Below, in pieces: positions 1 through 50,458 of a stretch of 50,458 bases of DNA. The number at the start of each line of letters is the position of its first letter. The first letter of the stretch is position 1. The notes under the pieces were generated by a model. It ran no database searches. It worked only from the letters and a program-made list of their open reading frames with translations, and had not been told where the DNA came from. The position numbers and the translations under genes are program-made. The stretch is from Saprospirales bacterium (GTDB lineage Bacteria; Bacteroidota; Bacteroidia; Chitinophagales; Saprospiraceae): NCBI GenBank assembly GCA_007693915.1, contig RECS01000130.1:1-50458 (forward strand), read 5' to 3'.

Positions 1-107
1 AATTCTATTGACATTTTTGCTTTTCGAAACGAAATCTCATGAATAATCCGGGCTAAAACTCTAAGGTACTAAATCTTGTCGAGGGTTTATATTTCCCTAA
101 ATACTTT

Positions 108-3100
108 TTACATATTCCTCCTATACTGTCCACCTACTTGATATAACGCATTGGTAATTTGTCCCAGGCTACAGGACTTAGTGCACTCGATAAGCTCTTC
201 AAAGATGTTTTCATTGCGCAATGCCTTTTCTTGAAGTTTTTTCAAAGCCTGCTGAGCTCCGGATTCATGAGCTTTGTGCAATTCTTGCAAGTTGGTGATT
301 TGATGCTCTTTTTCCTCCTGAGTAGCTCGGATGACTTCACCTGGCTGTACTGTAGGAGAACCGTCCTTGCTCAAATACGTATTCACCCCAATAATCGGAT
401 ACTCTCCATTGTGCTTGAGCGTCTCGTAATAAAGACTTTCCTCTTGTATTTTACCACGTTGATACATGGTTTCCATAGCTCCTAAGACGCCACCTCGTTC
501 TGTAATACGATCAAATTCCAAGAGAACAGCCTCTTCTACTAGATTGGTTAGGTCTTCAATGATGAAAGACCCTTGAAGTGGATTTTCATTTTTAGCCAAG
601 CCCAATTCATGATTGATAATCATTTGGATGGCAACTGCCCGTCTAACACTTTCCTCTGTTGGAGTAGTTATGGCTTCGTCATAGGCATTGGTGTGCAGCG
701 AATTACAATTGTCATAAATGGCATACAAAGCCTGTAGGGTAGTACGGATGTCGTTAAAGGAGATTTCCTGAGCGTGTAAAGATCTACCTGAAGTCTGAAT
801 GTGATATTTGAGTTTTTGGGATCTATCATTGGCTCCGTATTTGTGCTTGAGTGCTTTTGCCCACAGTCTTCTTGCAACCCTTCCAATGACTGCATATTCC
901 GGGTCAATTCCATTGGAAAAGAAAAAAGATAAATTCGGTGCAAAATGATTGATATCCATGCCACGACTCAAATAGTACTCCACAAAAGTAAATCCATTGG
1001 CGAGCGTGAATGCCAATTGCGTAATCGGATTGGCACCTGCCTCTGCTATGTGGTATCCAGAAATAGACACTGAGTAGAAGTTTCTCACCTTTTGATCAAT
1101 GAAATATTGTTGCACATCTCCCATTAATTTTAGTGAGAACTCCGTGGAAAAAATGCAGGTATTTTGGGCCTGATCCTCTTTGAGGATATCCGCTTGAACA
1201 GTTCCTCTAACGGATTGTAAAGCTTTGGCTTTAAGTTGTTTGTATATTTCTGGTTCAAGTACTTCATCACCTGTAAGGCCGAGCAGTAACAAACCAAGTC
1301 CATTGTTGCCCTTGGGTACCTTTCCTGAGTATTGTGGACGAGGGAGGCCCTTATTGTCGTATTTTGCTTTTAGTTTAGCTTCCACTAAGTGTTCAAGCCC
1401 CTTCTCCCGGATATAGATTTCACATTGCTGATCAATGGCTGCATTCATAAAAAATGCGCAGATAGTGGCCGCGGGTCCATTAATGGTCATTGAAACAGAA
1501 GTTCTTGGATCACAAAGATCAAAGCCCGAGTAAAGCTTTTTAGCGTCATTCAGACTGCAGATACTTACCCCACTGTTACCAATTTTTCCATATATATCGG
1601 GACGGTGGTCAGGATCCTCTCCATAAAGTGTTACCGAATCAAAAGCCGTGGACAAACGGTTTGCAGGCATGTCTAAAGAGAGGTAATGAAAGCGTTTGTT
1701 GGTTCGTTCCGGTCCTCCTTCGCCTGCAAACATACGCGTAGGATCTTCGCCTTTTCTTTTAAAAGGAAAAACTCCCGCCGTATAGGGAAAATCCCCTGGA
1801 GTATTTTCTTGCAAATTCCACCTGAGTAACTCACCCCAATCCTTAAATTTAGGTAAAGAAACTCTGGGTATCTTCGATTGAGAAAGCGAAAGGGTATAAG
1901 TAGGAACTTTTATTTCTTTATCTCTGACTTTATAGATAAACTCATCAGTCTCATAATTTGCCTTTTTACTTTCCCAATCCTCGAGGATTCTCTGGCAATC
2001 GCCATCTAAATCCTTCTTTAATTCAGTTTGCATAGCCTCCAATTGGCTGAGTAAATCTTCATATTTGACGGCACCTTGATCGTTTAGATGGTCGATGGTA
2101 GTTTGTATGCCGTACAGTCTCGAAGCTACCTCTGCTTGTTTTCCCACCCACTTGTCATAAGACCTGTTGTTTTCCGCGATTTCGGATAAGTACCTGATGC
2201 GAGCAGGAGGTATGATATATATTTTTTCCGAAAAACCTTCCTGTAAGCTGAAGTCAAGACTAAAGTCAGCTCCTGTTTTTTCTACCACTTTTTTCATTAA
2301 CTCTATGAAAAGCTTATTGGTGCCTGGATCATTAAATTGGGAAGCTATAGTGCCGTAAACCGGCATTTCATCAGGCTTTTGTTCAAAAAGCATATGGTTG
2401 CGTTGGTATTGTTTTTTGACATCTCTGAGTGCATCCTGAGCGCCTCTTTTATCGAATTTGTTAATCGCGATAAGGTCTGCAAAGTCCAACATATCAATTT
2501 TTTCCAATTGTGTAGCTGCACCATATTCAGGTGTCATCACATAAAGAGAAAGGTCTGAATGATCGGTAATCTCTGTATCGGACTGTCCAATTCCTGATGT
2601 TTCGAGTATAATGAGATCAAAATCAGCATTTTTGAGGATATCCACAGCTCCTTGTACGTATTTTGAGAGAGCCAGATTAGACTGTCGGGTTGCTAGTGAA
2701 CGCATGTAAACCCTATCACTGTGGTTGATGGAGTTCATTCTGATCCTATCACCGAGCAGAGCCCCTCCAGTTTTCCTTTTTGAAGGATCCACAGAAATAA
2801 CTCCTATACTTTTATTTGGATATTCCAAAAGATATCTCCTTATAATCTCATCTACAAGGCTGGATTTTCCCGAACCACCTGTTCCTGTGATACCAATAAC
2901 CGGTGTGCTTGAATTGGCTGCTTGTGCATTGATTTTTATATAGAGATCGTCATGTAAGTCGGGGAAATTTTCTATGGCGGAGATTAATCTGGCAATAGAG
3001 GAATAAGAGTTGTTTTTTATGGCTTTGTATTCGCCATTGAGTTCCTTTCCGATAGGGAAATCGCATTTTTCTATAACATCACTGATCATTCCTTGAAGTC

Positions 3101-3497
3101 CTAGATTCCTTCCATCGTCAGGACTGTAAATTCTGCTTATTCCGTATTCGTGCAGTTCTTCTATTTCAGAGGGGAGAATGGTTCCCCCGCCGCCACCGAA
3201 TATCTTGATGTGACCACTTCCCGCATCTTGCAGGAGGTCATACATATATTTAAAGTATTCAATATGCCCACCCTGATAAGAAGTGATAGCAATTCCATTG
3301 GCATCTTCTTGTATGGCGGTATTGACTATTTCTTTAACGGAGCGATTGTGACCGAGGTGAATAATTTCAGCTCCGGAGCTCTGCATAATCCGTCTCATCA
3401 CGTTTATTGCTGCATCGTGTCCATCAAAAAGTGAGGCTGCAGTAACTATCCTTACATGATTTTTTGGTTTATAAAGTCCATTTTGTTGTTTAGTCAT
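108..3497 (-). CDS. icmF: Fused isobutyryl-CoA mutase IcmF
   Basis: This is a B12-dependent acyl-CoA mutase that carries its own G-protein chaperone; known IcmF enzymes interconvert isobutyryl-CoA and butyryl-CoA. Domain order fits IcmF: a cobalamin-binding domain (residues about 10-140, with FDGHDAA supplying the axial His near residue 27), a MeaB/ArgK-like GTPase (Walker [10 protein letters not shown] near 205-213, NKFDKRG as the guanine motif), then the TIM-barrel mutase half ([18 protein letters not shown]). MCM has a Tyr in the first substrate loop and an Arg before NTYIF. Here these are Phe (GVFPF) and Gln (AQNTCIF), which points to isobutyryl-CoA-type rather than methylmalonyl-CoA chemistry. 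The longest frame opens with TTG at 3533; I prefer the ATG 12 codons in, giving 1129 residues. It is divergent from the downstream peptidase gene and has no operon partner in view. Confidence 0.95.
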
Positions 3498-3586
3498 GAA
3501 TGGTCGTTTGATTTTGTGCCCGAAGATAATCAATTTTTCCTTTCTACAAATGATTTTTCATCAGTTTTCAGTTGTCATAAATGTTG

Positions 3587-3618
3587 ATTTTTAAAAATAT
3601 GGTATAATTTTTAAAAAT
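3587..3618. promoter_or_regulatory. Tandem 12-bp palindrome, possible operator
   Basis: The perfect palindrome ATTTTTAAAAAT occurs at 3587-3598 and again at 3607-3618. The copies are 20 bp apart start to start, which is about two helical turns. They lie between the divergent icmF and peptidase genes. A TATAAT-like hexamer sits between and partly within them (3603-3608). The function is inferred only from the arrangement. AT-rich spacer DNA can produce such motifs by chance. Confidence 0.3.
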
Positions 3619-3821
3619 GAGTTTTGAAGTCGAATTATGAGTAAGGCACAAATAATAATAAAAATTATTAGATAATGGATTTTGTATCAAAATGTAATTG
3701 AAAGGAGTTTTTAGACTGTGGTCATTTATTTTAATCCTTTTTATCAAGTTTGTGGATTTAAGAATTAATGGAAGCTAGAGAGCTAAACATTTTTTTATTA
3801 ATTTTGGCCAAAAATAGCAAA

Positions 3822-5984
3822 ATGCGAATAGGTTTAATTATTCTTTTTCTTGTCTTAATAGTTGGTGGTGAAATAAAAGCTCAATCTGACATCACCCTTG
3901 ATGGCATATGGCGCTACCGCCAGTTTGATACTGAAAGGGTAGAAGGATTCCGCTTTATGAATGATGGTCGTCACTTTACCAGATTGGTAGATGGGGCTAT
4001 TAAAAAATACGATATTGAAACCGGTAATTGGGTTGAGGACATTTTGACTCCTGGTGACCTTGGGGAACAATCAAATATCATGGGATATGAATTCAGCCAA
4101 GAGGAGGACCGAATCCTGTTTTTCACCAATAGGGTGAACCAATATCGCAGATCTTTTTTCGCTGATTATTTTGTTTTTGATTTGACTTCTTCGACTCTTA
4201 CTGAGTTGTTTGATCAAGCTGGTCAAATGAATGCGAATTTTTCAAAAGATGGAAAAAGAGTCGCTTTTGTTTATGATAACGATCTTTATTTCCATGATCT
4301 GATTAGTAGCAGGGTGATTAGAGTTACTGAAGATGGCAAGAGAAATAAAATCATCAATGGAGCTTCAGATTGGGTTTACGAAGAGGAATTCTATATCACG
4401 AGGACCCACGATTGGTCGCCATGTGGGAATTATCTCGCTTTTTTAAAATTTGATGAATCTAAGGTAAGTGAATACATTATGAAGGACTACAATGGTGAGT
4501 TGTATCCCGAATATACGACATTTAAATATCCAAAAGTTGGGGAGGAAAATTCCGTACTTACCGCCTGGGTTTATCAATTGGAACAGGATACACTTATTGA
4601 AGTCCCTTTTGAAAAGGAAGATTTTTACATCCCGCGCTTGTTGTGGACACCTAAAAGTGAATTGCTTTTATATACCATGAATAGACATCAGAATCATCTG
4701 GAATTGTGGCTTGCCGATCCGAATGATGGCGGTAAGCATTTGATGTTTGAAGAACGCAATCAGTATTTTATCAGTTTGCACGACAATATTACTTTTTTAG
4801 AAAACGAAAATCAATTTATTTGGACGAGCGAACGGGATGGCTGGAATCACATTTATTTGTATTCAATGGAAGGAGAACTGGTTCAGCAAATTACTCAAGG
4901 GGACTTTGATGTAACTAGTTTTTACGGTTATGATAAAAAGCGAAATCGGGTTTATTTCCAGGCTGCCGGTGTTGATGCATTAAACAGGGAGGTTTATTAT
5001 GTCGATTTGGATGAGGGTGAAAAGAAAATTCTTACCGGAGGTGATGGTGTAAGTCAGGCGAGTTTCAGTAGTACCTATGAATTTTACATTCTCAATCATT
5101 CGACAGCAAATCAGCCTCCGCGTCATGCAGTTTTTGATGTGAATGGTAATGAAATAAGGTTGATTGAGGAGAATGTCGATATTCAAGAAATTATAGTTGA
5201 TCTGAATATTAGTCCGGTTGATTTTTTTCAATTTACGACTTCTGAAGAGGTTGTACTTAATGGGTATAAAATATTTCCACCTGATTTTGATCCTGAAAAA
5301 AAGTATCCCGTATTGATGTATCAATATTCGGGTCCCAATAGTCAGCATGCGATTAATTCTTGGCGTGGTTTAAATTACTGGTGGTTTCAAATGTTGGCGA
5401 GAGATGATTACATTGTGGTCTGTGTCGATGGACGTGGTACCGGTGGTAGAGGTGAAGAATTTAGAAAAATGACCTATCTCCAGTTGGGGCATTACGAGAC
5501 CATAGATCAGATTGAAGCAGCTATGTACCTTAGGGACTTAGATTTTGTAGATGCCAATTCCATTGGAATATTTGGCTGGAGTTATGGTGGGTATATTTCT
5601 ACCTTAGCACTGTTGAAAGGAAATGATGTTTTTGCTTCTGCCATAGCAGTTGCTCCTGTTACTAACTGGAAATGGTACGATACGATTTATACGGAGCGGT
5701 ACATGCGCACCAAAAGGGAAAATACAGAGGGTTATCGAGCCAACTCACCTGTCCATTTTGCTCATCTTCTGGAAGGAGAATATATGATAGTCCACGGTCT
5801 TTCGGATGACAATGTACATTTTCAACATACTGCTGAAATGGTTCGGGCTTTGAATCTGGAGAACAAAGATTACGAGCTATATATCTACCCAAATAATAAC
5901 CATTCAATTGTATTCAGGAATGCTAGGTACCATCTGTATACGCAAATGACCAATTTTTTGAATAGAAGTTTGAGAGGGGAATAA
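3822..5984 (+). CDS. S9 family dipeptidyl peptidase IV-like
   Basis: This is a secreted serine peptidase of the DPP-IV subfamily, which removes X-Pro or similar dipeptides from peptide N-termini in the periplasm or at the cell surface. It has an N-terminal beta-propeller half, including DWVYEEEF (the Glu motif that binds the substrate amino terminus in DPP-IV), and a C-terminal alpha/beta hydrolase. The catalytic triad can be read as Ser587 in GWSYGG, Asp in SDDNVHF (about 662-663) and His694 in NNNHS. The frame extends upstream to 3768. The ATG at 3822 directly opens a clean signal peptide (MRIGLIILFLVLIVGG, then KAQS), so I take that start (720 residues). It stands alone, about 120 bp before smpB. 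A second, more distant S9 enzyme lies at the other end of the window. Confidence 0.93.
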   Translation: MRIGLIILFLVLIVGGEIKAQSDITLDGIWRYRQFDTERVEGFRFMNDGRHFTRLVDGAIKKYDIETGNWVEDILTPGDLGEQSNIMGYEFSQEEDRILFFTNRVNQYRRSFFADYFVFDLTSSTLTELFDQAGQMNANFSKDGKRVAFVYDNDLYFHDLISSRVIRVTEDGKRNKIINGASDWVYEEEFYITRTHDWSPCGNYLAFLKFDESKVSEYIMKDYNGELYPEYTTFKYPKVGEENSVLTAWVYQLEQDTLIEVPFEKEDFYIPRLLWTPKSELLLYTMNRHQNHLELWLADPNDGGKHLMFEERNQYFISLHDNITFLENENQFIWTSERDGWNHIYLYSMEGELVQQITQGDFDVTSFYGYDKKRNRVYFQAAGVDALNREVYYVDLDEGEKKILTGGDGVSQASFSSTYEFYILNHSTANQPPRHAVFDVNGNEIRLIEENVDIQEIIVDLNISPVDFFQFTTSEEVVLNGYKIFPPDFDPEKKYPVLMYQYSGPNSQHAINSWRGLNYWWFQMLARDDYIVVCVDGRGTGGRGEEFRKMTYLQLGHYETIDQIEAAMYLRDLDFVDANSIGIFGWSYGGYISTLALLKGNDVFASAIAVAPVTNWKWYDTIYTERYMRTKRENTEGYRANSPVHFAHLLEGEYMIVHGLSDDNVHFQHTAEMVRALNLENKDYELYIYPNNNHSIVFRNARYHLYTQMTNFLNRSLRGE

Positions 5985-6102
5985 GAAAGTTTTCAAAGTA
6001 GTCAGCGTTCAGTGATTCAAAGAAACAATATCATCAATAGACCTTCAGGTAACGAGAATGGTATTAGCTTTGCAGTCCATTTTTAGAAATTAGTTTTTGT
6101 AA

Positions 6103-6561
6103 ATGAAGGAAGAAAAGCCAGTAATTGAGATTGTCAACCGAAAAGCCTCTTTTCAATATTTCCTCGATGAAATGTATGAAGCTGGTATTCAATTGGTGGG
6201 AACAGAGATAAAATCAATACGAAGAGGTGCAGCTAATTTGAATGATGCTTACTGTTATTTTGAGCGCAATGAGTTGTATGTAAAAAGCATGTATATTGCT
6301 GAATACAAATATTCCGGTTGGCGAAATCATGAAACTCGAAGACCACGAAAATTACTGCTAAAAAAATCTGAGCTAAAGAAACTGGAAAAAAAGGTCAAAG
6401 AGAAAGGAGCTACTATTGTTCCTTATCGTTTATTCATAGGAGAGCGCGGTATTGCCAAACTGGAGGTAGCAGTTGCCCGAGGTAAAAAGTCTTTTGACAA
6501 ACGAGATTCTATCAAAGAAAAAGATCAGAAAAGAGAGATGGACAGAAGGTTGAGGTATTGA
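6103..6561 (+). CDS. smpB: SsrA-binding protein SmpB
   Basis: SmpB binds tmRNA and delivers it to stalled ribosomes in trans-translation. The protein has the usual length (152 residues) and family signatures: an N-terminal NRKASFQYF strand, the [10 protein letters not shown] motif, NLNDAYCYF, and a basic C-terminal tail ([18 protein letters not shown] and following) that mimics mRNA in the A site. ATG start. It converges with serA with only 12 bp between the stop codons. No ssrA gene is visible in the window. Confidence 0.97.
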
Positions 6562-6573
6562 AACCTCTGATTG

Positions 6574-7527
6574 TTAATTTTCAAAAAATTCAATAATCTG
6601 ATCTGCCAGTTCTTCTCCAATTCTGCTTTGTGCCTCAGAAGTAGAAGCACCAATATGCGGACTTACTGAGATGCGCGGATGATTGACTAATTCTGCACGT
6701 GGATTTGGTTCCCCAACAAAAACATCCAAGCCCGCTCCTGCAACGCTATTATCTTCCAATGCAGCTAATAATAGGTCTTCATTTATAGCACCACCTCTTG
6801 ATGAGTTAATCAGAATGACCCCTTTTTTTAGTTTTTTGAACTGAGCAGCTCCAATAATTGGCTCTTTAGTTGAAGGAACATGGATGGATACAAAGTCGGC
6901 CTCAGCCAGCATGTCATCTGATTCTACAGTATCTATAGAAACTTTAATTTTTTGTAGATTGCCGCTGTATATATCAACTTCGATTTCTGATTTGTTCACA
7001 AAAGGATCAACAGGCAATATTGTCATGCCAAGTCCAAGACCTATTCGAGCTACTTCTCTTCCGATTCTTCCCAGGCCTATAATTCCTAAATTTTTACCAT
7101 AAAGCTCAATGCCAGCGGAATAATTCTTTTTCAGTTTTTTAAATTCCGTTGTTCCAGATTTAGGCATTTCTCGATTACTGAGATGACCAAATCTTGCCAA
7201 GTTCAGCATATGGCTAAACGCCAACTCAGCCACTGAGCGAGATGATGCCGCAGGGGTATTAATAACTTTTACTCCTGCGTTTTCAGCAGCCTTTAAATCG
7301 ATATTGTCAAGACCTACACCAGCCCTTCCGATGATTTTTAGTTGAGGATTGGCGACTATAATGTCGGCGGTTACTTTTGTAGCGGACCGAACTAAAATGA
7401 CGTGATAATCCCTTAAGCCCTCCTTTAGGTCTCCCTGCTCAATCTTTTGTGTATCAACTATAAAACCTGCTTTTTCAAGTTGATCTTTGCCGCGTGGGTG
7501 TATCCCGTCATTTGCTAAAATTTTCAT
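6574..7527 (-). CDS. serA: D-3-phosphoglycerate dehydrogenase, short form
   Basis: This is an NAD-dependent 2-hydroxyacid dehydrogenase that probably oxidises 3-phosphoglycerate to 3-phosphohydroxypyruvate, the first step of serine synthesis. Visible motifs are GRAGVGLDNID, the nucleotide-binding GLGRIGREVAR, the catalytic Arg in NSSRGG, Glu in VGEPNP and His in SPHIGAST. At 317 residues it ends after the catalytic and nucleotide domains and has no ACT or ASB regulatory domain, so serine feedback through an ACT domain is not expected. The closely related glyoxylate/hydroxypyruvate reductases are the main alternative. No serC is adjacent here. Confidence 0.85.
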   Translation of the reverse strand: MKILANDGIHPRGKDQLEKAGFIVDTQKIEQGDLKEGLRDYHVILVRSATKVTADIIVANPQLKIIGRAGVGLDNIDLKAAENAGVKVINTPAASSRSVAELAFSHMLNLARFGHLSNREMPKSGTTEFKKLKKNYSAGIELYGKNLGIIGLGRIGREVARIGLGLGMTILPVDPFVNKSEIEVDIYSGNLQKIKVSIDTVESDDMLAEADFVSIHVPSTKEPIIGAAQFKKLKKGVILINSSRGGAINEDLLLAALEDNSVAGAGLDVFVGEPNPRAELVNHPRISVSPHIGASTSEAQSRIGEELADQIIEFFEN

Positions 7528-7709
7528 ACTATATTTTTTCTAATAAAAATGCAAGTCTAAGAAAGTTTTAATTCTCCACCAAAAAACTGACATTAAAAAA
7601 AATATAAATATTTGCCCATAAATTGTCTCCTTAATCAATCAAATTTGGTTGTTCGTATAGAATTGGTATTTTAACAAATCCTTTTGGATGCTTTTTTCGT
7701 TTAGAGAGC

Positions 7710-10046
7710 ATGAGAAAATTCATATTCTTAACTTTATTTCACACTGTGATTCTTTCAGGGCTTATTGGGCAGAATACGTTTACTATAAGCGGATATGTGA
7801 CAGAAGCTGAAACAGGGGAAAGTATTCTTGGTGCCAATATAACCATAGCTGAGCAGCCAGGAGTGGGAACGATTACAAATACGTATGGTTTTTATTCAAT
7901 TAGATTGCCGGAAGGTGATTTTGAGCTTGTCTTTTCTTACATTGGAATGGAGGACAAGAGGGTTTCTATAAATATTTCTGAAAACAAAAGCTTAAATATT
8001 GAAATGTCACAAGGCATCCTTTTCGATGAGATAGTTATAACAGCAGAAGAAGAGGACAGAAATTTGAGTCGTACAACTATGGGAGTACTGGAGTTAAATA
8101 TGGAGCAAATCAGCACTTTACCCGTTATTCTTGGAGAACAGGATATTCTCAAAACCATTCAACTGTTACCCGGTGTATTGTCTTCAGGTGAAGGTTTTTC
8201 AGGTTTTCACGTAAGGGGTGGGGGAGCAGACCAAAATTTGGTACTTCTCGACGAAGCAATTGTTTACAACAGCGGGCATCTATTTGGCTTCATTTCTGTA
8301 TTCAATTCCGATGCGATTAGAAATACCACCTTAATTAAAGGAGGGATGCCACCGCAGTACGGTGGTAGGATTTCCTCGGTGCTCGACATTCAGATGAAAG
8401 ATGGAAACAACCGACATTTTCAGGCAGAAGGGGGTATTGGTTTGATATCGAGTAGGTTGACGCTTCAGGGCCCCATAGTTAAAGAACAAAGCTCATGGCT
8501 GGTTTCCGGTCGAAGGACTTATTTGTTTGATCTTGCACAGCCCGCTCTAGAAGGGGGTAATTTTGAAGGAACTAATTATTATTTTTACGATTTTAATGCC
8601 AAGGTAAATCACCGTTTTTCAGATCGAGACAGAATCTTTTTTAGTGCGTACTTTGGGAGGGATATTTTTGATTTTGTAACTGCAAATAGAGGGTTTCGTT
8701 TTACCATGCCATACGGAAATGCAACAGCTACACTAAGATGGAACAGAACTTTTGGAGGGAATATGTTTATGAATACTTCTCTTATTTATAATGACTACAA
8801 CTTTGATTTCAAGGGTAATCAGGAAGATTTTCAATTCAGATTATCTTCGGGTATTAGGGATTGGAATCTAAAATCTGATCTCGATTATTTCATGGATGCT
8901 AACAACCACATTAAGGTGGGATACAGTATTTCGCATCACAAATTATCTCCCAATCAAGCATCAGGGGCAAGCGGTGAAACTGTGTTCGACAGTCCGCAAA
9001 GTCCTGAATATGCTATTCAGGGTGGCTTGTATTTTCAAAATGACTTCAAGTTATCGTCTTCTGTTCAGGTTCTTGCGGGGCTTAGATACTCCTTTTTTAG
9101 CCATATAGGACCTTATCCCGGAGGAGATGGTGAAGAGGATTATGACAGGGGAGATCCTTCAGTTTGGTATGATCAATTCGAACCACGAATTAGCCTTAAT
9201 TGGAGACTTTCAACCAACTCGGCTATCAAGGCAGGATATGCAAGAACTGCCCAATACCTGCACTTAGTTAGTAATAGTACGAGTACGCTGCCAACGGATA
9301 TCTGGGTTCCAAGTAGTTTGAGGGTTCCACCGCAAACAGGAAATCAATATTCAATCGGATATTTCAGGAACTTTTTGGATAATACCTATGAAGTTTCAGT
9401 GGAAGCTTACTACAGGGATCTCAGTAACCAATTGGATTATAGGGAAACTTTTACCCCATCACTTTCTGCGAGATTAGAAAATGAGTTTGTATCAGGTTCA
9501 GGTGAAGCTTATGGTTTAGAGCTTTTTATCAACAAGAAAAAAGGAGATCTAACAGGTTGGATAGCCTATACTTTATCATGGGCTGATCGAAGGTTTGAAG
9601 AAATAAATAATGGTAAAACCTTCGCTGCTCCCTACGACAGGAGGCACGATTTGGCAATTGTTGCAACTTACAGTCTAAACGAAAGGATTGATCTAGGTGC
9701 GTCTTTTGTTTTCGGCTCCGGGCAAAATTATACCCCTATTGAGGGACTTTATTTGGTCAATGGTTTTCCTGCAGAAATTTATGGTGAGCGCAACAGTGCA
9801 AGACTTCCTGCTTATCACAGATTGGATTTGTCCCTTGTCCTCAATCCAAGACCATCTGCAAAAGAGAGGCGATTTAGCAGTTACTGGTCATTTAGCGTAT
9901 ATAACGTTTACAGTAGGAAGAACCCATTGTTTATTTTTCCTTCTTTTGAAGAAAATAGTAGTACAGGGACCATAAAATCAGAAGCATTTCAAGTATCACT
10001 TTTTCCAATTATACCCTCAATTAGTTGGAATTTTAAATTCAAGTAA
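7710..10046 (+). CDS. TonB-dependent receptor with CarboxypepD_reg-like domain
   Basis: This is an outer-membrane active-transport receptor driven by TonB. It has a signal peptide (about 1-20), a carboxypeptidase-regulatory-like beta domain (about 24-110, ISGYVTEAETGESILGANI), a plug (about 120-240, with LLPGVLSSGEGFSGFHVRGG and GGMPPQYGGRISSVLD) and a C-terminal barrel ending in an aromatic terminal strand (SWNFKF). At 778 residues it is shorter than SusC receptors and no susD follows, so it is not a classical Sus pair. The next gene, 5 bp on, is a DUF4249 lipoprotein. That pairing is recurrent in Bacteroidota and suggests the two act together. The ligand is unknown. ATG start, preceded by a purine-rich AGAGAG stretch. 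Confidence 0.92.
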   Translation: MRKFIFLTLFHTVILSGLIGQNTFTISGYVTEAETGESILGANITIAEQPGVGTITNTYGFYSIRLPEGDFELVFSYIGMEDKRVSINISENKSLNIEMSQGILFDEIVITAEEEDRNLSRTTMGVLELNMEQISTLPVILGEQDILKTIQLLPGVLSSGEGFSGFHVRGGGADQNLVLLDEAIVYNSGHLFGFISVFNSDAIRNTTLIKGGMPPQYGGRISSVLDIQMKDGNNRHFQAEGGIGLISSRLTLQGPIVKEQSSWLVSGRRTYLFDLAQPALEGGNFEGTNYYFYDFNAKVNHRFSDRDRIFFSAYFGRDIFDFVTANRGFRFTMPYGNATATLRWNRTFGGNMFMNTSLIYNDYNFDFKGNQEDFQFRLSSGIRDWNLKSDLDYFMDANNHIKVGYSISHHKLSPNQASGASGETVFDSPQSPEYAIQGGLYFQNDFKLSSSVQVLAGLRYSFFSHIGPYPGGDGEEDYDRGDPSVWYDQFEPRISLNWRLSTNSAIKAGYARTAQYLHLVSNSTSTLPTDIWVPSSLRVPPQTGNQYSIGYFRNFLDNTYEVSVEAYYRDLSNQLDYRETFTPSLSARLENEFVSGSGEAYGLELFINKKKGDLTGWIAYTLSWADRRFEEINNGKTFAAPYDRRHDLAIVATYSLNERIDLGASFVFGSGQNYTPIEGLYLVNGFPAEIYGERNSARLPAYHRLDLSLVLNPRPSAKERRFSSYWSFSVYNVYSRKNPLFIFPSFEENSSTGTIKSEAFQVSLFPIIPSISWNFKFK

Positions 10047-10051
10047 AAATA

Positions 10052-11014
10052 ATGCTAACAAATACTTTTTTTCAAAATAAAATACGTTTGCTCTTAATAT
10101 CGGCATTGCTTTTAACTCTTCTAAAGAGTTGTGAAGAGCCTTTTGAGCCACCGATAGTTGAGGATAGAAATGAATTGGTAATAGAAGCTTATCTTGAATG
10201 GTCTCCTGACAATAGAATTCCTCCTTATGTTTTGCTAACAAGAAGTTTCCCGTTTATAAATGAAATTGGACCTGATTTCATCAAGGATTTGTATGTTAGA
10301 GATGCACGAGTATCTATAGATGATGGAAACGGTTTTGTTGATTTACAACTCATCTGTTTGTCTGATTTGCCTGAGGCTATCAGGGATCAGTTACTAGAAC
10401 AATTTGGTATTGAGACCTTCCTTGTTGAAGTGTGCGTTTATATCGATCTTCAACGGAATATTATCATAGAACCGGAAAGGACTTACCGCTTAAACATAGA
10501 GTACGACGATCGTTTTTTTGAAGCAGAAACCTATATTCCGAGGGCAGTCCCATTAGATTCCCTATACGCAATTTCCACACCAGACGGTAGAATAGATACG
10601 CTTGCTCAGTTGGTTTTAGCATTGTCTGATCCACCCGGTCCTGATTTTTACAGGTATTTCACTTCTGTAAACGGAGGTCCTTTTATTGCGCCTCTATCTT
10701 CTGTTACAGATGACGAAATTATTGATGGTCAGAGTTTTGAGATCTCTATTTTAAAAGCAGAAACTCGGGGAACAGACTTTGACCCGGAGACTTTTGGGTA
10801 TTTTACTCGTGGAGATTCGGTGGTTTTAAAATGGTGTACTATAAGTAAAGAAAACTTCAAATTTTGGGAGACACTCGAATTCAGTAGAAATAACCAGGGG
10901 CCATTCTCCAGTTATACACTCGTGGATTACAACATTGAAGGGTTAGGTGGTATTGGGCTGTTTGGAGGGCAATCCTGCTTCTACTACGAAATAGAAATCC
11001 CCCTGGAACTTTAA
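10052..11014 (+). CDS. DUF4249 family lipoprotein
   Basis: This is a surface or periplasmic lipoprotein of unknown biochemical role. The N-terminus has a hydrophobic stretch ending in a lipobox-like LLKSC. It then reads EEPFEPPIVEDRNELVIEAY, typical of DUF4249 proteins, followed by a beta-rich body of about 290 residues. It starts 5 bp after the TonB-dependent receptor stop, so the two are almost certainly co-transcribed. By analogy with SusD-like partners it may help capture the receptor's ligand, but that is inference. It is the last intact gene before a decayed pirin copy. Confidence 0.85.
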   Translation: MLTNTFFQNKIRLLLISALLLTLLKSCEEPFEPPIVEDRNELVIEAYLEWSPDNRIPPYVLLTRSFPFINEIGPDFIKDLYVRDARVSIDDGNGFVDLQLICLSDLPEAIRDQLLEQFGIETFLVEVCVYIDLQRNIIIEPERTYRLNIEYDDRFFEAETYIPRAVPLDSLYAISTPDGRIDTLAQLVLALSDPPGPDFYRYFTSVNGGPFIAPLSSVTDDEIIDGQSFEISILKAETRGTDFDPETFGYFTRGDSVVLKWCTISKENFKFWETLEFSRNNQGPFSSYTLVDYNIEGLGGIGLFGGQSCFYYEIEIPLEL

Positions 11015-11025
11015 AATGAACCAAG

Positions 11026-11903
11026 ATGATTTTCAAAAATATTCAGAGAATACTACCTCCAATTGATACCAATTGGGTTGGAAATGGCTTCAAAAGACAT
11101 AATTTCTTCCCCTCGGATTACAAAATTAGTAGAATGATGAGTCCTTTTTTTTCATGGACTACAATAGCAAAATTGAATTGGACCCTTCCGATAAACCAAG
11201 GGGCGTTGGTGCTCACCCGCATAAAGGATTCGAGACAGTGACTGTAGTTTATCACGATAGGATTGCTCATGAGGATAGTAAAGGAAATTAAGGAGTAGTT
11301 TGACCAGGAGGAATTCAATGGATGACAGCAGGAGGAGGATTATTGCATTAGGAATTTAATGAAGAGTCCTTTCAAAAATCAGGAGGTCTTTTTCAAATGT
11401 TTCCACTATGGGTAAACCTTCCAGCAAAATTCAAATTCGTTGAACCTTCCCATCAGGATATATCACATGAAGATAAAGGAATATGCACTTCAGAAGAAGG
11501 GGCTGTAAAAGCGTTGGTTATTGTAGGAGAGTATTGCGGAGTTTTCGTTCCGGCTAGAACTTAAAGTAGGATAAATCTTTTTGACATAATTATGAAAAAA
11601 GGGAGTACTCATCATTTATCAATACCCTCTCTTTCCAATACTGGTTTACTTTTAGTTGAAGGCAAAGTTGAATTTAATGATAGTAAAATACAAGAAATGT
11701 ATCATTTTGCATTATTCAAATCAACTGAAGGCTCAGAGTTCATTAAAATTAAAGCTTTAAAAGACAGTAGGTTGTTGCTGTTTGACGGAGATTAAATTAA
11801 TGAGCCAATAGCACATTATGGACTTTTTCTGATGAATACTCAGGAGGAGCTTCAAGAGGCTATTCAGGAATTTCATTCCGGCAAATATGGTATGCTTGAC
11901 TGA
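11026..11903 (+). pseudogene. Pirin-family pseudogene
   Basis: Conceptual translation across two frames gives an almost full-length pirin (about 290 codons; a cupin protein, often a quercetinase or metal-dependent redox sensor). The N-terminal piece VGNGFKRHNFFPSD...MMSPFF lies in one frame. After an indel at the eight-T run 11145-11152 the rest continues one frame over: GVGAHPHKGFETVTVVYHD, PGGIQWMTAGGGLLH, MFPLWVNLPAKF, and near the end EPIAHYGLFLMNT. In that frame there are stops at 11289 (TAA), 11301 (TGA), 11349 (TAG), one before the segment at 11592, and 11793 (TAA), with an end at 11901-11903. All three stop codons occur inside conserved blocks, so neither stop reassignment nor a single sequencing error explains it. 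The metal-ligand region (HPHKG) is still readable, so decay looks recent. Confidence 0.88.
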
Positions 11904-12108
11904 GGAGGACATAAGCAGCTTAATCATTAATTAGCCTGACAGCCTTAAATGTGTTTAATGTTTTGTTAATTCCTCTTCGGCAACCCAAATTTATTTTTTA
12001 TCCGTATATTTGTTTGTTTTTCAAAATAGAAAAAATGGGTATAACTTGATTCCTTTTTTATTTTGAACTTAATTGGTAAAGTTTTCTTTTTGATCGAATA
12101 GCAGTGAA
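11904..12108. other. Spacer with possible -7 promoter box
   Basis: No gene is visible after the pirin remnant. TATATTTG at 12005-12012 matches the Bacteroidota -7 consensus TAnnTTTG and lies about 100 bp before the redox-protein start. I find no TTG at the expected upstream distance, so this is a weak promoter candidate. Confidence 0.3.
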
Positions 12109-12657
12109 ATGAATTACAGAAATATATCCCCTTCCGTACTTAAAAGCATGGTTACGAATAAAGGCGATGACCTTTATTATCTTAGCGGTAAAGCACCGGT
12201 TCTTGTCGTCTTTCTCAGAAACTTCGGTTGTATGTTTTGCAGAGAAGCCATGGAGGATATTGGCAAGATAAAAGTTCAAATAAGGGAAAAGGGTGTAGAG
12301 ATTGTTATGGTTCACATGTCGGATTTTGAATTAGGTGAAAAATTTTTAAATAAATTTAAGTTGAGTGACCTCCGCCATATATCTGATCCAGATACAGAGT
12401 TTTATCAGGCATTTGGATTAATGAAGGGAAATTTTAACCAATTATTTGGTTTTCAGAATTGGATGAGGGGCTTTGATGCCTCTATTCTGAAGGGGCATGG
12501 TATTTCCCTCCCTGTTGGTGATGGTTTTCAAATGCCTGGGATTTTCTTGCTAGATGGTACAAGGATCGTAAACAGCTACATCCACAAGAAGATTTCCGAT
12601 CGACCTGACTATCTTGATTTGTGCGAATTCGAGAAAGAAAGTATTAAGCGTAAATAG
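12109..12657 (+). CDS. PRXL2/SelL-like peroxiredoxin-like protein
   Basis: This is a thioredoxin-fold protein of the AhpC/TSA_2 (PRXL2, SelL-related) group, likely a thiol oxidoreductase in the cytoplasm. The fold signature VLVVFLRNFGCMFCREA near residue 35-50 has a CxxC at the N-terminus of the first helix. The later segments HISDPDTEFYQAFGL and GDGFQMPGIFLLDG (with the structural Pro before the strand) match the family. It has 182 residues and no signal peptide. The gene stands alone downstream of the pirin pseudogene. The substrate cannot be inferred. Confidence 0.8.
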   Translation: MNYRNISPSVLKSMVTNKGDDLYYLSGKAPVLVVFLRNFGCMFCREAMEDIGKIKVQIREKGVEIVMVHMSDFELGEKFLNKFKLSDLRHISDPDTEFYQAFGLMKGNFNQLFGFQNWMRGFDASILKGHGISLPVGDGFQMPGIFLLDGTRIVNSYIHKKISDRPDYLDLCEFEKESIKRK

Positions 12658-12757
12658 CGCCTTTTTTAATAGCAGCTTTTATTTAAATTTCTTTGCACTA
12701 CAAATCTGTTTATTATCGTTCTCATGCTTGTAATGATTAAATTATGATTTTTTCAAC

Positions 12758-13678
12758 ATGAGCCAAGTATTACGATTTTATATTTTATTGCTGATTTGTT
12801 CTACATTCAGTAAAACAGTCATTTCACAGGAACTAAAAACTCCGCTTGATTCATTGCGGTTTTTCGGGGATGTGTTTTCCAATGCTGTTGTAGATGACCA
12901 TCGTCTTATTGGTGCAAATGAGTTTGAGCGTCTTTTTGGAAAAATTTTGGAGAAAGAAGATGCTCTTGCCATTATTGAAAATATACCATTCATAAGCAGA
13001 CAGCTGGCACCTGATTCTTCTTTTGCTGTTTATACATGGAGGCTGGCTCTTAATAATATGTCTGAATTTAACTATTTTGGATATATATTTTCGCCCTCTG
13101 CTGAGTTTAGTCCAATTAAACTCCATAACTTCATGGAAAGTGGTAGGGTTGATGAGTACGGGATACTCAGTCCTGCAAATTGGCCCGGTGCCTTTTATTA
13201 TAATATGAAACACTTTCAATTGCCGGGAGGAAAAGATGCCTGGTTGTTGTTTGGGGTTAATGGACATAGTAGGTTTACCAGGATTAGAATAATGGACGTT
13301 TTACACAGAACCGGAAACGATTTTTATTTTGGTTATCCTGTATTTGGTGAAAATGCCGATATGATCCCTCGAAGAGGAAAAACCCGGGTGATGCTGGAAT
13401 ACTCATTTGATGCTCCCGTTTACCTTAATTTTGACCCGGAATATGAATTGATAGTCATGAATATCGTAGACTTGATTGAAGGAGTTCATCCAGGGCAAGG
13501 AATCACCGGCATTCCGAGTGGCGAGTATCATGGTTACAGACTAGTTGATGGATACTGGATTTATGTTCCCGAAATAGTTAGGGAAAGGTCAACGCCGCCT
13601 CCACCACCGTCCCCAAATAGACGTACAGGACCGAGAAGAGATCTTTTTGGAAACCCCATTGATAATGGTAGAAATTAA
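12758..13678 (+). CDS. Secreted protein of unknown function
   Basis: I do not recognise a named family. The 306-residue protein opens with a signal peptide (about 1-24, ending near VISQE) and has a folded body rich in aromatics: FAVYTWRLALNN, AFYYNMKHFQL, DAWLLFGVNGHS. It ends in a low-complexity tail with a five-proline run and an Arg-rich stretch (RRTGPRRD). It therefore acts in the periplasm or is exported. The proline-rich tail could be a linker or interaction motif. It sits between a redox protein and a converging TamL-like gene, with no operon partner. Confidence 0.7.
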   Translation: MSQVLRFYILLLICSTFSKTVISQELKTPLDSLRFFGDVFSNAVVDDHRLIGANEFERLFGKILEKEDALAIIENIPFISRQLAPDSSFAVYTWRLALNNMSEFNYFGYIFSPSAEFSPIKLHNFMESGRVDEYGILSPANWPGAFYYNMKHFQLPGGKDAWLLFGVNGHSRFTRIRIMDVLHRTGNDFYFGYPVFGENADMIPRRGKTRVMLEYSFDAPVYLNFDPEYELIVMNIVDLIEGVHPGQGITGIPSGEYHGYRLVDGYWIYVPEIVRERSTPPPPPSPNRRTGPRRDLFGNPIDNGRN

Positions 13679-14008
13679 AAAATTCATTTGGTCTTTGTCT
13701 GTTTCCGTGCTAGAAAATGTTTCCTTACGAATTTGTTTCCACCTTGCGGGACAAGCGATACGATTTTAGGTAGTTCTAGCTATGGGGTAGAGATAGGGAT
13801 TTATTATAATCCATAACCCTCTTACCGCCAATTTTTCAGCTTTTGAGAAGACGATACCTTCAGCCACCTGAAATTTATAATGGATTTTAGGGCGAATGCA
13901 GCAAAAGGTTTTCTCATGGATAATACAGGTGCTTAATTTGATGCAATGAAAAAAGAGATTAGACGGAAGTCTTCCTTATTATTATTCATCCTCAAACAAT
14001 CTAAATTT
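13679..14008. other. Gene-free stretch, possibly eroded coding DNA
   Basis: There are 330 bp with no intact gene between converging genes. Short stop-interrupted readable pieces occur on the plus strand, for example ATG at 13718 giving MFPYEFVSTLRDKRYDF, and a later piece reading AAKGFLMDNTGA. They cannot be joined into any family I know. I see no RNA gene and no convincing terminator. Confidence 0.3.
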
Positions 14009-16387
14009 CTAAAAAGGATAACCAATAGCAAAATTAACTGTCATGTTTTTGGGATACAGATCTCTGAAACTTCTCATTACCCAGTAAGAATCAATTTTTG
14101 GATCCCTGTATGGTTCTTTTAGTTTATAGGCAAAATCGAACCGGGCGATAAATAAATCAAAGTTTAATCTAAGTCCGAATCCTGCACCTATAGCTAATTC
14201 TTCATAAAAATTCCATTTTAAGCGGCTGCCTCTATCAGCGTCATCGCTTAAATTCCAAACGTTTCCAATATCCGCAAAGAATGCGCCCTCCAATAACCAA
14301 AACATTTTAAATCTGTATTCTGCATTGAACTCAAGTCGAAAATCACCTGCTTGATAAAACAAGATATTTCGCTCTTCTGCAACTGTATCTCTTAATGAGC
14401 CCGGACCTAGTTCTCTGAGCTGCCATGCCCTTACAGAAAAGGCCCCTCCTGCGGTATACTGTTTTATATAAGGAATATTACTGCGTTTACTAAGAGGGAT
14501 GGCAAGTCCAATGAAGCCTCTTGTAGCTAGAGTTTGTGACGAGCTATAGGCTTTGGTATATCTTGCGTCTAAATCAAGCCTTATATATTTGGCAAAACTA
14601 ATGGTATCATTTCCTAATCTGACCTCATTGATCAGGCGATCACCCCCTACTAGCTTGCTGGCTGAATTTATTAAACCGATCTCAAGTCCAGATAATTCAA
14701 AATTTGCGAGAAGAGCATAGGATTCCCCAAATCTATTGGGACGGGTTTCGTGGCGGAATGCAAGCTCTTTAAACAAGAATCCGGTAATTAATCTTTTGCT
14801 GAACCTCCGACGGAATAATATATCATCTCCGATTAACTGGTCAAAATCGCTTAACTCTGTCGGACTCCAGTAATTTATTCCTAACATTTTTATATCATAA
14901 AATCTCGTGGGACTTCGCTGAATGGTTACACCATATCCCAAATTGAGGTAAACATATCTGTAAAAAAGTTGGTATTGCGACATACCGATATTTGCATTTA
15001 CCTTAATATCCGATTCAGTCCTGATTTGATTGTAAAAATTATCCCCCAGTAATTTACGGTCTCCGACTCTCAAACGATTGGCAAGTGTTAGCATTCCATT
15101 GTAATCTCTGAAACGGGGACTAATCAATTCAGTCCCTATGCCAATATTAAATGTATTTCCCGCTGAGATTGACTTGAGTGGTGTTTCAAATCCCGCTTCA
15201 AAATTGATGACCAATTTTTCAGAACCACCAAATACATTTCTGTTTTCCAATGAGTGTGAAAAGAGGAAACCAAGTAGGGATGTGGAGGGTTGAATCTGGG
15301 AATAGGACAACTCAAAACTTGCAGTTTGAGCAAATTTAAGATTAGGTCTAAGTAAAATAGTGTAGTCCAGATAATAACCATCCTCGGTTTCACTGTCAAT
15401 TAGAATAGAGGGAAATCGGTAGTAAGATAAATTTCCCAACCTCCGTATGGTTTTATTGTATTCCTCCATATTGTATAAATCACCTCGCCGGAAAAATATG
15501 TTGTTTTCTATTCTTGATACTCTAATTGCAGGTTCATTTCTGAAGTTGTAATGTATACTATCCCTTTTGAATTCGTGTTGAATTTCCTGTCTTGCAAAAG
15601 GATCGTGGTCTGCAAATACAGTAATGTTCCTGATAAAATAACGCCTGTGCAAACTATCAGGAAGTGGAGGGGCTATTTCTATGGATACCCCTATAGTTGC
15701 TTTTGAAGTATCCCCTAATTGAAGTGCGCTTAAATAATTTGGATAAAATTCGTAGTACCCTCTGTTTCTCAAAAGTTCTGTTACTCTTCTAACTTCTTTG
15801 TCGTAATTTTCCCGGCTTATGGGATTTCCACTACTCAAGAAACTTTCTCCAATTGTTTTTTCTAATAATTCCTTAACTGCCGTATCTGCGGTGATATAAT
15901 TCAAATGATCAGCAATAAAAAGCCTACCGGGGTGGAGGAGATAATGTATGTAGGCCTTTTGGTTTTTTAGTTTAATTTCAGTTGTCACTTCTGCATTAAA
16001 ATATCCCTTGGACCGCAAATGTCTTTCAAATGTTCTACTTGATTGATCCACTGTAAATGAATCAAAAAGAGCCGGCTCCTCAGTAAAGTTTCTTAATACA
16101 AATTCGTTCCAGCTACTTTTTTTATCTTTTTGATTGATCCTCAGCCATGTTCTCTCTCTTGGAAAAACAAATAAACGCCTAGTATTGGGCTTGATTTGGG
16201 GTAGGTTTTTTAATTCTGCTTTTGCCCTTTGTAAGTAAGGATCATTTTCGTGATCTAAAATTTTAAACTCCGATGAACGAACAAGAAAATCGTCTTCGTT
16301 GAGAAACTTCTTACTACTGCAAGAAGAACTCGTGAGAAGTAATACAATTATTGTAAAAAATAATACGATATTTGAGTTTCGGATCAC
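14009..16387 (-). CDS. tamL: TamL-like BamA/TamA-family outer-membrane lipoprotein
   Basis: This is an Omp85-superfamily outer-membrane protein. In Bacteroidota the TamL type replaces TamA, partnering TamB in envelope biogenesis. The N-terminus is a lipoprotein signal (hydrophobic IVLFFTIIVLLLTSSSC, then SSKKFLNEDD). POTRA-like repeats follow (SKGYFNAEVTTEI, NRGYYEFYPNY, RRGDLYNMEEYNKTIRRL), then a surface-antigen barrel with YTAGGAFSVRAWQLRELGPG (the VRGY/F-like lid motif) and a terminal strand ending in IGYPF. Start choice: the longest frame opens with TTG at 16423 and would overlap the divergent methyltransferase start. GTG at 16387 gives a compact lipoprotein signal without that overlap. 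Both are non-ATG and neither has a strong ribosome-binding site. Confidence 0.85.
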   Translation of the reverse strand: MIRNSNIVLFFTIIVLLLTSSSCSSKKFLNEDDFLVRSSEFKILDHENDPYLQRAKAELKNLPQIKPNTRRLFVFPRERTWLRINQKDKKSSWNEFVLRNFTEEPALFDSFTVDQSSRTFERHLRSKGYFNAEVTTEIKLKNQKAYIHYLLHPGRLFIADHLNYITADTAVKELLEKTIGESFLSSGNPISRENYDKEVRRVTELLRNRGYYEFYPNYLSALQLGDTSKATIGVSIEIAPPLPDSLHRRYFIRNITVFADHDPFARQEIQHEFKRDSIHYNFRNEPAIRVSRIENNIFFRRGDLYNMEEYNKTIRRLGNLSYYRFPSILIDSETEDGYYLDYTILLRPNLKFAQTASFELSYSQIQPSTSLLGFLFSHSLENRNVFGGSEKLVINFEAGFETPLKSISAGNTFNIGIGTELISPRFRDYNGMLTLANRLRVGDRKLLGDNFYNQIRTESDIKVNANIGMSQYQLFYRYVYLNLGYGVTIQRSPTRFYDIKMLGINYWSPTELSDFDQLIGDDILFRRRFSKRLITGFLFKELAFRHETRPNRFGESYALLANFELSGLEIGLINSASKLVGGDRLINEVRLGNDTISFAKYIRLDLDARYTKAYSSSQTLATRGFIGLAIPLSKRSNIPYIKQYTAGGAFSVRAWQLRELGPGSLRDTVAEERNILFYQAGDFRLEFNAEYRFKMFWLLEGAFFADIGNVWNLSDDADRGSRLKWNFYEELAIGAGFGLRLNFDLFIARFDFAYKLKEPYRDPKIDSYWVMRSFRDLYPKNMTVNFAIGYPF

Positions 16388-16413
16388 CTGTTTCGATTTC
16401 TTAACTGAATTTA

Positions 16414-17145
16414 ATGCTGTCAAATCAGAAGATAAAATTTATACAATCGCTGTCTCGAAAGAAGTTTCGCGAGTTACACAATGCATACGTAATCGAAGGT
16501 ACAAAAATTGTTGAAACCGCACTCTCAGTTTGCCCTGAAAAGGTCAAATACATTTTTTTACTTGAGGATCAACTCCAGAAATATTCAGGATTTAAAGAAA
16601 AAATAATTCTTACCGATCAGATCCGCATTAAAAAAATCAGTAATCATTTAAGCCCTTCACCTGTAATCGCACTAATGGATAAAGGTCCTAAAGGTAAAAA
16701 TGAATTCAGTGAACACCACATTAAAATTTTTTTGGATAGCGTTCAGGATCCCGGTAATGTAGGATCCATAATCAGAACTTGTGATTGGTACGGAATTAAA
16801 GAAATTATACTTAGTAGTAAGTGCGCGGATGTTTATTCACCTAAAGTGTTGCAATCTGCAATGGGCAGTCATTTTGCGATGAATATTCATCGCCTTGAGA
16901 TTAATGAGTTAACAGATCATTTAACTGATCACCTATTTATTGGTGCTGATATGGATGGCAATGCCTCTTTTGCGCTTCCGGAAAAACCTATGGTGCTGTG
17001 CATGGGAAGCGAGGGTAGTGGGTTAAGTGATGAAGTAAAGTCTATCTGTCATTCCTTTTGTCGTATTCAGGGAAGCAAAAACAGACTCGCCGAGTCCTTG
17101 AATGTTAGCGTTGCTGCTGGAATTTTATTAGATAGACTATTTTGA
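16414..17145 (+). CDS. SpoU/TrmH-family RNA 2'-O-methyltransferase
   Basis: This is a SAM-dependent 2'-O-ribose methyltransferase acting on rRNA or tRNA. The three SPOUT-fold motifs are clear: motif 1 DPGNVGSIIRTCDWYG, motif 2 LCMGSEGSGLS and motif 3 LAESLNVSVAAGI, which form the SAM-binding trefoil knot. An N-terminal substrate-binding domain of about 95 residues (KIKFIQSLSRKKFRE...VIEGTK) precedes it. Its length of 243 residues is normal. The ATG lies just 26 bp upstream of the preferred GTG start of the divergent tamL-like gene, so the promoters of the two must lie inside each other's 5' ends. The target nucleotide cannot be read from the sequence. Confidence 0.92.
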   Translation: MLSNQKIKFIQSLSRKKFRELHNAYVIEGTKIVETALSVCPEKVKYIFLLEDQLQKYSGFKEKIILTDQIRIKKISNHLSPSPVIALMDKGPKGKNEFSEHHIKIFLDSVQDPGNVGSIIRTCDWYGIKEIILSSKCADVYSPKVLQSAMGSHFAMNIHRLEINELTDHLTDHLFIGADMDGNASFALPEKPMVLCMGSEGSGLSDEVKSICHSFCRIQGSKNRLAESLNVSVAAGILLDRLF

Positions 17146-17263
17146 CTTCTGGTTTGATTGTAATTAATCAGTGTGGTAAGGAGTAAGAATTCTAAACTAT
17201 CCAATATTTTGGCTTGAACAAAAGATTGTAGTAATAGATAACTCAAATGCCAGAAATCAAGAT

Positions 17264-18397
17264 TTATAGTAATTTTTGCAACTCCCTCTCCAGGTCAGTT
17301 TGCGCACGTGGATTAATTACAGCAATTTTACCTTCACGATCGATTAGATAATATCTAGGGATGGCTGTTACTCCATATGATCTGGCTGCATCGCATTCCC
17401 ATCTTTTTAAATTACTTACGTGATAAGGCCAGTCAAGATTATCCTGCTCTATGGCATCTATCCATCGTTGTTTTTGGATTTGAATTTGTTGTTGCAATTC
17501 TTCTTCACCTGAAAAACGAGCTGCTGTTCTTGAATCAATACCGTCAAGAGAAACATTAAAAACCTTAAAACCTTGATCTTTGTATCGGTTGTAGACATCT
17601 ACTATTGTTGGATTAGCAATTCTACAAGGTCTGCACCAAGCTGCCCAAAAGTCCAGTAAAACAACATTACCTCTTAAATCAGACAATCTGTAAGTTGTTC
17701 CATCGGGTCCTTCCATTTCAATTTCAGGAGCTTCCATGCCCACTCTGATCGGACCTTGCTGCTGTCTTGTTTGCTGAGCTTCGGCTTCTTTTAACTGAGA
17801 TACAAGACCAGCATAATTTTCAGCATCCTGAGTGCCGGGATAATCGCGAATAAGCTTTGCACTAGCTATTTCGTGAACCTCGGTGTACTCAGGTCTCGAT
17901 TGAAGGGAGCGTATTGCAAAATGTGTGGCACTATAAGCGTATTCCATCTCTTCTACATGGGCCTTTATTTGATCTAATTGAGTAAATTCCCTATTAGCTA
18001 CTTTTTGAAAAGTTTCAATTAATTCTATGGAAGCCTCACTACCTTCTATTTGAAAAATATTACTCGCTAAATCAGAAAGGTTGCCGTTTATTTTAATTTT
18101 TGTCTCCTCGCCTGATAGAACAAAATCACCACCTTGTGCACCTACTCTTATTCTGTAAATTCCAGGTCGTGGAGCTTTTTCAAAGTCAAACTCAAAATTA
18201 CCCTCTCCATCTGTTGTAGTTGACAAGAGTGGTCTTGGATTTTCTCCAATGATAATCTGCTCAATTGAGACATTAATATTGGTAGCATCTGATAGGGTCC
18301 CCTGTATAACTAAACCCTCAGGACTGTTGTCACAGGATTGAACAGAAAAACCAAGGATAACAAAAAAAAGAAAGCTAAATATTTTTGAGAAGTGCAT
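17264..18397 (-). CDS. DUF4369/TlpA-like thioredoxin lipoprotein
   Basis: This is an envelope-anchored disulfide oxidoreductase. A lipobox (GFSVQSC) follows a hydrophobic signal. Residues about 28-125 form a DUF4369-type beta domain, then there is a helical linker, and the TlpA-like thioredoxin domain runs from about 225 to the end. The active site is WCRPC in LDFWAAWCRPCRIANP, with the cis-Pro loop AIPRYYLID. It likely keeps periplasmic or outer-membrane thiols reduced, or reduces apo-cytochromes, though no ccm genes are adjacent. It ends at the C-terminus of the thioredoxin fold (377 residues). The gene lies 6 bp after purL on the same strand and is probably co-transcribed, with no obvious functional tie. 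Confidence 0.9.
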   Translation of the reverse strand: MHFSKIFSFLFFVILGFSVQSCDNSPEGLVIQGTLSDATNINVSIEQIIIGENPRPLLSTTTDGEGNFEFDFEKAPRPGIYRIRVGAQGGDFVLSGEETKIKINGNLSDLASNIFQIEGSEASIELIETFQKVANREFTQLDQIKAHVEEMEYAYSATHFAIRSLQSRPEYTEVHEIASAKLIRDYPGTQDAENYAGLVSQLKEAEAQQTRQQQGPIRVGMEAPEIEMEGPDGTTYRLSDLRGNVVLLDFWAAWCRPCRIANPTIVDVYNRYKDQGFKVFNVSLDGIDSRTAARFSGEEELQQQIQIQKQRWIDAIEQDNLDWPYHVSNLKRWECDAARSYGVTAIPRYYLIDREGKIAVINPRAQTDLERELQKLL

Positions 18398-18403
18398 ATT
18401 TTA

Positions 18404-20635
18404 TTATTGTTTTAAAGTGGATTCAATAGATTTTTTATAAATATCTTTATACGTTTTTATGTCCCCAAAATCCTGTTCATCAATTTTAATTTTGCCGGAG
18501 CTAACAGTCCCTAAAACATGGTATTTTATTAATTTATTGTCTAAAGTTTCAAGAACAGATTCCAATAAATGACCGGCTACTGAAACCACCGCTCTAGACT
18601 GACTTTCTCCAAATAAAAAAGCATCTTTTCTAATTAGAGAATCTGAAGAAATTTTAAAACCCATATTGCCCGGGATTCCCGACTCAACTAATGTACAGAA
18701 TAAACCACCTTCAGATACATCGTGTGCAGATTGAAGTAATCTTTTGTTTATTAAGGAGCTTAATACATCGTGGAGTAGACTCTCCGTTTCCAATTCAAAA
18801 TGAGGACACGGACTATTTTTGATGCCCTTAATGTGTTGAAGGTATTCCGAGCAACCAATATCGTTTCTACTTTCCCCAAGTAAGATTATGGTATCGCCCT
18901 CCTCTTTAAAATCTAAAGTCATGATTTTAGAAGGGTCATCAATTAAACCTATCATACCAATTGTTGGTGTCGGTTGTACGGGTTCAGTTTTATTTTTAAA
19001 TACAGATTGATTGTAAAAACTGACATTGCCACCTGTAACAGGTGTGCCGAAGTGGTTGCAAGCATTTCCCATTCCCTTGATGGCATAAACAAACTGATAA
19101 TAAACCTCGGGGTTATAGGGATTTCCGAAGTTCAGACAATTGGTAATTGCCAAAGGCTTAGCACCTGTGCAAACCAGGTTTCTTGCCGCCTCACTAACCG
19201 CAATCATACCACCCTTAAATGGATCCGCATATACATAAGATGAGTTACAATCAGAGGTCGCTGCTATGGATTTATTCGTTCCTTTTATTCGGATTATTGC
19301 AGAATCACAATTCCTGTTTGTTGTTAATGTATTGGTCCGTACCGTTGAATCATATTGTTCAAAAATCCACCGTTTTGAAGCTATGGTTGGTAAACTTACT
19401 AATCGCTTAGCTGTCTCAACCAGGTTCTCAGGTATTTCTATATCCTCTATTTTAAAATCCTCTATTTTTTTAAAATAAGTAGGTGTAGTGTACTCCCGAT
19501 CATAGACTGGAGCTCCTCCTCCGAGAACTAAAGAATCTGCAGGTACATGTGCTACCAATTCTCCGTTCATAAAATATTCCAACATGCCAGTATCAGTGAC
19601 CTCACCTATTTGTACGCATTCTAGATCCCATTTTTTATAGACCTTTAGTAATTCTTTTTCTTTCCCTTTTTGAGCTATTATTAGCATTCTTTCCTGACTC
19701 TCTGATAATAGAATTTCGAAGGGTTTCATATTGCTTTGTCTGAGTGGCACTTTATCCAGATATATAATCATCCCCGTTTTACTTTTGGCTGCCATTTCAG
19801 ATGTAGAGCAAGTGATTCCGGCTGCTCCCATATCCTGCATACCCAATACTGCACCTGTTTGTAGTACTTCCAGACTTGCCTCCAATAAGAGTTTCTCCTG
19901 AAAAGGGTCACCCACCTGAACAGATGGCAAGTCTTCCGCAGAATCTTCAGTTAGGTCAGCTGATGCAAAAGTAGCACCGTGAATACCATCTTTACCGGTT
20001 GCTGAACCAACAATAAATACCGGGTTGCCGGGACCAGGAGCAACTGCTGATGCAGTTTCCCCATGCTTTACAATTCCAATGGACATAGCGTTGACCAAAA
20101 TATTTTGCTGATAAGAGGGATGAAAATAAACCTCACCCCCTATAGTGGGCACACCTAGGCAGTTTCCGTAATCTCCTATTCCACTAACCACACCCTTGAG
20201 CAAATGCTTGGTCCTTGGGGTATCTAGTGTTCCAAATCGCAATGAATTCAAAGCAGCTATAGGACGTGCACCCATGGTGAAAATATCTCTGTGGATTCCC
20301 CCGACTCCTGTTGCAGCCCCCTGATAAGGTTCTATTGCTGAAGGGTGATTGTGCGATTCCATTTTGAAAGCACAAGCAAGCCCATCGCCAATGTCGACTA
20401 GACCTGCGTTTTCTTCACCGGCTTCCACCAGTAGACTACCTCCTTTTCTGGGTAGAGTTTTGATCCATTTGATGGAATTTTTATAAGAACAGTGTTCTGA
20501 CCACATGACTGAATAAACACTCAGTTCTGTGAAATTGGGTTTTCTTCCTAAATAATCAACAATTTTGTCGTATTCTTCAGGTAGTATTCCCAATTTTTCT
20601 GCTACGGATAAGTCTGGTATTAATTCACTGCTCAT
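18404..20635 (-). CDS. purL: Phosphoribosylformylglycinamidine synthase II (small PurL)
   Basis: PurL is the ATP-dependent FGAM synthetase of purine biosynthesis. At 743 residues it is the small form, which lacks a glutaminase domain and works with separate PurQ and PurS; neither is in the window. Visible signatures are [12 protein letters not shown] near the N-terminus, [26 protein letters not shown] (quoted in part as [14 protein letters not shown]), [11 protein letters not shown] and the second-half repeat [19 protein letters not shown] (read as [11 protein letters not shown]). ATG start. A -7-like box (TATCTTTG, minus strand) lies 34 bp upstream. A TlpA-like gene follows at 6 bp. Confidence 0.97.
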
Positions 20636-20668
20636 GAGTTTATTTTCTATTTTTATATAATGGGTGCA

Positions 20669-20676
20669 AAGATAAA
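20669..20676 (-). promoter_or_regulatory. -7 box upstream of purL
   Basis: On the minus strand this reads TATCTTTG, an exact match to the Bacteroidota -7 consensus TAnnTTTG, about 34 bp upstream of the purL ATG. The implied untranslated leader is about 25 nt. No clear -33 TTG is seen at the usual distance. I see no purine riboswitch in the leader. Confidence 0.35.
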
Positions 20677-20838
20677 AAAAGATGTTCTAGGATGGTATTG
20701 AGTTTGGAAAGTTTATAATTGAAGTTCACGGACGTGCTAATCTACTCAATAGAATGGAGATAAAGATTAGATAAAAAAAAATGATCTTAAAATTTAAACT
20801 TAGCTTTATTAAAAATTAACATTGGGATAATATTTGAT

Positions 20839-20846
20839 TACCTTTG
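20839..20846 (+). promoter_or_regulatory. -7 box upstream of the HlyD-like/VTC operon
   Basis: TACCTTTG matches TAnnTTTG and lies about 70 bp before the HlyD-like start. The nearest TTG upstream (20822) is only 14 bp away, shorter than the usual spacing, so the call rests on the -7 element alone. Confidence 0.35.
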
Positions 20847-20860
20847 TCATTTAGTAATTC

Positions 20861-20923
20861 ATGAAAGTCACTACAGGCTGTAAATACTCAAGTACCGCTA
20901 AACTTGCTAAAGTAAAATGTTGA
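20861..20923 (+). CDS. Possible 20-residue leader ORF
   Basis: An ATG at 20861, about 8 nt after the transcription start implied by the TACCTTTG box, opens a 20-codon frame (MKVTTGCKYSSTAKLAKVKC). Its stop overlaps the start of the HlyD-like gene in the sequence ATGTTGA. That geometry allows translational coupling. The peptide has three or more Lys and two Cys but no attenuator-like codon run. It may simply be chance. Confidence 0.25.
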   Translation: MKVTTGCKYSSTAKLAKVKC

Positions 20924-21990
20924 AAAGGAAAAAGTACACCTTTATTTTAATGTTTTTTGTCATCGCCATGTTTGCCGCTTCTTTTTTGCCGGTTGATGTT
21001 CCTTATTCCATTACAACTCGTGCGATTGTGCAACCTAGTCAAAGTTGGGAGTTAACTAGACTGCCTGATGGTAGTTTGTCTTCATTAGTTAGAAATGAAC
21101 TCAGCGGTTCTATTGAATCCTATGGTGTTACTGAATTCAGACGGGGGGACGTAGTTAGTTTTCAAATCAATCAGGATCTATTTACTAAAAAATATATCAA
21201 TGCCGGTGATACGGTTGGATTTCTATACAGTAATGATGAACAAATGCGATTGGCCGAGTTAAAAGGTGAGGTGGAAGTGATTGAAGCAGAGATAAATTAT
21301 TACCTTGCCGGCGAGAAAGAAACCTATTTGCAATCTGTCAGAAAGGAAATCAATCTTGCTCAGGAGGCATTAAATAAAGCTGAAATTGTTTACCAGCGTT
21401 CACGGCGCATGATGACCGATACTTTGGTTTCTATTGAAGAATATGAACTGGATCGGCATGAACTTGAAGCAAGAAAAATAGCTCTTGAACTTGCTAAATC
21501 TAGGTTAAATGTTGCCCTTTCTGGAGATAAACCCGAAAGAATTCTTTGGTTAGAAACTAGAAAAAAGGCCCTTTCTTCACAGATTGCCCAGCTTATAAAC
21601 AGAATGGAGAAGTTGACAATGTTGTCTCCAATGGATGGGAAAATTGTTCTTGATCGAAATTATATCTCAAGGGATGTTCTTTTAAGAGTTGTTGATACTA
21701 CGAGCTTTGTTGGAATTGCTCCTGTTCTGATCAGAGATTTAAAGTACTTAGAAATTGGAAGTAAAGTTGAATTGAGATCTTCTTCTAATGGTCAGAGACT
21801 TTTGGGAGAAGTGATGGACTTTAATAATGTAGCTGAAATACTTAACGGAGAGGTTGTCGTTTATCTGACGTTTTTGATGAAAAATGAAGATATAGATATT
21901 ATTCCCGGAAGTATGATTGAGGTAGATATTACCGGTGTGCCACTGAATCCACAACAGTTTGCAGCAAGATTAATGCGATCACCAATTTAA
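20917..21990 (+). CDS. HlyD-like membrane-fusion protein
   Basis: This is an inner-membrane-anchored periplasmic adaptor of the HlyD/biotinyl-lipoyl type. It has one transmembrane helix near residues 8-24, an N-terminal beta half, a long helical hairpin/coiled coil (about 110-225, rich in Glu, Lys and Leu; EEYELDRHELEARKIALELA), a lipoyl-type return strand (MLSPMDGKIVLDRNYIS) and a C-terminal beta barrel. The usual adaptors work with an ABC, RND or MFS exporter and an outer-membrane factor, and none of these is adjacent. Instead it is followed after 4 bp by a VTC-type polymerase and then by a DUF4956 membrane protein. Its role may be to organise that module in the envelope (inference). Confidence 0.8.
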   Translation: MLKRKKYTFILMFFVIAMFAASFLPVDVPYSITTRAIVQPSQSWELTRLPDGSLSSLVRNELSGSIESYGVTEFRRGDVVSFQINQDLFTKKYINAGDTVGFLYSNDEQMRLAELKGEVEVIEAEINYYLAGEKETYLQSVRKEINLAQEALNKAEIVYQRSRRMMTDTLVSIEEYELDRHELEARKIALELAKSRLNVALSGDKPERILWLETRKKALSSQIAQLINRMEKLTMLSPMDGKIVLDRNYISRDVLLRVVDTTSFVGIAPVLIRDLKYLEIGSKVELRSSSNGQRLLGEVMDFNNVAEILNGEVVVYLTFLMKNEDIDIIPGSMIEVDITGVPLNPQQFAARLMRSPI

Positions 21991-21994
21991 TTTC

Positions 21995-22720
21995 ATGAAG
22001 TTAAGGTACGAAAGAAAATATCTTGTTCCCAATAATAGGCTAAATGAGCTGAGAAATGCAATAAAGCCCTTCGTTAGACCTGATATTTATGCCGGGACAA
22101 CCGATAATCATCCGCAATATACCGTGAGAAGTATTTATTTTGACAGCGCTCACAGACATGCTGTTTTTGAAAAAATAGAAGGTTTGCGTGACAGGAAAAA
22201 GCTTAGGATACGTGGCTACGATAAATTAAAAGAGGACAGTTTGGTCTTTACTGAAATAAAAAGGAAAATATCAAACCGAATTTGTAAAAACAGGGCTCCC
22301 TTTTTATATAAAAACATCGCTAATGTTCTGGAGACTGGAAATTATGAACCCTTTCTCCTCAAAAATACTCAACAAACGCGTGACGATGCGGCAAGATTTC
22401 TCTACAATCAAAAACGATTTCATATGGAACCGGTAAATTTGATTGTTTATAACAGGGAACCTTATCATGGAAAATTTTGCTCCGATACCAGAATTACCTT
22501 TGACAAGGATATCCGGTCAAGAATTTATCCTCAGATTCATGAACTGTACGACGATGTTGATTTTGTTTATCCCTGGGCTGGACATTTTATTATGGAAATA
22601 AAATATTATGATGCTCCTATGCCTTCATGGGCAAAGTCAATAGTGTGGGAATTTGATTTAAAAGCGGAGGCCTTATCAAAATACGTAGAAGGGGTTCTTT
22701 GCCACCCACTTGTTTATTAA
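21995..22720 (+). CDS. VTC-domain polyphosphate polymerase-like protein
   Basis: This is a member of the CYTH/TTM-like VTC domain family; the yeast Vtc4 catalytic domain makes polyphosphate from ATP. The tunnel signature is visible: RYERKYLVP at the N-terminus, YTVRSIYFDS, LRIRGYD, EIKRKI (the characteristic ExKxK-like strand), NLIVYNREPY and, near the end, HFIMEIKYYDAPMP with the late acidic metal-binding strand. At 241 residues it is a bare catalytic domain with no SPX domain and no membrane helices. The neighbouring DUF4956 protein probably supplies the membrane part. Whether it truly makes polyphosphate is not shown by sequence. Confidence 0.88.
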   Translation: MKLRYERKYLVPNNRLNELRNAIKPFVRPDIYAGTTDNHPQYTVRSIYFDSAHRHAVFEKIEGLRDRKKLRIRGYDKLKEDSLVFTEIKRKISNRICKNRAPFLYKNIANVLETGNYEPFLLKNTQQTRDDAARFLYNQKRFHMEPVNLIVYNREPYHGKFCSDTRITFDKDIRSRIYPQIHELYDDVDFVYPWAGHFIMEIKYYDAPMPSWAKSIVWEFDLKAEALSKYVEGVLCHPLVY

Positions 22721-22737
22721 TGATGCAAATAATATAG

Positions 22738-23412
22738 ATGCAGGAACAACTTGACACAATATTTATTTTTCGAATAACACCCGCTGAAGCTTTGACTAAT
22801 CTTGCTGTGGCTTTAGTATGTGGGGTATTGATCAGTTTATTCTATCGAGCTACCTATAAAGGGGTCAGCTATTCCTCTCATTATGTCATTTCTGTAATTA
22901 TGCTGGCGATGATAACTGCATTGGTGATAATGGTCATTGGAAACAATCTGGCACGGGCGTTTGGATTGGTAGGTGCTATGTCTATCATTCGCTTTAGAAC
23001 AGCCGTAAAGGATACGCAGGATATTATGTACATTTTCTTTTCCCTTGCAGCTGGTCTTGCTTGTGGTGCCGGAATGTATGCTATAGCCATAACTAGTACA
23101 CTATTTATTGGTTTCTCGTTGATGATAGCAACTGCTGTTTATGCTGAAAATCCAGCCAAAAGAGAGTATTTGCTTCAAATAGTTCATTTAGGCACCAAAC
23201 CACAAAAAGGTATATTTGAACCCATCCTTGATAAATATCTGTCCAAATACAATTTAGTCAATGTAAAAACCCTTAGGGATGACAGAGGTGAAATAATGGA
23301 GTTTTCCTATTATGTGATGTTAAAGAGTGAAAAAATGTCCTCCCGCCTTTTGTCTGATCTGAAGGATCTTGAAATGGTCGATAAGGTAAACCTCTTCTTT
23401 GATGAGGAATAG
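22738..23412 (+). CDS. DUF4956 membrane protein
   Basis: This is an integral membrane protein with about four helices in residues 15-135 (LTNLAVALVCGVLISLFY, VISVIMLAMITALVIMVI, FFSLAAGLACGAGMYAIA and the next). It contains the family block FGLVGAMSIIRFRTAVKDTQD in the first loop (quoted in part as GAMSIIRFRTAVKD). The soluble C-terminal domain (about 140-224) is ferredoxin-like in pattern. DUF4956 genes commonly sit beside VTC-domain genes, as here (17 bp gap). It may form the membrane channel or anchor for the product of the polymerase; that is inference. A MgtC-like fold is an alternative description of the membrane half. Confidence 0.85.
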   Translation: MQEQLDTIFIFRITPAEALTNLAVALVCGVLISLFYRATYKGVSYSSHYVISVIMLAMITALVIMVIGNNLARAFGLVGAMSIIRFRTAVKDTQDIMYIFFSLAAGLACGAGMYAIAITSTLFIGFSLMIATAVYAENPAKREYLLQIVHLGTKPQKGIFEPILDKYLSKYNLVNVKTLRDDRGEIMEFSYYVMLKSEKMSSRLLSDLKDLEMVDKVNLFFDEE

Positions 23413-23508
23413 GTTTTATAAATGGATAAAGTATTATGGATGATTGATAATGCGATGTGATATAAGGGGTTGAACCAATCGACCTTTACCGTGACAACAG
23501 TCAACCGT

Positions 23509-24180
23509 CTATTTTTTAGCATTTAACTGTACGCTAATGTTTTTGGCGACTTTACTAGATAGCGTTTGTTTATTCCCATTTCTGGTTTTAATCATGAGGG
23601 TGTTGTCAAAGTCAAACTTTTTCATCACACTTAATTCTTTACCCAATACCAGACCGATATCCTCCAGAAAAAGTAAAAACTCAGTATCTGTATTTCTTAC
23701 GCCAACGATTACGCCCCACTCATTTAAACCGAGATTGGAAAGTGGTAGTTGATTCCTTACAGTAATGACACCTCGCCTATCTGGGATGGGGTCTCCATGG
23801 GGATCGAATTTAGGAAAGCCCAAATGTTCCTCTAATCGATCTACCAATTCTTCCGACTGAATATGCTCCAATTGTTCAGCTAAGTCGTGAACTTCTTCCC
23901 AACCGAAATTTAATTTTTCAAGAAGAAAGACTTCCCATATTCTATGTTTTCTGACTAATTGAGTTGCACTTTCAAGACCCAAACTAGTAAGGTTAACCCC
24001 TTTGTATTTTTCATAGCGGATCAAATTTTTCTCCGCCAGTCTTTTGAGCATGTCTGTAACAGAAGCAGCACTAGTTTCTACAATTTCAGAAATTTCCTTG
24101 GTAGATACAGTTCCTTTTCGCTTTTCAGATATTTTGAAAATGGCTTTAAGGTAATTTTCTTCGGCAGTGCTGAGTAACAT
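23509..24180 (-). CDS. DtxR/MntR-family metal-dependent repressor
   Basis: This is an iron- or manganese-sensing transcription factor. The N-terminal winged helix-turn-helix reads EENYLKAIFKISEKRKGTVS (residues about 7-26), followed by VETSAASVTDMLKRLAEKNL as recognition helix region. The metal-binding/dimerisation domain holds the expected ligands in RKHRIWEVFL, EVHDLAEQLEHI and DPHGDPIP. A C-terminal SH3-like FeoA domain (about 145-223) makes it longer than MntR. It follows yajC after 23 bp on the same strand, and its regulated genes are not evident here. The choice between Mn and Fe cannot be made confidently. Confidence 0.93.
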   Translation of the reverse strand: MLLSTAEENYLKAIFKISEKRKGTVSTKEISEIVETSAASVTDMLKRLAEKNLIRYEKYKGVNLTSLGLESATQLVRKHRIWEVFLLEKLNFGWEEVHDLAEQLEHIQSEELVDRLEEHLGFPKFDPHGDPIPDRRGVITVRNQLPLSNLGLNEWGVIVGVRNTDTEFLLFLEDIGLVLGKELSVMKKFDFDNTLMIKTRNGNKQTLSSKVAKNISVQLNAKK

Positions 24181-24203
24181 AAAATGAATTTTTACTTCAG
24201 GAA

Positions 24204-24521
24204 TTAATCTTCCTTGTTTTCTGCCCCTAAGAGATCGGTCATTTCTTTTGACACAGAAGCTTTTGCTACTCTTAGATAAGTTTTGGTGTCTACCTGTATT
24301 TGAACAAAATCATCTTCCATCTTGGTTATCTTTCCAACGATACCGCTGGAAAGCACAACCTCGTCTCCTTTGTCCATAGCCTTGACGAAATTACTTTGTT
24401 CCTTATTTTTTTTCGCCTGTGGTCTAATCATAAAGAAGTAGATAACAACAAACATTAGGATAATAGGCCACATCCCTATGAGGCTTCCTGCGCCTCCTTC
24501 CAAAAAAAACAATAGGTTCAT
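24204..24521 (-). CDS. yajC: Preprotein translocase subunit YajC
   Basis: YajC is a small accessory protein of the Sec translocon (SecDF-YajC). It has one N-terminal transmembrane helix (GMWPIILMFVVIYFFMIRPQ) followed by the classic RPQAKKNKEQ basic stretch and a KMEDDFVQIQVD strand region. Its length of 105 residues is typical. It lies 33 bp after the DUF1573 gene, a common order in Bacteroidota, and upstream of the DtxR-type gene. Confidence 0.95.
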   Translation of the reverse strand: MNLLFFLEGGAGSLIGMWPIILMFVVIYFFMIRPQAKKNKEQSNFVKAMDKGDEVVLSSGIVGKITKMEDDFVQIQVDTKTYLRVAKASVSKEMTDLLGAENKED

Positions 24522-24554
24522 ATATAAATATTTAAACTTTTGATAATAAAAGGC

Positions 24555-25049
24555 TTATCCGTGCAACTCGCCTTTTGGTTCAACGTACCCACGCAACCGG
24601 AGCACGGTTCTGCCGGGATATGTATTTGCAAAGATAGTAATTGGACGATCCTGAAGGTAATTTTTGTTAGCTGTATTGAATCGAACTTTTATTTCACCAC
24701 CATCACCGGGCATTACTGGATCACCTGGATATGAGGGTACCGTACAACCACATGTCGTACGTACATCTGTAATCCAAAGAGGAGTTTTTCCCGTATTTAT
24801 GAAAACAAACGTTTCTTCAATTATAGTCCCTTCGTAAACAGTGTCAAAGAAAATAACTTCTCTTTCAAAAGTCAAAATAGGAACATTAGTCGTATCCTTG
24901 TCCCCTCTTAGAGTAGCAGGGTTTCTGATAAGATCACTTACACTTGGGCCTTCAATTGCTTCAAAATCACGATCGGACTCATTTTCTCCACAAGAAATAA
25001 TAACCATAGAAATGACAACTACTAGCAAGATCCTCAGTTTAAAATACAT
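24555..25049 (-). CDS. DUF1573 lipoprotein
   Basis: This is a periplasm-facing lipoprotein with an Ig-like DUF1573 domain; the function of the family is unknown. The lipobox is SMVIISCGEN near residue 20. The core motif FVFINTGKTPLWITDV is followed by TTCGCTVPSYP, the cysteine-containing turn typical of the family, and PGDGGEIKVRF. The frame reaches up to 25100, but the ATG at 25049 directly opens the signal peptide and is preferred (164 residues). A TACTTTTG -7-like box (minus strand) at 25080-25087 supports this start. It begins a DUF1573-yajC-DtxR run. Confidence 0.9.
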   Translation of the reverse strand: MYFKLRILLVVVISMVIISCGENESDRDFEAIEGPSVSDLIRNPATLRGDKDTTNVPILTFEREVIFFDTVYEGTIIEETFVFINTGKTPLWITDVRTTCGCTVPSYPGDPVMPGDGGEIKVRFNTANKNYLQDRPITIFANTYPGRTVLRLRGYVEPKGELHG

Positions 25050-25079
25050 ATATTGGCATTCATTTTTGAAAAATGTGCT

Positions 25080-25087
25080 CAAAAGTA
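25080..25087 (-). promoter_or_regulatory. -7 box upstream of DUF1573-yajC
   Basis: The minus strand reads TACTTTTG, matching TAnnTTTG, about 30 bp before the preferred ATG at 25049. It lies inside the upstream extension of the longer frame, which argues for the shorter start. No -33 element is seen at normal spacing. Confidence 0.3.
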
Positions 25088-25162
25088 ATGACATTTTCAT
25101 TTAATGTTAATAATATTGTAACAATTTTGATAACGTTAACCTGTTGAATATAGGTATTAATT

Positions 25163-25666
25163 ATGATAGAAAATCGAATTTATTTAGTGGGGTTTATGGG
25201 TGCAGGTAAAACTACTCTTGGTAGACAACTTGCAAAAGAGTTTAAATGGAAGTTTCATGATACAGATGAAATTATTTCAAGAGATTATGGATCAATTTCC
25301 TCTATATTTGATTCTAAAGGGGAAGATCATTTTAGGCAATTAGAACGAACAGTAGTCCGCTCGCTTTTGGAGCCTCCTTTTGTTATGGCAACAGGGGGCG
25401 GAACGGCTTGCTTCCATGATAATATCCATTTTATGAAGGGAATGGGCTTAGTCATCTGGTTAAAAATTTCAGAAGAATTACTCCTTTATCGACTAAAAAA
25501 AGATCCCAATATACTTCAACGCCCAAAGGTCAAGACCATGGAAAAGAAAGACCTTTTAGAACTGTACCAACAGAGATTAGAGTATTATGAGGAGGCGCAC
25601 ATTATCCACGATGCAATGGATCAAACTGATTCGCTTATTTCCAAAATAAAGAAATTCAAGCGTTAG
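25163..25666 (+). CDS. aroK: Shikimate kinase
   Basis: This enzyme phosphorylates shikimate with ATP in the aromatic amino acid pathway. The P-loop is GFMGAGKTTLGR, the shikimate-binding Asp is in HDTDEII, the Arg in HFRQLER, the glycine triad is MATGGGTACF and the lid Arg lies in LQRPK. Its length of 167 residues is normal. ATG start. It is divergent from the DUF1573 operon and followed by a 140-bp spacer. No other shikimate-pathway gene is adjacent, though kdsA, a related aldolase-type synthase, lies two genes on. Confidence 0.95.
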   Translation: MIENRIYLVGFMGAGKTTLGRQLAKEFKWKFHDTDEIISRDYGSISSIFDSKGEDHFRQLERTVVRSLLEPPFVMATGGGTACFHDNIHFMKGMGLVIWLKISEELLLYRLKKDPNILQRPKVKTMEKKDLLELYQQRLEYYEEAHIIHDAMDQTDSLISKIKKFKR

Positions 25667-25809
25667 ACTTAGAACATATTCTACATTTGTTTTTCCAGCT
25701 TAAACTGATGGACTTTACGACTCTTCATCTCATACTTAAGTTGTATCTTTGAAGTTACTTACTAAACCTATTTTGAAAGAGATCATTTTGAATTCCAATT
25801 AAAGATAAT

Positions 25810-26949
25810 TTGAAAGAACCCGGCAAGGAAATAATCGCACACTACCTTATAAAGGCACTTCTGGAAAATGGATTTGTCCTGCTTCCAGGTAGTGGCGTGT
25901 TGTACTTGCAAAGATATCCTGCGAGAATTGTTAATCAAACTGAAAGTATTGTTCCACCCGGATATACTGTTGATTTTGTTCCCTCTACTTATGTTGCAGA
26001 TTATTTTCTATCTTATTATATTGCAGAGAATACGAAAACCAGTTTTCATTTTTGGAATGATAAATTAAAGTCACTTGGAGAGGAGATCAATAATCTAAAA
26101 ACGGGAGAGCAATATAATTTAGGTGGATTAGGCTTTTTTAAAAAGGATGATTCTGGGAGTCTTCAGTACGAATCCAATGGTCTAAATGGTCTAATGGGAT
26201 GCAATACACTTGAGGTTTTGTCTTGCAAGCCTATTCCACTGCATTACAAAAAGGAAAAATTTGTTTCTAAGGAAGAGATACCCACAGTCGAACCTTCTCC
26301 TATTAGTGAAAAAATTGTAACAAAAAAGAAAAAAGGTAGATTGGGCTTATTTGGATGGTTTTTAATTATTCTTGCTGCTGTTTTGTTTTCCTCATTGATT
26401 TATGATAGGTGTAATCATGTATTGGTTGATGAAAATATTGCCCCACCACCTCATATTGATCAGGATAGATTTAATAAACCTCCTGATAAACTTTATGTAG
26501 ATTCGTTTCAAAAGGAGGATTCAAATTCATTAGATGAAGACTACCGTATGTCAGAAGGAGATTACCCACTAGATAATAAAGATTACCCTGAAGACTATTT
26601 TGATTCTGATACTTTTTATGAAGAAGGAATTGACAATGAATTATTTGAAGAGGAATCAAAGCGTTTGGAAGAAGTTGAAGAAACTGAAGAAGTTGAAGAA
26701 ATTGAGATGGATTACCTTGTGGTTAGTGGTCGTTGCATAATTGTAACAGGTTCTTTTTCTAATCAGAACAATATTAATAATCAAAGTCAACTTCTTGAGA
26801 ATCTCGGTTATTCTGTTTATACTGAAAATATAGGGAGTCTAACCAGAGTTGGGGTATTAATCGATTGTAACCATGATGTTCTGTATAGTGAGTTGGATTA
26901 CTTGCGAACCAATGTCGAAGTGGCATCCTGGATAATGGAAAATAATTAA
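25810..26949 (+). CDS. HU-CCDC81 and SPOR domain membrane protein
   Basis: The N-terminus (about 1-80; IIAHYLIKALLENGFVLLPG) matches the prokaryotic CCDC81-type HU-like domain. A single transmembrane helix follows at about 180-200 (GLFGWFLIILAAVLFSSLIY). A very acidic, low-complexity linker (about 205-310, many Glu and Asp) leads to a C-terminal SPOR domain (about 312-379; IIVTGSFSNQNNINNQSQLL), which in other proteins binds denuded septal peptidoglycan. Topology would place the HU-like domain in the cytoplasm and SPOR in the periplasm, so a role near cell division or chromosome-wall contact is inferred. The start is TTG: an in-frame stop at 25789-25791 and no upstream ATG leave it as the best choice. 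kdsA begins 5 bp after the stop. Confidence 0.8.
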   Translation: MKEPGKEIIAHYLIKALLENGFVLLPGSGVLYLQRYPARIVNQTESIVPPGYTVDFVPSTYVADYFLSYYIAENTKTSFHFWNDKLKSLGEEINNLKTGEQYNLGGLGFFKKDDSGSLQYESNGLNGLMGCNTLEVLSCKPIPLHYKKEKFVSKEEIPTVEPSPISEKIVTKKKKGRLGLFGWFLIILAAVLFSSLIYDRCNHVLVDENIAPPPHIDQDRFNKPPDKLYVDSFQKEDSNSLDEDYRMSEGDYPLDNKDYPEDYFDSDTFYEEGIDNELFEEESKRLEEVEETEEVEEIEMDYLVVSGRCIIVTGSFSNQNNINNQSQLLENLGYSVYTENIGSLTRVGVLIDCNHDVLYSELDYLRTNVEVASWIMENN

Positions 26950-26953
26950 TCAA

Positions 26954-27763
26954 ATGGACAAAAACTATTTAAAATCAAAATCATCCGGCTTTTTTTTAAT
27001 AGCTGGTCCCTGTGCAGTAGAGGGGGAAGAGATAACCATTCGCACCGCCGAATGCTTAAAGGAAATATGCGAGCCTTTAGGATTGCCCCTGATTTTTAAA
27101 TCTTCGTATAAAAAAGCTAATCGTACCCGATTAGATTCCTTTACCGGAATAGGTGATGAAAAAGCTTTAAAAATTCTTTCTAAAGTAAAAAATGAATTCG
27201 ACCTACCGATAATTACGGATATTCATACAAAGGAAGAAGCTTACATGGCTGCGGGCTATGTAGATTGCCTCCAGATACCCGCATTTTTATGTAGACAGAC
27301 CGAATTACTTGAAGCTGCGGCTAAGACAGGAAAATGGGTTAACATAAAAAAAGGTCAATTTATGAGTCCGGGGTCTATGGGTTTTGCTGTTCAAAAAGTA
27401 ACCGATAGTGGAAACAATAAGGTGATGCTTACGGAAAGAGGTACTACTTTCGGCTATGGCGATCTGGTAGTAGATTTTCGTGGAATTCCTGAAATGAAGG
27501 AATTTAATGTGCCTGTTATCATGGATTGTACGCATTCACTTCAGAAACCTAATCAGTCATCCGGGGTCACAGGTGGTGTGCCGAAAATGATTGAATTGAT
27601 GGTTAAAACAAGTCTCGCAGCCGGTGCCGACGGACTTTTTATTGAAACTCACCCCAATCCTTCTAAAGCACTTTCCGATGGTGCTAATATGCTTTCTTTA
27701 GATCAAATGAAAGGATTGATGAGAAAGGCAGTAGATCTTTCAAGAATAGTCAATCAACTTTAA
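26954..27763 (+). CDS. kdsA: 3-deoxy-8-phosphooctulonate synthase
   Basis: KdsA condenses phosphoenolpyruvate with arabinose 5-phosphate to Kdo-8-phosphate for lipopolysaccharide. Signatures are LIAGPCAVEGEE, KSSYKKANRTR, WVNIKKGQFMSP and IMDCTHSLQKP. The Cys in GPCAVE, with His in DCTHS, Glu in IETHPNP and Asp in SDGANM, gives the metal-binding set of class II (metal-dependent) KdsA; metal-independent enzymes have Asn instead of the Cys. Its length of 269 residues is normal. It follows the HU-SPOR gene at 5 bp and precedes a flavoprotein at 9 bp, so a three-gene operon is likely. Confidence 0.96.
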   Translation: MDKNYLKSKSSGFFLIAGPCAVEGEEITIRTAECLKEICEPLGLPLIFKSSYKKANRTRLDSFTGIGDEKALKILSKVKNEFDLPIITDIHTKEEAYMAAGYVDCLQIPAFLCRQTELLEAAAKTGKWVNIKKGQFMSPGSMGFAVQKVTDSGNNKVMLTERGTTFGYGDLVVDFRGIPEMKEFNVPVIMDCTHSLQKPNQSSGVTGGVPKMIELMVKTSLAAGADGLFIETHPNPSKALSDGANMLSLDQMKGLMRKAVDLSRIVNQL

Positions 27764-27772
27764 TAAAAGTTC

Positions 27773-29347
27773 ATGAATCAAGCTTTAACTGTTGAGATAA
27801 GTCTTCCACCCGGTGAGCATCTTTTGGAAGAGCTTATTAGAGCTAAAGCAATAAAAAAAGCAGGGCTAAATCCAGATTCCTCCCTAGAAACAGAGGTGAT
27901 TCGTCGCTCAATTGATGCAAGAGGAATAAAACCAATTTACAGATTGCGTGTGAGAATTAATTCAACTGAAAAGCCTCCAGAGGAAAATATTCGGTATAGG
28001 AATTTTTTCAAAAACGTTGAAAATAGAAAGTCTATAATTATCGTAGGAGCCGGACCAGCCGGCTATTTTGCAGCGCTAGAATTTTTATTACTTGGGTTTA
28101 AACCCATTGTTTTAGATAGAGGTAAAGATGTACGCCAAAGAAGGCGTGATCTTAGGGCTATCCAACAATTTGGGGTGGTTAATCCTCATTCGAATTATTG
28201 TTTTGGTGAAGGTGGGGCAGGCACCTATTCTGATGGTAAACTGTATACACGATCGAAAAAACGTGGTGATTATTACAAAGTGTTGCATATGTTGGTTGAA
28301 CATGGTGCTACTTCCGATATACTTATAGATGCACAGCCTCATATAGGCTCCAATAAATTGCCCGGAATTGTCTCTGCTATTAGGGATACCATTTGTGAAT
28401 TTGGTGGGGAGGTACATTTTGATCATTTTGTAACTGATTTGATTATAGAAAAAGGAGAGCTAAAGGGAGTTGTGGTGAACGAATCAAACTCTATGTTGGC
28501 AGATGCTGTAATACTTGCCACCGGTCACTCTGCCAGAGATGTTTATAAACTATTGTTCAAACACCAGCTAAGTATAGAGGCCAAACCCTTTGCTTTGGGG
28601 GTTCGGATTGAGCATCCTCAAAGTTTGATTGATTCTATACAATACAATATGGCCAACAGGGGGGAGCATCTTCCTGCAAGCAGTTACTCATTGGTGTGTC
28701 AGGTAGGGGAGAAAGGGGTCTTTTCTTTTTGTATGTGTCCCGGTGGTTTGGTTGTTCCTTCAAGTACTGCACCCGGCGAAATAGTAGTTAATGGCATGTC
28801 CCTTTCAAAAAGAGATTCTCCTTATGCCAATGCAGGTACTGTTGTAGCTGTGAATCCATTTGAATTCAAGGGCTTTGAAAAAGATCCTTTTGTTTGTATG
28901 GATTTTCAAGCAATGGTTGAGCAAAATGTATTTTCCCATGGAGATGGTAGTCAGGCAGCCCCGGCTCAACGATTAACTGATTTTGTAAAGGGAAAACTGT
29001 CTTCAGACTTGCCAGGAACAAGTTATATACCTGGAGTTTTGAGTCGCAGAGTAGATGATATTCTTCCGCAAAGCATTTCTGCTAAACTTAAATCCGCAAT
29101 AAGTCAATTTGAGAAAAAAATGAGGGGATACTATACCTCTGAAGCTATAGTTATTGCCACGGAAAGCAGAACGAGTTCTCCTGTTAAAATTCCCAGAAAT
29201 ACTGATTCTTTAATGCATCCGGATTTACCGGGTCTATTCCCATGTGGAGAAGGTGCAGGCTATGCTGGTGGAATTATGTCCGCCGCTATGGATGGTCAAA
29301 GAATCGCTAGAGCAGTGGTGAGGTTTTATGCTTCAAATAATGTTTAA
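27773..29347 (+). CDS. COG2509-type FAD-dependent dehydrogenase
   Basis: This is an uncharacterised flavoprotein of the COG2509 group. An N-terminal domain of about 75 residues precedes the FAD-binding Rossmann motif SIIIVGAGPAGYFAALEF (about residue 86). Further signatures are NYCFGEGGAGTYSDGKLYTR, ATGHSARDVY, CMCPGGLVVPS and the C-terminal GEGAGYAGGIMSAAMDGQ that closes the FAD site. It has 524 residues, complete for the family. The substrate is unknown. Position after kdsA suggests co-transcription but gives no clear functional clue. Confidence 0.88.
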   Translation: MNQALTVEISLPPGEHLLEELIRAKAIKKAGLNPDSSLETEVIRRSIDARGIKPIYRLRVRINSTEKPPEENIRYRNFFKNVENRKSIIIVGAGPAGYFAALEFLLLGFKPIVLDRGKDVRQRRRDLRAIQQFGVVNPHSNYCFGEGGAGTYSDGKLYTRSKKRGDYYKVLHMLVEHGATSDILIDAQPHIGSNKLPGIVSAIRDTICEFGGEVHFDHFVTDLIIEKGELKGVVVNESNSMLADAVILATGHSARDVYKLLFKHQLSIEAKPFALGVRIEHPQSLIDSIQYNMANRGEHLPASSYSLVCQVGEKGVFSFCMCPGGLVVPSSTAPGEIVVNGMSLSKRDSPYANAGTVVAVNPFEFKGFEKDPFVCMDFQAMVEQNVFSHGDGSQAAPAQRLTDFVKGKLSSDLPGTSYIPGVLSRRVDDILPQSISAKLKSAISQFEKKMRGYYTSEAIVIATESRTSSPVKIPRNTDSLMHPDLPGLFPCGEGAGYAGGIMSAAMDGQRIARAVVRFYASNNV

Positions 29348-29395
29348 TTTTTTACAACCTTACCCTACATCAAAGTTTAAAAAGAATACCACGAC

Positions 29396-30349
29396 TTATT
29401 GCTTTAAAAACAGTACATTGTCAGAACTGACTTGTTTGTCATTTAAATGCGCAGCTATTGAACCACTTATCTTTTCAGGCATTCCTGAGGATTTAATTTG
29501 ATAAGGAAAATATCCTTGTTTTTGAAGCTGATCCGCTGCTGTTTTATGACTTTTATTACCTCTTTCATCAGATAAATACTCCATCACAATACAGGGACTG
29601 TATTTTAATAAATAGGGTGCCAAACCCCTGATCACACTATCCTCTGCACCTTCCACATCAATTTTGATAATTTTTGCTTTGCATTCTTTCTCAAAGAGGA
29701 ATTCACTGAGATTTACTATGCTAATTTTTTCAATTGTAGCCTTTCCTTTTTTGTACCATTTTTCTCCTTCAAATTGTTCCGGCCGGAAAGTATTATATTC
29801 TGAATATAAGTTTGAAAAAATATAAAAATCCAAAGTGCCCTTTACTTCTCCTGTTGCCATATTGTAAAATTCTGTATTAGAAAGTCCTCTGAGATTCTTT
29901 TCTAAAACCTTAAATGTCGAAGGAGTCGGCTCAAATGAAATTATTTTTCCCTTCTCATTGACAAGAGAGGATGCAAGTAGTGAAAAATAGCCATAATGTG
30001 CACCAACATCAATAAAAACATCACCATCATTAAGGTTTTGGATTAAGTAGCTTGCAAGTGCAACTTCAGAGAAATGACCCTTTCCCCCAAGTAAGTATAT
30101 ATCTGTTCCTGCAGGTAGTGCTAAATTCATTTTAGATCCAAAAAAGGTATTGGTATTTATTGAAAAGGGCAGGTTGATTATTGGAAATAAAATCATCCTC
30201 CAGAAAATGGCAAAACAATATTTAAAAGGATGCTTAATTAATCTTCTGAATTTAGAGGTTTTTGCTAACTCATCAAGTTGCTGCAATTCTTGCAGTAAAT
30301 GGGCTTTGTCATTATTTTGCTCAATATTGAATGGGGTTGTAGAGTTCAT
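29396..30349 (-). CDS. FkbM-family methyltransferase
   Basis: This is a SAM-dependent methyltransferase of the FkbM type, usually O-methylating sugars or small molecules. The SAM site is DGDVFIDVGAHYGYFSLLAS, followed by ISFEPTPSTFKVL and the KIDVEGAEDSVIRGL block. The N-terminal 75 residues include a hydrophobic segment (FAIFWRMILFPIINLPFS) that could associate with the membrane. It begins 6 bp after the kynurenine monooxygenase stop on the same strand and is likely the last gene of that operon. No known kynurenine step needs a methyl transfer of this type, so either it acts on a side product or the arrangement is incidental. No glycan genes are adjacent. Confidence 0.88.
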   Translation of the reverse strand: MNSTTPFNIEQNNDKAHLLQELQQLDELAKTSKFRRLIKHPFKYCFAIFWRMILFPIINLPFSINTNTFFGSKMNLALPAGTDIYLLGGKGHFSEVALASYLIQNLNDGDVFIDVGAHYGYFSLLASSLVNEKGKIISFEPTPSTFKVLEKNLRGLSNTEFYNMATGEVKGTLDFYIFSNLYSEYNTFRPEQFEGEKWYKKGKATIEKISIVNLSEFLFEKECKAKIIKIDVEGAEDSVIRGLAPYLLKYSPCIVMEYLSDERGNKSHKTAADQLQKQGYFPYQIKSSGMPEKISGSIAAHLNDKQVSSDNVLFLKQ

Positions 30350-30355
30350 TGAAAA

Positions 30356-31732
30356 CTAAATTGAAATTTCGAGTTTAGTCCTTAGATCCATTAACTCCTG
30401 TAAAATTTTCAATTCGTCTATTTGGTCTGCAGACCCTTTTTCTTTTATTTTTTGTAATAGCAATTCGTCTTGCGCTCTTCCCAATTTTAAAGCTGCAGAG
30501 TAGGGCAGATCCTCTTTGAAGGTAACGAGAGAATATTTTGAGTAGTAATCCTGATATTTGTTTTCCAGTTTCATTTCAAGTTTTCTTTTTTCTGCAAAAA
30601 CCGGGTCATCAACTTTGTCGCGCATCTCAATAAAATTATCCAATGCGAGATCTGCGATAGCATCAGCGTCTTTTTTACGGATAATCTGAAAAGCCTCGAA
30701 TATATTTCCCCAGTCACCGAATTCAAAGTTTTTCATCACTTTATCCAGAACCACTACATCCTCAAAAGCACAATTCATTCCCTGTCCGTAAAATGGAACT
30801 ATGGCGTGAGCTGCATCTCCAATCAGGAGAGTCTTAGCACCTGTTTTCCAGGGATAACATCGTATAGTACCAAGACTAGAGGTCGGATTGGTGCGATATT
30901 CTTCTAATAGCTTTGGCATATGTGGCATTGCATCAGGAAACCATTTTTGAAAATATCGGGTAATATCGGCATCCGTCCTGATGTTATCAAATCCATCTTC
31001 TCCTGTATAAGGTAGAAAAAGGGTTATAGTAAATGTCTTATCCAAATTGGGCAGACCAATCATCATAAAGGTCTTTCTAGGCCATATGTGCAAGGCATCG
31101 GAAGCTATTCTAAAGTCATGGTTTTCAGAAGCCGGAATAGATAGTTCCTTATAGCCATGGGTTAAGTACTGCTGACTGAAATTAAATCTAAGCAAACTGC
31201 TTTTTTTCATGGCAGCCTGCCTGATGACACTGCCCGCTCCATCAGCTCCAAAAACTGCATCGGCTTTGAAGTTTTGAATATTTTTACTATGGTCCTGAAA
31301 CTTTAGTTCACCGCTGTCTGGATCACTACTGATGCAACTCATATTAAAATGTATGGGAATTCCCTCAGCTTCTGCTGCATCGTACAAAATGGAATTCAGG
31401 TCACCTCTCGATATGGAATTGATGTAGTCATTCGGTCTTCCGCTATATGGCGACATTCTTAAATTGCCCTCCCTGTCGTGAAGTAATCTGCCTTTCATCG
31501 GTAGGGTTATGGTTCTTGCTTTTTCGGATAAGCCAACGAGGTCTAATGCCTTTAAGCCTCTATTAGAAAGTGCAAGATTGATAGATCTGCCGGCACTAAT
31601 ATCGGCGGAACGCATATCCGGTCTTTTTTCAAATAAGACAGGTTTATATCCCAGCTGCTTTAAACGCAATGCCAAAAGACTACCACAAAGTCCGGCACCT
31701 ACCACTGCTACATTTTTTCCTTTATTACTCAT
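30356..31732 (-). CDS. kmo: Kynurenine 3-monooxygenase
   Basis: This FAD- and NADPH-dependent aromatic hydroxylase converts kynurenine to 3-hydroxykynurenine. The dinucleotide motif is VAVVGAGLCGSLLALRL, followed by AGRSINLALSNRGLKAL, a KMO signature, and the second FAD motif LLIGDAAHAIVPFYGQGMNC. A C-terminal helical tail after residue about 390 fits the KMO family. Two ATGs are possible. I prefer 31732, where the start overlaps the kynureninase stop as ATGAGTAA; 31741 would add three residues. The overlap indicates translational coupling with kynU. Confidence 0.94.
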   Translation of the reverse strand: MSNKGKNVAVVGAGLCGSLLALRLKQLGYKPVLFEKRPDMRSADISAGRSINLALSNRGLKALDLVGLSEKARTITLPMKGRLLHDREGNLRMSPYSGRPNDYINSISRGDLNSILYDAAEAEGIPIHFNMSCISSDPDSGELKFQDHSKNIQNFKADAVFGADGAGSVIRQAAMKKSSLLRFNFSQQYLTHGYKELSIPASENHDFRIASDALHIWPRKTFMMIGLPNLDKTFTITLFLPYTGEDGFDNIRTDADITRYFQKWFPDAMPHMPKLLEEYRTNPTSSLGTIRCYPWKTGAKTLLIGDAAHAIVPFYGQGMNCAFEDVVVLDKVMKNFEFGDWGNIFEAFQIIRKKDADAIADLALDNFIEMRDKVDDPVFAEKRKLEMKLENKYQDYYSKYSLVTFKEDLPYSAALKLGRAQDELLLQKIKEKGSADQIDELKILQELMDLRTKLEISI

Positions 31733-32990
31733 GAATAGCATTTTTTAAAATCTCAGAAAACCGATAAATATCTTCAAAAGTATTGTAGAGGGGTACAGGA
31801 GCAATTCTGATAACATCCGGCTCCCTCCAATCTGCAATGACCCCGGCTGAAGATATTTTTTCAAACAATTTTTTATCCGCATTGATCACGCGAACTGAAA
31901 TTTGACAACCTCTATCCTCTTCTTTTGTCGGAGTGATCAATTCTATTTTATTTCCGGGAATCTCTTTTAGTAGTTTTTCGCATAAGTTGCTAAGTGCGAT
32001 ACTCTTTTTCCTCAACTGATCCATACCCGCACGGTCAAAAAGATCGAGAGAAGCCTGCATGCAAGCCATCGGTAGAATAGGTGGATTACTCAATTGCCAA
32101 CCTTCGGCTCCTGGAATGGGAACAAAGTCTGGACCCATTTTAAACCGGGTCTCTTTATCGTGACCCCACCATCCTGCAAAACGCGGAAGATCAAGGCTAT
32201 TAGCATGACGGTCATGAATAAATACACCGGACAAGGCTCCCGGACCTGAATTTAAATACTTGTAAGAACACCAGGCTGCAAAATCAACCCCCCAATCGTG
32301 TAGGTCTAGTGGAACATTGCCGGCAGCATGTGCCAGGTCGAAACCAGCAATAATGTCGTATTGATGCGCCCATTTGGTGATTTGTCTCATGTCGTAAAAT
32401 TGCCCGCTGTAATAGTTTACACCACCGATAAGCGTCATGGCAATTTCATGTCCATATTTTTCAAAAGTGTCCTTTATGGTTTTTCTGCTTACTATATCTG
32501 TACCCTCATCTGGTTGCAATTCGATTATCCCTTCATTGGGATCGTATCCGTGAAACCTCAACTGAGATTCCAAGGCATAGCGGTCACTGGGAAATGGATT
32601 GTATTCGATTAAAATTTTAAATTTATCGGGTTTGGGTCGGTAAAAACTAACCATGAGTAAATGGAGATTTACCGTCAGTGAATTCATTACTACCACTTCT
32701 TTTTCACGAGCGCCAACTAATTTCGCAGTTTTTTCTGTTAAAAATTCGTGATATGGCATCCAGGGATATCTCCCATGCATATGACCTTCAACTCCCATCT
32801 TTGCCCATTTTTCCATCTCCAACTGCACGTATTCATAGGCTTTTTTTGGTTGTAAACCTAGGGAGTTGCCGCAAAGATAGATACAAGGTTTTCCATTGAA
32901 TTCTTCCGGAAGGTTGAACTCATTTCTAAAATGTCTCAAAGAATCATTTTGATCGATGTGGAGGATCTCAGTCGGAATATTTTGACTCAT
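31725..32990 (-). CDS. kynU: Kynureninase
   Basis: This PLP enzyme cleaves kynurenine or 3-hydroxykynurenine to anthranilate or 3-hydroxyanthranilate plus alanine. The fold-type I signatures are clear: IYLCGNSLGLQPKKAYEYV near residue 35, GFDLAHAAGNVPLDLHDW, and the PLP-Lys segment AAWCSYKYLNSGPGALSG. EGWQLSNPPILPMACMQASL follows (read in part as GWQLSNPPIL). At 421 residues it is complete. The gene heads the kynU-kmo-fkbM run, 208 bp after the ACMS decarboxylase gene, so it may have its own promoter. Confidence 0.96.
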   Translation of the reverse strand: MSQNIPTEILHIDQNDSLRHFRNEFNLPEEFNGKPCIYLCGNSLGLQPKKAYEYVQLEMEKWAKMGVEGHMHGRYPWMPYHEFLTEKTAKLVGAREKEVVVMNSLTVNLHLLMVSFYRPKPDKFKILIEYNPFPSDRYALESQLRFHGYDPNEGIIELQPDEGTDIVSRKTIKDTFEKYGHEIAMTLIGGVNYYSGQFYDMRQITKWAHQYDIIAGFDLAHAAGNVPLDLHDWGVDFAAWCSYKYLNSGPGALSGVFIHDRHANSLDLPRFAGWWGHDKETRFKMGPDFVPIPGAEGWQLSNPPILPMACMQASLDLFDRAGMDQLRKKSIALSNLCEKLLKEIPGNKIELITPTKEEDRGCQISVRVINADKKLFEKISSAGVIADWREPDVIRIAPVPLYNTFEDIYRFSEILKNAIHE

Positions 32991-33070
32991 GGTAGTGATT
33001 TATTTTAAATAGACACCTGTGAAGATTGAAAAATTTGGGCAAGTATGAAAATTTTATTTCTTAGTTTATC

Positions 33071-33122
33071 TAACCATAGACAAGACACAGGCACCAAGAA
33101 TACGCAAAGTTACGTAAAGAAA
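33071..33122 (-). repeat. Degenerate 10-nt-period CTTTGCGT-type intergenic element
   Basis: Read on the minus strand, the spacer upstream of kynU contains successive related units: TTCTTTACGT, AACTTTGCGT, ATTCTTGGTG, then a looser CCTGTGTCTTG. The units share CTTnGnGT with a period near 10 nt. I recall similar CTTTGCGT strings recurring in intergenic DNA of unrelated bacteria, but cannot search for other copies. The unit AACTTTGCGT also contains TAACTTTG, which looks like a -7 box, so promoter and repeat cannot be separated here. Confidence 0.45.
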
Positions 33123-33198
33123 ATATTGTTTTTTTAAATTGCTTTATAATCATCAACATTCGGTTTGTTTCTGTAGAAAGTAAAACACATGTTAATAT

Positions 33199-34233
33199 CT
33201 ACATGAAGTCATTCTTAGAAAGGCTCAACCAATCCAATGCAGTTCCACTTAATAATTGTTCTTTAATATTAGCCTCATAGGGCATACTTTCGATTAATTT
33301 TCCGGGTTCCAGTTCGCCAAGAGGGAAAGGATAATCTGTCCCTAATGCTATACGATCTGCCCCAACAAGTCCTACGATGTAATCTAGCATTTTCGGATCG
33401 TGAACCAGTGAATCCAAGTAAAACTTGCCAAGGTATTCTCTCGGATTTTTGTCATTGTCAATTGCACAGAGATCAGGACGGACATTAAAGCCGTGTTCTA
33501 TTCTGCCGATAGTAGCGGGAAAGGAGCCTCCCCCGTGTGCAAAAGCTACCTTTAGGTTGGGCAATCGCTCAAAAACTCCTCCGAAGATCATAGAGCAGAT
33601 AGCAAGCGAACTCTCCGCAGGCATGCCTACCAGCCAGGGAAGCCAGTACTTTTCCATTTTACTTTTACCCATCATATCCCAAGGATGGACAAAAATGGCT
33701 GCATTTAAATGTTCAGCTGCCTCAAAAAAGGGAAATAAAGCGGGATCGGAAAGATTCCAATCGTTAATATGTGACCCTATTTCTATTCCTCTCAAACCCA
33801 AATCATTTATACATCTTTCCATTTCTATTATCGCCAAATCCGGATTCTGTAAGGGTACAGTACCCAATCCGATGAAGCGCTTAGGATACCTTTCAACTAT
33901 GTCAGCTATATGGTCATTTAAGAACCTGGACACCTCCAATGCATCTTTTGCTTTCGCCCAGTAACTAAATAAAACAGGGATAGTAGATAAAACCTGAACA
34001 TCTACATGATGTTCTTTACAATCTTTCAATCGAGCATCTGCATCCCAGCAATTATCCATTACCTCTCTGAAGAACTTGTCATCCTGCATCATGCGCGCAC
34101 AACAGGGTTTATGGTGATCCAGATGTATAAAACCTCCATATCCAAATTTCTCTGCCCAGCGTGGCATGTGGCCAGGCATTATATGTGTATGAATATCAAT
34201 TTTAAGTATTTCCTTTCCTTCCAGTTGAATCAT
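33199..34233 (-). CDS. 2-Amino-3-carboxymuconate-6-semialdehyde decarboxylase (ACMSD)
   Basis: This zinc-dependent amidohydrolase-fold decarboxylase removes CO2 from ACMS, the ring-opened product of 3-hydroxyanthranilate, steering flux away from quinolinate and NAD. It is strikingly close to animal ACMSD in pattern: KIDIHTHIMP (the HxH zinc ligands), KFGYGGFIHLDHH, NCWDADARL, STIPVLFSYWAKAKD, FVHPWDMMG, FAHGGGSFP and LGTDYPFPLGELEPGKLIES (catalytic and metal-binding His/Asp). Its length of 344 residues matches. It starts 2 bp after tryptophan dioxygenase, confirming a kynurenine operon. Confidence 0.96.
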   Translation of the reverse strand: MIQLEGKEILKIDIHTHIMPGHMPRWAEKFGYGGFIHLDHHKPCCARMMQDDKFFREVMDNCWDADARLKDCKEHHVDVQVLSTIPVLFSYWAKAKDALEVSRFLNDHIADIVERYPKRFIGLGTVPLQNPDLAIIEMERCINDLGLRGIEIGSHINDWNLSDPALFPFFEAAEHLNAAIFVHPWDMMGKSKMEKYWLPWLVGMPAESSLAICSMIFGGVFERLPNLKVAFAHGGGSFPATIGRIEHGFNVRPDLCAIDNDKNPREYLGKFYLDSLVHDPKMLDYIVGLVGADRIALGTDYPFPLGELEPGKLIESMPYEANIKEQLLSGTALDWLSLSKNDFM

Positions 34234-34235
34234 CC

Positions 34236-35336
34236 TTATGTGTTTTTTTCAGTAAAATAAAATCCGAGTTCTTTTCTTACTTCTTCCGGTAATTCAGGTA
34301 ATTTTGATCGTGGGATCAAAAGTGTAGAAATGTTGTGAAGGTCTATAAAAATCTTATGATCATCGGCTGTCTTTTTGAGGTACTTATGACCTGACGAGCC
34401 ACCTGTGCCTGTCTTTCTGCCCAACATTCGCATTACCATTTGAGCATGTCTGAATCTCCAGCTTGTCAATAAATCTTCAATTTCCAGCAATCTTGAAATG
34501 AACAGATAGGGCATTTGCAGAATAGGTTCATCTCTGTAAAGATTAATCAGTAAGGCTGCCATAGTCGCTTTATAACTTAGAGTAAGTTCACCTTTTTCTA
34601 TAAGTTCATTGTGTTTATCTTTATCTAAGACGGTCGAAAAGTAGCTATCGGTGTCGCCCAACATTTGTAATCGCATTTCTTTTTCATTTTCGGTCAGTAT
34701 TTTTGACTGCGAAATGGCACCGGACTCCTCGTCTAGCATATTCTTTACGGCTTTTCTATATTCTGATAAAAAATTGAAGTTTTTAAAATTTAGAAAGGGA
34801 GTTCTTTCCAACCATGCTTCCAGTAAATCAAGCATAGATGGGGATTTTTCAAGCATCTCTAATTGTGATTTACGGTCTCCTTTGAATGCTTCAGTATATC
34901 GAGTCTCATTGTAAGTAACTCTTTTCTTTTCTTTTAGACCGAGCATTACTTCAACTACTCTGAATTGATGGGATTGAAATCCCGATGCCGGGAAAAGGTA
35001 ATTTCTGAAATCAAGAAAGTCCAGAGAAGTCATGGTTTCAAGTACATTGATTTGCTGTATCAGCACTTTTTGAATCTCAATTACCCGCTCCAATCTTGCT
35101 ACTGCAACCCTTATGCTACGCTCATCTACATTGTCTGAGTGAAACATTTCCATTACTGATCTTAAGTCATGGATAATTTCCTTAAACCACAATTCATAGA
35201 CCTGATGTATGATAATAAAAAGCATCTCATCATGGGCTTCATTTCCGTCGATTTTGCTTCTTAGGTTTTGTGCATTTAGAATTTGATCTAATTCGAGATA
35301 GTTGTGGTAATGAATACTTGCATATTTTTCGCTCAT
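34236..35336 (-). CDS. kynA: Tryptophan 2,3-dioxygenase
   Basis: This haem enzyme opens the indole ring of tryptophan to N-formylkynurenine. It contains IHYHNYLELDQIL, the helix DEMLFIIIHQVYELWFKEI with the substrate-contacting residues, the haem-ligand His in SWRFRHAQMVMRMLG and the GTGGSSGHKYLKK loop that contacts tryptophan carboxylate and ammonium. At 366 residues it is longer than many bacterial TDOs (about 280) and closer to the animal type. It lies 15 bp after an NPP-type gene and 2 bp before ACMSD. Confidence 0.96.
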   Translation of the reverse strand: MSEKYASIHYHNYLELDQILNAQNLRSKIDGNEAHDEMLFIIIHQVYELWFKEIIHDLRSVMEMFHSDNVDERSIRVAVARLERVIEIQKVLIQQINVLETMTSLDFLDFRNYLFPASGFQSHQFRVVEVMLGLKEKKRVTYNETRYTEAFKGDRKSQLEMLEKSPSMLDLLEAWLERTPFLNFKNFNFLSEYRKAVKNMLDEESGAISQSKILTENEKEMRLQMLGDTDSYFSTVLDKDKHNELIEKGELTLSYKATMAALLINLYRDEPILQMPYLFISRLLEIEDLLTSWRFRHAQMVMRMLGRKTGTGGSSGHKYLKKTADDHKIFIDLHNISTLLIPRSKLPELPEEVRKELGFYFTEKNT

Positions 35337-35351
35337 GGTTCTTTTGTTATT

Positions 35352-36638
35352 TTATGGTTGGTCTTGTTCTGAAAATAGTCTTGAAAAAATATCTGCTTCG
35401 GCATCGTGCTCAGGAAGTTCTATCTGCAGTAGCTCACCCATTATTGGGTAAAGATTGATATTTAAAAAGGATGGAATGGTCTTTCCTTTGGGGAAGTCAG
35501 GTCCCATTGCATAAAAGATGCCGTGCATGTCCGGATGCAGGTTGTCGTACCCGTGGGCACCTTTAAAGGTATAGGTTCTGTTACCTCTGCCGATAATCCA
35601 ACCCGTATCAGCTAGAATTAACATATCGTGAACCCTCGGATGATTACCAAACTTAAAGCGCTCCGGCATTTCTCCTCTTTTCCATACGCTCATGTTTGGA
35701 ATTTTTTTCAGGGCTTCATAAAGCGAGTCTTTTTTTCCTTCTGCTGCTTTTAAGTGAGCAGTAGTCGTTCCTCCATCGTATAATTCAATCCAGCTTCGGT
35801 CTATGTGATTGTCTAATCTAATAATTCTATCATCTGGGCTTAATTCAGCCATGCCGTGATCAGAGACAACAATAAAATTGATGTTTTCCCTATTCGGTAC
35901 ATTTTCTATTTTTTCGAAAAATACACCAATCAGACTGTCCTTCATTTGAACTGTCAATAATAAGCTGTCAGCAAGGGGGCCGTATCTGTGTCCGTCGCTG
36001 TCTACCTGATGGTAATACCACATAATTAGATGTGGCCTCTCGGGTTCTGGTAGGGATAGCCAGCTTGCGATGGTATCAATTCTGTCGCCATATGGAAAAC
36101 GATTGCTATAGACCTTCCATCTGTCAGGTCTTATACCCATTACATCAGCTTCACTTCCAACCCAGTAGAAAGCTGCCGTTCTCAGCCCTTGTTTCTGTGC
36201 AGTAGCCCAAATTGGTTCACCGCCGTAAAATCGACCATCTCTCACAGTAGATCTATTTCCTTTATTGTAATCCTCCTCAAGTATAGGACAGCTGAATCTG
36301 TTTGCAACTATTCCGTGATTGTCAGCAAACAAACCCGTAGCCATACCGTAGTGATTGGCAAAGGTACCGCTTGGGAAAACCGGTATAAAAGATTGTGCGA
36401 CGACTCCATTTTTAGCTATTTTATCCAGATTTGGGGTATGTGTATGTTCCGCATAATCCCACCTAAATCCGTCAAGTGATAATACGACCACAGTAGGCCT
36501 ATCTACTATTTCTTTAGCTGTCTTTCGATCCCCGCATGAGGAAAGAAAAAGACCTATCAATAGAAGGAAGAATAATCCCAATTTCCTTAAATCCTTTCTA
36601 AAGCTTGATGAGGTTATACTGAAAGTATTTTTTTTCAT
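35352..36638 (-). CDS. NPP-type phosphodiesterase/alkaline phosphatase-superfamily lipoprotein
   Basis: This is an ectonucleotide pyrophosphatase/phosphodiesterase-like enzyme of the alkaline phosphatase fold. Two-metal-site motifs are VLSLDGFRWDYAE (first Asp), FPSGTFANHYGMATG with the Thr nucleophile, MWYYHQVDSDGHRYGP (Asp and His), VVSDHGM (Asp-His) and KGAHGYDN (late His). A lipobox (LFLSSCGDRK) anchors it in the envelope, so the substrate is probably extracellular or periplasmic, e.g. nucleotides or dinucleotides. It is embedded between the RidA-type gene (7 bp) and tryptophan dioxygenase (15 bp), although it has no known role in kynurenine catabolism. Confidence 0.9.
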   Translation of the reverse strand: MKKNTFSITSSSFRKDLRKLGLFFLLLIGLFLSSCGDRKTAKEIVDRPTVVVLSLDGFRWDYAEHTHTPNLDKIAKNGVVAQSFIPVFPSGTFANHYGMATGLFADNHGIVANRFSCPILEEDYNKGNRSTVRDGRFYGGEPIWATAQKQGLRTAAFYWVGSEADVMGIRPDRWKVYSNRFPYGDRIDTIASWLSLPEPERPHLIMWYYHQVDSDGHRYGPLADSLLLTVQMKDSLIGVFFEKIENVPNRENINFIVVSDHGMAELSPDDRIIRLDNHIDRSWIELYDGGTTTAHLKAAEGKKDSLYEALKKIPNMSVWKRGEMPERFKFGNHPRVHDMLILADTGWIIGRGNRTYTFKGAHGYDNLHPDMHGIFYAMGPDFPKGKTIPSFLNINLYPIMGELLQIELPEHDAEADIFSRLFSEQDQP

Positions 36639-36645
36639 TTATTGA

Positions 36646-37065
36646 TCAATGATTTAAAGGTTTGTAGGCTATGGCCTTAATTTCGATAAGTAATAAAGGG
36701 TGGGGTAGTTGATGCACTGCAACTGTTGTTCTGCTTGGACCACTATAATCAAAAAACTCCGCATACACCTCATTGTATCCACCAAAATCATTCATATTGA
36801 CCAGAAAGGTGGTGATGTCAATTACATCATCTAGTGAGGCACCTTCAGATTTTAAAATATCATCTATGTTTTCTAATACAGCTCTAGTTTGAGCTTTAAT
36901 ATCCAGCCTTGTAGTTCCCATCTCATCGACTTCAGCCCCTGCGAAAGAGTTGTCAGGTCTCCTTGAACTTGTTCCCGATACGTATAAAAAGTCACCTGCA
37001 CGCTTGATATGTGGGAATTTGCCCCTTGGTTTTGCTTTCCCCTCTACGAGTTTACTTTTCTTCAT
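36646..37065 (-). CDS. RidA-family protein, probable 2-aminomuconate deaminase
   Basis: This is a YjgF/YER057c/UK114-fold protein of 139 residues. Motifs are the N-terminal [40 protein letters not shown], the [16 protein letters not shown] helix and the pterin-like Arg strand [11 protein letters not shown]. RidA itself deaminates enamine intermediates, but relatives such as NbaF are 2-aminomuconate deaminases in the kynurenine route. It is the first gene of the operon that also holds tryptophan dioxygenase and ACMS decarboxylase, which strongly favours that role. The alternative is a housekeeping RidA. Confidence 0.85.
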
Positions 37066-37081
37066 ACTTCTATTTTGCGCG

Positions 37082-37112
37082 TAAAGATAACAAGAAGGAA
37101 GAGTAGTACAAA
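37082..37112 (-). promoter_or_regulatory. Promoter of the kynurenine operon
   Basis: On the minus strand TTTG (37112-37109) is followed by exactly 19 nt and then TATCTTTA (37089-37082), one mismatch from TAnnTTTG. The implied transcription start is about 10 nt before the RidA-type ATG. Both elements and the spacing fit the Bacteroidota sigma factor consensus, making this the best-supported promoter in the window. Confidence 0.5.
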
Positions 37113-37185
37113 AAAGATAGCATGCAGATTCAAGTTAAATGAGGATAAGATTAAAAAGCTCCAGTAAATCAATAGCCTAAATTGC

Positions 37186-37221
37186 AAAAAAAAAGCGACA
37201 TCCCAATTAAGAAATGTCGCT
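37186..37221 (-). terminator. Intrinsic terminator of rpsA
   Basis: On the minus strand AGCGACAT and ATGTCGCT form a perfect 8-bp stem around a 12-nt loop, followed by a run of eight or more T. It lies about 30 bp after the rpsA stop and separates rpsA from the kynurenine operon. Stem, loop and U-tract are read directly. Confidence 0.9.
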
Positions 37222-37249
37222 GTTATTCACCTAAAAATCACTTGCTTAT

Positions 37250-39322
37250 TTATTCTTCCTCTAAGCGTGCCTCTGCGTCATCACTTTCCAACTGTTGTTT
37301 AAGGTCACTAAATGCACTTAATTCGCCCAAAGTTGTTCGCTCAACAGTCGATTGAGTCTTCTTGACAGCTTTTCTTGTCTCTTTGACTTCTTTATTTTTT
37401 GCCTTAGTTACCTCGTCTTTTGCTTCTTTTTGAATGTCTTCAAGATATCTTAAGTGAGAAACCATTATACGCTTATCGTCTCTATTGAATTCGATCACTT
37501 TTACGGTTAGAATTTCTTCAACCTCAGCCATAGTTCCATCTTCTTTACGGATATGTCTGATTGGAGAGAAGGCCTCAAGTCCGTAAGGCAACTGAAGGAT
37601 TGCTCCTCTATCGTCTTTCCTAATAATTGTAGCTTCATGATAAGAGCCTACCGGGAACACATTTTGGAAAGTATCCCATGGATTCTCTTCAATTTGCTTG
37701 TGTCCAAGAGAAAGTTTTCTTCCGTCCTTATCAATTTCTAGAATGATGATATCAATATTTTCACCAACCTTGGTAAACTCAGATGGATGAGAGAAACGCT
37801 TAGTCCATGACAAATCAGAAATATGCACCATTCCTCCAATTCCCTCATCAAGTTCTACAAAAACACCATAGGGAGTAAGATTTTTTACTTCTCCGGTATG
37901 TCTGCTTTCAACTGGATATTTTGTATCGATTTGGGCCCAAGGATCAGGAGTCAATTGCTTAATACTTAGAGACATTTTTCTCTCCTCATTGTCTATAGTA
38001 ACTACCATAGCTTCAAGTTCCTGTCCAAGTGTAAAGTATTCTCTTGCATTTACAGGTTGATTGCTCCATGAAACTTCTGATACGTGAATAAGTCCCTCTA
38101 CACCCGGTTCGATTTCAAGGAATGCACCGTAATCTTCTATATTAACAATTTTTCCTTTAACTGTAGCTCCTTCAGAAATGGTGTTGTCAAGTACATCCCA
38201 TGGATGTGGTTGTAGCTGTTTCAAACCAAGCGAAATTCGCTTTTTATTTTCATCAAAGTCAAGGACAACGACATTCACCTCATCATTTAATTGAAGTACT
38301 TCACTTGGGTGATTGATTCTTCCCCATGAAATGTCAGTGATATATAAAAGTCCATCAACACCACCGAGATCCATAAAGGCACCAAAGTCTGTAATGTTCT
38401 TTACGATACCCTCAAGAACTTGACCTTTTTCAAGACCTTGAATGATTTGGTCTCTTTGTTCGGCCAAATCACTTTCAATAAGTGCTTTGTGCGATACAAC
38501 CGCATTCTTGATCATTTCATTGATTTTGACCACTTTGAAATCCATAGTCTTGCCTACGTATGAATCATAATCAATGATAGGTTTGATGTCAATTTGTGAT
38601 CCCGGAAGGAATGTTTCTAACCCACTGCAATCTGCAATAAGACCTCCTTTCGTTTTGCTGATTACTTTACCGCGGATAATGGTACCGTTTTCATAAGAGT
38701 CAACGATGTTATCCCATGCTTTAAGTAATTTTGCTTTTCTTCTGGAAAGGATTAGCTGCCCTCTTTCATCCTCTGTTCTTTCAATGTAAACATCCACTTC
38801 ATCGCCTTCCGCTAGATCGGGATTGTCTCTGAATTCTGAAAGTGATACTAGACCATCAGATTTGTAATTCAAATCAAGAAGTACGTCACCATCAGAAATT
38901 GACTTTACAGTAGCTTTTACAATTTGAGTGTCTTCCAATAAAGTGAGGGTACTTTCGTATTTTGCCAGCAACTTTTCAGTCTCTTCTTCTGAATAAGGTA
39001 GGTCATAATTGTTTCCCAATTCCCAGTCAAAGTCATCGTGAGCGGCTTGCTCATAAACTTCTTCCTGTGCTTCTCCTTCTCCTTCTCCTTCTGTTTCAGC
39101 GTCTACTTCATCACTTATTTCCTCTTTTGTTCCTGCTTCTTCAGGTGCTACCTCTTTTGTCGCTTCTGTCTCAATTGCTTCCGCTTTGGATTCTTCTGCA
39201 GGATTATCTTCTTGGTTGATTTCGGTAGATTCATCGACCTTGGAACTGACTTCTTTGTTGTCAGCAGGTTGATTTTCAGGAGTTTCTACTACCTCCTCTG
39301 TTTTTTTTGTTTCTTCAGACAT
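37250..39322 (-). CDS. rpsA: 30S ribosomal protein S1 with acidic extension
   Basis: This is an RNA-binding ribosomal protein that helps mRNA docking. Six S1 motifs follow one another after residue about 132: KATVKSISDGDVLLDL, RGKVISKTKGGLIADC, EGIVKNITDFGAFMDLGGVD, KGKIVNIEDYGAFLEI, TGEVKNLTPYGVFVELDEG and EATIIRKDDRGAILQL. Residues 1-95 are an acidic low-complexity tail rich in Glu, with GEGEGE, probably disordered. Together with the C-terminal basic/acidic end this brings the protein to 690 residues, against 557 in E. coli. ATG start, with TACCTTTG -7-like upstream and a strong terminator downstream. Confidence 0.96.
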   Translation of the reverse strand: MSEETKKTEEVVETPENQPADNKEVSSKVDESTEINQEDNPAEESKAEAIETEATKEVAPEEAGTKEEISDEVDAETEGEGEGEAQEEVYEQAAHDDFDWELGNNYDLPYSEEETEKLLAKYESTLTLLEDTQIVKATVKSISDGDVLLDLNYKSDGLVSLSEFRDNPDLAEGDEVDVYIERTEDERGQLILSRRKAKLLKAWDNIVDSYENGTIIRGKVISKTKGGLIADCSGLETFLPGSQIDIKPIIDYDSYVGKTMDFKVVKINEMIKNAVVSHKALIESDLAEQRDQIIQGLEKGQVLEGIVKNITDFGAFMDLGGVDGLLYITDISWGRINHPSEVLQLNDEVNVVVLDFDENKKRISLGLKQLQPHPWDVLDNTISEGATVKGKIVNIEDYGAFLEIEPGVEGLIHVSEVSWSNQPVNAREYFTLGQELEAMVVTIDNEERKMSLSIKQLTPDPWAQIDTKYPVESRHTGEVKNLTPYGVFVELDEGIGGMVHISDLSWTKRFSHPSEFTKVGENIDIIILEIDKDGRKLSLGHKQIEENPWDTFQNVFPVGSYHEATIIRKDDRGAILQLPYGLEAFSPIRHIRKEDGTMAEVEEILTVKVIEFNRDDKRIMVSHLRYLEDIQKEAKDEVTKAKNKEVKETRKAVKKTQSTVERTTLGELSAFSDLKQQLESDDAEARLEEE

Positions 39323-39867
39323 AATCGAAGAATGTTTTTAGATGGTTATGAAATATTTTTAGCGGCGCAAAGGTACGTTTTTTAAATGTAAGCATGGTAG
39401 GTTGTTAAAATATTTTTTTTCAATTTGCAGACTAACTTATAAATTCATGTTTTCTCAACTTAATTCCATTGTTTTTTATGGTATTGAAACACTAACGAGG
39501 TTTCAGGAGATTCCAGTTTTTTAAGTTTGGGAATGAGAGATCATAGATTGGGTTAAGGATTGAAAAGTTGGTATGAGAGATAAGTTTTGTAAATTTGTTA
39601 ATTCAAGCAGTGGACTATTTATATTATATTAATTCTGACGAATAAAAAAAGAATATTAATATTTGAACTTTTAAAATATCTTTCTAAATGAAAAGTTAAT
39701 GATTATGATTGTTGCGATCAGCTTGGTGTACAATCTTCTTTTTCACTTAATTTGGTCGTAAAAATTCTCAGAAATTAGTTTACTATTTTCTATTTTACTT
39801 TGCTCTTCTGTTAACTCTGTTTTGAAGAAAAGTTATATTTGCGCTTTATTTTGATTAATTTCTCTCT
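39323..39867. other. 545-bp spacer between rpsA and the glycosyltransferases
   Basis: No gene or RNA is recognised. On the minus strand TACCTTTG at 39368-39375, about 46 bp before rpsA, matches the -7 consensus. On the plus strand TTG at 39568-39570, a 19-nt gap and TAAATTTG at 39590-39597 form a good match to the full Bacteroidota promoter, but 270 bp before the next gene. A nearer TATATTTG (39834-39841) is another -7 candidate. The DNA is AT-rich throughout. Confidence 0.4.
39568..39597 (+). promoter_or_regulatory. Candidate Bacteroidota promoter, TTG-N19-TAAATTTG
   Basis: Both elements and the 19-nt spacing match the -33/-7 consensus (TTG, TAnnTTTG). It would start a transcript with a leader of about 260 nt before the glycosyltransferase gene, or a small unannotated RNA. 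AT-rich sequence makes a chance match possible. Confidence 0.35.
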
Positions 39868-41103
39868 ATGAAGATTCTTCAACTCTGCAAAAAGTTTCCA
39901 CTTCCGCTCAAAGATGGTGAATCTATAGCTGTTACTTATCTCAGTCGAGCCCTGCATGAATTAGGGTGTGAGGTGACGTTACTAGCTATGAATACCTCGA
40001 AACACTATATTGATCTTGATAAAGTCAAAAGTCTGGCAAAGCACTATAAAGCAGTTTATACAGTAGATATTGACAATGCATTAAATCCTGTCGATGCCTT
40101 CAAAAACCTTTTTTCTAAAGATTCGTATCACATTTCAAGATTCAGATCAGATGAGTTTTCTCAGAAGCTTGAGAAGTTGTTAAAGGAGGAGAATTATGAT
40201 ATAGTGCAATTAGAAACTCTTTACCTGGCTCCATATATGGAAACTATCCGCAAGCATTCAAATGCCTTAGTCGCTATGAGGTCTCATAATATTGAGCATG
40301 AAATATGGGATCGGATTACACAAAATACACAATTTTTGCCTAAAAAATGGTATATACAATACCTCTCGAAAAAGCTTAAGAGTTTTGAACTGGGTGTTTT
40401 GAATGATTACGATTTTTTGATTCCTATATCACAGAGAGACTTAGAAAAATTTAGAAACTTAGGATATGTCAACGGAGCACAAACTATACCTATAGGAATT
40501 GACTTTAGAGAGTACAAACCCAATATGGCCTCTTTTCGAAAAAATCCAAGTGTTAGCTTTATCGGTTCTTTGGATTGGATACCCAATTACGAGGGTATTA
40601 ATTGGTTTCTAAATGAAGTTTGGCCTGAGGTACATAAAAATATCCCTGATTTGGAATTGCACATAGCCGGAAGAAATACTCCGGATGATTTATTCCGTTG
40701 GTCAAAATCTAAAGTTTTAATTCACGGCGAGGTTCGTGATGCAAGAGAGTTCATTAATCAGCATCCCATGATGATTGTTCCCCTTTTATCAGGTTCAGGG
40801 ATGCGAGCTAAAATCCTTGAGGGTATGGCATTGGGTAAAGTGGTGATTACAACAACACTCGGATTGGAAGGCATTTTTGCTGAAGATGGGAGGGAAGTTC
40901 TCGTAGCAGATACCCCGGAAGAATTTCTTGAAAAATTCAATTATTGTCTGGATAATCCCAGAGAAATGATCAGAATTTCAAAAGCAGCAAAGCGATTTGT
41001 TTCTGAAAATTTTGACAATTTTGATCTTGCTAAAAATCTTATCAGTTCCTATCAATCCTATATGAAAAAACATGGGTTTAAGATCAGTGAAGAAATTTCT
41101 TAA
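39868..41103 (+). CDS. GT4-like glycosyltransferase
   Basis: This is a GT-B fold sugar transferase. The N-terminal acceptor half starts ILQLCKKFPLPLKDGESIA and contains RSHNIEHEIWDRI. The C-terminal donor half has VSFIGSLDWIPNYEGINWFL, LHIAGRN and the GT4 signature RAKILEGMALGKVVITTTLG, where the first Glu of the E-x7-E motif is replaced in spacing by GSGMRAKILEG. It has no transmembrane segment and 411 residues. It is followed after 11 bp by a second glycosyltransferase of the same type, so the two probably act successively on one glycan, of unknown identity. Confidence 0.88.
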   Translation: MKILQLCKKFPLPLKDGESIAVTYLSRALHELGCEVTLLAMNTSKHYIDLDKVKSLAKHYKAVYTVDIDNALNPVDAFKNLFSKDSYHISRFRSDEFSQKLEKLLKEENYDIVQLETLYLAPYMETIRKHSNALVAMRSHNIEHEIWDRITQNTQFLPKKWYIQYLSKKLKSFELGVLNDYDFLIPISQRDLEKFRNLGYVNGAQTIPIGIDFREYKPNMASFRKNPSVSFIGSLDWIPNYEGINWFLNEVWPEVHKNIPDLELHIAGRNTPDDLFRWSKSKVLIHGEVRDAREFINQHPMMIVPLLSGSGMRAKILEGMALGKVVITTTLGLEGIFAEDGREVLVADTPEEFLEKFNYCLDNPREMIRISKAAKRFVSENFDNFDLAKNLISSYQSYMKKHGFKISEEIS

Positions 41104-41114
41104 TTAATTTTGAA

Positions 41115-42323
41115 TTGAAAAGTTTGCACTTGCTGGTTATTACATCCAGAATTCCCTTTCCCATTGAAAAAGGCGATAAGTTGAGGGTATTTTATCAACT
41201 AAAATATCTCTCAAAATTTCATCGCATTAGCTTGGTTTCATTGTGCGAAAATCAAAACGAGATTGATGTTGCCAAAACTATTCTTGGCAAATACTGTGAG
41301 TCCCTTTCGTTTTATATTTTACCAAAGTGGAAGAGATACATCAATCTGCCATTTGGAATGCTGAATAACCTTCCATTCAGTGTTCAGTATTTTTACCATT
41401 CCGGCATAGGAAAGAAAATAAAAAAACATATTTTAAAACTCAATCCGGATCATATATACTGTCAGTTAATCAGGACAGCTCCATATGTGAGGAAATTACC
41501 TTTTACTAAGACCATAGATTACATGGATTCTTTTAGTCTTGGTGCAAAGAGGCGAGCGTATGAATCTTCATTTTTTACTAAGATGCTGATGAGAATTGAA
41601 GCTGCCCAATTATCAAATTACGAGAGTGAGGTGTTTAATGATTTTAATTCCCATTCGATTATTTCTGATCAGGATAAAATGAGTCTGAAAATATTATCTA
41701 AGGAGAAAATCTCAATTATCCCTAATGGTGTTGATACTTCTTTTTTTTATCCGAATAAAAGTGTCGAAAAAAAGTATGATCTCTTGCTATGTGGAAATAT
41801 GGGATACTATCCGAATGTACTTGCAGCTAAAGTGCTTTTCAGTTTGCTTGATAGGATAAAAATTAAATTTCCGGACTTAAAGGTTTTGATTGCAGGAGCG
41901 CGACCACATCCATCAGTTCGTGCTATGGATGGTAAAAACGGTATAACTGTTTCTGGTTGGATGGATGACATTAGAGAGGCTTATTGGAGTTCAGAAATAA
42001 ATATTGCACCCATATTCACGGGCTCAGGCTTACAGAACAAAATGCTTGAAGCCATGGCATGTGGCTTACCCTGTTTGACTACTGAAGTAGTTGCTGATTC
42101 AATTGGAGGTGTAGACGGCTGCCATTATAGTGTTGCTTCGAATAAAACTGATTTGGAAGTAAAACTTGAAGAGCTGCTTACAGATGCTTTATTAAGGAAA
42201 AAACTGGGAGAAGGGGGGTTGGAATTAGTAAAATCAAAATTTAGTTGGTCTAGTTCAGTCGATGAATTAAATCGTATAATTAATGAAGGGGCTAAAGTTG
42301 ATATTTTTGGAGTCAATTTATAG
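41115..42323 (+). CDS. GT4-like glycosyltransferase
   Basis: This is a second GT-B transferase with the same layout as its neighbour: N-terminal VITSRIPFPIEKGDKLRVFY, central ISIIPNGVDTSFFYPN, then LLLCGNMGYYPNVLAAKVLF and GSGLQNKMLEAMACGLPCL as donor-binding signature. It has 402 residues. The start is TTG at 41115, immediately before the conserved KSLHLLVITS strand; there is no ATG between the previous stop and the strand. Its similarity in architecture to the preceding gene suggests an old duplication, but the sequences have diverged far. Confidence 0.87.
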   Translation: MKSLHLLVITSRIPFPIEKGDKLRVFYQLKYLSKFHRISLVSLCENQNEIDVAKTILGKYCESLSFYILPKWKRYINLPFGMLNNLPFSVQYFYHSGIGKKIKKHILKLNPDHIYCQLIRTAPYVRKLPFTKTIDYMDSFSLGAKRRAYESSFFTKMLMRIEAAQLSNYESEVFNDFNSHSIISDQDKMSLKILSKEKISIIPNGVDTSFFYPNKSVEKKYDLLLCGNMGYYPNVLAAKVLFSLLDRIKIKFPDLKVLIAGARPHPSVRAMDGKNGITVSGWMDDIREAYWSSEINIAPIFTGSGLQNKMLEAMACGLPCLTTEVVADSIGGVDGCHYSVASNKTDLEVKLEELLTDALLRKKLGEGGLELVKSKFSWSSSVDELNRIINEGAKVDIFGVNL

Positions 42324-42391
42324 GGTGATCTTTTTAAAAATAATAATGTTAAACATATCGGTCTTTTTTGATTGATAAAAATTTAAATTTA

Positions 42392-43504
42392 ATGGAGTAT
42401 AAAATTAATAGTATTGAGGATGCACTAGAAGATATAAGGGATGGCAAGGTGGTGATAGTAATAGATGATGAAGACAGAGAAAACGAGGGAGATTTTATTT
42501 GCGCAGCAGAATGCATTACTCCTGAAATTATCAATTTCATGGCTACCCACGGAAGGGGATTGATTTGTGCACCTATTGAAGAGAATCGGGCAGAAGAATT
42601 GAAGTTGAATATGATGGTTCCTGAAAATACTGCTTTGCACAATACTGCTTTTACCATTAGTATTGATCTGATTGGTAGGGGTTGTACGACGGGTATATCT
42701 GCTTATGATAGAGCTATGTGTATTAAAGCACTTGTAGACCCTAAGGTCACAGCAGATGACTTTGCGAGACCTGGGCATATTTTTCCCCTAAAAGCAAAAA
42801 AAGGTGGAGTATTGAGAAGGACTGGACACACTGAAGCTGCCATTGACTTAGCGCGATTAGCAGGATATTATCCAGCCGGCGTTTTAGTGGAGATATTAAA
42901 TGAGGATGGCAGTATGGCCAGATTACCCCAATTGGTTAAAATTGCAGAAAAGTTAGATCTTAAACTAATCACGATCAAGGACTTAGTTGCCTATCGACTA
43001 AAAAATGAATCTCTTATTAAGAAAGAATTAGAACGTGTTTATCCTACTAAATACGGTGATTTTAAATTACATATATACAGGCAGTTAACTACTGATGATA
43101 TGCATATAGCACTAACAATAGGGGAATGGGTTGATGGTGATTCTGTTATGATTAGAGTGCATTCTTCTTCTGATATCAAAGACATCCTTGGTCCTTTAAG
43201 TGATGATTCATTTATTGAACTTGAAAATGCCGCTGCAATGATAGCAAAAAAAGGTAAGGGCGTTCTACTTTTAATGAGGCAAAAAAATGACGGAACTAGC
43301 TTTCTTTCTAAAATTGACAATTGGTTAAATGTCATTTCCGGAAAAGAAAGCCCGAAAACAGAACAAAGGGACTTTGGTATAGGAGCACAAATTTTACGTG
43401 ATTTGCAGGTGAGTAAAATGATATTACTGACCAATTCTGAGCGGAGGAGAGTAGGCTTGCTTGGGTATGGTCTGGAGATAGTTGAGAATCTGCATATTCA
43501 TTAA
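42392..43504 (+). CDS. ribB: RibB with degenerate GTP cyclohydrolase II domain
   Basis: The N-terminal half (about 1-205) is a complete 3,4-dihydroxy-2-butanone 4-phosphate synthase of riboflavin synthesis: DDEDRENEGDFICAAE, MATHGRGLICAP, RPGHIFPLKAKKGGVLRRTG and HTEAAIDLARLAG. The C-terminal half aligns with GTP cyclohydrolase II, starting VMIRVHSS. The three zinc Cys (normally HSEC...LRCDCG) are absent and the catalytic RQEGR is RQKND, while RDFGIGAQIL near the end is kept. So the second domain is very likely inactive in ring opening. The frame opens with TTG at 42368; ATG at 42392 is preferred. A separate RibA would be needed elsewhere. Confidence 0.9.
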   Translation: MEYKINSIEDALEDIRDGKVVIVIDDEDRENEGDFICAAECITPEIINFMATHGRGLICAPIEENRAEELKLNMMVPENTALHNTAFTISIDLIGRGCTTGISAYDRAMCIKALVDPKVTADDFARPGHIFPLKAKKGGVLRRTGHTEAAIDLARLAGYYPAGVLVEILNEDGSMARLPQLVKIAEKLDLKLITIKDLVAYRLKNESLIKKELERVYPTKYGDFKLHIYRQLTTDDMHIALTIGEWVDGDSVMIRVHSSSDIKDILGPLSDDSFIELENAAAMIAKKGKGVLLLMRQKNDGTSFLSKIDNWLNVISGKESPKTEQRDFGIGAQILRDLQVSKMILLTNSERRRVGLLGYGLEIVENLHIH

Positions 43505-43518
43505 CATAAGGAGGGGAT

Positions 43519-44028
43519 CTAAGTCAGAAATACTCCCATCTTACCACCATCATCTATATCCACATCAATATTTTCCTTTAGAGTAGTGGCAAGCGTCATG
43601 CCCACATAGTCCACATGAACCGGGAAATTTTTGTGTTTTCTATCTACCAAAACACCGATTTGTACCCTTGCAGGTAGTGTTTTCATAATAGCCGAAAAGG
43701 CATAGAATATTGTCCTTCCTGTATTGGCTACATCGTCAGTTATCAATATTGACTTATCTTGTAACTCTTCCACCGGTACATCTAGCATTACTTCAGATTC
43801 CATAGGATTGGCAGGATTCAATCGAATGTTTCCAATAATCAAGTCAATGAGCGCTATCTGCTCAAGTTCAGCCTTGAGCAATTGTGCGAAACGCATTCCA
43901 TTGTTGTTGATGCCTAATAGGTAGAGTTTTTTATAACTGAGATTACTCTCCACAATTTGATAGGCCAATCTTTTTATTTTTTGACGTACTTGTGTATTGT
44001 CTAAAATTTGCATATCCGATATTTGCAT
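43519..44028 (-). CDS. PyrR-like phosphoribosyltransferase
   Basis: This is a type I PRTase of 169 residues. The PRPP-binding loop is SILITDDVANTGRTIFYA, and a second signature, VQIGVLVDRKHKNFPVHVDYVG, resembles PyrR/uracil PRTases. PyrR regulates pyrimidine genes in some bacteria and has uracil PRTase activity, but no pyr gene is nearby, so the substrate is open. A second ATG five codons in (44013) is an alternative start. A TAGTTTTG -7-like box (minus strand, 44077-44084) lies upstream. It converges with ribB and diverges from the Fe-S gene. Confidence 0.8.
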   Translation of the reverse strand: MQISDMQILDNTQVRQKIKRLAYQIVESNLSYKKLYLLGINNNGMRFAQLLKAELEQIALIDLIIGNIRLNPANPMESEVMLDVPVEELQDKSILITDDVANTGRTIFYAFSAIMKTLPARVQIGVLVDRKHKNFPVHVDYVGMTLATTLKENIDVDIDDGGKMGVFLT

Positions 44029-44156
44029 TTAATTGGGAAATATAAATCTGATTTTCTTTAAAAATCTTATTGAGCCCAAAACTAATAAATTTTAGCTTAG
44101 GGTACTTATATTTTAAATAAGACTTATATTAGCATTCGTAAAAATTATATTCGAAG

Positions 44157-45530
44157 ATGGGAATTCCTCAAATTGTCTTTGTCATTGTTTTTGGTATCAC
44201 TTTTTATCTGGCATTCAGGAAGTACAGGGAAATCGTCAGCGCTATTTTGTTAGCTAAACCCATAAAAACTGAAGGTCCGGTATCAGAAAGGATAAAGAAT
44301 ACATTGCTTGTCGCATTTGGACAAAGAAAGATGTTTAAAAATCTTTTACCTGCCTTCATGCATTTATTCATTTATGTGGCATTTCTTTTTACCCAGATTA
44401 AATTAATCGAAATTATATGGGATGGCTTTGCCGGCACCCATAGAGTTCTTGCCATGCCTCTCGGTAGTTTTTATACTGTACTGGTAAGTTTTATTGAGAT
44501 TCTGTCCTTACTCGCTTTGGTGGCGACAATTGTCTTTTTATGGAGAAGGAATCTTCTCAAAATACCGCGTTTTAATAAAGCGGAAATGACCCGATGGCCA
44601 AAACTGGATGCTAACATAATACTAATCGGTGAGCTCGTACTTTTATTTGGTATTTTTACCTATAATGGTGCAGATATGGTTCTTCAATCCCGAGCGATGG
44701 AAGGGTATCCGGATACAGGAGCTCTTGTTTTAAGTAGTTGGTTTGGTCCTGCATTTTTTGGATCACTTAGTGATTCTACACTTGTTTTATTGGAAAGAGG
44801 GGGGTGGTGGATACACCTTTTTGCAGTTTTTGGTTTCCTTGTATATCTGCCTTACAGTAAGCATTTGCACATTATGTTTGCTTTTCCCAATACTTACTTT
44901 GCTAAACTCAGATCTCGGGGAGAAATGGAAAATATGCCGGAAATTATGAACGAGGTGAAGTCCATGATGGGCCTTAGTGAAGAAACACAAGTCGATGGGG
45001 ATATGGATGAAATCCCGGAGTTTGGCGCTAAAGATATTTTTGGGCTCGACCGGGTTAATCTCCTGGGTGCTTTTTCCTGTACAGAATGTGGTCGATGCAC
45101 TGCTTCCTGTCCGGCAAATATAACAGGCAAAAAATTATCTCCCAGGAAAATAGTGATGGACATCCGAGACCGTGCAGAGGAAGTAATCTCAAAAATTAAT
45201 TCCGGTAATCCGGAGTATATTGCTGAAGATAAAAAAGGTGAGGGAGTTGCACTAAATGCCTCTAATTTTGATGATGGCAAGAGTTTGTTCGATTACATAA
45301 GTTCAGAGGAATTACACGCATGCACAACTTGTAATGCCTGTGTCGAAGCATGCCCGGTTCTTATTGATCCACTTGAACCCATATTGAAAATGAGACGATA
45401 TGAAATTTTAACAGAATCTGCAGGCCCGCAGGATTGGATGCCTATGTTCAACAGTCTAGAAAACAACGCATCACCTTGGCCATTCAATCAGGCAGATCGC
45501 GCAAATTGGTCAAAAGAGGAATCGCAATAG
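44157..45530 (+). CDS. Membrane-bound Fe-S protein, HdrD/GlpC-like
   Basis: This is a 457-residue protein with about five transmembrane helices in residues 1-240 (PQIVFVIVFGITFYLAF first, nitrate-reductase-gamma-like in pattern). Then a soluble domain holds two [4Fe-4S] motifs: CTECGRCTASCP and CTTCNACVEACP. It probably passes electrons between a quinone and the CCG-domain protein encoded two genes on. Related pairs are HdrDE or GlcF-type reductases. The electron donor cannot be named. ATG start, and the next gene begins 33 bp after the stop. Confidence 0.9.
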   Translation: MGIPQIVFVIVFGITFYLAFRKYREIVSAILLAKPIKTEGPVSERIKNTLLVAFGQRKMFKNLLPAFMHLFIYVAFLFTQIKLIEIIWDGFAGTHRVLAMPLGSFYTVLVSFIEILSLLALVATIVFLWRRNLLKIPRFNKAEMTRWPKLDANIILIGELVLLFGIFTYNGADMVLQSRAMEGYPDTGALVLSSWFGPAFFGSLSDSTLVLLERGGWWIHLFAVFGFLVYLPYSKHLHIMFAFPNTYFAKLRSRGEMENMPEIMNEVKSMMGLSEETQVDGDMDEIPEFGAKDIFGLDRVNLLGAFSCTECGRCTASCPANITGKKLSPRKIVMDIRDRAEEVISKINSGNPEYIAEDKKGEGVALNASNFDDGKSLFDYISSEELHACTTCNACVEACPVLIDPLEPILKMRRYEILTESAGPQDWMPMFNSLENNASPWPFNQADRANWSKEESQ

Positions 45531-45563
45531 ATTGATTCCGGAGTGCTTTTAAAATATCTTGAT

Positions 45564-45998
45564 ATGAAAAATGAAAATGCAAATGATCTGTTACAATCCA
45601 AGGTGCAAGATGGAAAAAGTATCAGTCCTGTACTTCCCGAAAATGTAAAAAATTTTCTGATTGATATAGATGGTACTATCTGCGAAGATATTCCTAATGA
45701 GGATCCCGAAAGAATGTTGACTGCTGAGCTTTATCCAGATGCATTAATGATTTGTAACAAGTGGTATGATCAGGGACATAGAATTTGTTTTTTTACTTCG
45801 AGAACTGAAGACCATAGGGATTATACAGAAAGATGGTTAAAAAAACATGGTTTTAAATATCATAACCTTTTAATGGGAAAACCTAGAGGGGGAAATTACC
45901 ATTGGATTGATAATCATCTGGTACGTGCTACTCGATATAAGGGTAAGTTTACTGATTTAGTTAAAAAGAATAGCTCAATACAAGTTTTTGAGGATTAG
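45564..45998 (+). CDS. HAD-like phosphatase
   Basis: This is a small haloacid-dehalogenase-superfamily protein. Motif I reads FLIDIDGTICED, motif II is CFFTSRTEDHRDYTE, and the late motif GKPRGGNYHWIDNH supplies Lys and Asp. About 144 residues, without a large cap domain. Relatives in Bacteroidota are often labelled phosphoheptose isomerase, which this motif set does not support; phosphatase activity is more likely, substrate unknown. The frame opens with GTG at 45543; ATG at 45564 is preferred. It lies between two Fe-S genes that would otherwise be adjacent. Confidence 0.8.
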   Translation: MKNENANDLLQSKVQDGKSISPVLPENVKNFLIDIDGTICEDIPNEDPERMLTAELYPDALMICNKWYDQGHRICFFTSRTEDHRDYTERWLKKHGFKYHNLLMGKPRGGNYHWIDNHLVRATRYKGKFTDLVKKNSSIQVFED

Positions 45999-46015
45999 GT
46001 GAATATAATAATTTG

Positions 46016-46807
46016 ATGATGAGTAAAAAATTTCAAATAAAAACAATGGCTGAGTATGCTTCTGAAGGTACACAACCCGAAATCTTGTTTTGGGTCGGTT
46101 GTGCAGGTAGTTTTGACTCAAGAGCTCAGAAAGTAACTCAGGCTTTTTGTAAAATTTTACATCAGGTAGGTATTTCATTCGGAATATTGGGAACAGAAGA
46201 AAGTTGTACCGGTGACCCGGCTCGAAGAGCTGGAAATGAATTTGTATTTCAGATGCTTGCACTTCAAAATATTGAAACCCTCAATATGTATGAGGTGAAA
46301 AAAATTGTAACAGCCTGCCCACATTGTTTCAATACCATAAAAAATGAATATCCCGCATTAGGTGGTAACTATGAAGTGGTTCACCATACTCAAATGCTTA
46401 ATGAATTGATATCCGCCGGTAAAATTAATATTGATGAAGGGGATAAAAAAACCAAAATTACCTATCACGATTCCTGTTATCTTGGTCGGGTCAATGGTGA
46501 ATACGATGCGCCCCGTGGCGTTATAGACTCTCTTAAGGCTGACTTTAAGGAGATGAAAAGATCGAGAACAAAAGGCTTATGTTGCGGGGCAGGTGGTGCT
46601 CAAATGTTTAAGGAGGATGAGCCCGGTGACAAAAGGGTTAATATGGAACGAATTGAGGAAGCTCTTGAATTGGATCCAGATATAATTCTTGCCAATTGTC
46701 CATTCTGCATTACCATGCTTTCCGATGGACTAAAGGGAAAGGACAAACAAGATGATGTGATGGTTTATGACCTTTCTGAAATGATTGTTCAAAACAACAA
46801 TTGGTAG
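46016..46807 (+). CDS. CCG-domain Fe-S protein
   Basis: This is a heterodisulfide-reductase-type soluble protein with two cysteine-rich CCG regions: FWVGCAGSFDSRAQKVTQAF with TACPHCFNTIKNEYP, then YHDSCYLGRVNGEYDAPR with GLCCGAGGAQMF. Such domains bind [4Fe-4S] or noncubane clusters. The membrane Fe-S protein at 44157 is the likely partner. Three start codons in a row (TTG, ATG, ATG) occur at 46013-46021; I take the first ATG. The following gene starts 22 bp after the stop. Confidence 0.9.
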   Translation: MMSKKFQIKTMAEYASEGTQPEILFWVGCAGSFDSRAQKVTQAFCKILHQVGISFGILGTEESCTGDPARRAGNEFVFQMLALQNIETLNMYEVKKIVTACPHCFNTIKNEYPALGGNYEVVHHTQMLNELISAGKINIDEGDKKTKITYHDSCYLGRVNGEYDAPRGVIDSLKADFKEMKRSRTKGLCCGAGGAQMFKEDEPGDKRVNMERIEEALELDPDIILANCPFCITMLSDGLKGKDKQDDVMVYDLSEMIVQNNNW

Positions 46808-46829
46808 TATAGCGTTCTTATTGCAAAAA

Positions 46830-47360
46830 ATGAATTCTGAAACAACCACCAGTATATTTAAGGATAAAATCCGGCAATCTCCACTAAAAGACTTCTCTGT
46901 AGAATCGCCGTTATGGATATATGCCGCTGACAGAGCTTTTAGTGATACAGAAAGCCCTCAGATTAAAATGGCCATAAAGCAATTTACCAATAGTTGGTTA
47001 TCTCATGGTCAAAAAGTAAATCCTTATGGTGACTTACTATTCAATAGATTTATTGTCCTTTCTGCAGATTCCAATTTTACCATACCGAGTGGATGTTCAA
47101 TTGACTCATCTGTCCATTTTGTGAAGGAAATTGAAAAACAATTTGAAGTTGATCTATTTAATAGGATGAATGTTTATCGAATAACAGATGATAATGAAAT
47201 TGCACTTACTTCTTTTCATGTACTTGCTGCGGAGATTGAAAAAGGTCAGTTTAGTAAAGATAGTCTTATTTTTGATATGACGGTAAGGACTTGCGGTGAC
47301 TTTGTTGATTCGTGGATTAAGCCCGCAGGTGAGAGCTGGTTAAACCGTAGCTTATTTTAA
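46830..47360 (+). CDS. Conserved protein of unknown function
   Basis: I recognise no domain. The 176-residue cytoplasmic protein has no signal or transmembrane helix. Conserved-looking blocks are ESPLWIYAADRAFSD, NSWLSHGQKVNPYGDLLF, GCSIDSSVHFVKEIEKQF and WIKPAGESWLNRSLF. Relatives in Bacteroidota sometimes carry an ABC transporter ATPase label, but no Walker motif is present. The frame opens at 46785 inside the previous gene; ATG at 46830 avoids the overlap. It sits in the Fe-S gene run. Confidence 0.75.
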   Translation: MNSETTTSIFKDKIRQSPLKDFSVESPLWIYAADRAFSDTESPQIKMAIKQFTNSWLSHGQKVNPYGDLLFNRFIVLSADSNFTIPSGCSIDSSVHFVKEIEKQFEVDLFNRMNVYRITDDNEIALTSFHVLAAEIEKGQFSKDSLIFDMTVRTCGDFVDSWIKPAGESWLNRSLF

Positions 47361-47371
47361 AAAGTAGAAGT

Positions 47372-47839
47372 ATGTTTGGAAAATTGAAAAAAATATTGGG
47401 TGTCGAAGGGGTGAAACTTGAATTAGAAATTCCGGATGAGGTTTCTGCTACCGATGGTTTATTAGAAGGGGTGGTTCACTTTTATAGTATGAGTGCTCAA
47501 AAAGTAACAATAGTGAATTTGGTTTTTAAAGAACGATATCGAAGGGGGAGGGGTAAGGATAAACTTATTGATGAATACGAACTTGGTGCTATTGAGTTAA
47601 AAAAGGTTCTTCAAATAAACAAGGACGAACCGGCTGAATTACCTTTTAGCATACCGTTTAAAGTTTTTAAATCCAGAATGGATGAGTTCGAGCAAAAAAA
47701 TCTTTTCACCAAGGGGATTGCTAAGGCTGCGAAATTGGCAAAAAACGTAAAATCGGAATATATCCTTGAAGCCAAAGCCAATGTAGAAGGAACAGTATTG
47801 CACCCCATAGCTAAAAAAGTGGTTCAGATAGTATCTTAA
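47372..47839 (+). CDS. Arrestin/Spo0M-like beta protein
   Basis: This is a 155-residue protein, mostly beta strands, resembling the arrestin-fold Spo0M group in layout: KLELEIPDEVSATDGLLEG, VTIVNLVFKERY, AELPFSIPFKVF and EYILEAKANVEG. No catalytic residues are evident. It starts 11 bp after the previous gene. In this non-sporulating phylum the sporulation name has no direct meaning. Function unknown; the fold call is tentative. Confidence 0.6.
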   Translation: MFGKLKKILGVEGVKLELEIPDEVSATDGLLEGVVHFYSMSAQKVTIVNLVFKERYRRGRGKDKLIDEYELGAIELKKVLQINKDEPAELPFSIPFKVFKSRMDEFEQKNLFTKGIAKAAKLAKNVKSEYILEAKANVEGTVLHPIAKKVVQIVS

Positions 47840-47872
47840 GGTCAAACATTACCTTTTTTGCCATCATTGTTA

Positions 47873-50269
47873 TCATTCTCGGAACAGATGATTTTCAAAC
47901 CAATAAAAAATCCTCCGATACTCATCGCTCCAACTACTGTGCTCAATAAATCCGTGATCTTCCAGAGGGTAAATTGCCAAATCCCAGTTTTCTTTGCGTA
48001 GTTCTATAAGTCTTTGACTTAACCTCACTACATCCTGATATTGAACATTGATGTCGATAATGCCATGCAGCATAAGGAGGGCACCTTCCAATCCCTCAGC
48101 GTGGTAGATCGGGGAACTCCTTTTAAAGGCTATGCTGTCTTCTATCGGTGTATTGAGAATATTGCTGGTATATCCATGATTGTAATGCGCCCAGTCTGTT
48201 ACCGACCTCAAAGCAGCGCCGGCAGCAAAGGTCTCTGACTCTAAAAACATAGCCATAATCGTAATGAAACCTCCGTAAGACCCACCGTATATCCCTATTT
48301 TTCCCTCCTCAATATTTTCGTTTTCCATTAACCATTTTGCACCATCGACCTGATCGGTAAGATCCATCCCCCCCATATGCCTGTAAATAGCCGTTCGCCA
48401 ATCTCTGCCATATCCTGCACTTGCCCTGAAATCGATATCCAATACGGTATATCCATTGTCGGCGAGTACATTGTGAAACATAAATTCCCGGAAATAAGAA
48501 CTCCACCAATGGTGAACATTTTGCAGGTAGCCGGCACCGTGAACAAAAATCACCGCAGCACCATTGTGGTTTTCTGGTGCAGGTCTGTATATGCGTGCGG
48601 GCACCTCAATGCCATCCCTCGCCTCAAACCATATGATATCGGGATCTCTCCAATCATACGCCTGGAATATATCCGTAGTGGACTTGGTAATTTGAGTGGG
48701 TGTTGCTCCATTTTCATTTTTCATTAAAAACAATTCCCAGGGAGTATTTGAATTGGAATACCTAAAGGCTAAGTATTGCTGATTGGGAGATAAAAAGATT
48801 TCATGTCCTCCCTTCCAGGAAGTAATTTTTTCCAAATCACCTCCCTCAACAGGCAAATGGTAAAAGTGGTGCTCATGCGGTCCCTCTGCATTTGCGGTAA
48901 TAAAGAACTTTTCACCTTCATGAGAAAGCTTAACATCCAGCACCTCCCAATTGCCGGCAGTCAAGGCTGTAATTTCCTTTGTCTCCACGTTTACTGTGTA
49001 CAAATGGGAATAAGCTGTTTTCTCGGACTGGAAGTAAAAATGTTTATTGTCTTTTAACCAGCCCACATTACCCGATGAAAAATTCCAACCCACAATACCT
49101 GGTCCACCTATCCAGGCCTCATCTCTTTGGTGATCTAGGAGAATCAATTCAGCATTTTCGGGTTTAAGCTGCATGATCCACCTGTCTTTATTGTCCATTG
49201 ATCTGATGATCACAACTGCCTTTCCATCATCTGAGTAATGCGGTCCCAGAATGACTACCTTTCTATCCTCCTCAAAATATTCTTCATATTCATTATCTGA
49301 TGAGTGATAATCTCTAGAAAAGGCTGGTTTTTTCCTTATTTCGGGGATTTGAGCAGTAGAAACCTGATAATGGGTGTCTCTTTCCATATCAAAAATCCAA
49401 AAACTGTATTCGTTCTGTGGATGACCAACTTTTGGTCTGGATCGGAGGTTTTCGACATGTCCTGATTCAGTGACATAATTGGGCACATCTGTAAATGTAG
49501 GATCTTTGGAAAGGGTAGTGGTATAGGTAATGAATCGCTGCTCCGGGCAAAGTTGCACATTAGAGACAGATTGGGTACCGGTGTAAACAGTATATATCCC
49601 TGCTGCTTTTCCCTCTTCATTCCTTTCATCCCGCAATTCTCTTTGGGCTTTTCGATGCCTTAATATGTCAAAAAGTTCCAGCTGATCTCGTTCCAGCCAT
49701 TCGTCATGTGGGGCTTTTGATGATTCTGTGGGCTCACTTCCACGTTCAAACCTGATCAATTGTCTGAGCAGATGATTACTCAAACCAAGACTAAAGAGAT
49801 CATTTCCTTGAGAAAAAATAACTTGACTTCCACAGCTTGTAAATTTTGGTGAAGTTTTGGAAGCATGCGTTTGAGTGAGTCTGAGCGTATTGTCTTCTAT
49901 AAGATGATATAAAAAAAGATCTCCCTGATTACTGAAGACATATCGCTCTTTATCCTTGTCCCAGTCTCCACCACTTGGAAATGACAAACGTTCCTCATTG
50001 GTTAAAAGAAAAATACTATCAGGCTTGTTTAATCCTATCCCGTAAGTGCTGCGGATAATTTCCATTTCAGGATTCCAGCTAAAAGAAATTTGTCGGCTAT
50101 TGGGGTGCCAGCTAATATTTTGAGGGCTATAACCCGTAAATTGTTCCCCCTTCATTATGTCATCAATCAATAAAACAGACTGATTTCCGGCTTCTTTCTG
50201 AGAAAAAGCGAACTGAATAAAAACAATTTGAAAAGCGAAAATAAGGACAAGAAAAAAGCTTTTGATCAT
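47873..50269 (-). CDS. S9 family peptidase, DPP-like
   Basis: This is a secreted prolyl-oligopeptidase-family serine peptidase with an N-terminal beta-propeller and C-terminal hydrolase. The catalytic Ser664 lies in GIYGGSYGGF, Asp in GIIDINVQYQD and His in EDHGFIEHSSW. The oxyanion-related VIFVHGAGYLQNVH strand is also visible. The frame reaches 50371; ATG at 50269 opens a signal peptide (MIKSFFLVLIFAFQIVFIQF) and gives 799 residues. It lacks the DPP-IV DW-EE Glu motif seen in the peptidase at 3822, so an endo- or other exopeptidase specificity is possible. Confidence 0.9.
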   Translation of the reverse strand: MIKSFFLVLIFAFQIVFIQFAFSQKEAGNQSVLLIDDIMKGEQFTGYSPQNISWHPNSRQISFSWNPEMEIIRSTYGIGLNKPDSIFLLTNEERLSFPSGGDWDKDKERYVFSNQGDLFLYHLIEDNTLRLTQTHASKTSPKFTSCGSQVIFSQGNDLFSLGLSNHLLRQLIRFERGSEPTESSKAPHDEWLERDQLELFDILRHRKAQRELRDERNEEGKAAGIYTVYTGTQSVSNVQLCPEQRFITYTTTLSKDPTFTDVPNYVTESGHVENLRSRPKVGHPQNEYSFWIFDMERDTHYQVSTAQIPEIRKKPAFSRDYHSSDNEYEEYFEEDRKVVILGPHYSDDGKAVVIIRSMDNKDRWIMQLKPENAELILLDHQRDEAWIGGPGIVGWNFSSGNVGWLKDNKHFYFQSEKTAYSHLYTVNVETKEITALTAGNWEVLDVKLSHEGEKFFITANAEGPHEHHFYHLPVEGGDLEKITSWKGGHEIFLSPNQQYLAFRYSNSNTPWELFLMKNENGATPTQITKSTTDIFQAYDWRDPDIIWFEARDGIEVPARIYRPAPENHNGAAVIFVHGAGYLQNVHHWWSSYFREFMFHNVLADNGYTVLDIDFRASAGYGRDWRTAIYRHMGGMDLTDQVDGAKWLMENENIEEGKIGIYGGSYGGFITIMAMFLESETFAAGAALRSVTDWAHYNHGYTSNILNTPIEDSIAFKRSSPIYHAEGLEGALLMLHGIIDINVQYQDVVRLSQRLIELRKENWDLAIYPLEDHGFIEHSSWSDEYRRIFYWFENHLFRE

Positions 50270-50458
50270 TTTTTTTAAGGCAAATCTAAAGATTTTTTTG
50301 ATAATAGAAGGATTGATGGGCTTTAAGGTGGAATTGTACCTATTCAATAGAATTGAAGGTGAAAGTTTCATTAAAAAGAAACTAATTAATCTTAACCTCT
50401 GGTTCAGACGAAAATCCTAAATGAACCATTTGAGAGGTTTTTGTTTTCCATTGCTGCC
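50270..50458. other. Upstream region of the S9 peptidase
   Basis: This AT-rich stretch includes the upstream extension of the peptidase frame and runs to the window edge. I see no further gene start. Confidence 0.3.

Follow-up and report, generated by a model that had tools for sequence, protein, structure and literature searches.

The window, by which we mean the whole 50,458-nt stretch analysed here (positions 1-50,458 of the forward strand of contig RECS01000130.1, assembly GCA_007693915.1, Saprospirales bacterium, Saprospiraceae), contains a run of three genes that encode a HlyD-like periplasmic adaptor, a VTC-domain protein and a DUF4956 membrane protein (Table 1). The original prediction had described this triple as a single module with gaps of 4 and 17 bp. 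The three ORFs indeed lie on the same strand with exactly these gaps, and a gene-neighbourhood survey found the module to be conserved across relatives.

Table 1. Genes and sequence features at the HlyD-like/VTC/DUF4956 locus (positions in the window)
Feature	Position	Strand	Basis or description
purL-like gene flanking the triple	18404-20635	opposite to the triple	by eye
Intergenic region 5' of the operon	20636..20916	+	sequence
HlyD-like membrane fusion protein (periplasmic adaptor)	20917..21990	+	ORF, 357 aa, with a helix at the N-terminus and a long alpha-hairpin
Candidate TolC-docking motif of RLS type at the tip of the modelled hairpin	21397..21432	+	R161-x3-M165-x6-S172
VTC-domain protein, triphosphate-tunnel polymerase type	21995..22720	+	ORF, 241 aa
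DUF4956 membrane protein	22738..23412	+	ORF, 224 aa
Invariant Arg-Phe-Arg stretch (R85, R87) of DUF4956	22990..22998	+	between model helices 3 and 4
DtxR-like gene flanking the triple	23509-24180	opposite to the triple	Pfam scan

Both genes that border the triple are on the opposite strand. The module had been given a start at position 20839, 78 bp 5' of the adaptor gene's first ATG, where TACCTTTG (20839-20846) begins. This candidate promoter element in the intergenic region agrees with the Bacteroidota -7 pattern TAnnTTTG in an unscored comparison. A promoter and terminator scan returned 19 promoter-like sites on both strands, as against 11.1 (sd 3.7) in shuffled sequence, and none of these sites is used as evidence. 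The adaptor had also been called odd for its lack of an ABC, RND or outer-membrane partner. This is true of the window, where no ABC, RND or MFS pump gene and no OEP gene occurs among the ORFs scanned with Pfam (the triple and another 20 ORFs, of which 19 are >=200 aa) or the genes read by eye only (ORF 29396-30349 and the majority of genes between 14 and 30 kb), and where a profile search for the OEP family found no match on the contig; the genome has six OEP loci, all on other contigs. It does not hold for this type of locus, as some relatives have a TolC-family gene in the same run.

VTC (PF09359) is the sole domain that Pfam finds in the 241-aa protein (E 1.4e-34, 120.1 bits vs a cut-off of 23), with neither an SPX nor a Vtc membrane domain. 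A single-sequence search against the PDB gave no match, and the family profile finds the Vtc4 structures with E 3.7e-21. In that alignment window residues K8, R71, R73, E87, K89, K98, R154, R166 and D170 correspond to Vtc4 K200, R264, R266, E279, K281, K294, R361, R373 and D377. The catalytic tunnel residues, on which the original prediction depended, are thus kept: the Vtc4 tunnel comprises K200, R264, R266, K281, K294, R361 and R373, of which K200, K281, K294, R361 and R373 are presumed tunnel residues, and we assume a shift of 3 in Vtc4 numbering, which agrees with R264/R266. The latter two are named in the accessible part of PMC9911596. Window residues E201, K203 and K229 are invariant in 23 sequences and fit Vtc4 E426, K428 and K458 by motif, the profile alignment having stopped short of them. 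The protein therefore looks like a cytosolic enzyme that probably polymerises phosphate from ATP. It would not be the genome's sole polyphosphate synthase, because a PPK1-type gene (PP_kinase E 1.5e-50) is present as well, and ordinary intracellular polyphosphate for this reason does not require VTC.

The DUF4956 protein matches PF16316 with E 8.4e-17 (61.8 bits vs a cut-off of 30.6). It also matches MgtC models below their cut-offs (Pfam PF02308, E 6.7e-4, 20.4 bits vs 31.4; NCBIfam, E 4.6e-5), and its sequence makes it only distant kin of MgtC. A low-confidence model (pLDDT 57.8) predicts five membrane helices followed by a C-terminal domain similar to ACT-like folds (best Z 10.1, rmsd 2.1, 78 residues). 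R85 and R87 of the Arg-Phe-Arg stretch are kept in 114/114 distinct DUF4956 sequences; its predicted position relative to the membrane comes from a model region where pLDDT is <50. The DUF4956 profile found one ribosomal protein in the PDB (E 0.59), which we regard as chance, and a fold search of the low-confidence model against viral structures gave one row with E <0.001, at TM 0.23-0.28.

We name the adaptor HlyD-like by its fold and place it outside the Pfam HlyD family, because its HlyD_3 score of 17 bits is under the curated cut-off of 22.2. NCBIfam adaptor models match it far under their cut-offs (best E 7.6e-11, 41.7 bits vs 393), and by sequence its profile found only EmrA in the PDB (E 0.023). 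The AF2 model (pLDDT 77.7, pTM 0.52) has MacA and EmrA as best matches (Foldseek E 1.3e-15 and 2.1e-14; VIA Z 13.7), and together they indicate that the membrane anchor, the lipoyl/barrel domains and the alpha-hairpin are all present. Whole-chain rmsd is high (13.8 over 242 residues for MacA, 12.8 over 299 for EmrA) because the parts are placed differently. The predicted hairpin tip carries a variant of the TolC-docking motif, defined as RxxxLxxxxxxS in the accessible text of PMC3391258. Among 48 distinct sequences of the window adaptor's subfamily, R is found in 47, L or M in 47 (38 L, 9 M) and S or T in 39 (38 S, 1 T). The strict motif occurs in 33/48 of them, the window's own copy having M for L, and in 7/13 HlyD2 and 3/19 HlyD3 sequences; the HlyD3 count hardly exceeds the 1.6 expected by shuffling.

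VTC and DUF4956 had been said to co-occur often. Among 395 Bacteroidota genomes, DUF4956 is present in all 57 that have VTC. The adaptor is likewise conserved beside the pair, as the original prediction needed it to be: an adaptor lies in the run of 41 of the 63 VTC-DUF4956 loci, with a DUF2490 gene in 15, both in 0 and neither in 7 (a run being gaps <250 bp, within three genes). The survey fetched 96 places, reduced to 94 as L184 and L185 have no DUF4956 ORF by profile; the VTC fragment G022:C160 was left out, L155 was entered as lacking VTC with its VTC 371 bp away, and the neighbourhood profiles were built from these same loci. The numbers given for CotH, DUF2490 and OEP are minimum values. 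In a sample of 150 genomes of the family Saprospiraceae, in which the reading of VTC places other than those of the adaptor type covered part of them (some loci and twelve stretches), the window's adaptor subfamily occurs in 18, all of which have VTC, vs 63 of the remaining 132. The two genes are within 250 bp of each other in 15 of the 18, which argues that their adjacency is not chance; in the others the adaptor gene is an orphan (G404), lies 8.7 kb off (G411) or sits at a contig end (G472). Three adaptor subfamilies (the window's HlyD type, HlyD2 and HlyD3) accompany DUF4956, and within the family sample the window's subfamily is found solely in genomes that have VTC; a bystander role of the adaptor is rejected on these grounds.

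Partner type follows the VTC tree (ORFs <=200 aa or >=330 aa excluded, neighbours within 1.2 kb). The HlyD2 clade has support of 100/99, as does the DUF2490 clade, which includes five loci labelled partnerless, and the window-type HlyD group falls on one side of a branch with support of only 52/0; L043 is labelled partnerless in the tree by the 1.2 kb rule, yet has DUF2490 in its run in the locus survey. The DUF2490 protein replaces the adaptor in another VTC clade, its role there being presumptive. Departures from the common arrangement include the order DUF4956-CotH-VTC (L191, L194) and VTC genes that adjoin ribBA with DUF4956 undetected (L195, L196), all in the family, and L199, with VTC, no DUF4956 and unscanned neighbours. 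Six Bacillota/Actinomycetota plasmid records have VTC-DUF4956 with no adaptor by the profiles used, and on the alphaproteobacterial plasmid of L116 DUF4956 was present and neither VTC nor adaptor was found. Ten further places are entered as having no VTC and no partner (L119-L122, L125, L126, L138, L174-L176).

A TolC-family gene lies in the same run in L011 (OEP E 2.5e-42), L124 (E 1.1e-34) and L070 (E 4.3e-17), and L111 has a same-run gene annotated TolC. The gene orders are HlyD-VTC-DUF4956-TolC, DUF4956-HlyD-TolC-VTC and HlyD-DUF4956-TolC. A further 17 loci read DUF4956-HlyD3-OEP2, an adaptor with a TolC-like protein (OEP2 resembles TolC with probability 88 and E 3.4e-6 for that single profile pair), none of them in a genome with VTC; DUF4956 and an adaptor also occur with no VTC in L123 and L124. 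DUF4956 with an adaptor therefore needs no VTC product, and the 17 loci suggest that DUF4956 might serve more generally as a partner in the inner membrane. CotH kinases are found in 55/57 VTC genomes vs 80/338 others of the 395 (lower bounds), a strong link whose p values ignore kinship, and also in 17/17 genomes with DUF4956-HlyD3-OEP2. A fourth gene near the adaptor encodes a protein of about 320-440 aa that is secreted or lipoprotein-like by eye and has weak Phytase-like similarity (best E 0.037). It lies <= ~1.5 kb from the adaptor in 9/18 genomes, has two copies elsewhere in the window's genome and, being present in 102/150 family genomes, is rejected as unspecific.

With the parts and their kinship in hand, we propose, at roughly even confidence, that the three genes form an exporter whose transport is coupled to the synthesis of its cargo, polyphosphate or a phosphoanhydride polymer closely akin to it. 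VTC would make the polymer from ATP in the cytosol, and DUF4956 in the inner membrane would take up the nascent acidic chain in the way that the membrane domain of yeast VTC does with its own helices. The chain would then pass through the adaptor and a TolC-type duct to the cell surface, where CotH-type kinases, the frequent genomic companions of the module, might use it. No energy source besides synthesis was seen.

Rather unlikely, in our judgement, is a DUF4956 that works with the adaptor and a TolC-type duct as a general inner-membrane transporter of small or macromolecular substrates, with VTC regulating or energising transport instead of making the cargo. The 17 DUF4956-HlyD3-OEP2 loci, L123 and L124, the TolC-like profile of OEP2 and the kinship with MgtC all fit such a transporter, and the tunnel-fold members of the CYTH superfamily are diverse in activity; it leaves unexplained why DUF4956 accompanies VTC in every VTC genome of the 395 and why the Vtc4 tunnel residues are kept. 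On this view VTC could be a tunnel-fold enzyme of, for instance, tripolyphosphate or nucleotides, which partners DUF4956 in the cytosol of some family members.

An export route that ends in the periplasm or membrane, the polymer or a phosphoryl donor going no further and the adaptor acting as a scaffold that keeps VTC-DUF4956 close to surface-modification enzymes, we consider unlikely. In its favour, a TolC or OEP2 call falls within the run at just one of the 41 adaptor-VTC loci, L070. OEP genes are, however, often unlinked from adaptor genes, as is tolC of E. coli, and the near-invariant R161 of the putative docking motif and the fact that adaptor and DUF2490 never share a run also speak for passage across the outer membrane.

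A wider version of the exporter is a long shot. Here DUF4956 would be the subunit in the inner membrane of exporters that span the envelope and form a class not yet recognised, built with adaptor and TolC-type duct or with DUF2490, in which the cargo is driven by its own synthesis where VTC is present. The exported polyphosphate would supply phosphate and energy to CotH kinases in the ATP-poor surroundings of the cell; the presence of CotH in all 17 DUF4956-HlyD3-OEP2 genomes without VTC counts against this step. Storage is a usual role of polyphosphate. That VTC serves intracellular storage here, with DUF4956 merely its membrane anchor and the adaptor part of an unrelated efflux system, is very improbable given the PPK1-type gene, the restriction of the adaptor subfamily to VTC genomes in the family sample and the two further adaptor subfamilies with DUF4956, even if yeast VTC moves polyphosphate into the vacuole (accessible part of PMC9911596).

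Our literature searches found no description of a HlyD-like/VTC/DUF4956 module, nor of a bacterial machine that passes a phosphate polymer through the cell envelope. Polyphosphate is displayed on the bacterial surface in the gonococcal pseudo-capsule, and the accessible text of PMC10237660 suggests that other gene products may help it cross the outer membrane. A conserved set of synthase, inner-membrane protein, adaptor and TolC would provide concrete genes to test. It would assign a role to the VTC proteins of bacteria and to DUF4956, and would be relevant to the phosphate donor of CotH kinases outside the cell; for spore coat CotH kinases the ATP source is called unanswered in the part of PMC7821199 available.

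Among known systems, the MgtC/SapB family shares with DUF4956 its matches to MgtC models and the ACT-like ending, whereas DUF4956 falls under the MgtC cut-offs and differs by an invariant RFR stretch and by its association with VTC or adaptors. MacA and EmrA of TolC-dependent tripartite pumps share the membrane fusion architecture, the hairpin and, in a variant form with M for L in the window, the RLS-type docking motif, at 12-15 % identity in the structural matches; the module is not filed as classical tripartite efflux or type I secretion, since no ABC, MFS or RND pump gene lies among the window ORFs checked. The hosts of Gram-positive Pel loci and C. perfringens have one membrane. Those Pel loci have accessory genes for CotH, a polyphosphate polymerase and DUF4956 side by side (accessible part of PMC7112168), and C. 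perfringens NELoc-2 has VTC and CotH genes, each VTC gene being followed by a 222-226 aa protein called a tubulin/FtsZ GTPase, with DUF4956 unnamed (PMC2879425, in part); neither source names an adaptor in the portions available. The eukaryotic VTC complex (Vtc4 with Vtc1/Vtc3) has the same tunnel-fold polymerase domain and tunnel residues and, in yeast, couples synthesis to translocation via a basic channel (PMC9911596, accessible part). Such coupling is the likeness we propose for the window module, in which the polymerase consists of the VTC domain only by Pfam, the membrane partner is DUF4956 from a different family, and the adaptor and outer-membrane parts are additions.

The adaptor, VTC and DUF4956 genes form a compact run in which the three-gene layout of the original prediction was recovered with the same spacers, 4 bp between the adaptor and VTC and 17 bp between VTC and DUF4956, and which has opposite-strand genes on both sides. 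The source genome (3.43 Mb, 197 contigs, 98.5% complete; the window is contig C154) carries a single copy each of VTC and DUF4956, and its closest named relatives are Saprospiraceae or Saprospirales MAGs with a VTC protein at 79–95% identity. Pfam calls VTC and DUF4956 clearly and the adaptor scores under the HlyD_3 cut-off; NCBIfam adaptor models match 9 of 9 rows of the adaptor alignment (window plus eight relatives). Elsewhere in the window, a kynurenine-pathway-like run (30356–35336) encodes an FAD-binding protein, a kynureninase-like protein, an amidohydrolase and a tryptophan dioxygenase.

Genes of the adaptor–VTC–DUF4956 run in the window
Feature	Position	Strand	Basis
HlyD-like adaptor	20917-21990	plus	ORF
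VTC protein	21995-22720	plus	ORF, Pfam VTC
DUF4956 protein	22738-23412	plus	ORF, Pfam DUF4956

The adaptor had been expected to be conserved beside VTC in relatives, and it is: a profile applied at E <= 1e-20 to 150 Saprospiraceae genomes found it in 18, in 15 of which it lies within 250 bp of VTC. The exceptions are G411 (8.7 kb from VTC), G472 (adaptor at a contig end) and G404 (no VTC alongside). All 18 adaptor genomes have VTC, versus 63 of the remaining 132. In 9 of the 18, a member of a lipoprotein-like family with weak Phytase-like similarity lies alongside the adaptor operon or points away from it (loci L004, L007, L010, L011, L042, L092 and L188 among those with the family), and a separate SdiA-regulated/Phytase-like gene lies 3' of DUF4956 in L081 and L168. 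Among 395 Bacteroidota genomes, VTC occurs in 57, DUF4956 in 88 and CotH in 135. The predicted co-occurrence of VTC and DUF4956 is borne out by the presence of DUF4956 in 57/57 VTC genomes; CotH is found in 55/57 of these versus 80/338 genomes without VTC, p values for such phylum co-occurrence ignoring kinship, and also in 23 of 31 genomes that have DUF4956 but no VTC. The source genome has three CotH genes, two of which (L147, L148) code for large proteins that by eye begin with a secretion-signal-like segment and resemble lamin-tail proteins.

Gene order was read from 94 DUF4956 loci of the phylum sample, with one rule for membership of the same run. VTC shares the run in 63, together with an adaptor in 41 (subfamilies HlyD, to which the window's adaptor belongs, HlyD2 and HlyD3), a DUF2490 protein in 15, both in none and neither in seven (L044, L048, L049, L052, L062, L065, L075). 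CotH is within the run in 18 of the 94. The other 31 loci have no VTC in the run, including L155, where it lies 371 bp off; 20 of them carry an adaptor. Of these, 17 read DUF4956-HlyD3-OEP2, and Pfam detects no VTC anywhere in their genomes. OEP2 itself gave no Pfam match in the two loci scanned (L128, L123) and resembles TolC by profile comparison. L127 reads DUF4956-Porin_O_P-CotH, and ten loci without VTC in the run have no recognised partner. A 238–261 aa gene, short-chain dehydrogenase-like by eye in L128, follows DUF4956-HlyD3-OEP2 in L128–L137 and L177–L183; in L125 and L126, DUF4956 is followed by a 341 aa protein, which in L125 has no Pfam match, and by a 480 aa gene, a metallophosphatase in L125.

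Vtc4 structures are the top matches of a 23-protein VTC profile (E 3.7e-21). Of the tunnel residues whose loss would have counted against the original prediction, the window protein retains each of the seven basic Vtc4 positions compared (K200, R264, R266, K281, K294, R361 and R373; numbering applied with a shift of 3), and E201 is taken as the E426 equivalent, assigned by motif only. The basic residues other than R264 and R266 are likewise tunnel residues of Vtc4. Vtc4 is reported to be impaired by the R264A/R266A/E426N combination (PMC9911596). A tree built from 77 VTC proteins places HlyD2-linked VTC in one clade (support 100/99) and DUF2490-linked VTC, with five loci labelled partnerless, in another (100/99); HlyD-linked VTC falls on one side of a branch with support of just 52/0. 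Partner type accordingly tracks VTC lineage, apart from a few losses.

VTC also has other settings. In Saprospiraceae loci L191 and L194 the order is DUF4956-CotH-VTC, in L200 the middle position is taken by an unscanned 964 aa gene, and VTC adjoins ribBA in L195 and L196; DUF4956 was not detected in the stretches read for L195, L196 and L199. VTC is therefore not always a member of the adaptor set. The window has two glycosyltransferase genes and then ribBA (39868–43504). L195 shows this order too, with a short VTC gene next after ribBA; no VTC lies at that place in the window. L190 encodes a second tunnel-fold candidate, a CYTH-like protein (8926–9861; Pfam E 6.4e-4, below cut-off), flanked by CotH-VTC on one side and DUF4956 on the other. 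VTC-DUF4956 is present on six plasmid records from Bacillota and Actinomycetota; CotH shares the stretch by annotation in L112 and L114 and by Pfam in L115 and L118, and was not seen in the L113 and L117 stretches. Our profiles found no adaptor in these records, which, few as they are, fits an adaptor serving a second membrane. DUF4956 also occurs on one alphaproteobacterial plasmid (L116), where no VTC and no adaptor was found.

The original prediction had remarked on the adaptor's lack of an outer-membrane partner. This holds for the window's run, as for most adaptor-VTC loci, but a TolC-family gene does occur in the runs of L011 (HlyD-VTC-DUF4956-OEP, with a DUF4956 ORF of just 171 aa), L070 (CotH-DUF4956-HlyD3-TolC-VTC-lamin tail protein), the Hymenobacter plasmid L111 (HlyD-DUF4956-TolC) and L124. 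The source genome has six outer-membrane efflux (OEP) loci elsewhere. The adaptor model (pLDDT 77.7) has MacA and EmrA as top matches, with high whole-chain rmsd. RxxxLxxxxxxS is described as the TolC-docking motif of MacA, AcrA and HlyD (PMC3391258), and a motif of this type sits at the adaptor's predicted hairpin tip, in the window as R161-M165-S172 with M in place of L. Across the window's subfamily the tip has R in 47/48, L or M in 47/48 and S or T in 39/48. The strict motif occurs in 33/48 members versus 2.4 expected by shuffling, in 7/13 HlyD2 versus 1.7 and in 3/19 HlyD3 versus 1.6; these counts lend good support to predicted TolC docking in the window's subfamily, weaker support in HlyD2 and no support in HlyD3.

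DUF4956 is distantly related to MgtC; its structure model is of low confidence (57.8), with an ACT-like C-terminal domain. R85 and R87 are invariant in 114/114 sequences and would face the cytosol if the predicted five-helix topology is right, a placement that might be expected of an entrance taking in an acidic chain. Both the module and its relatedness to TolC-type export have good support. We infer the identity of the polymer, the channel role of DUF4956 and the direction of passage, and we give an even chance to export, in which polyphosphate or a like polymer made by VTC would leave through DUF4956, the adaptor and a TolC-type duct.

We found no description of an adaptor-VTC-DUF4956 module in the open literature, covered mostly as listings, with most subscription papers and all bioRxiv preprints outside it. 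Published work places related genes in other settings: a DUF4956-DUF2490 pair is listed for B. thetaiotaomicron (PMC10434189), C. perfringens NELoc-2 carries VTC or polyphosphate polymerase genes with CotH (PMC2879425, PMC11677781), and CotH, a polyphosphate polymerase and DUF4956 adjoin Gram-positive Pel genes (PMC7112168).
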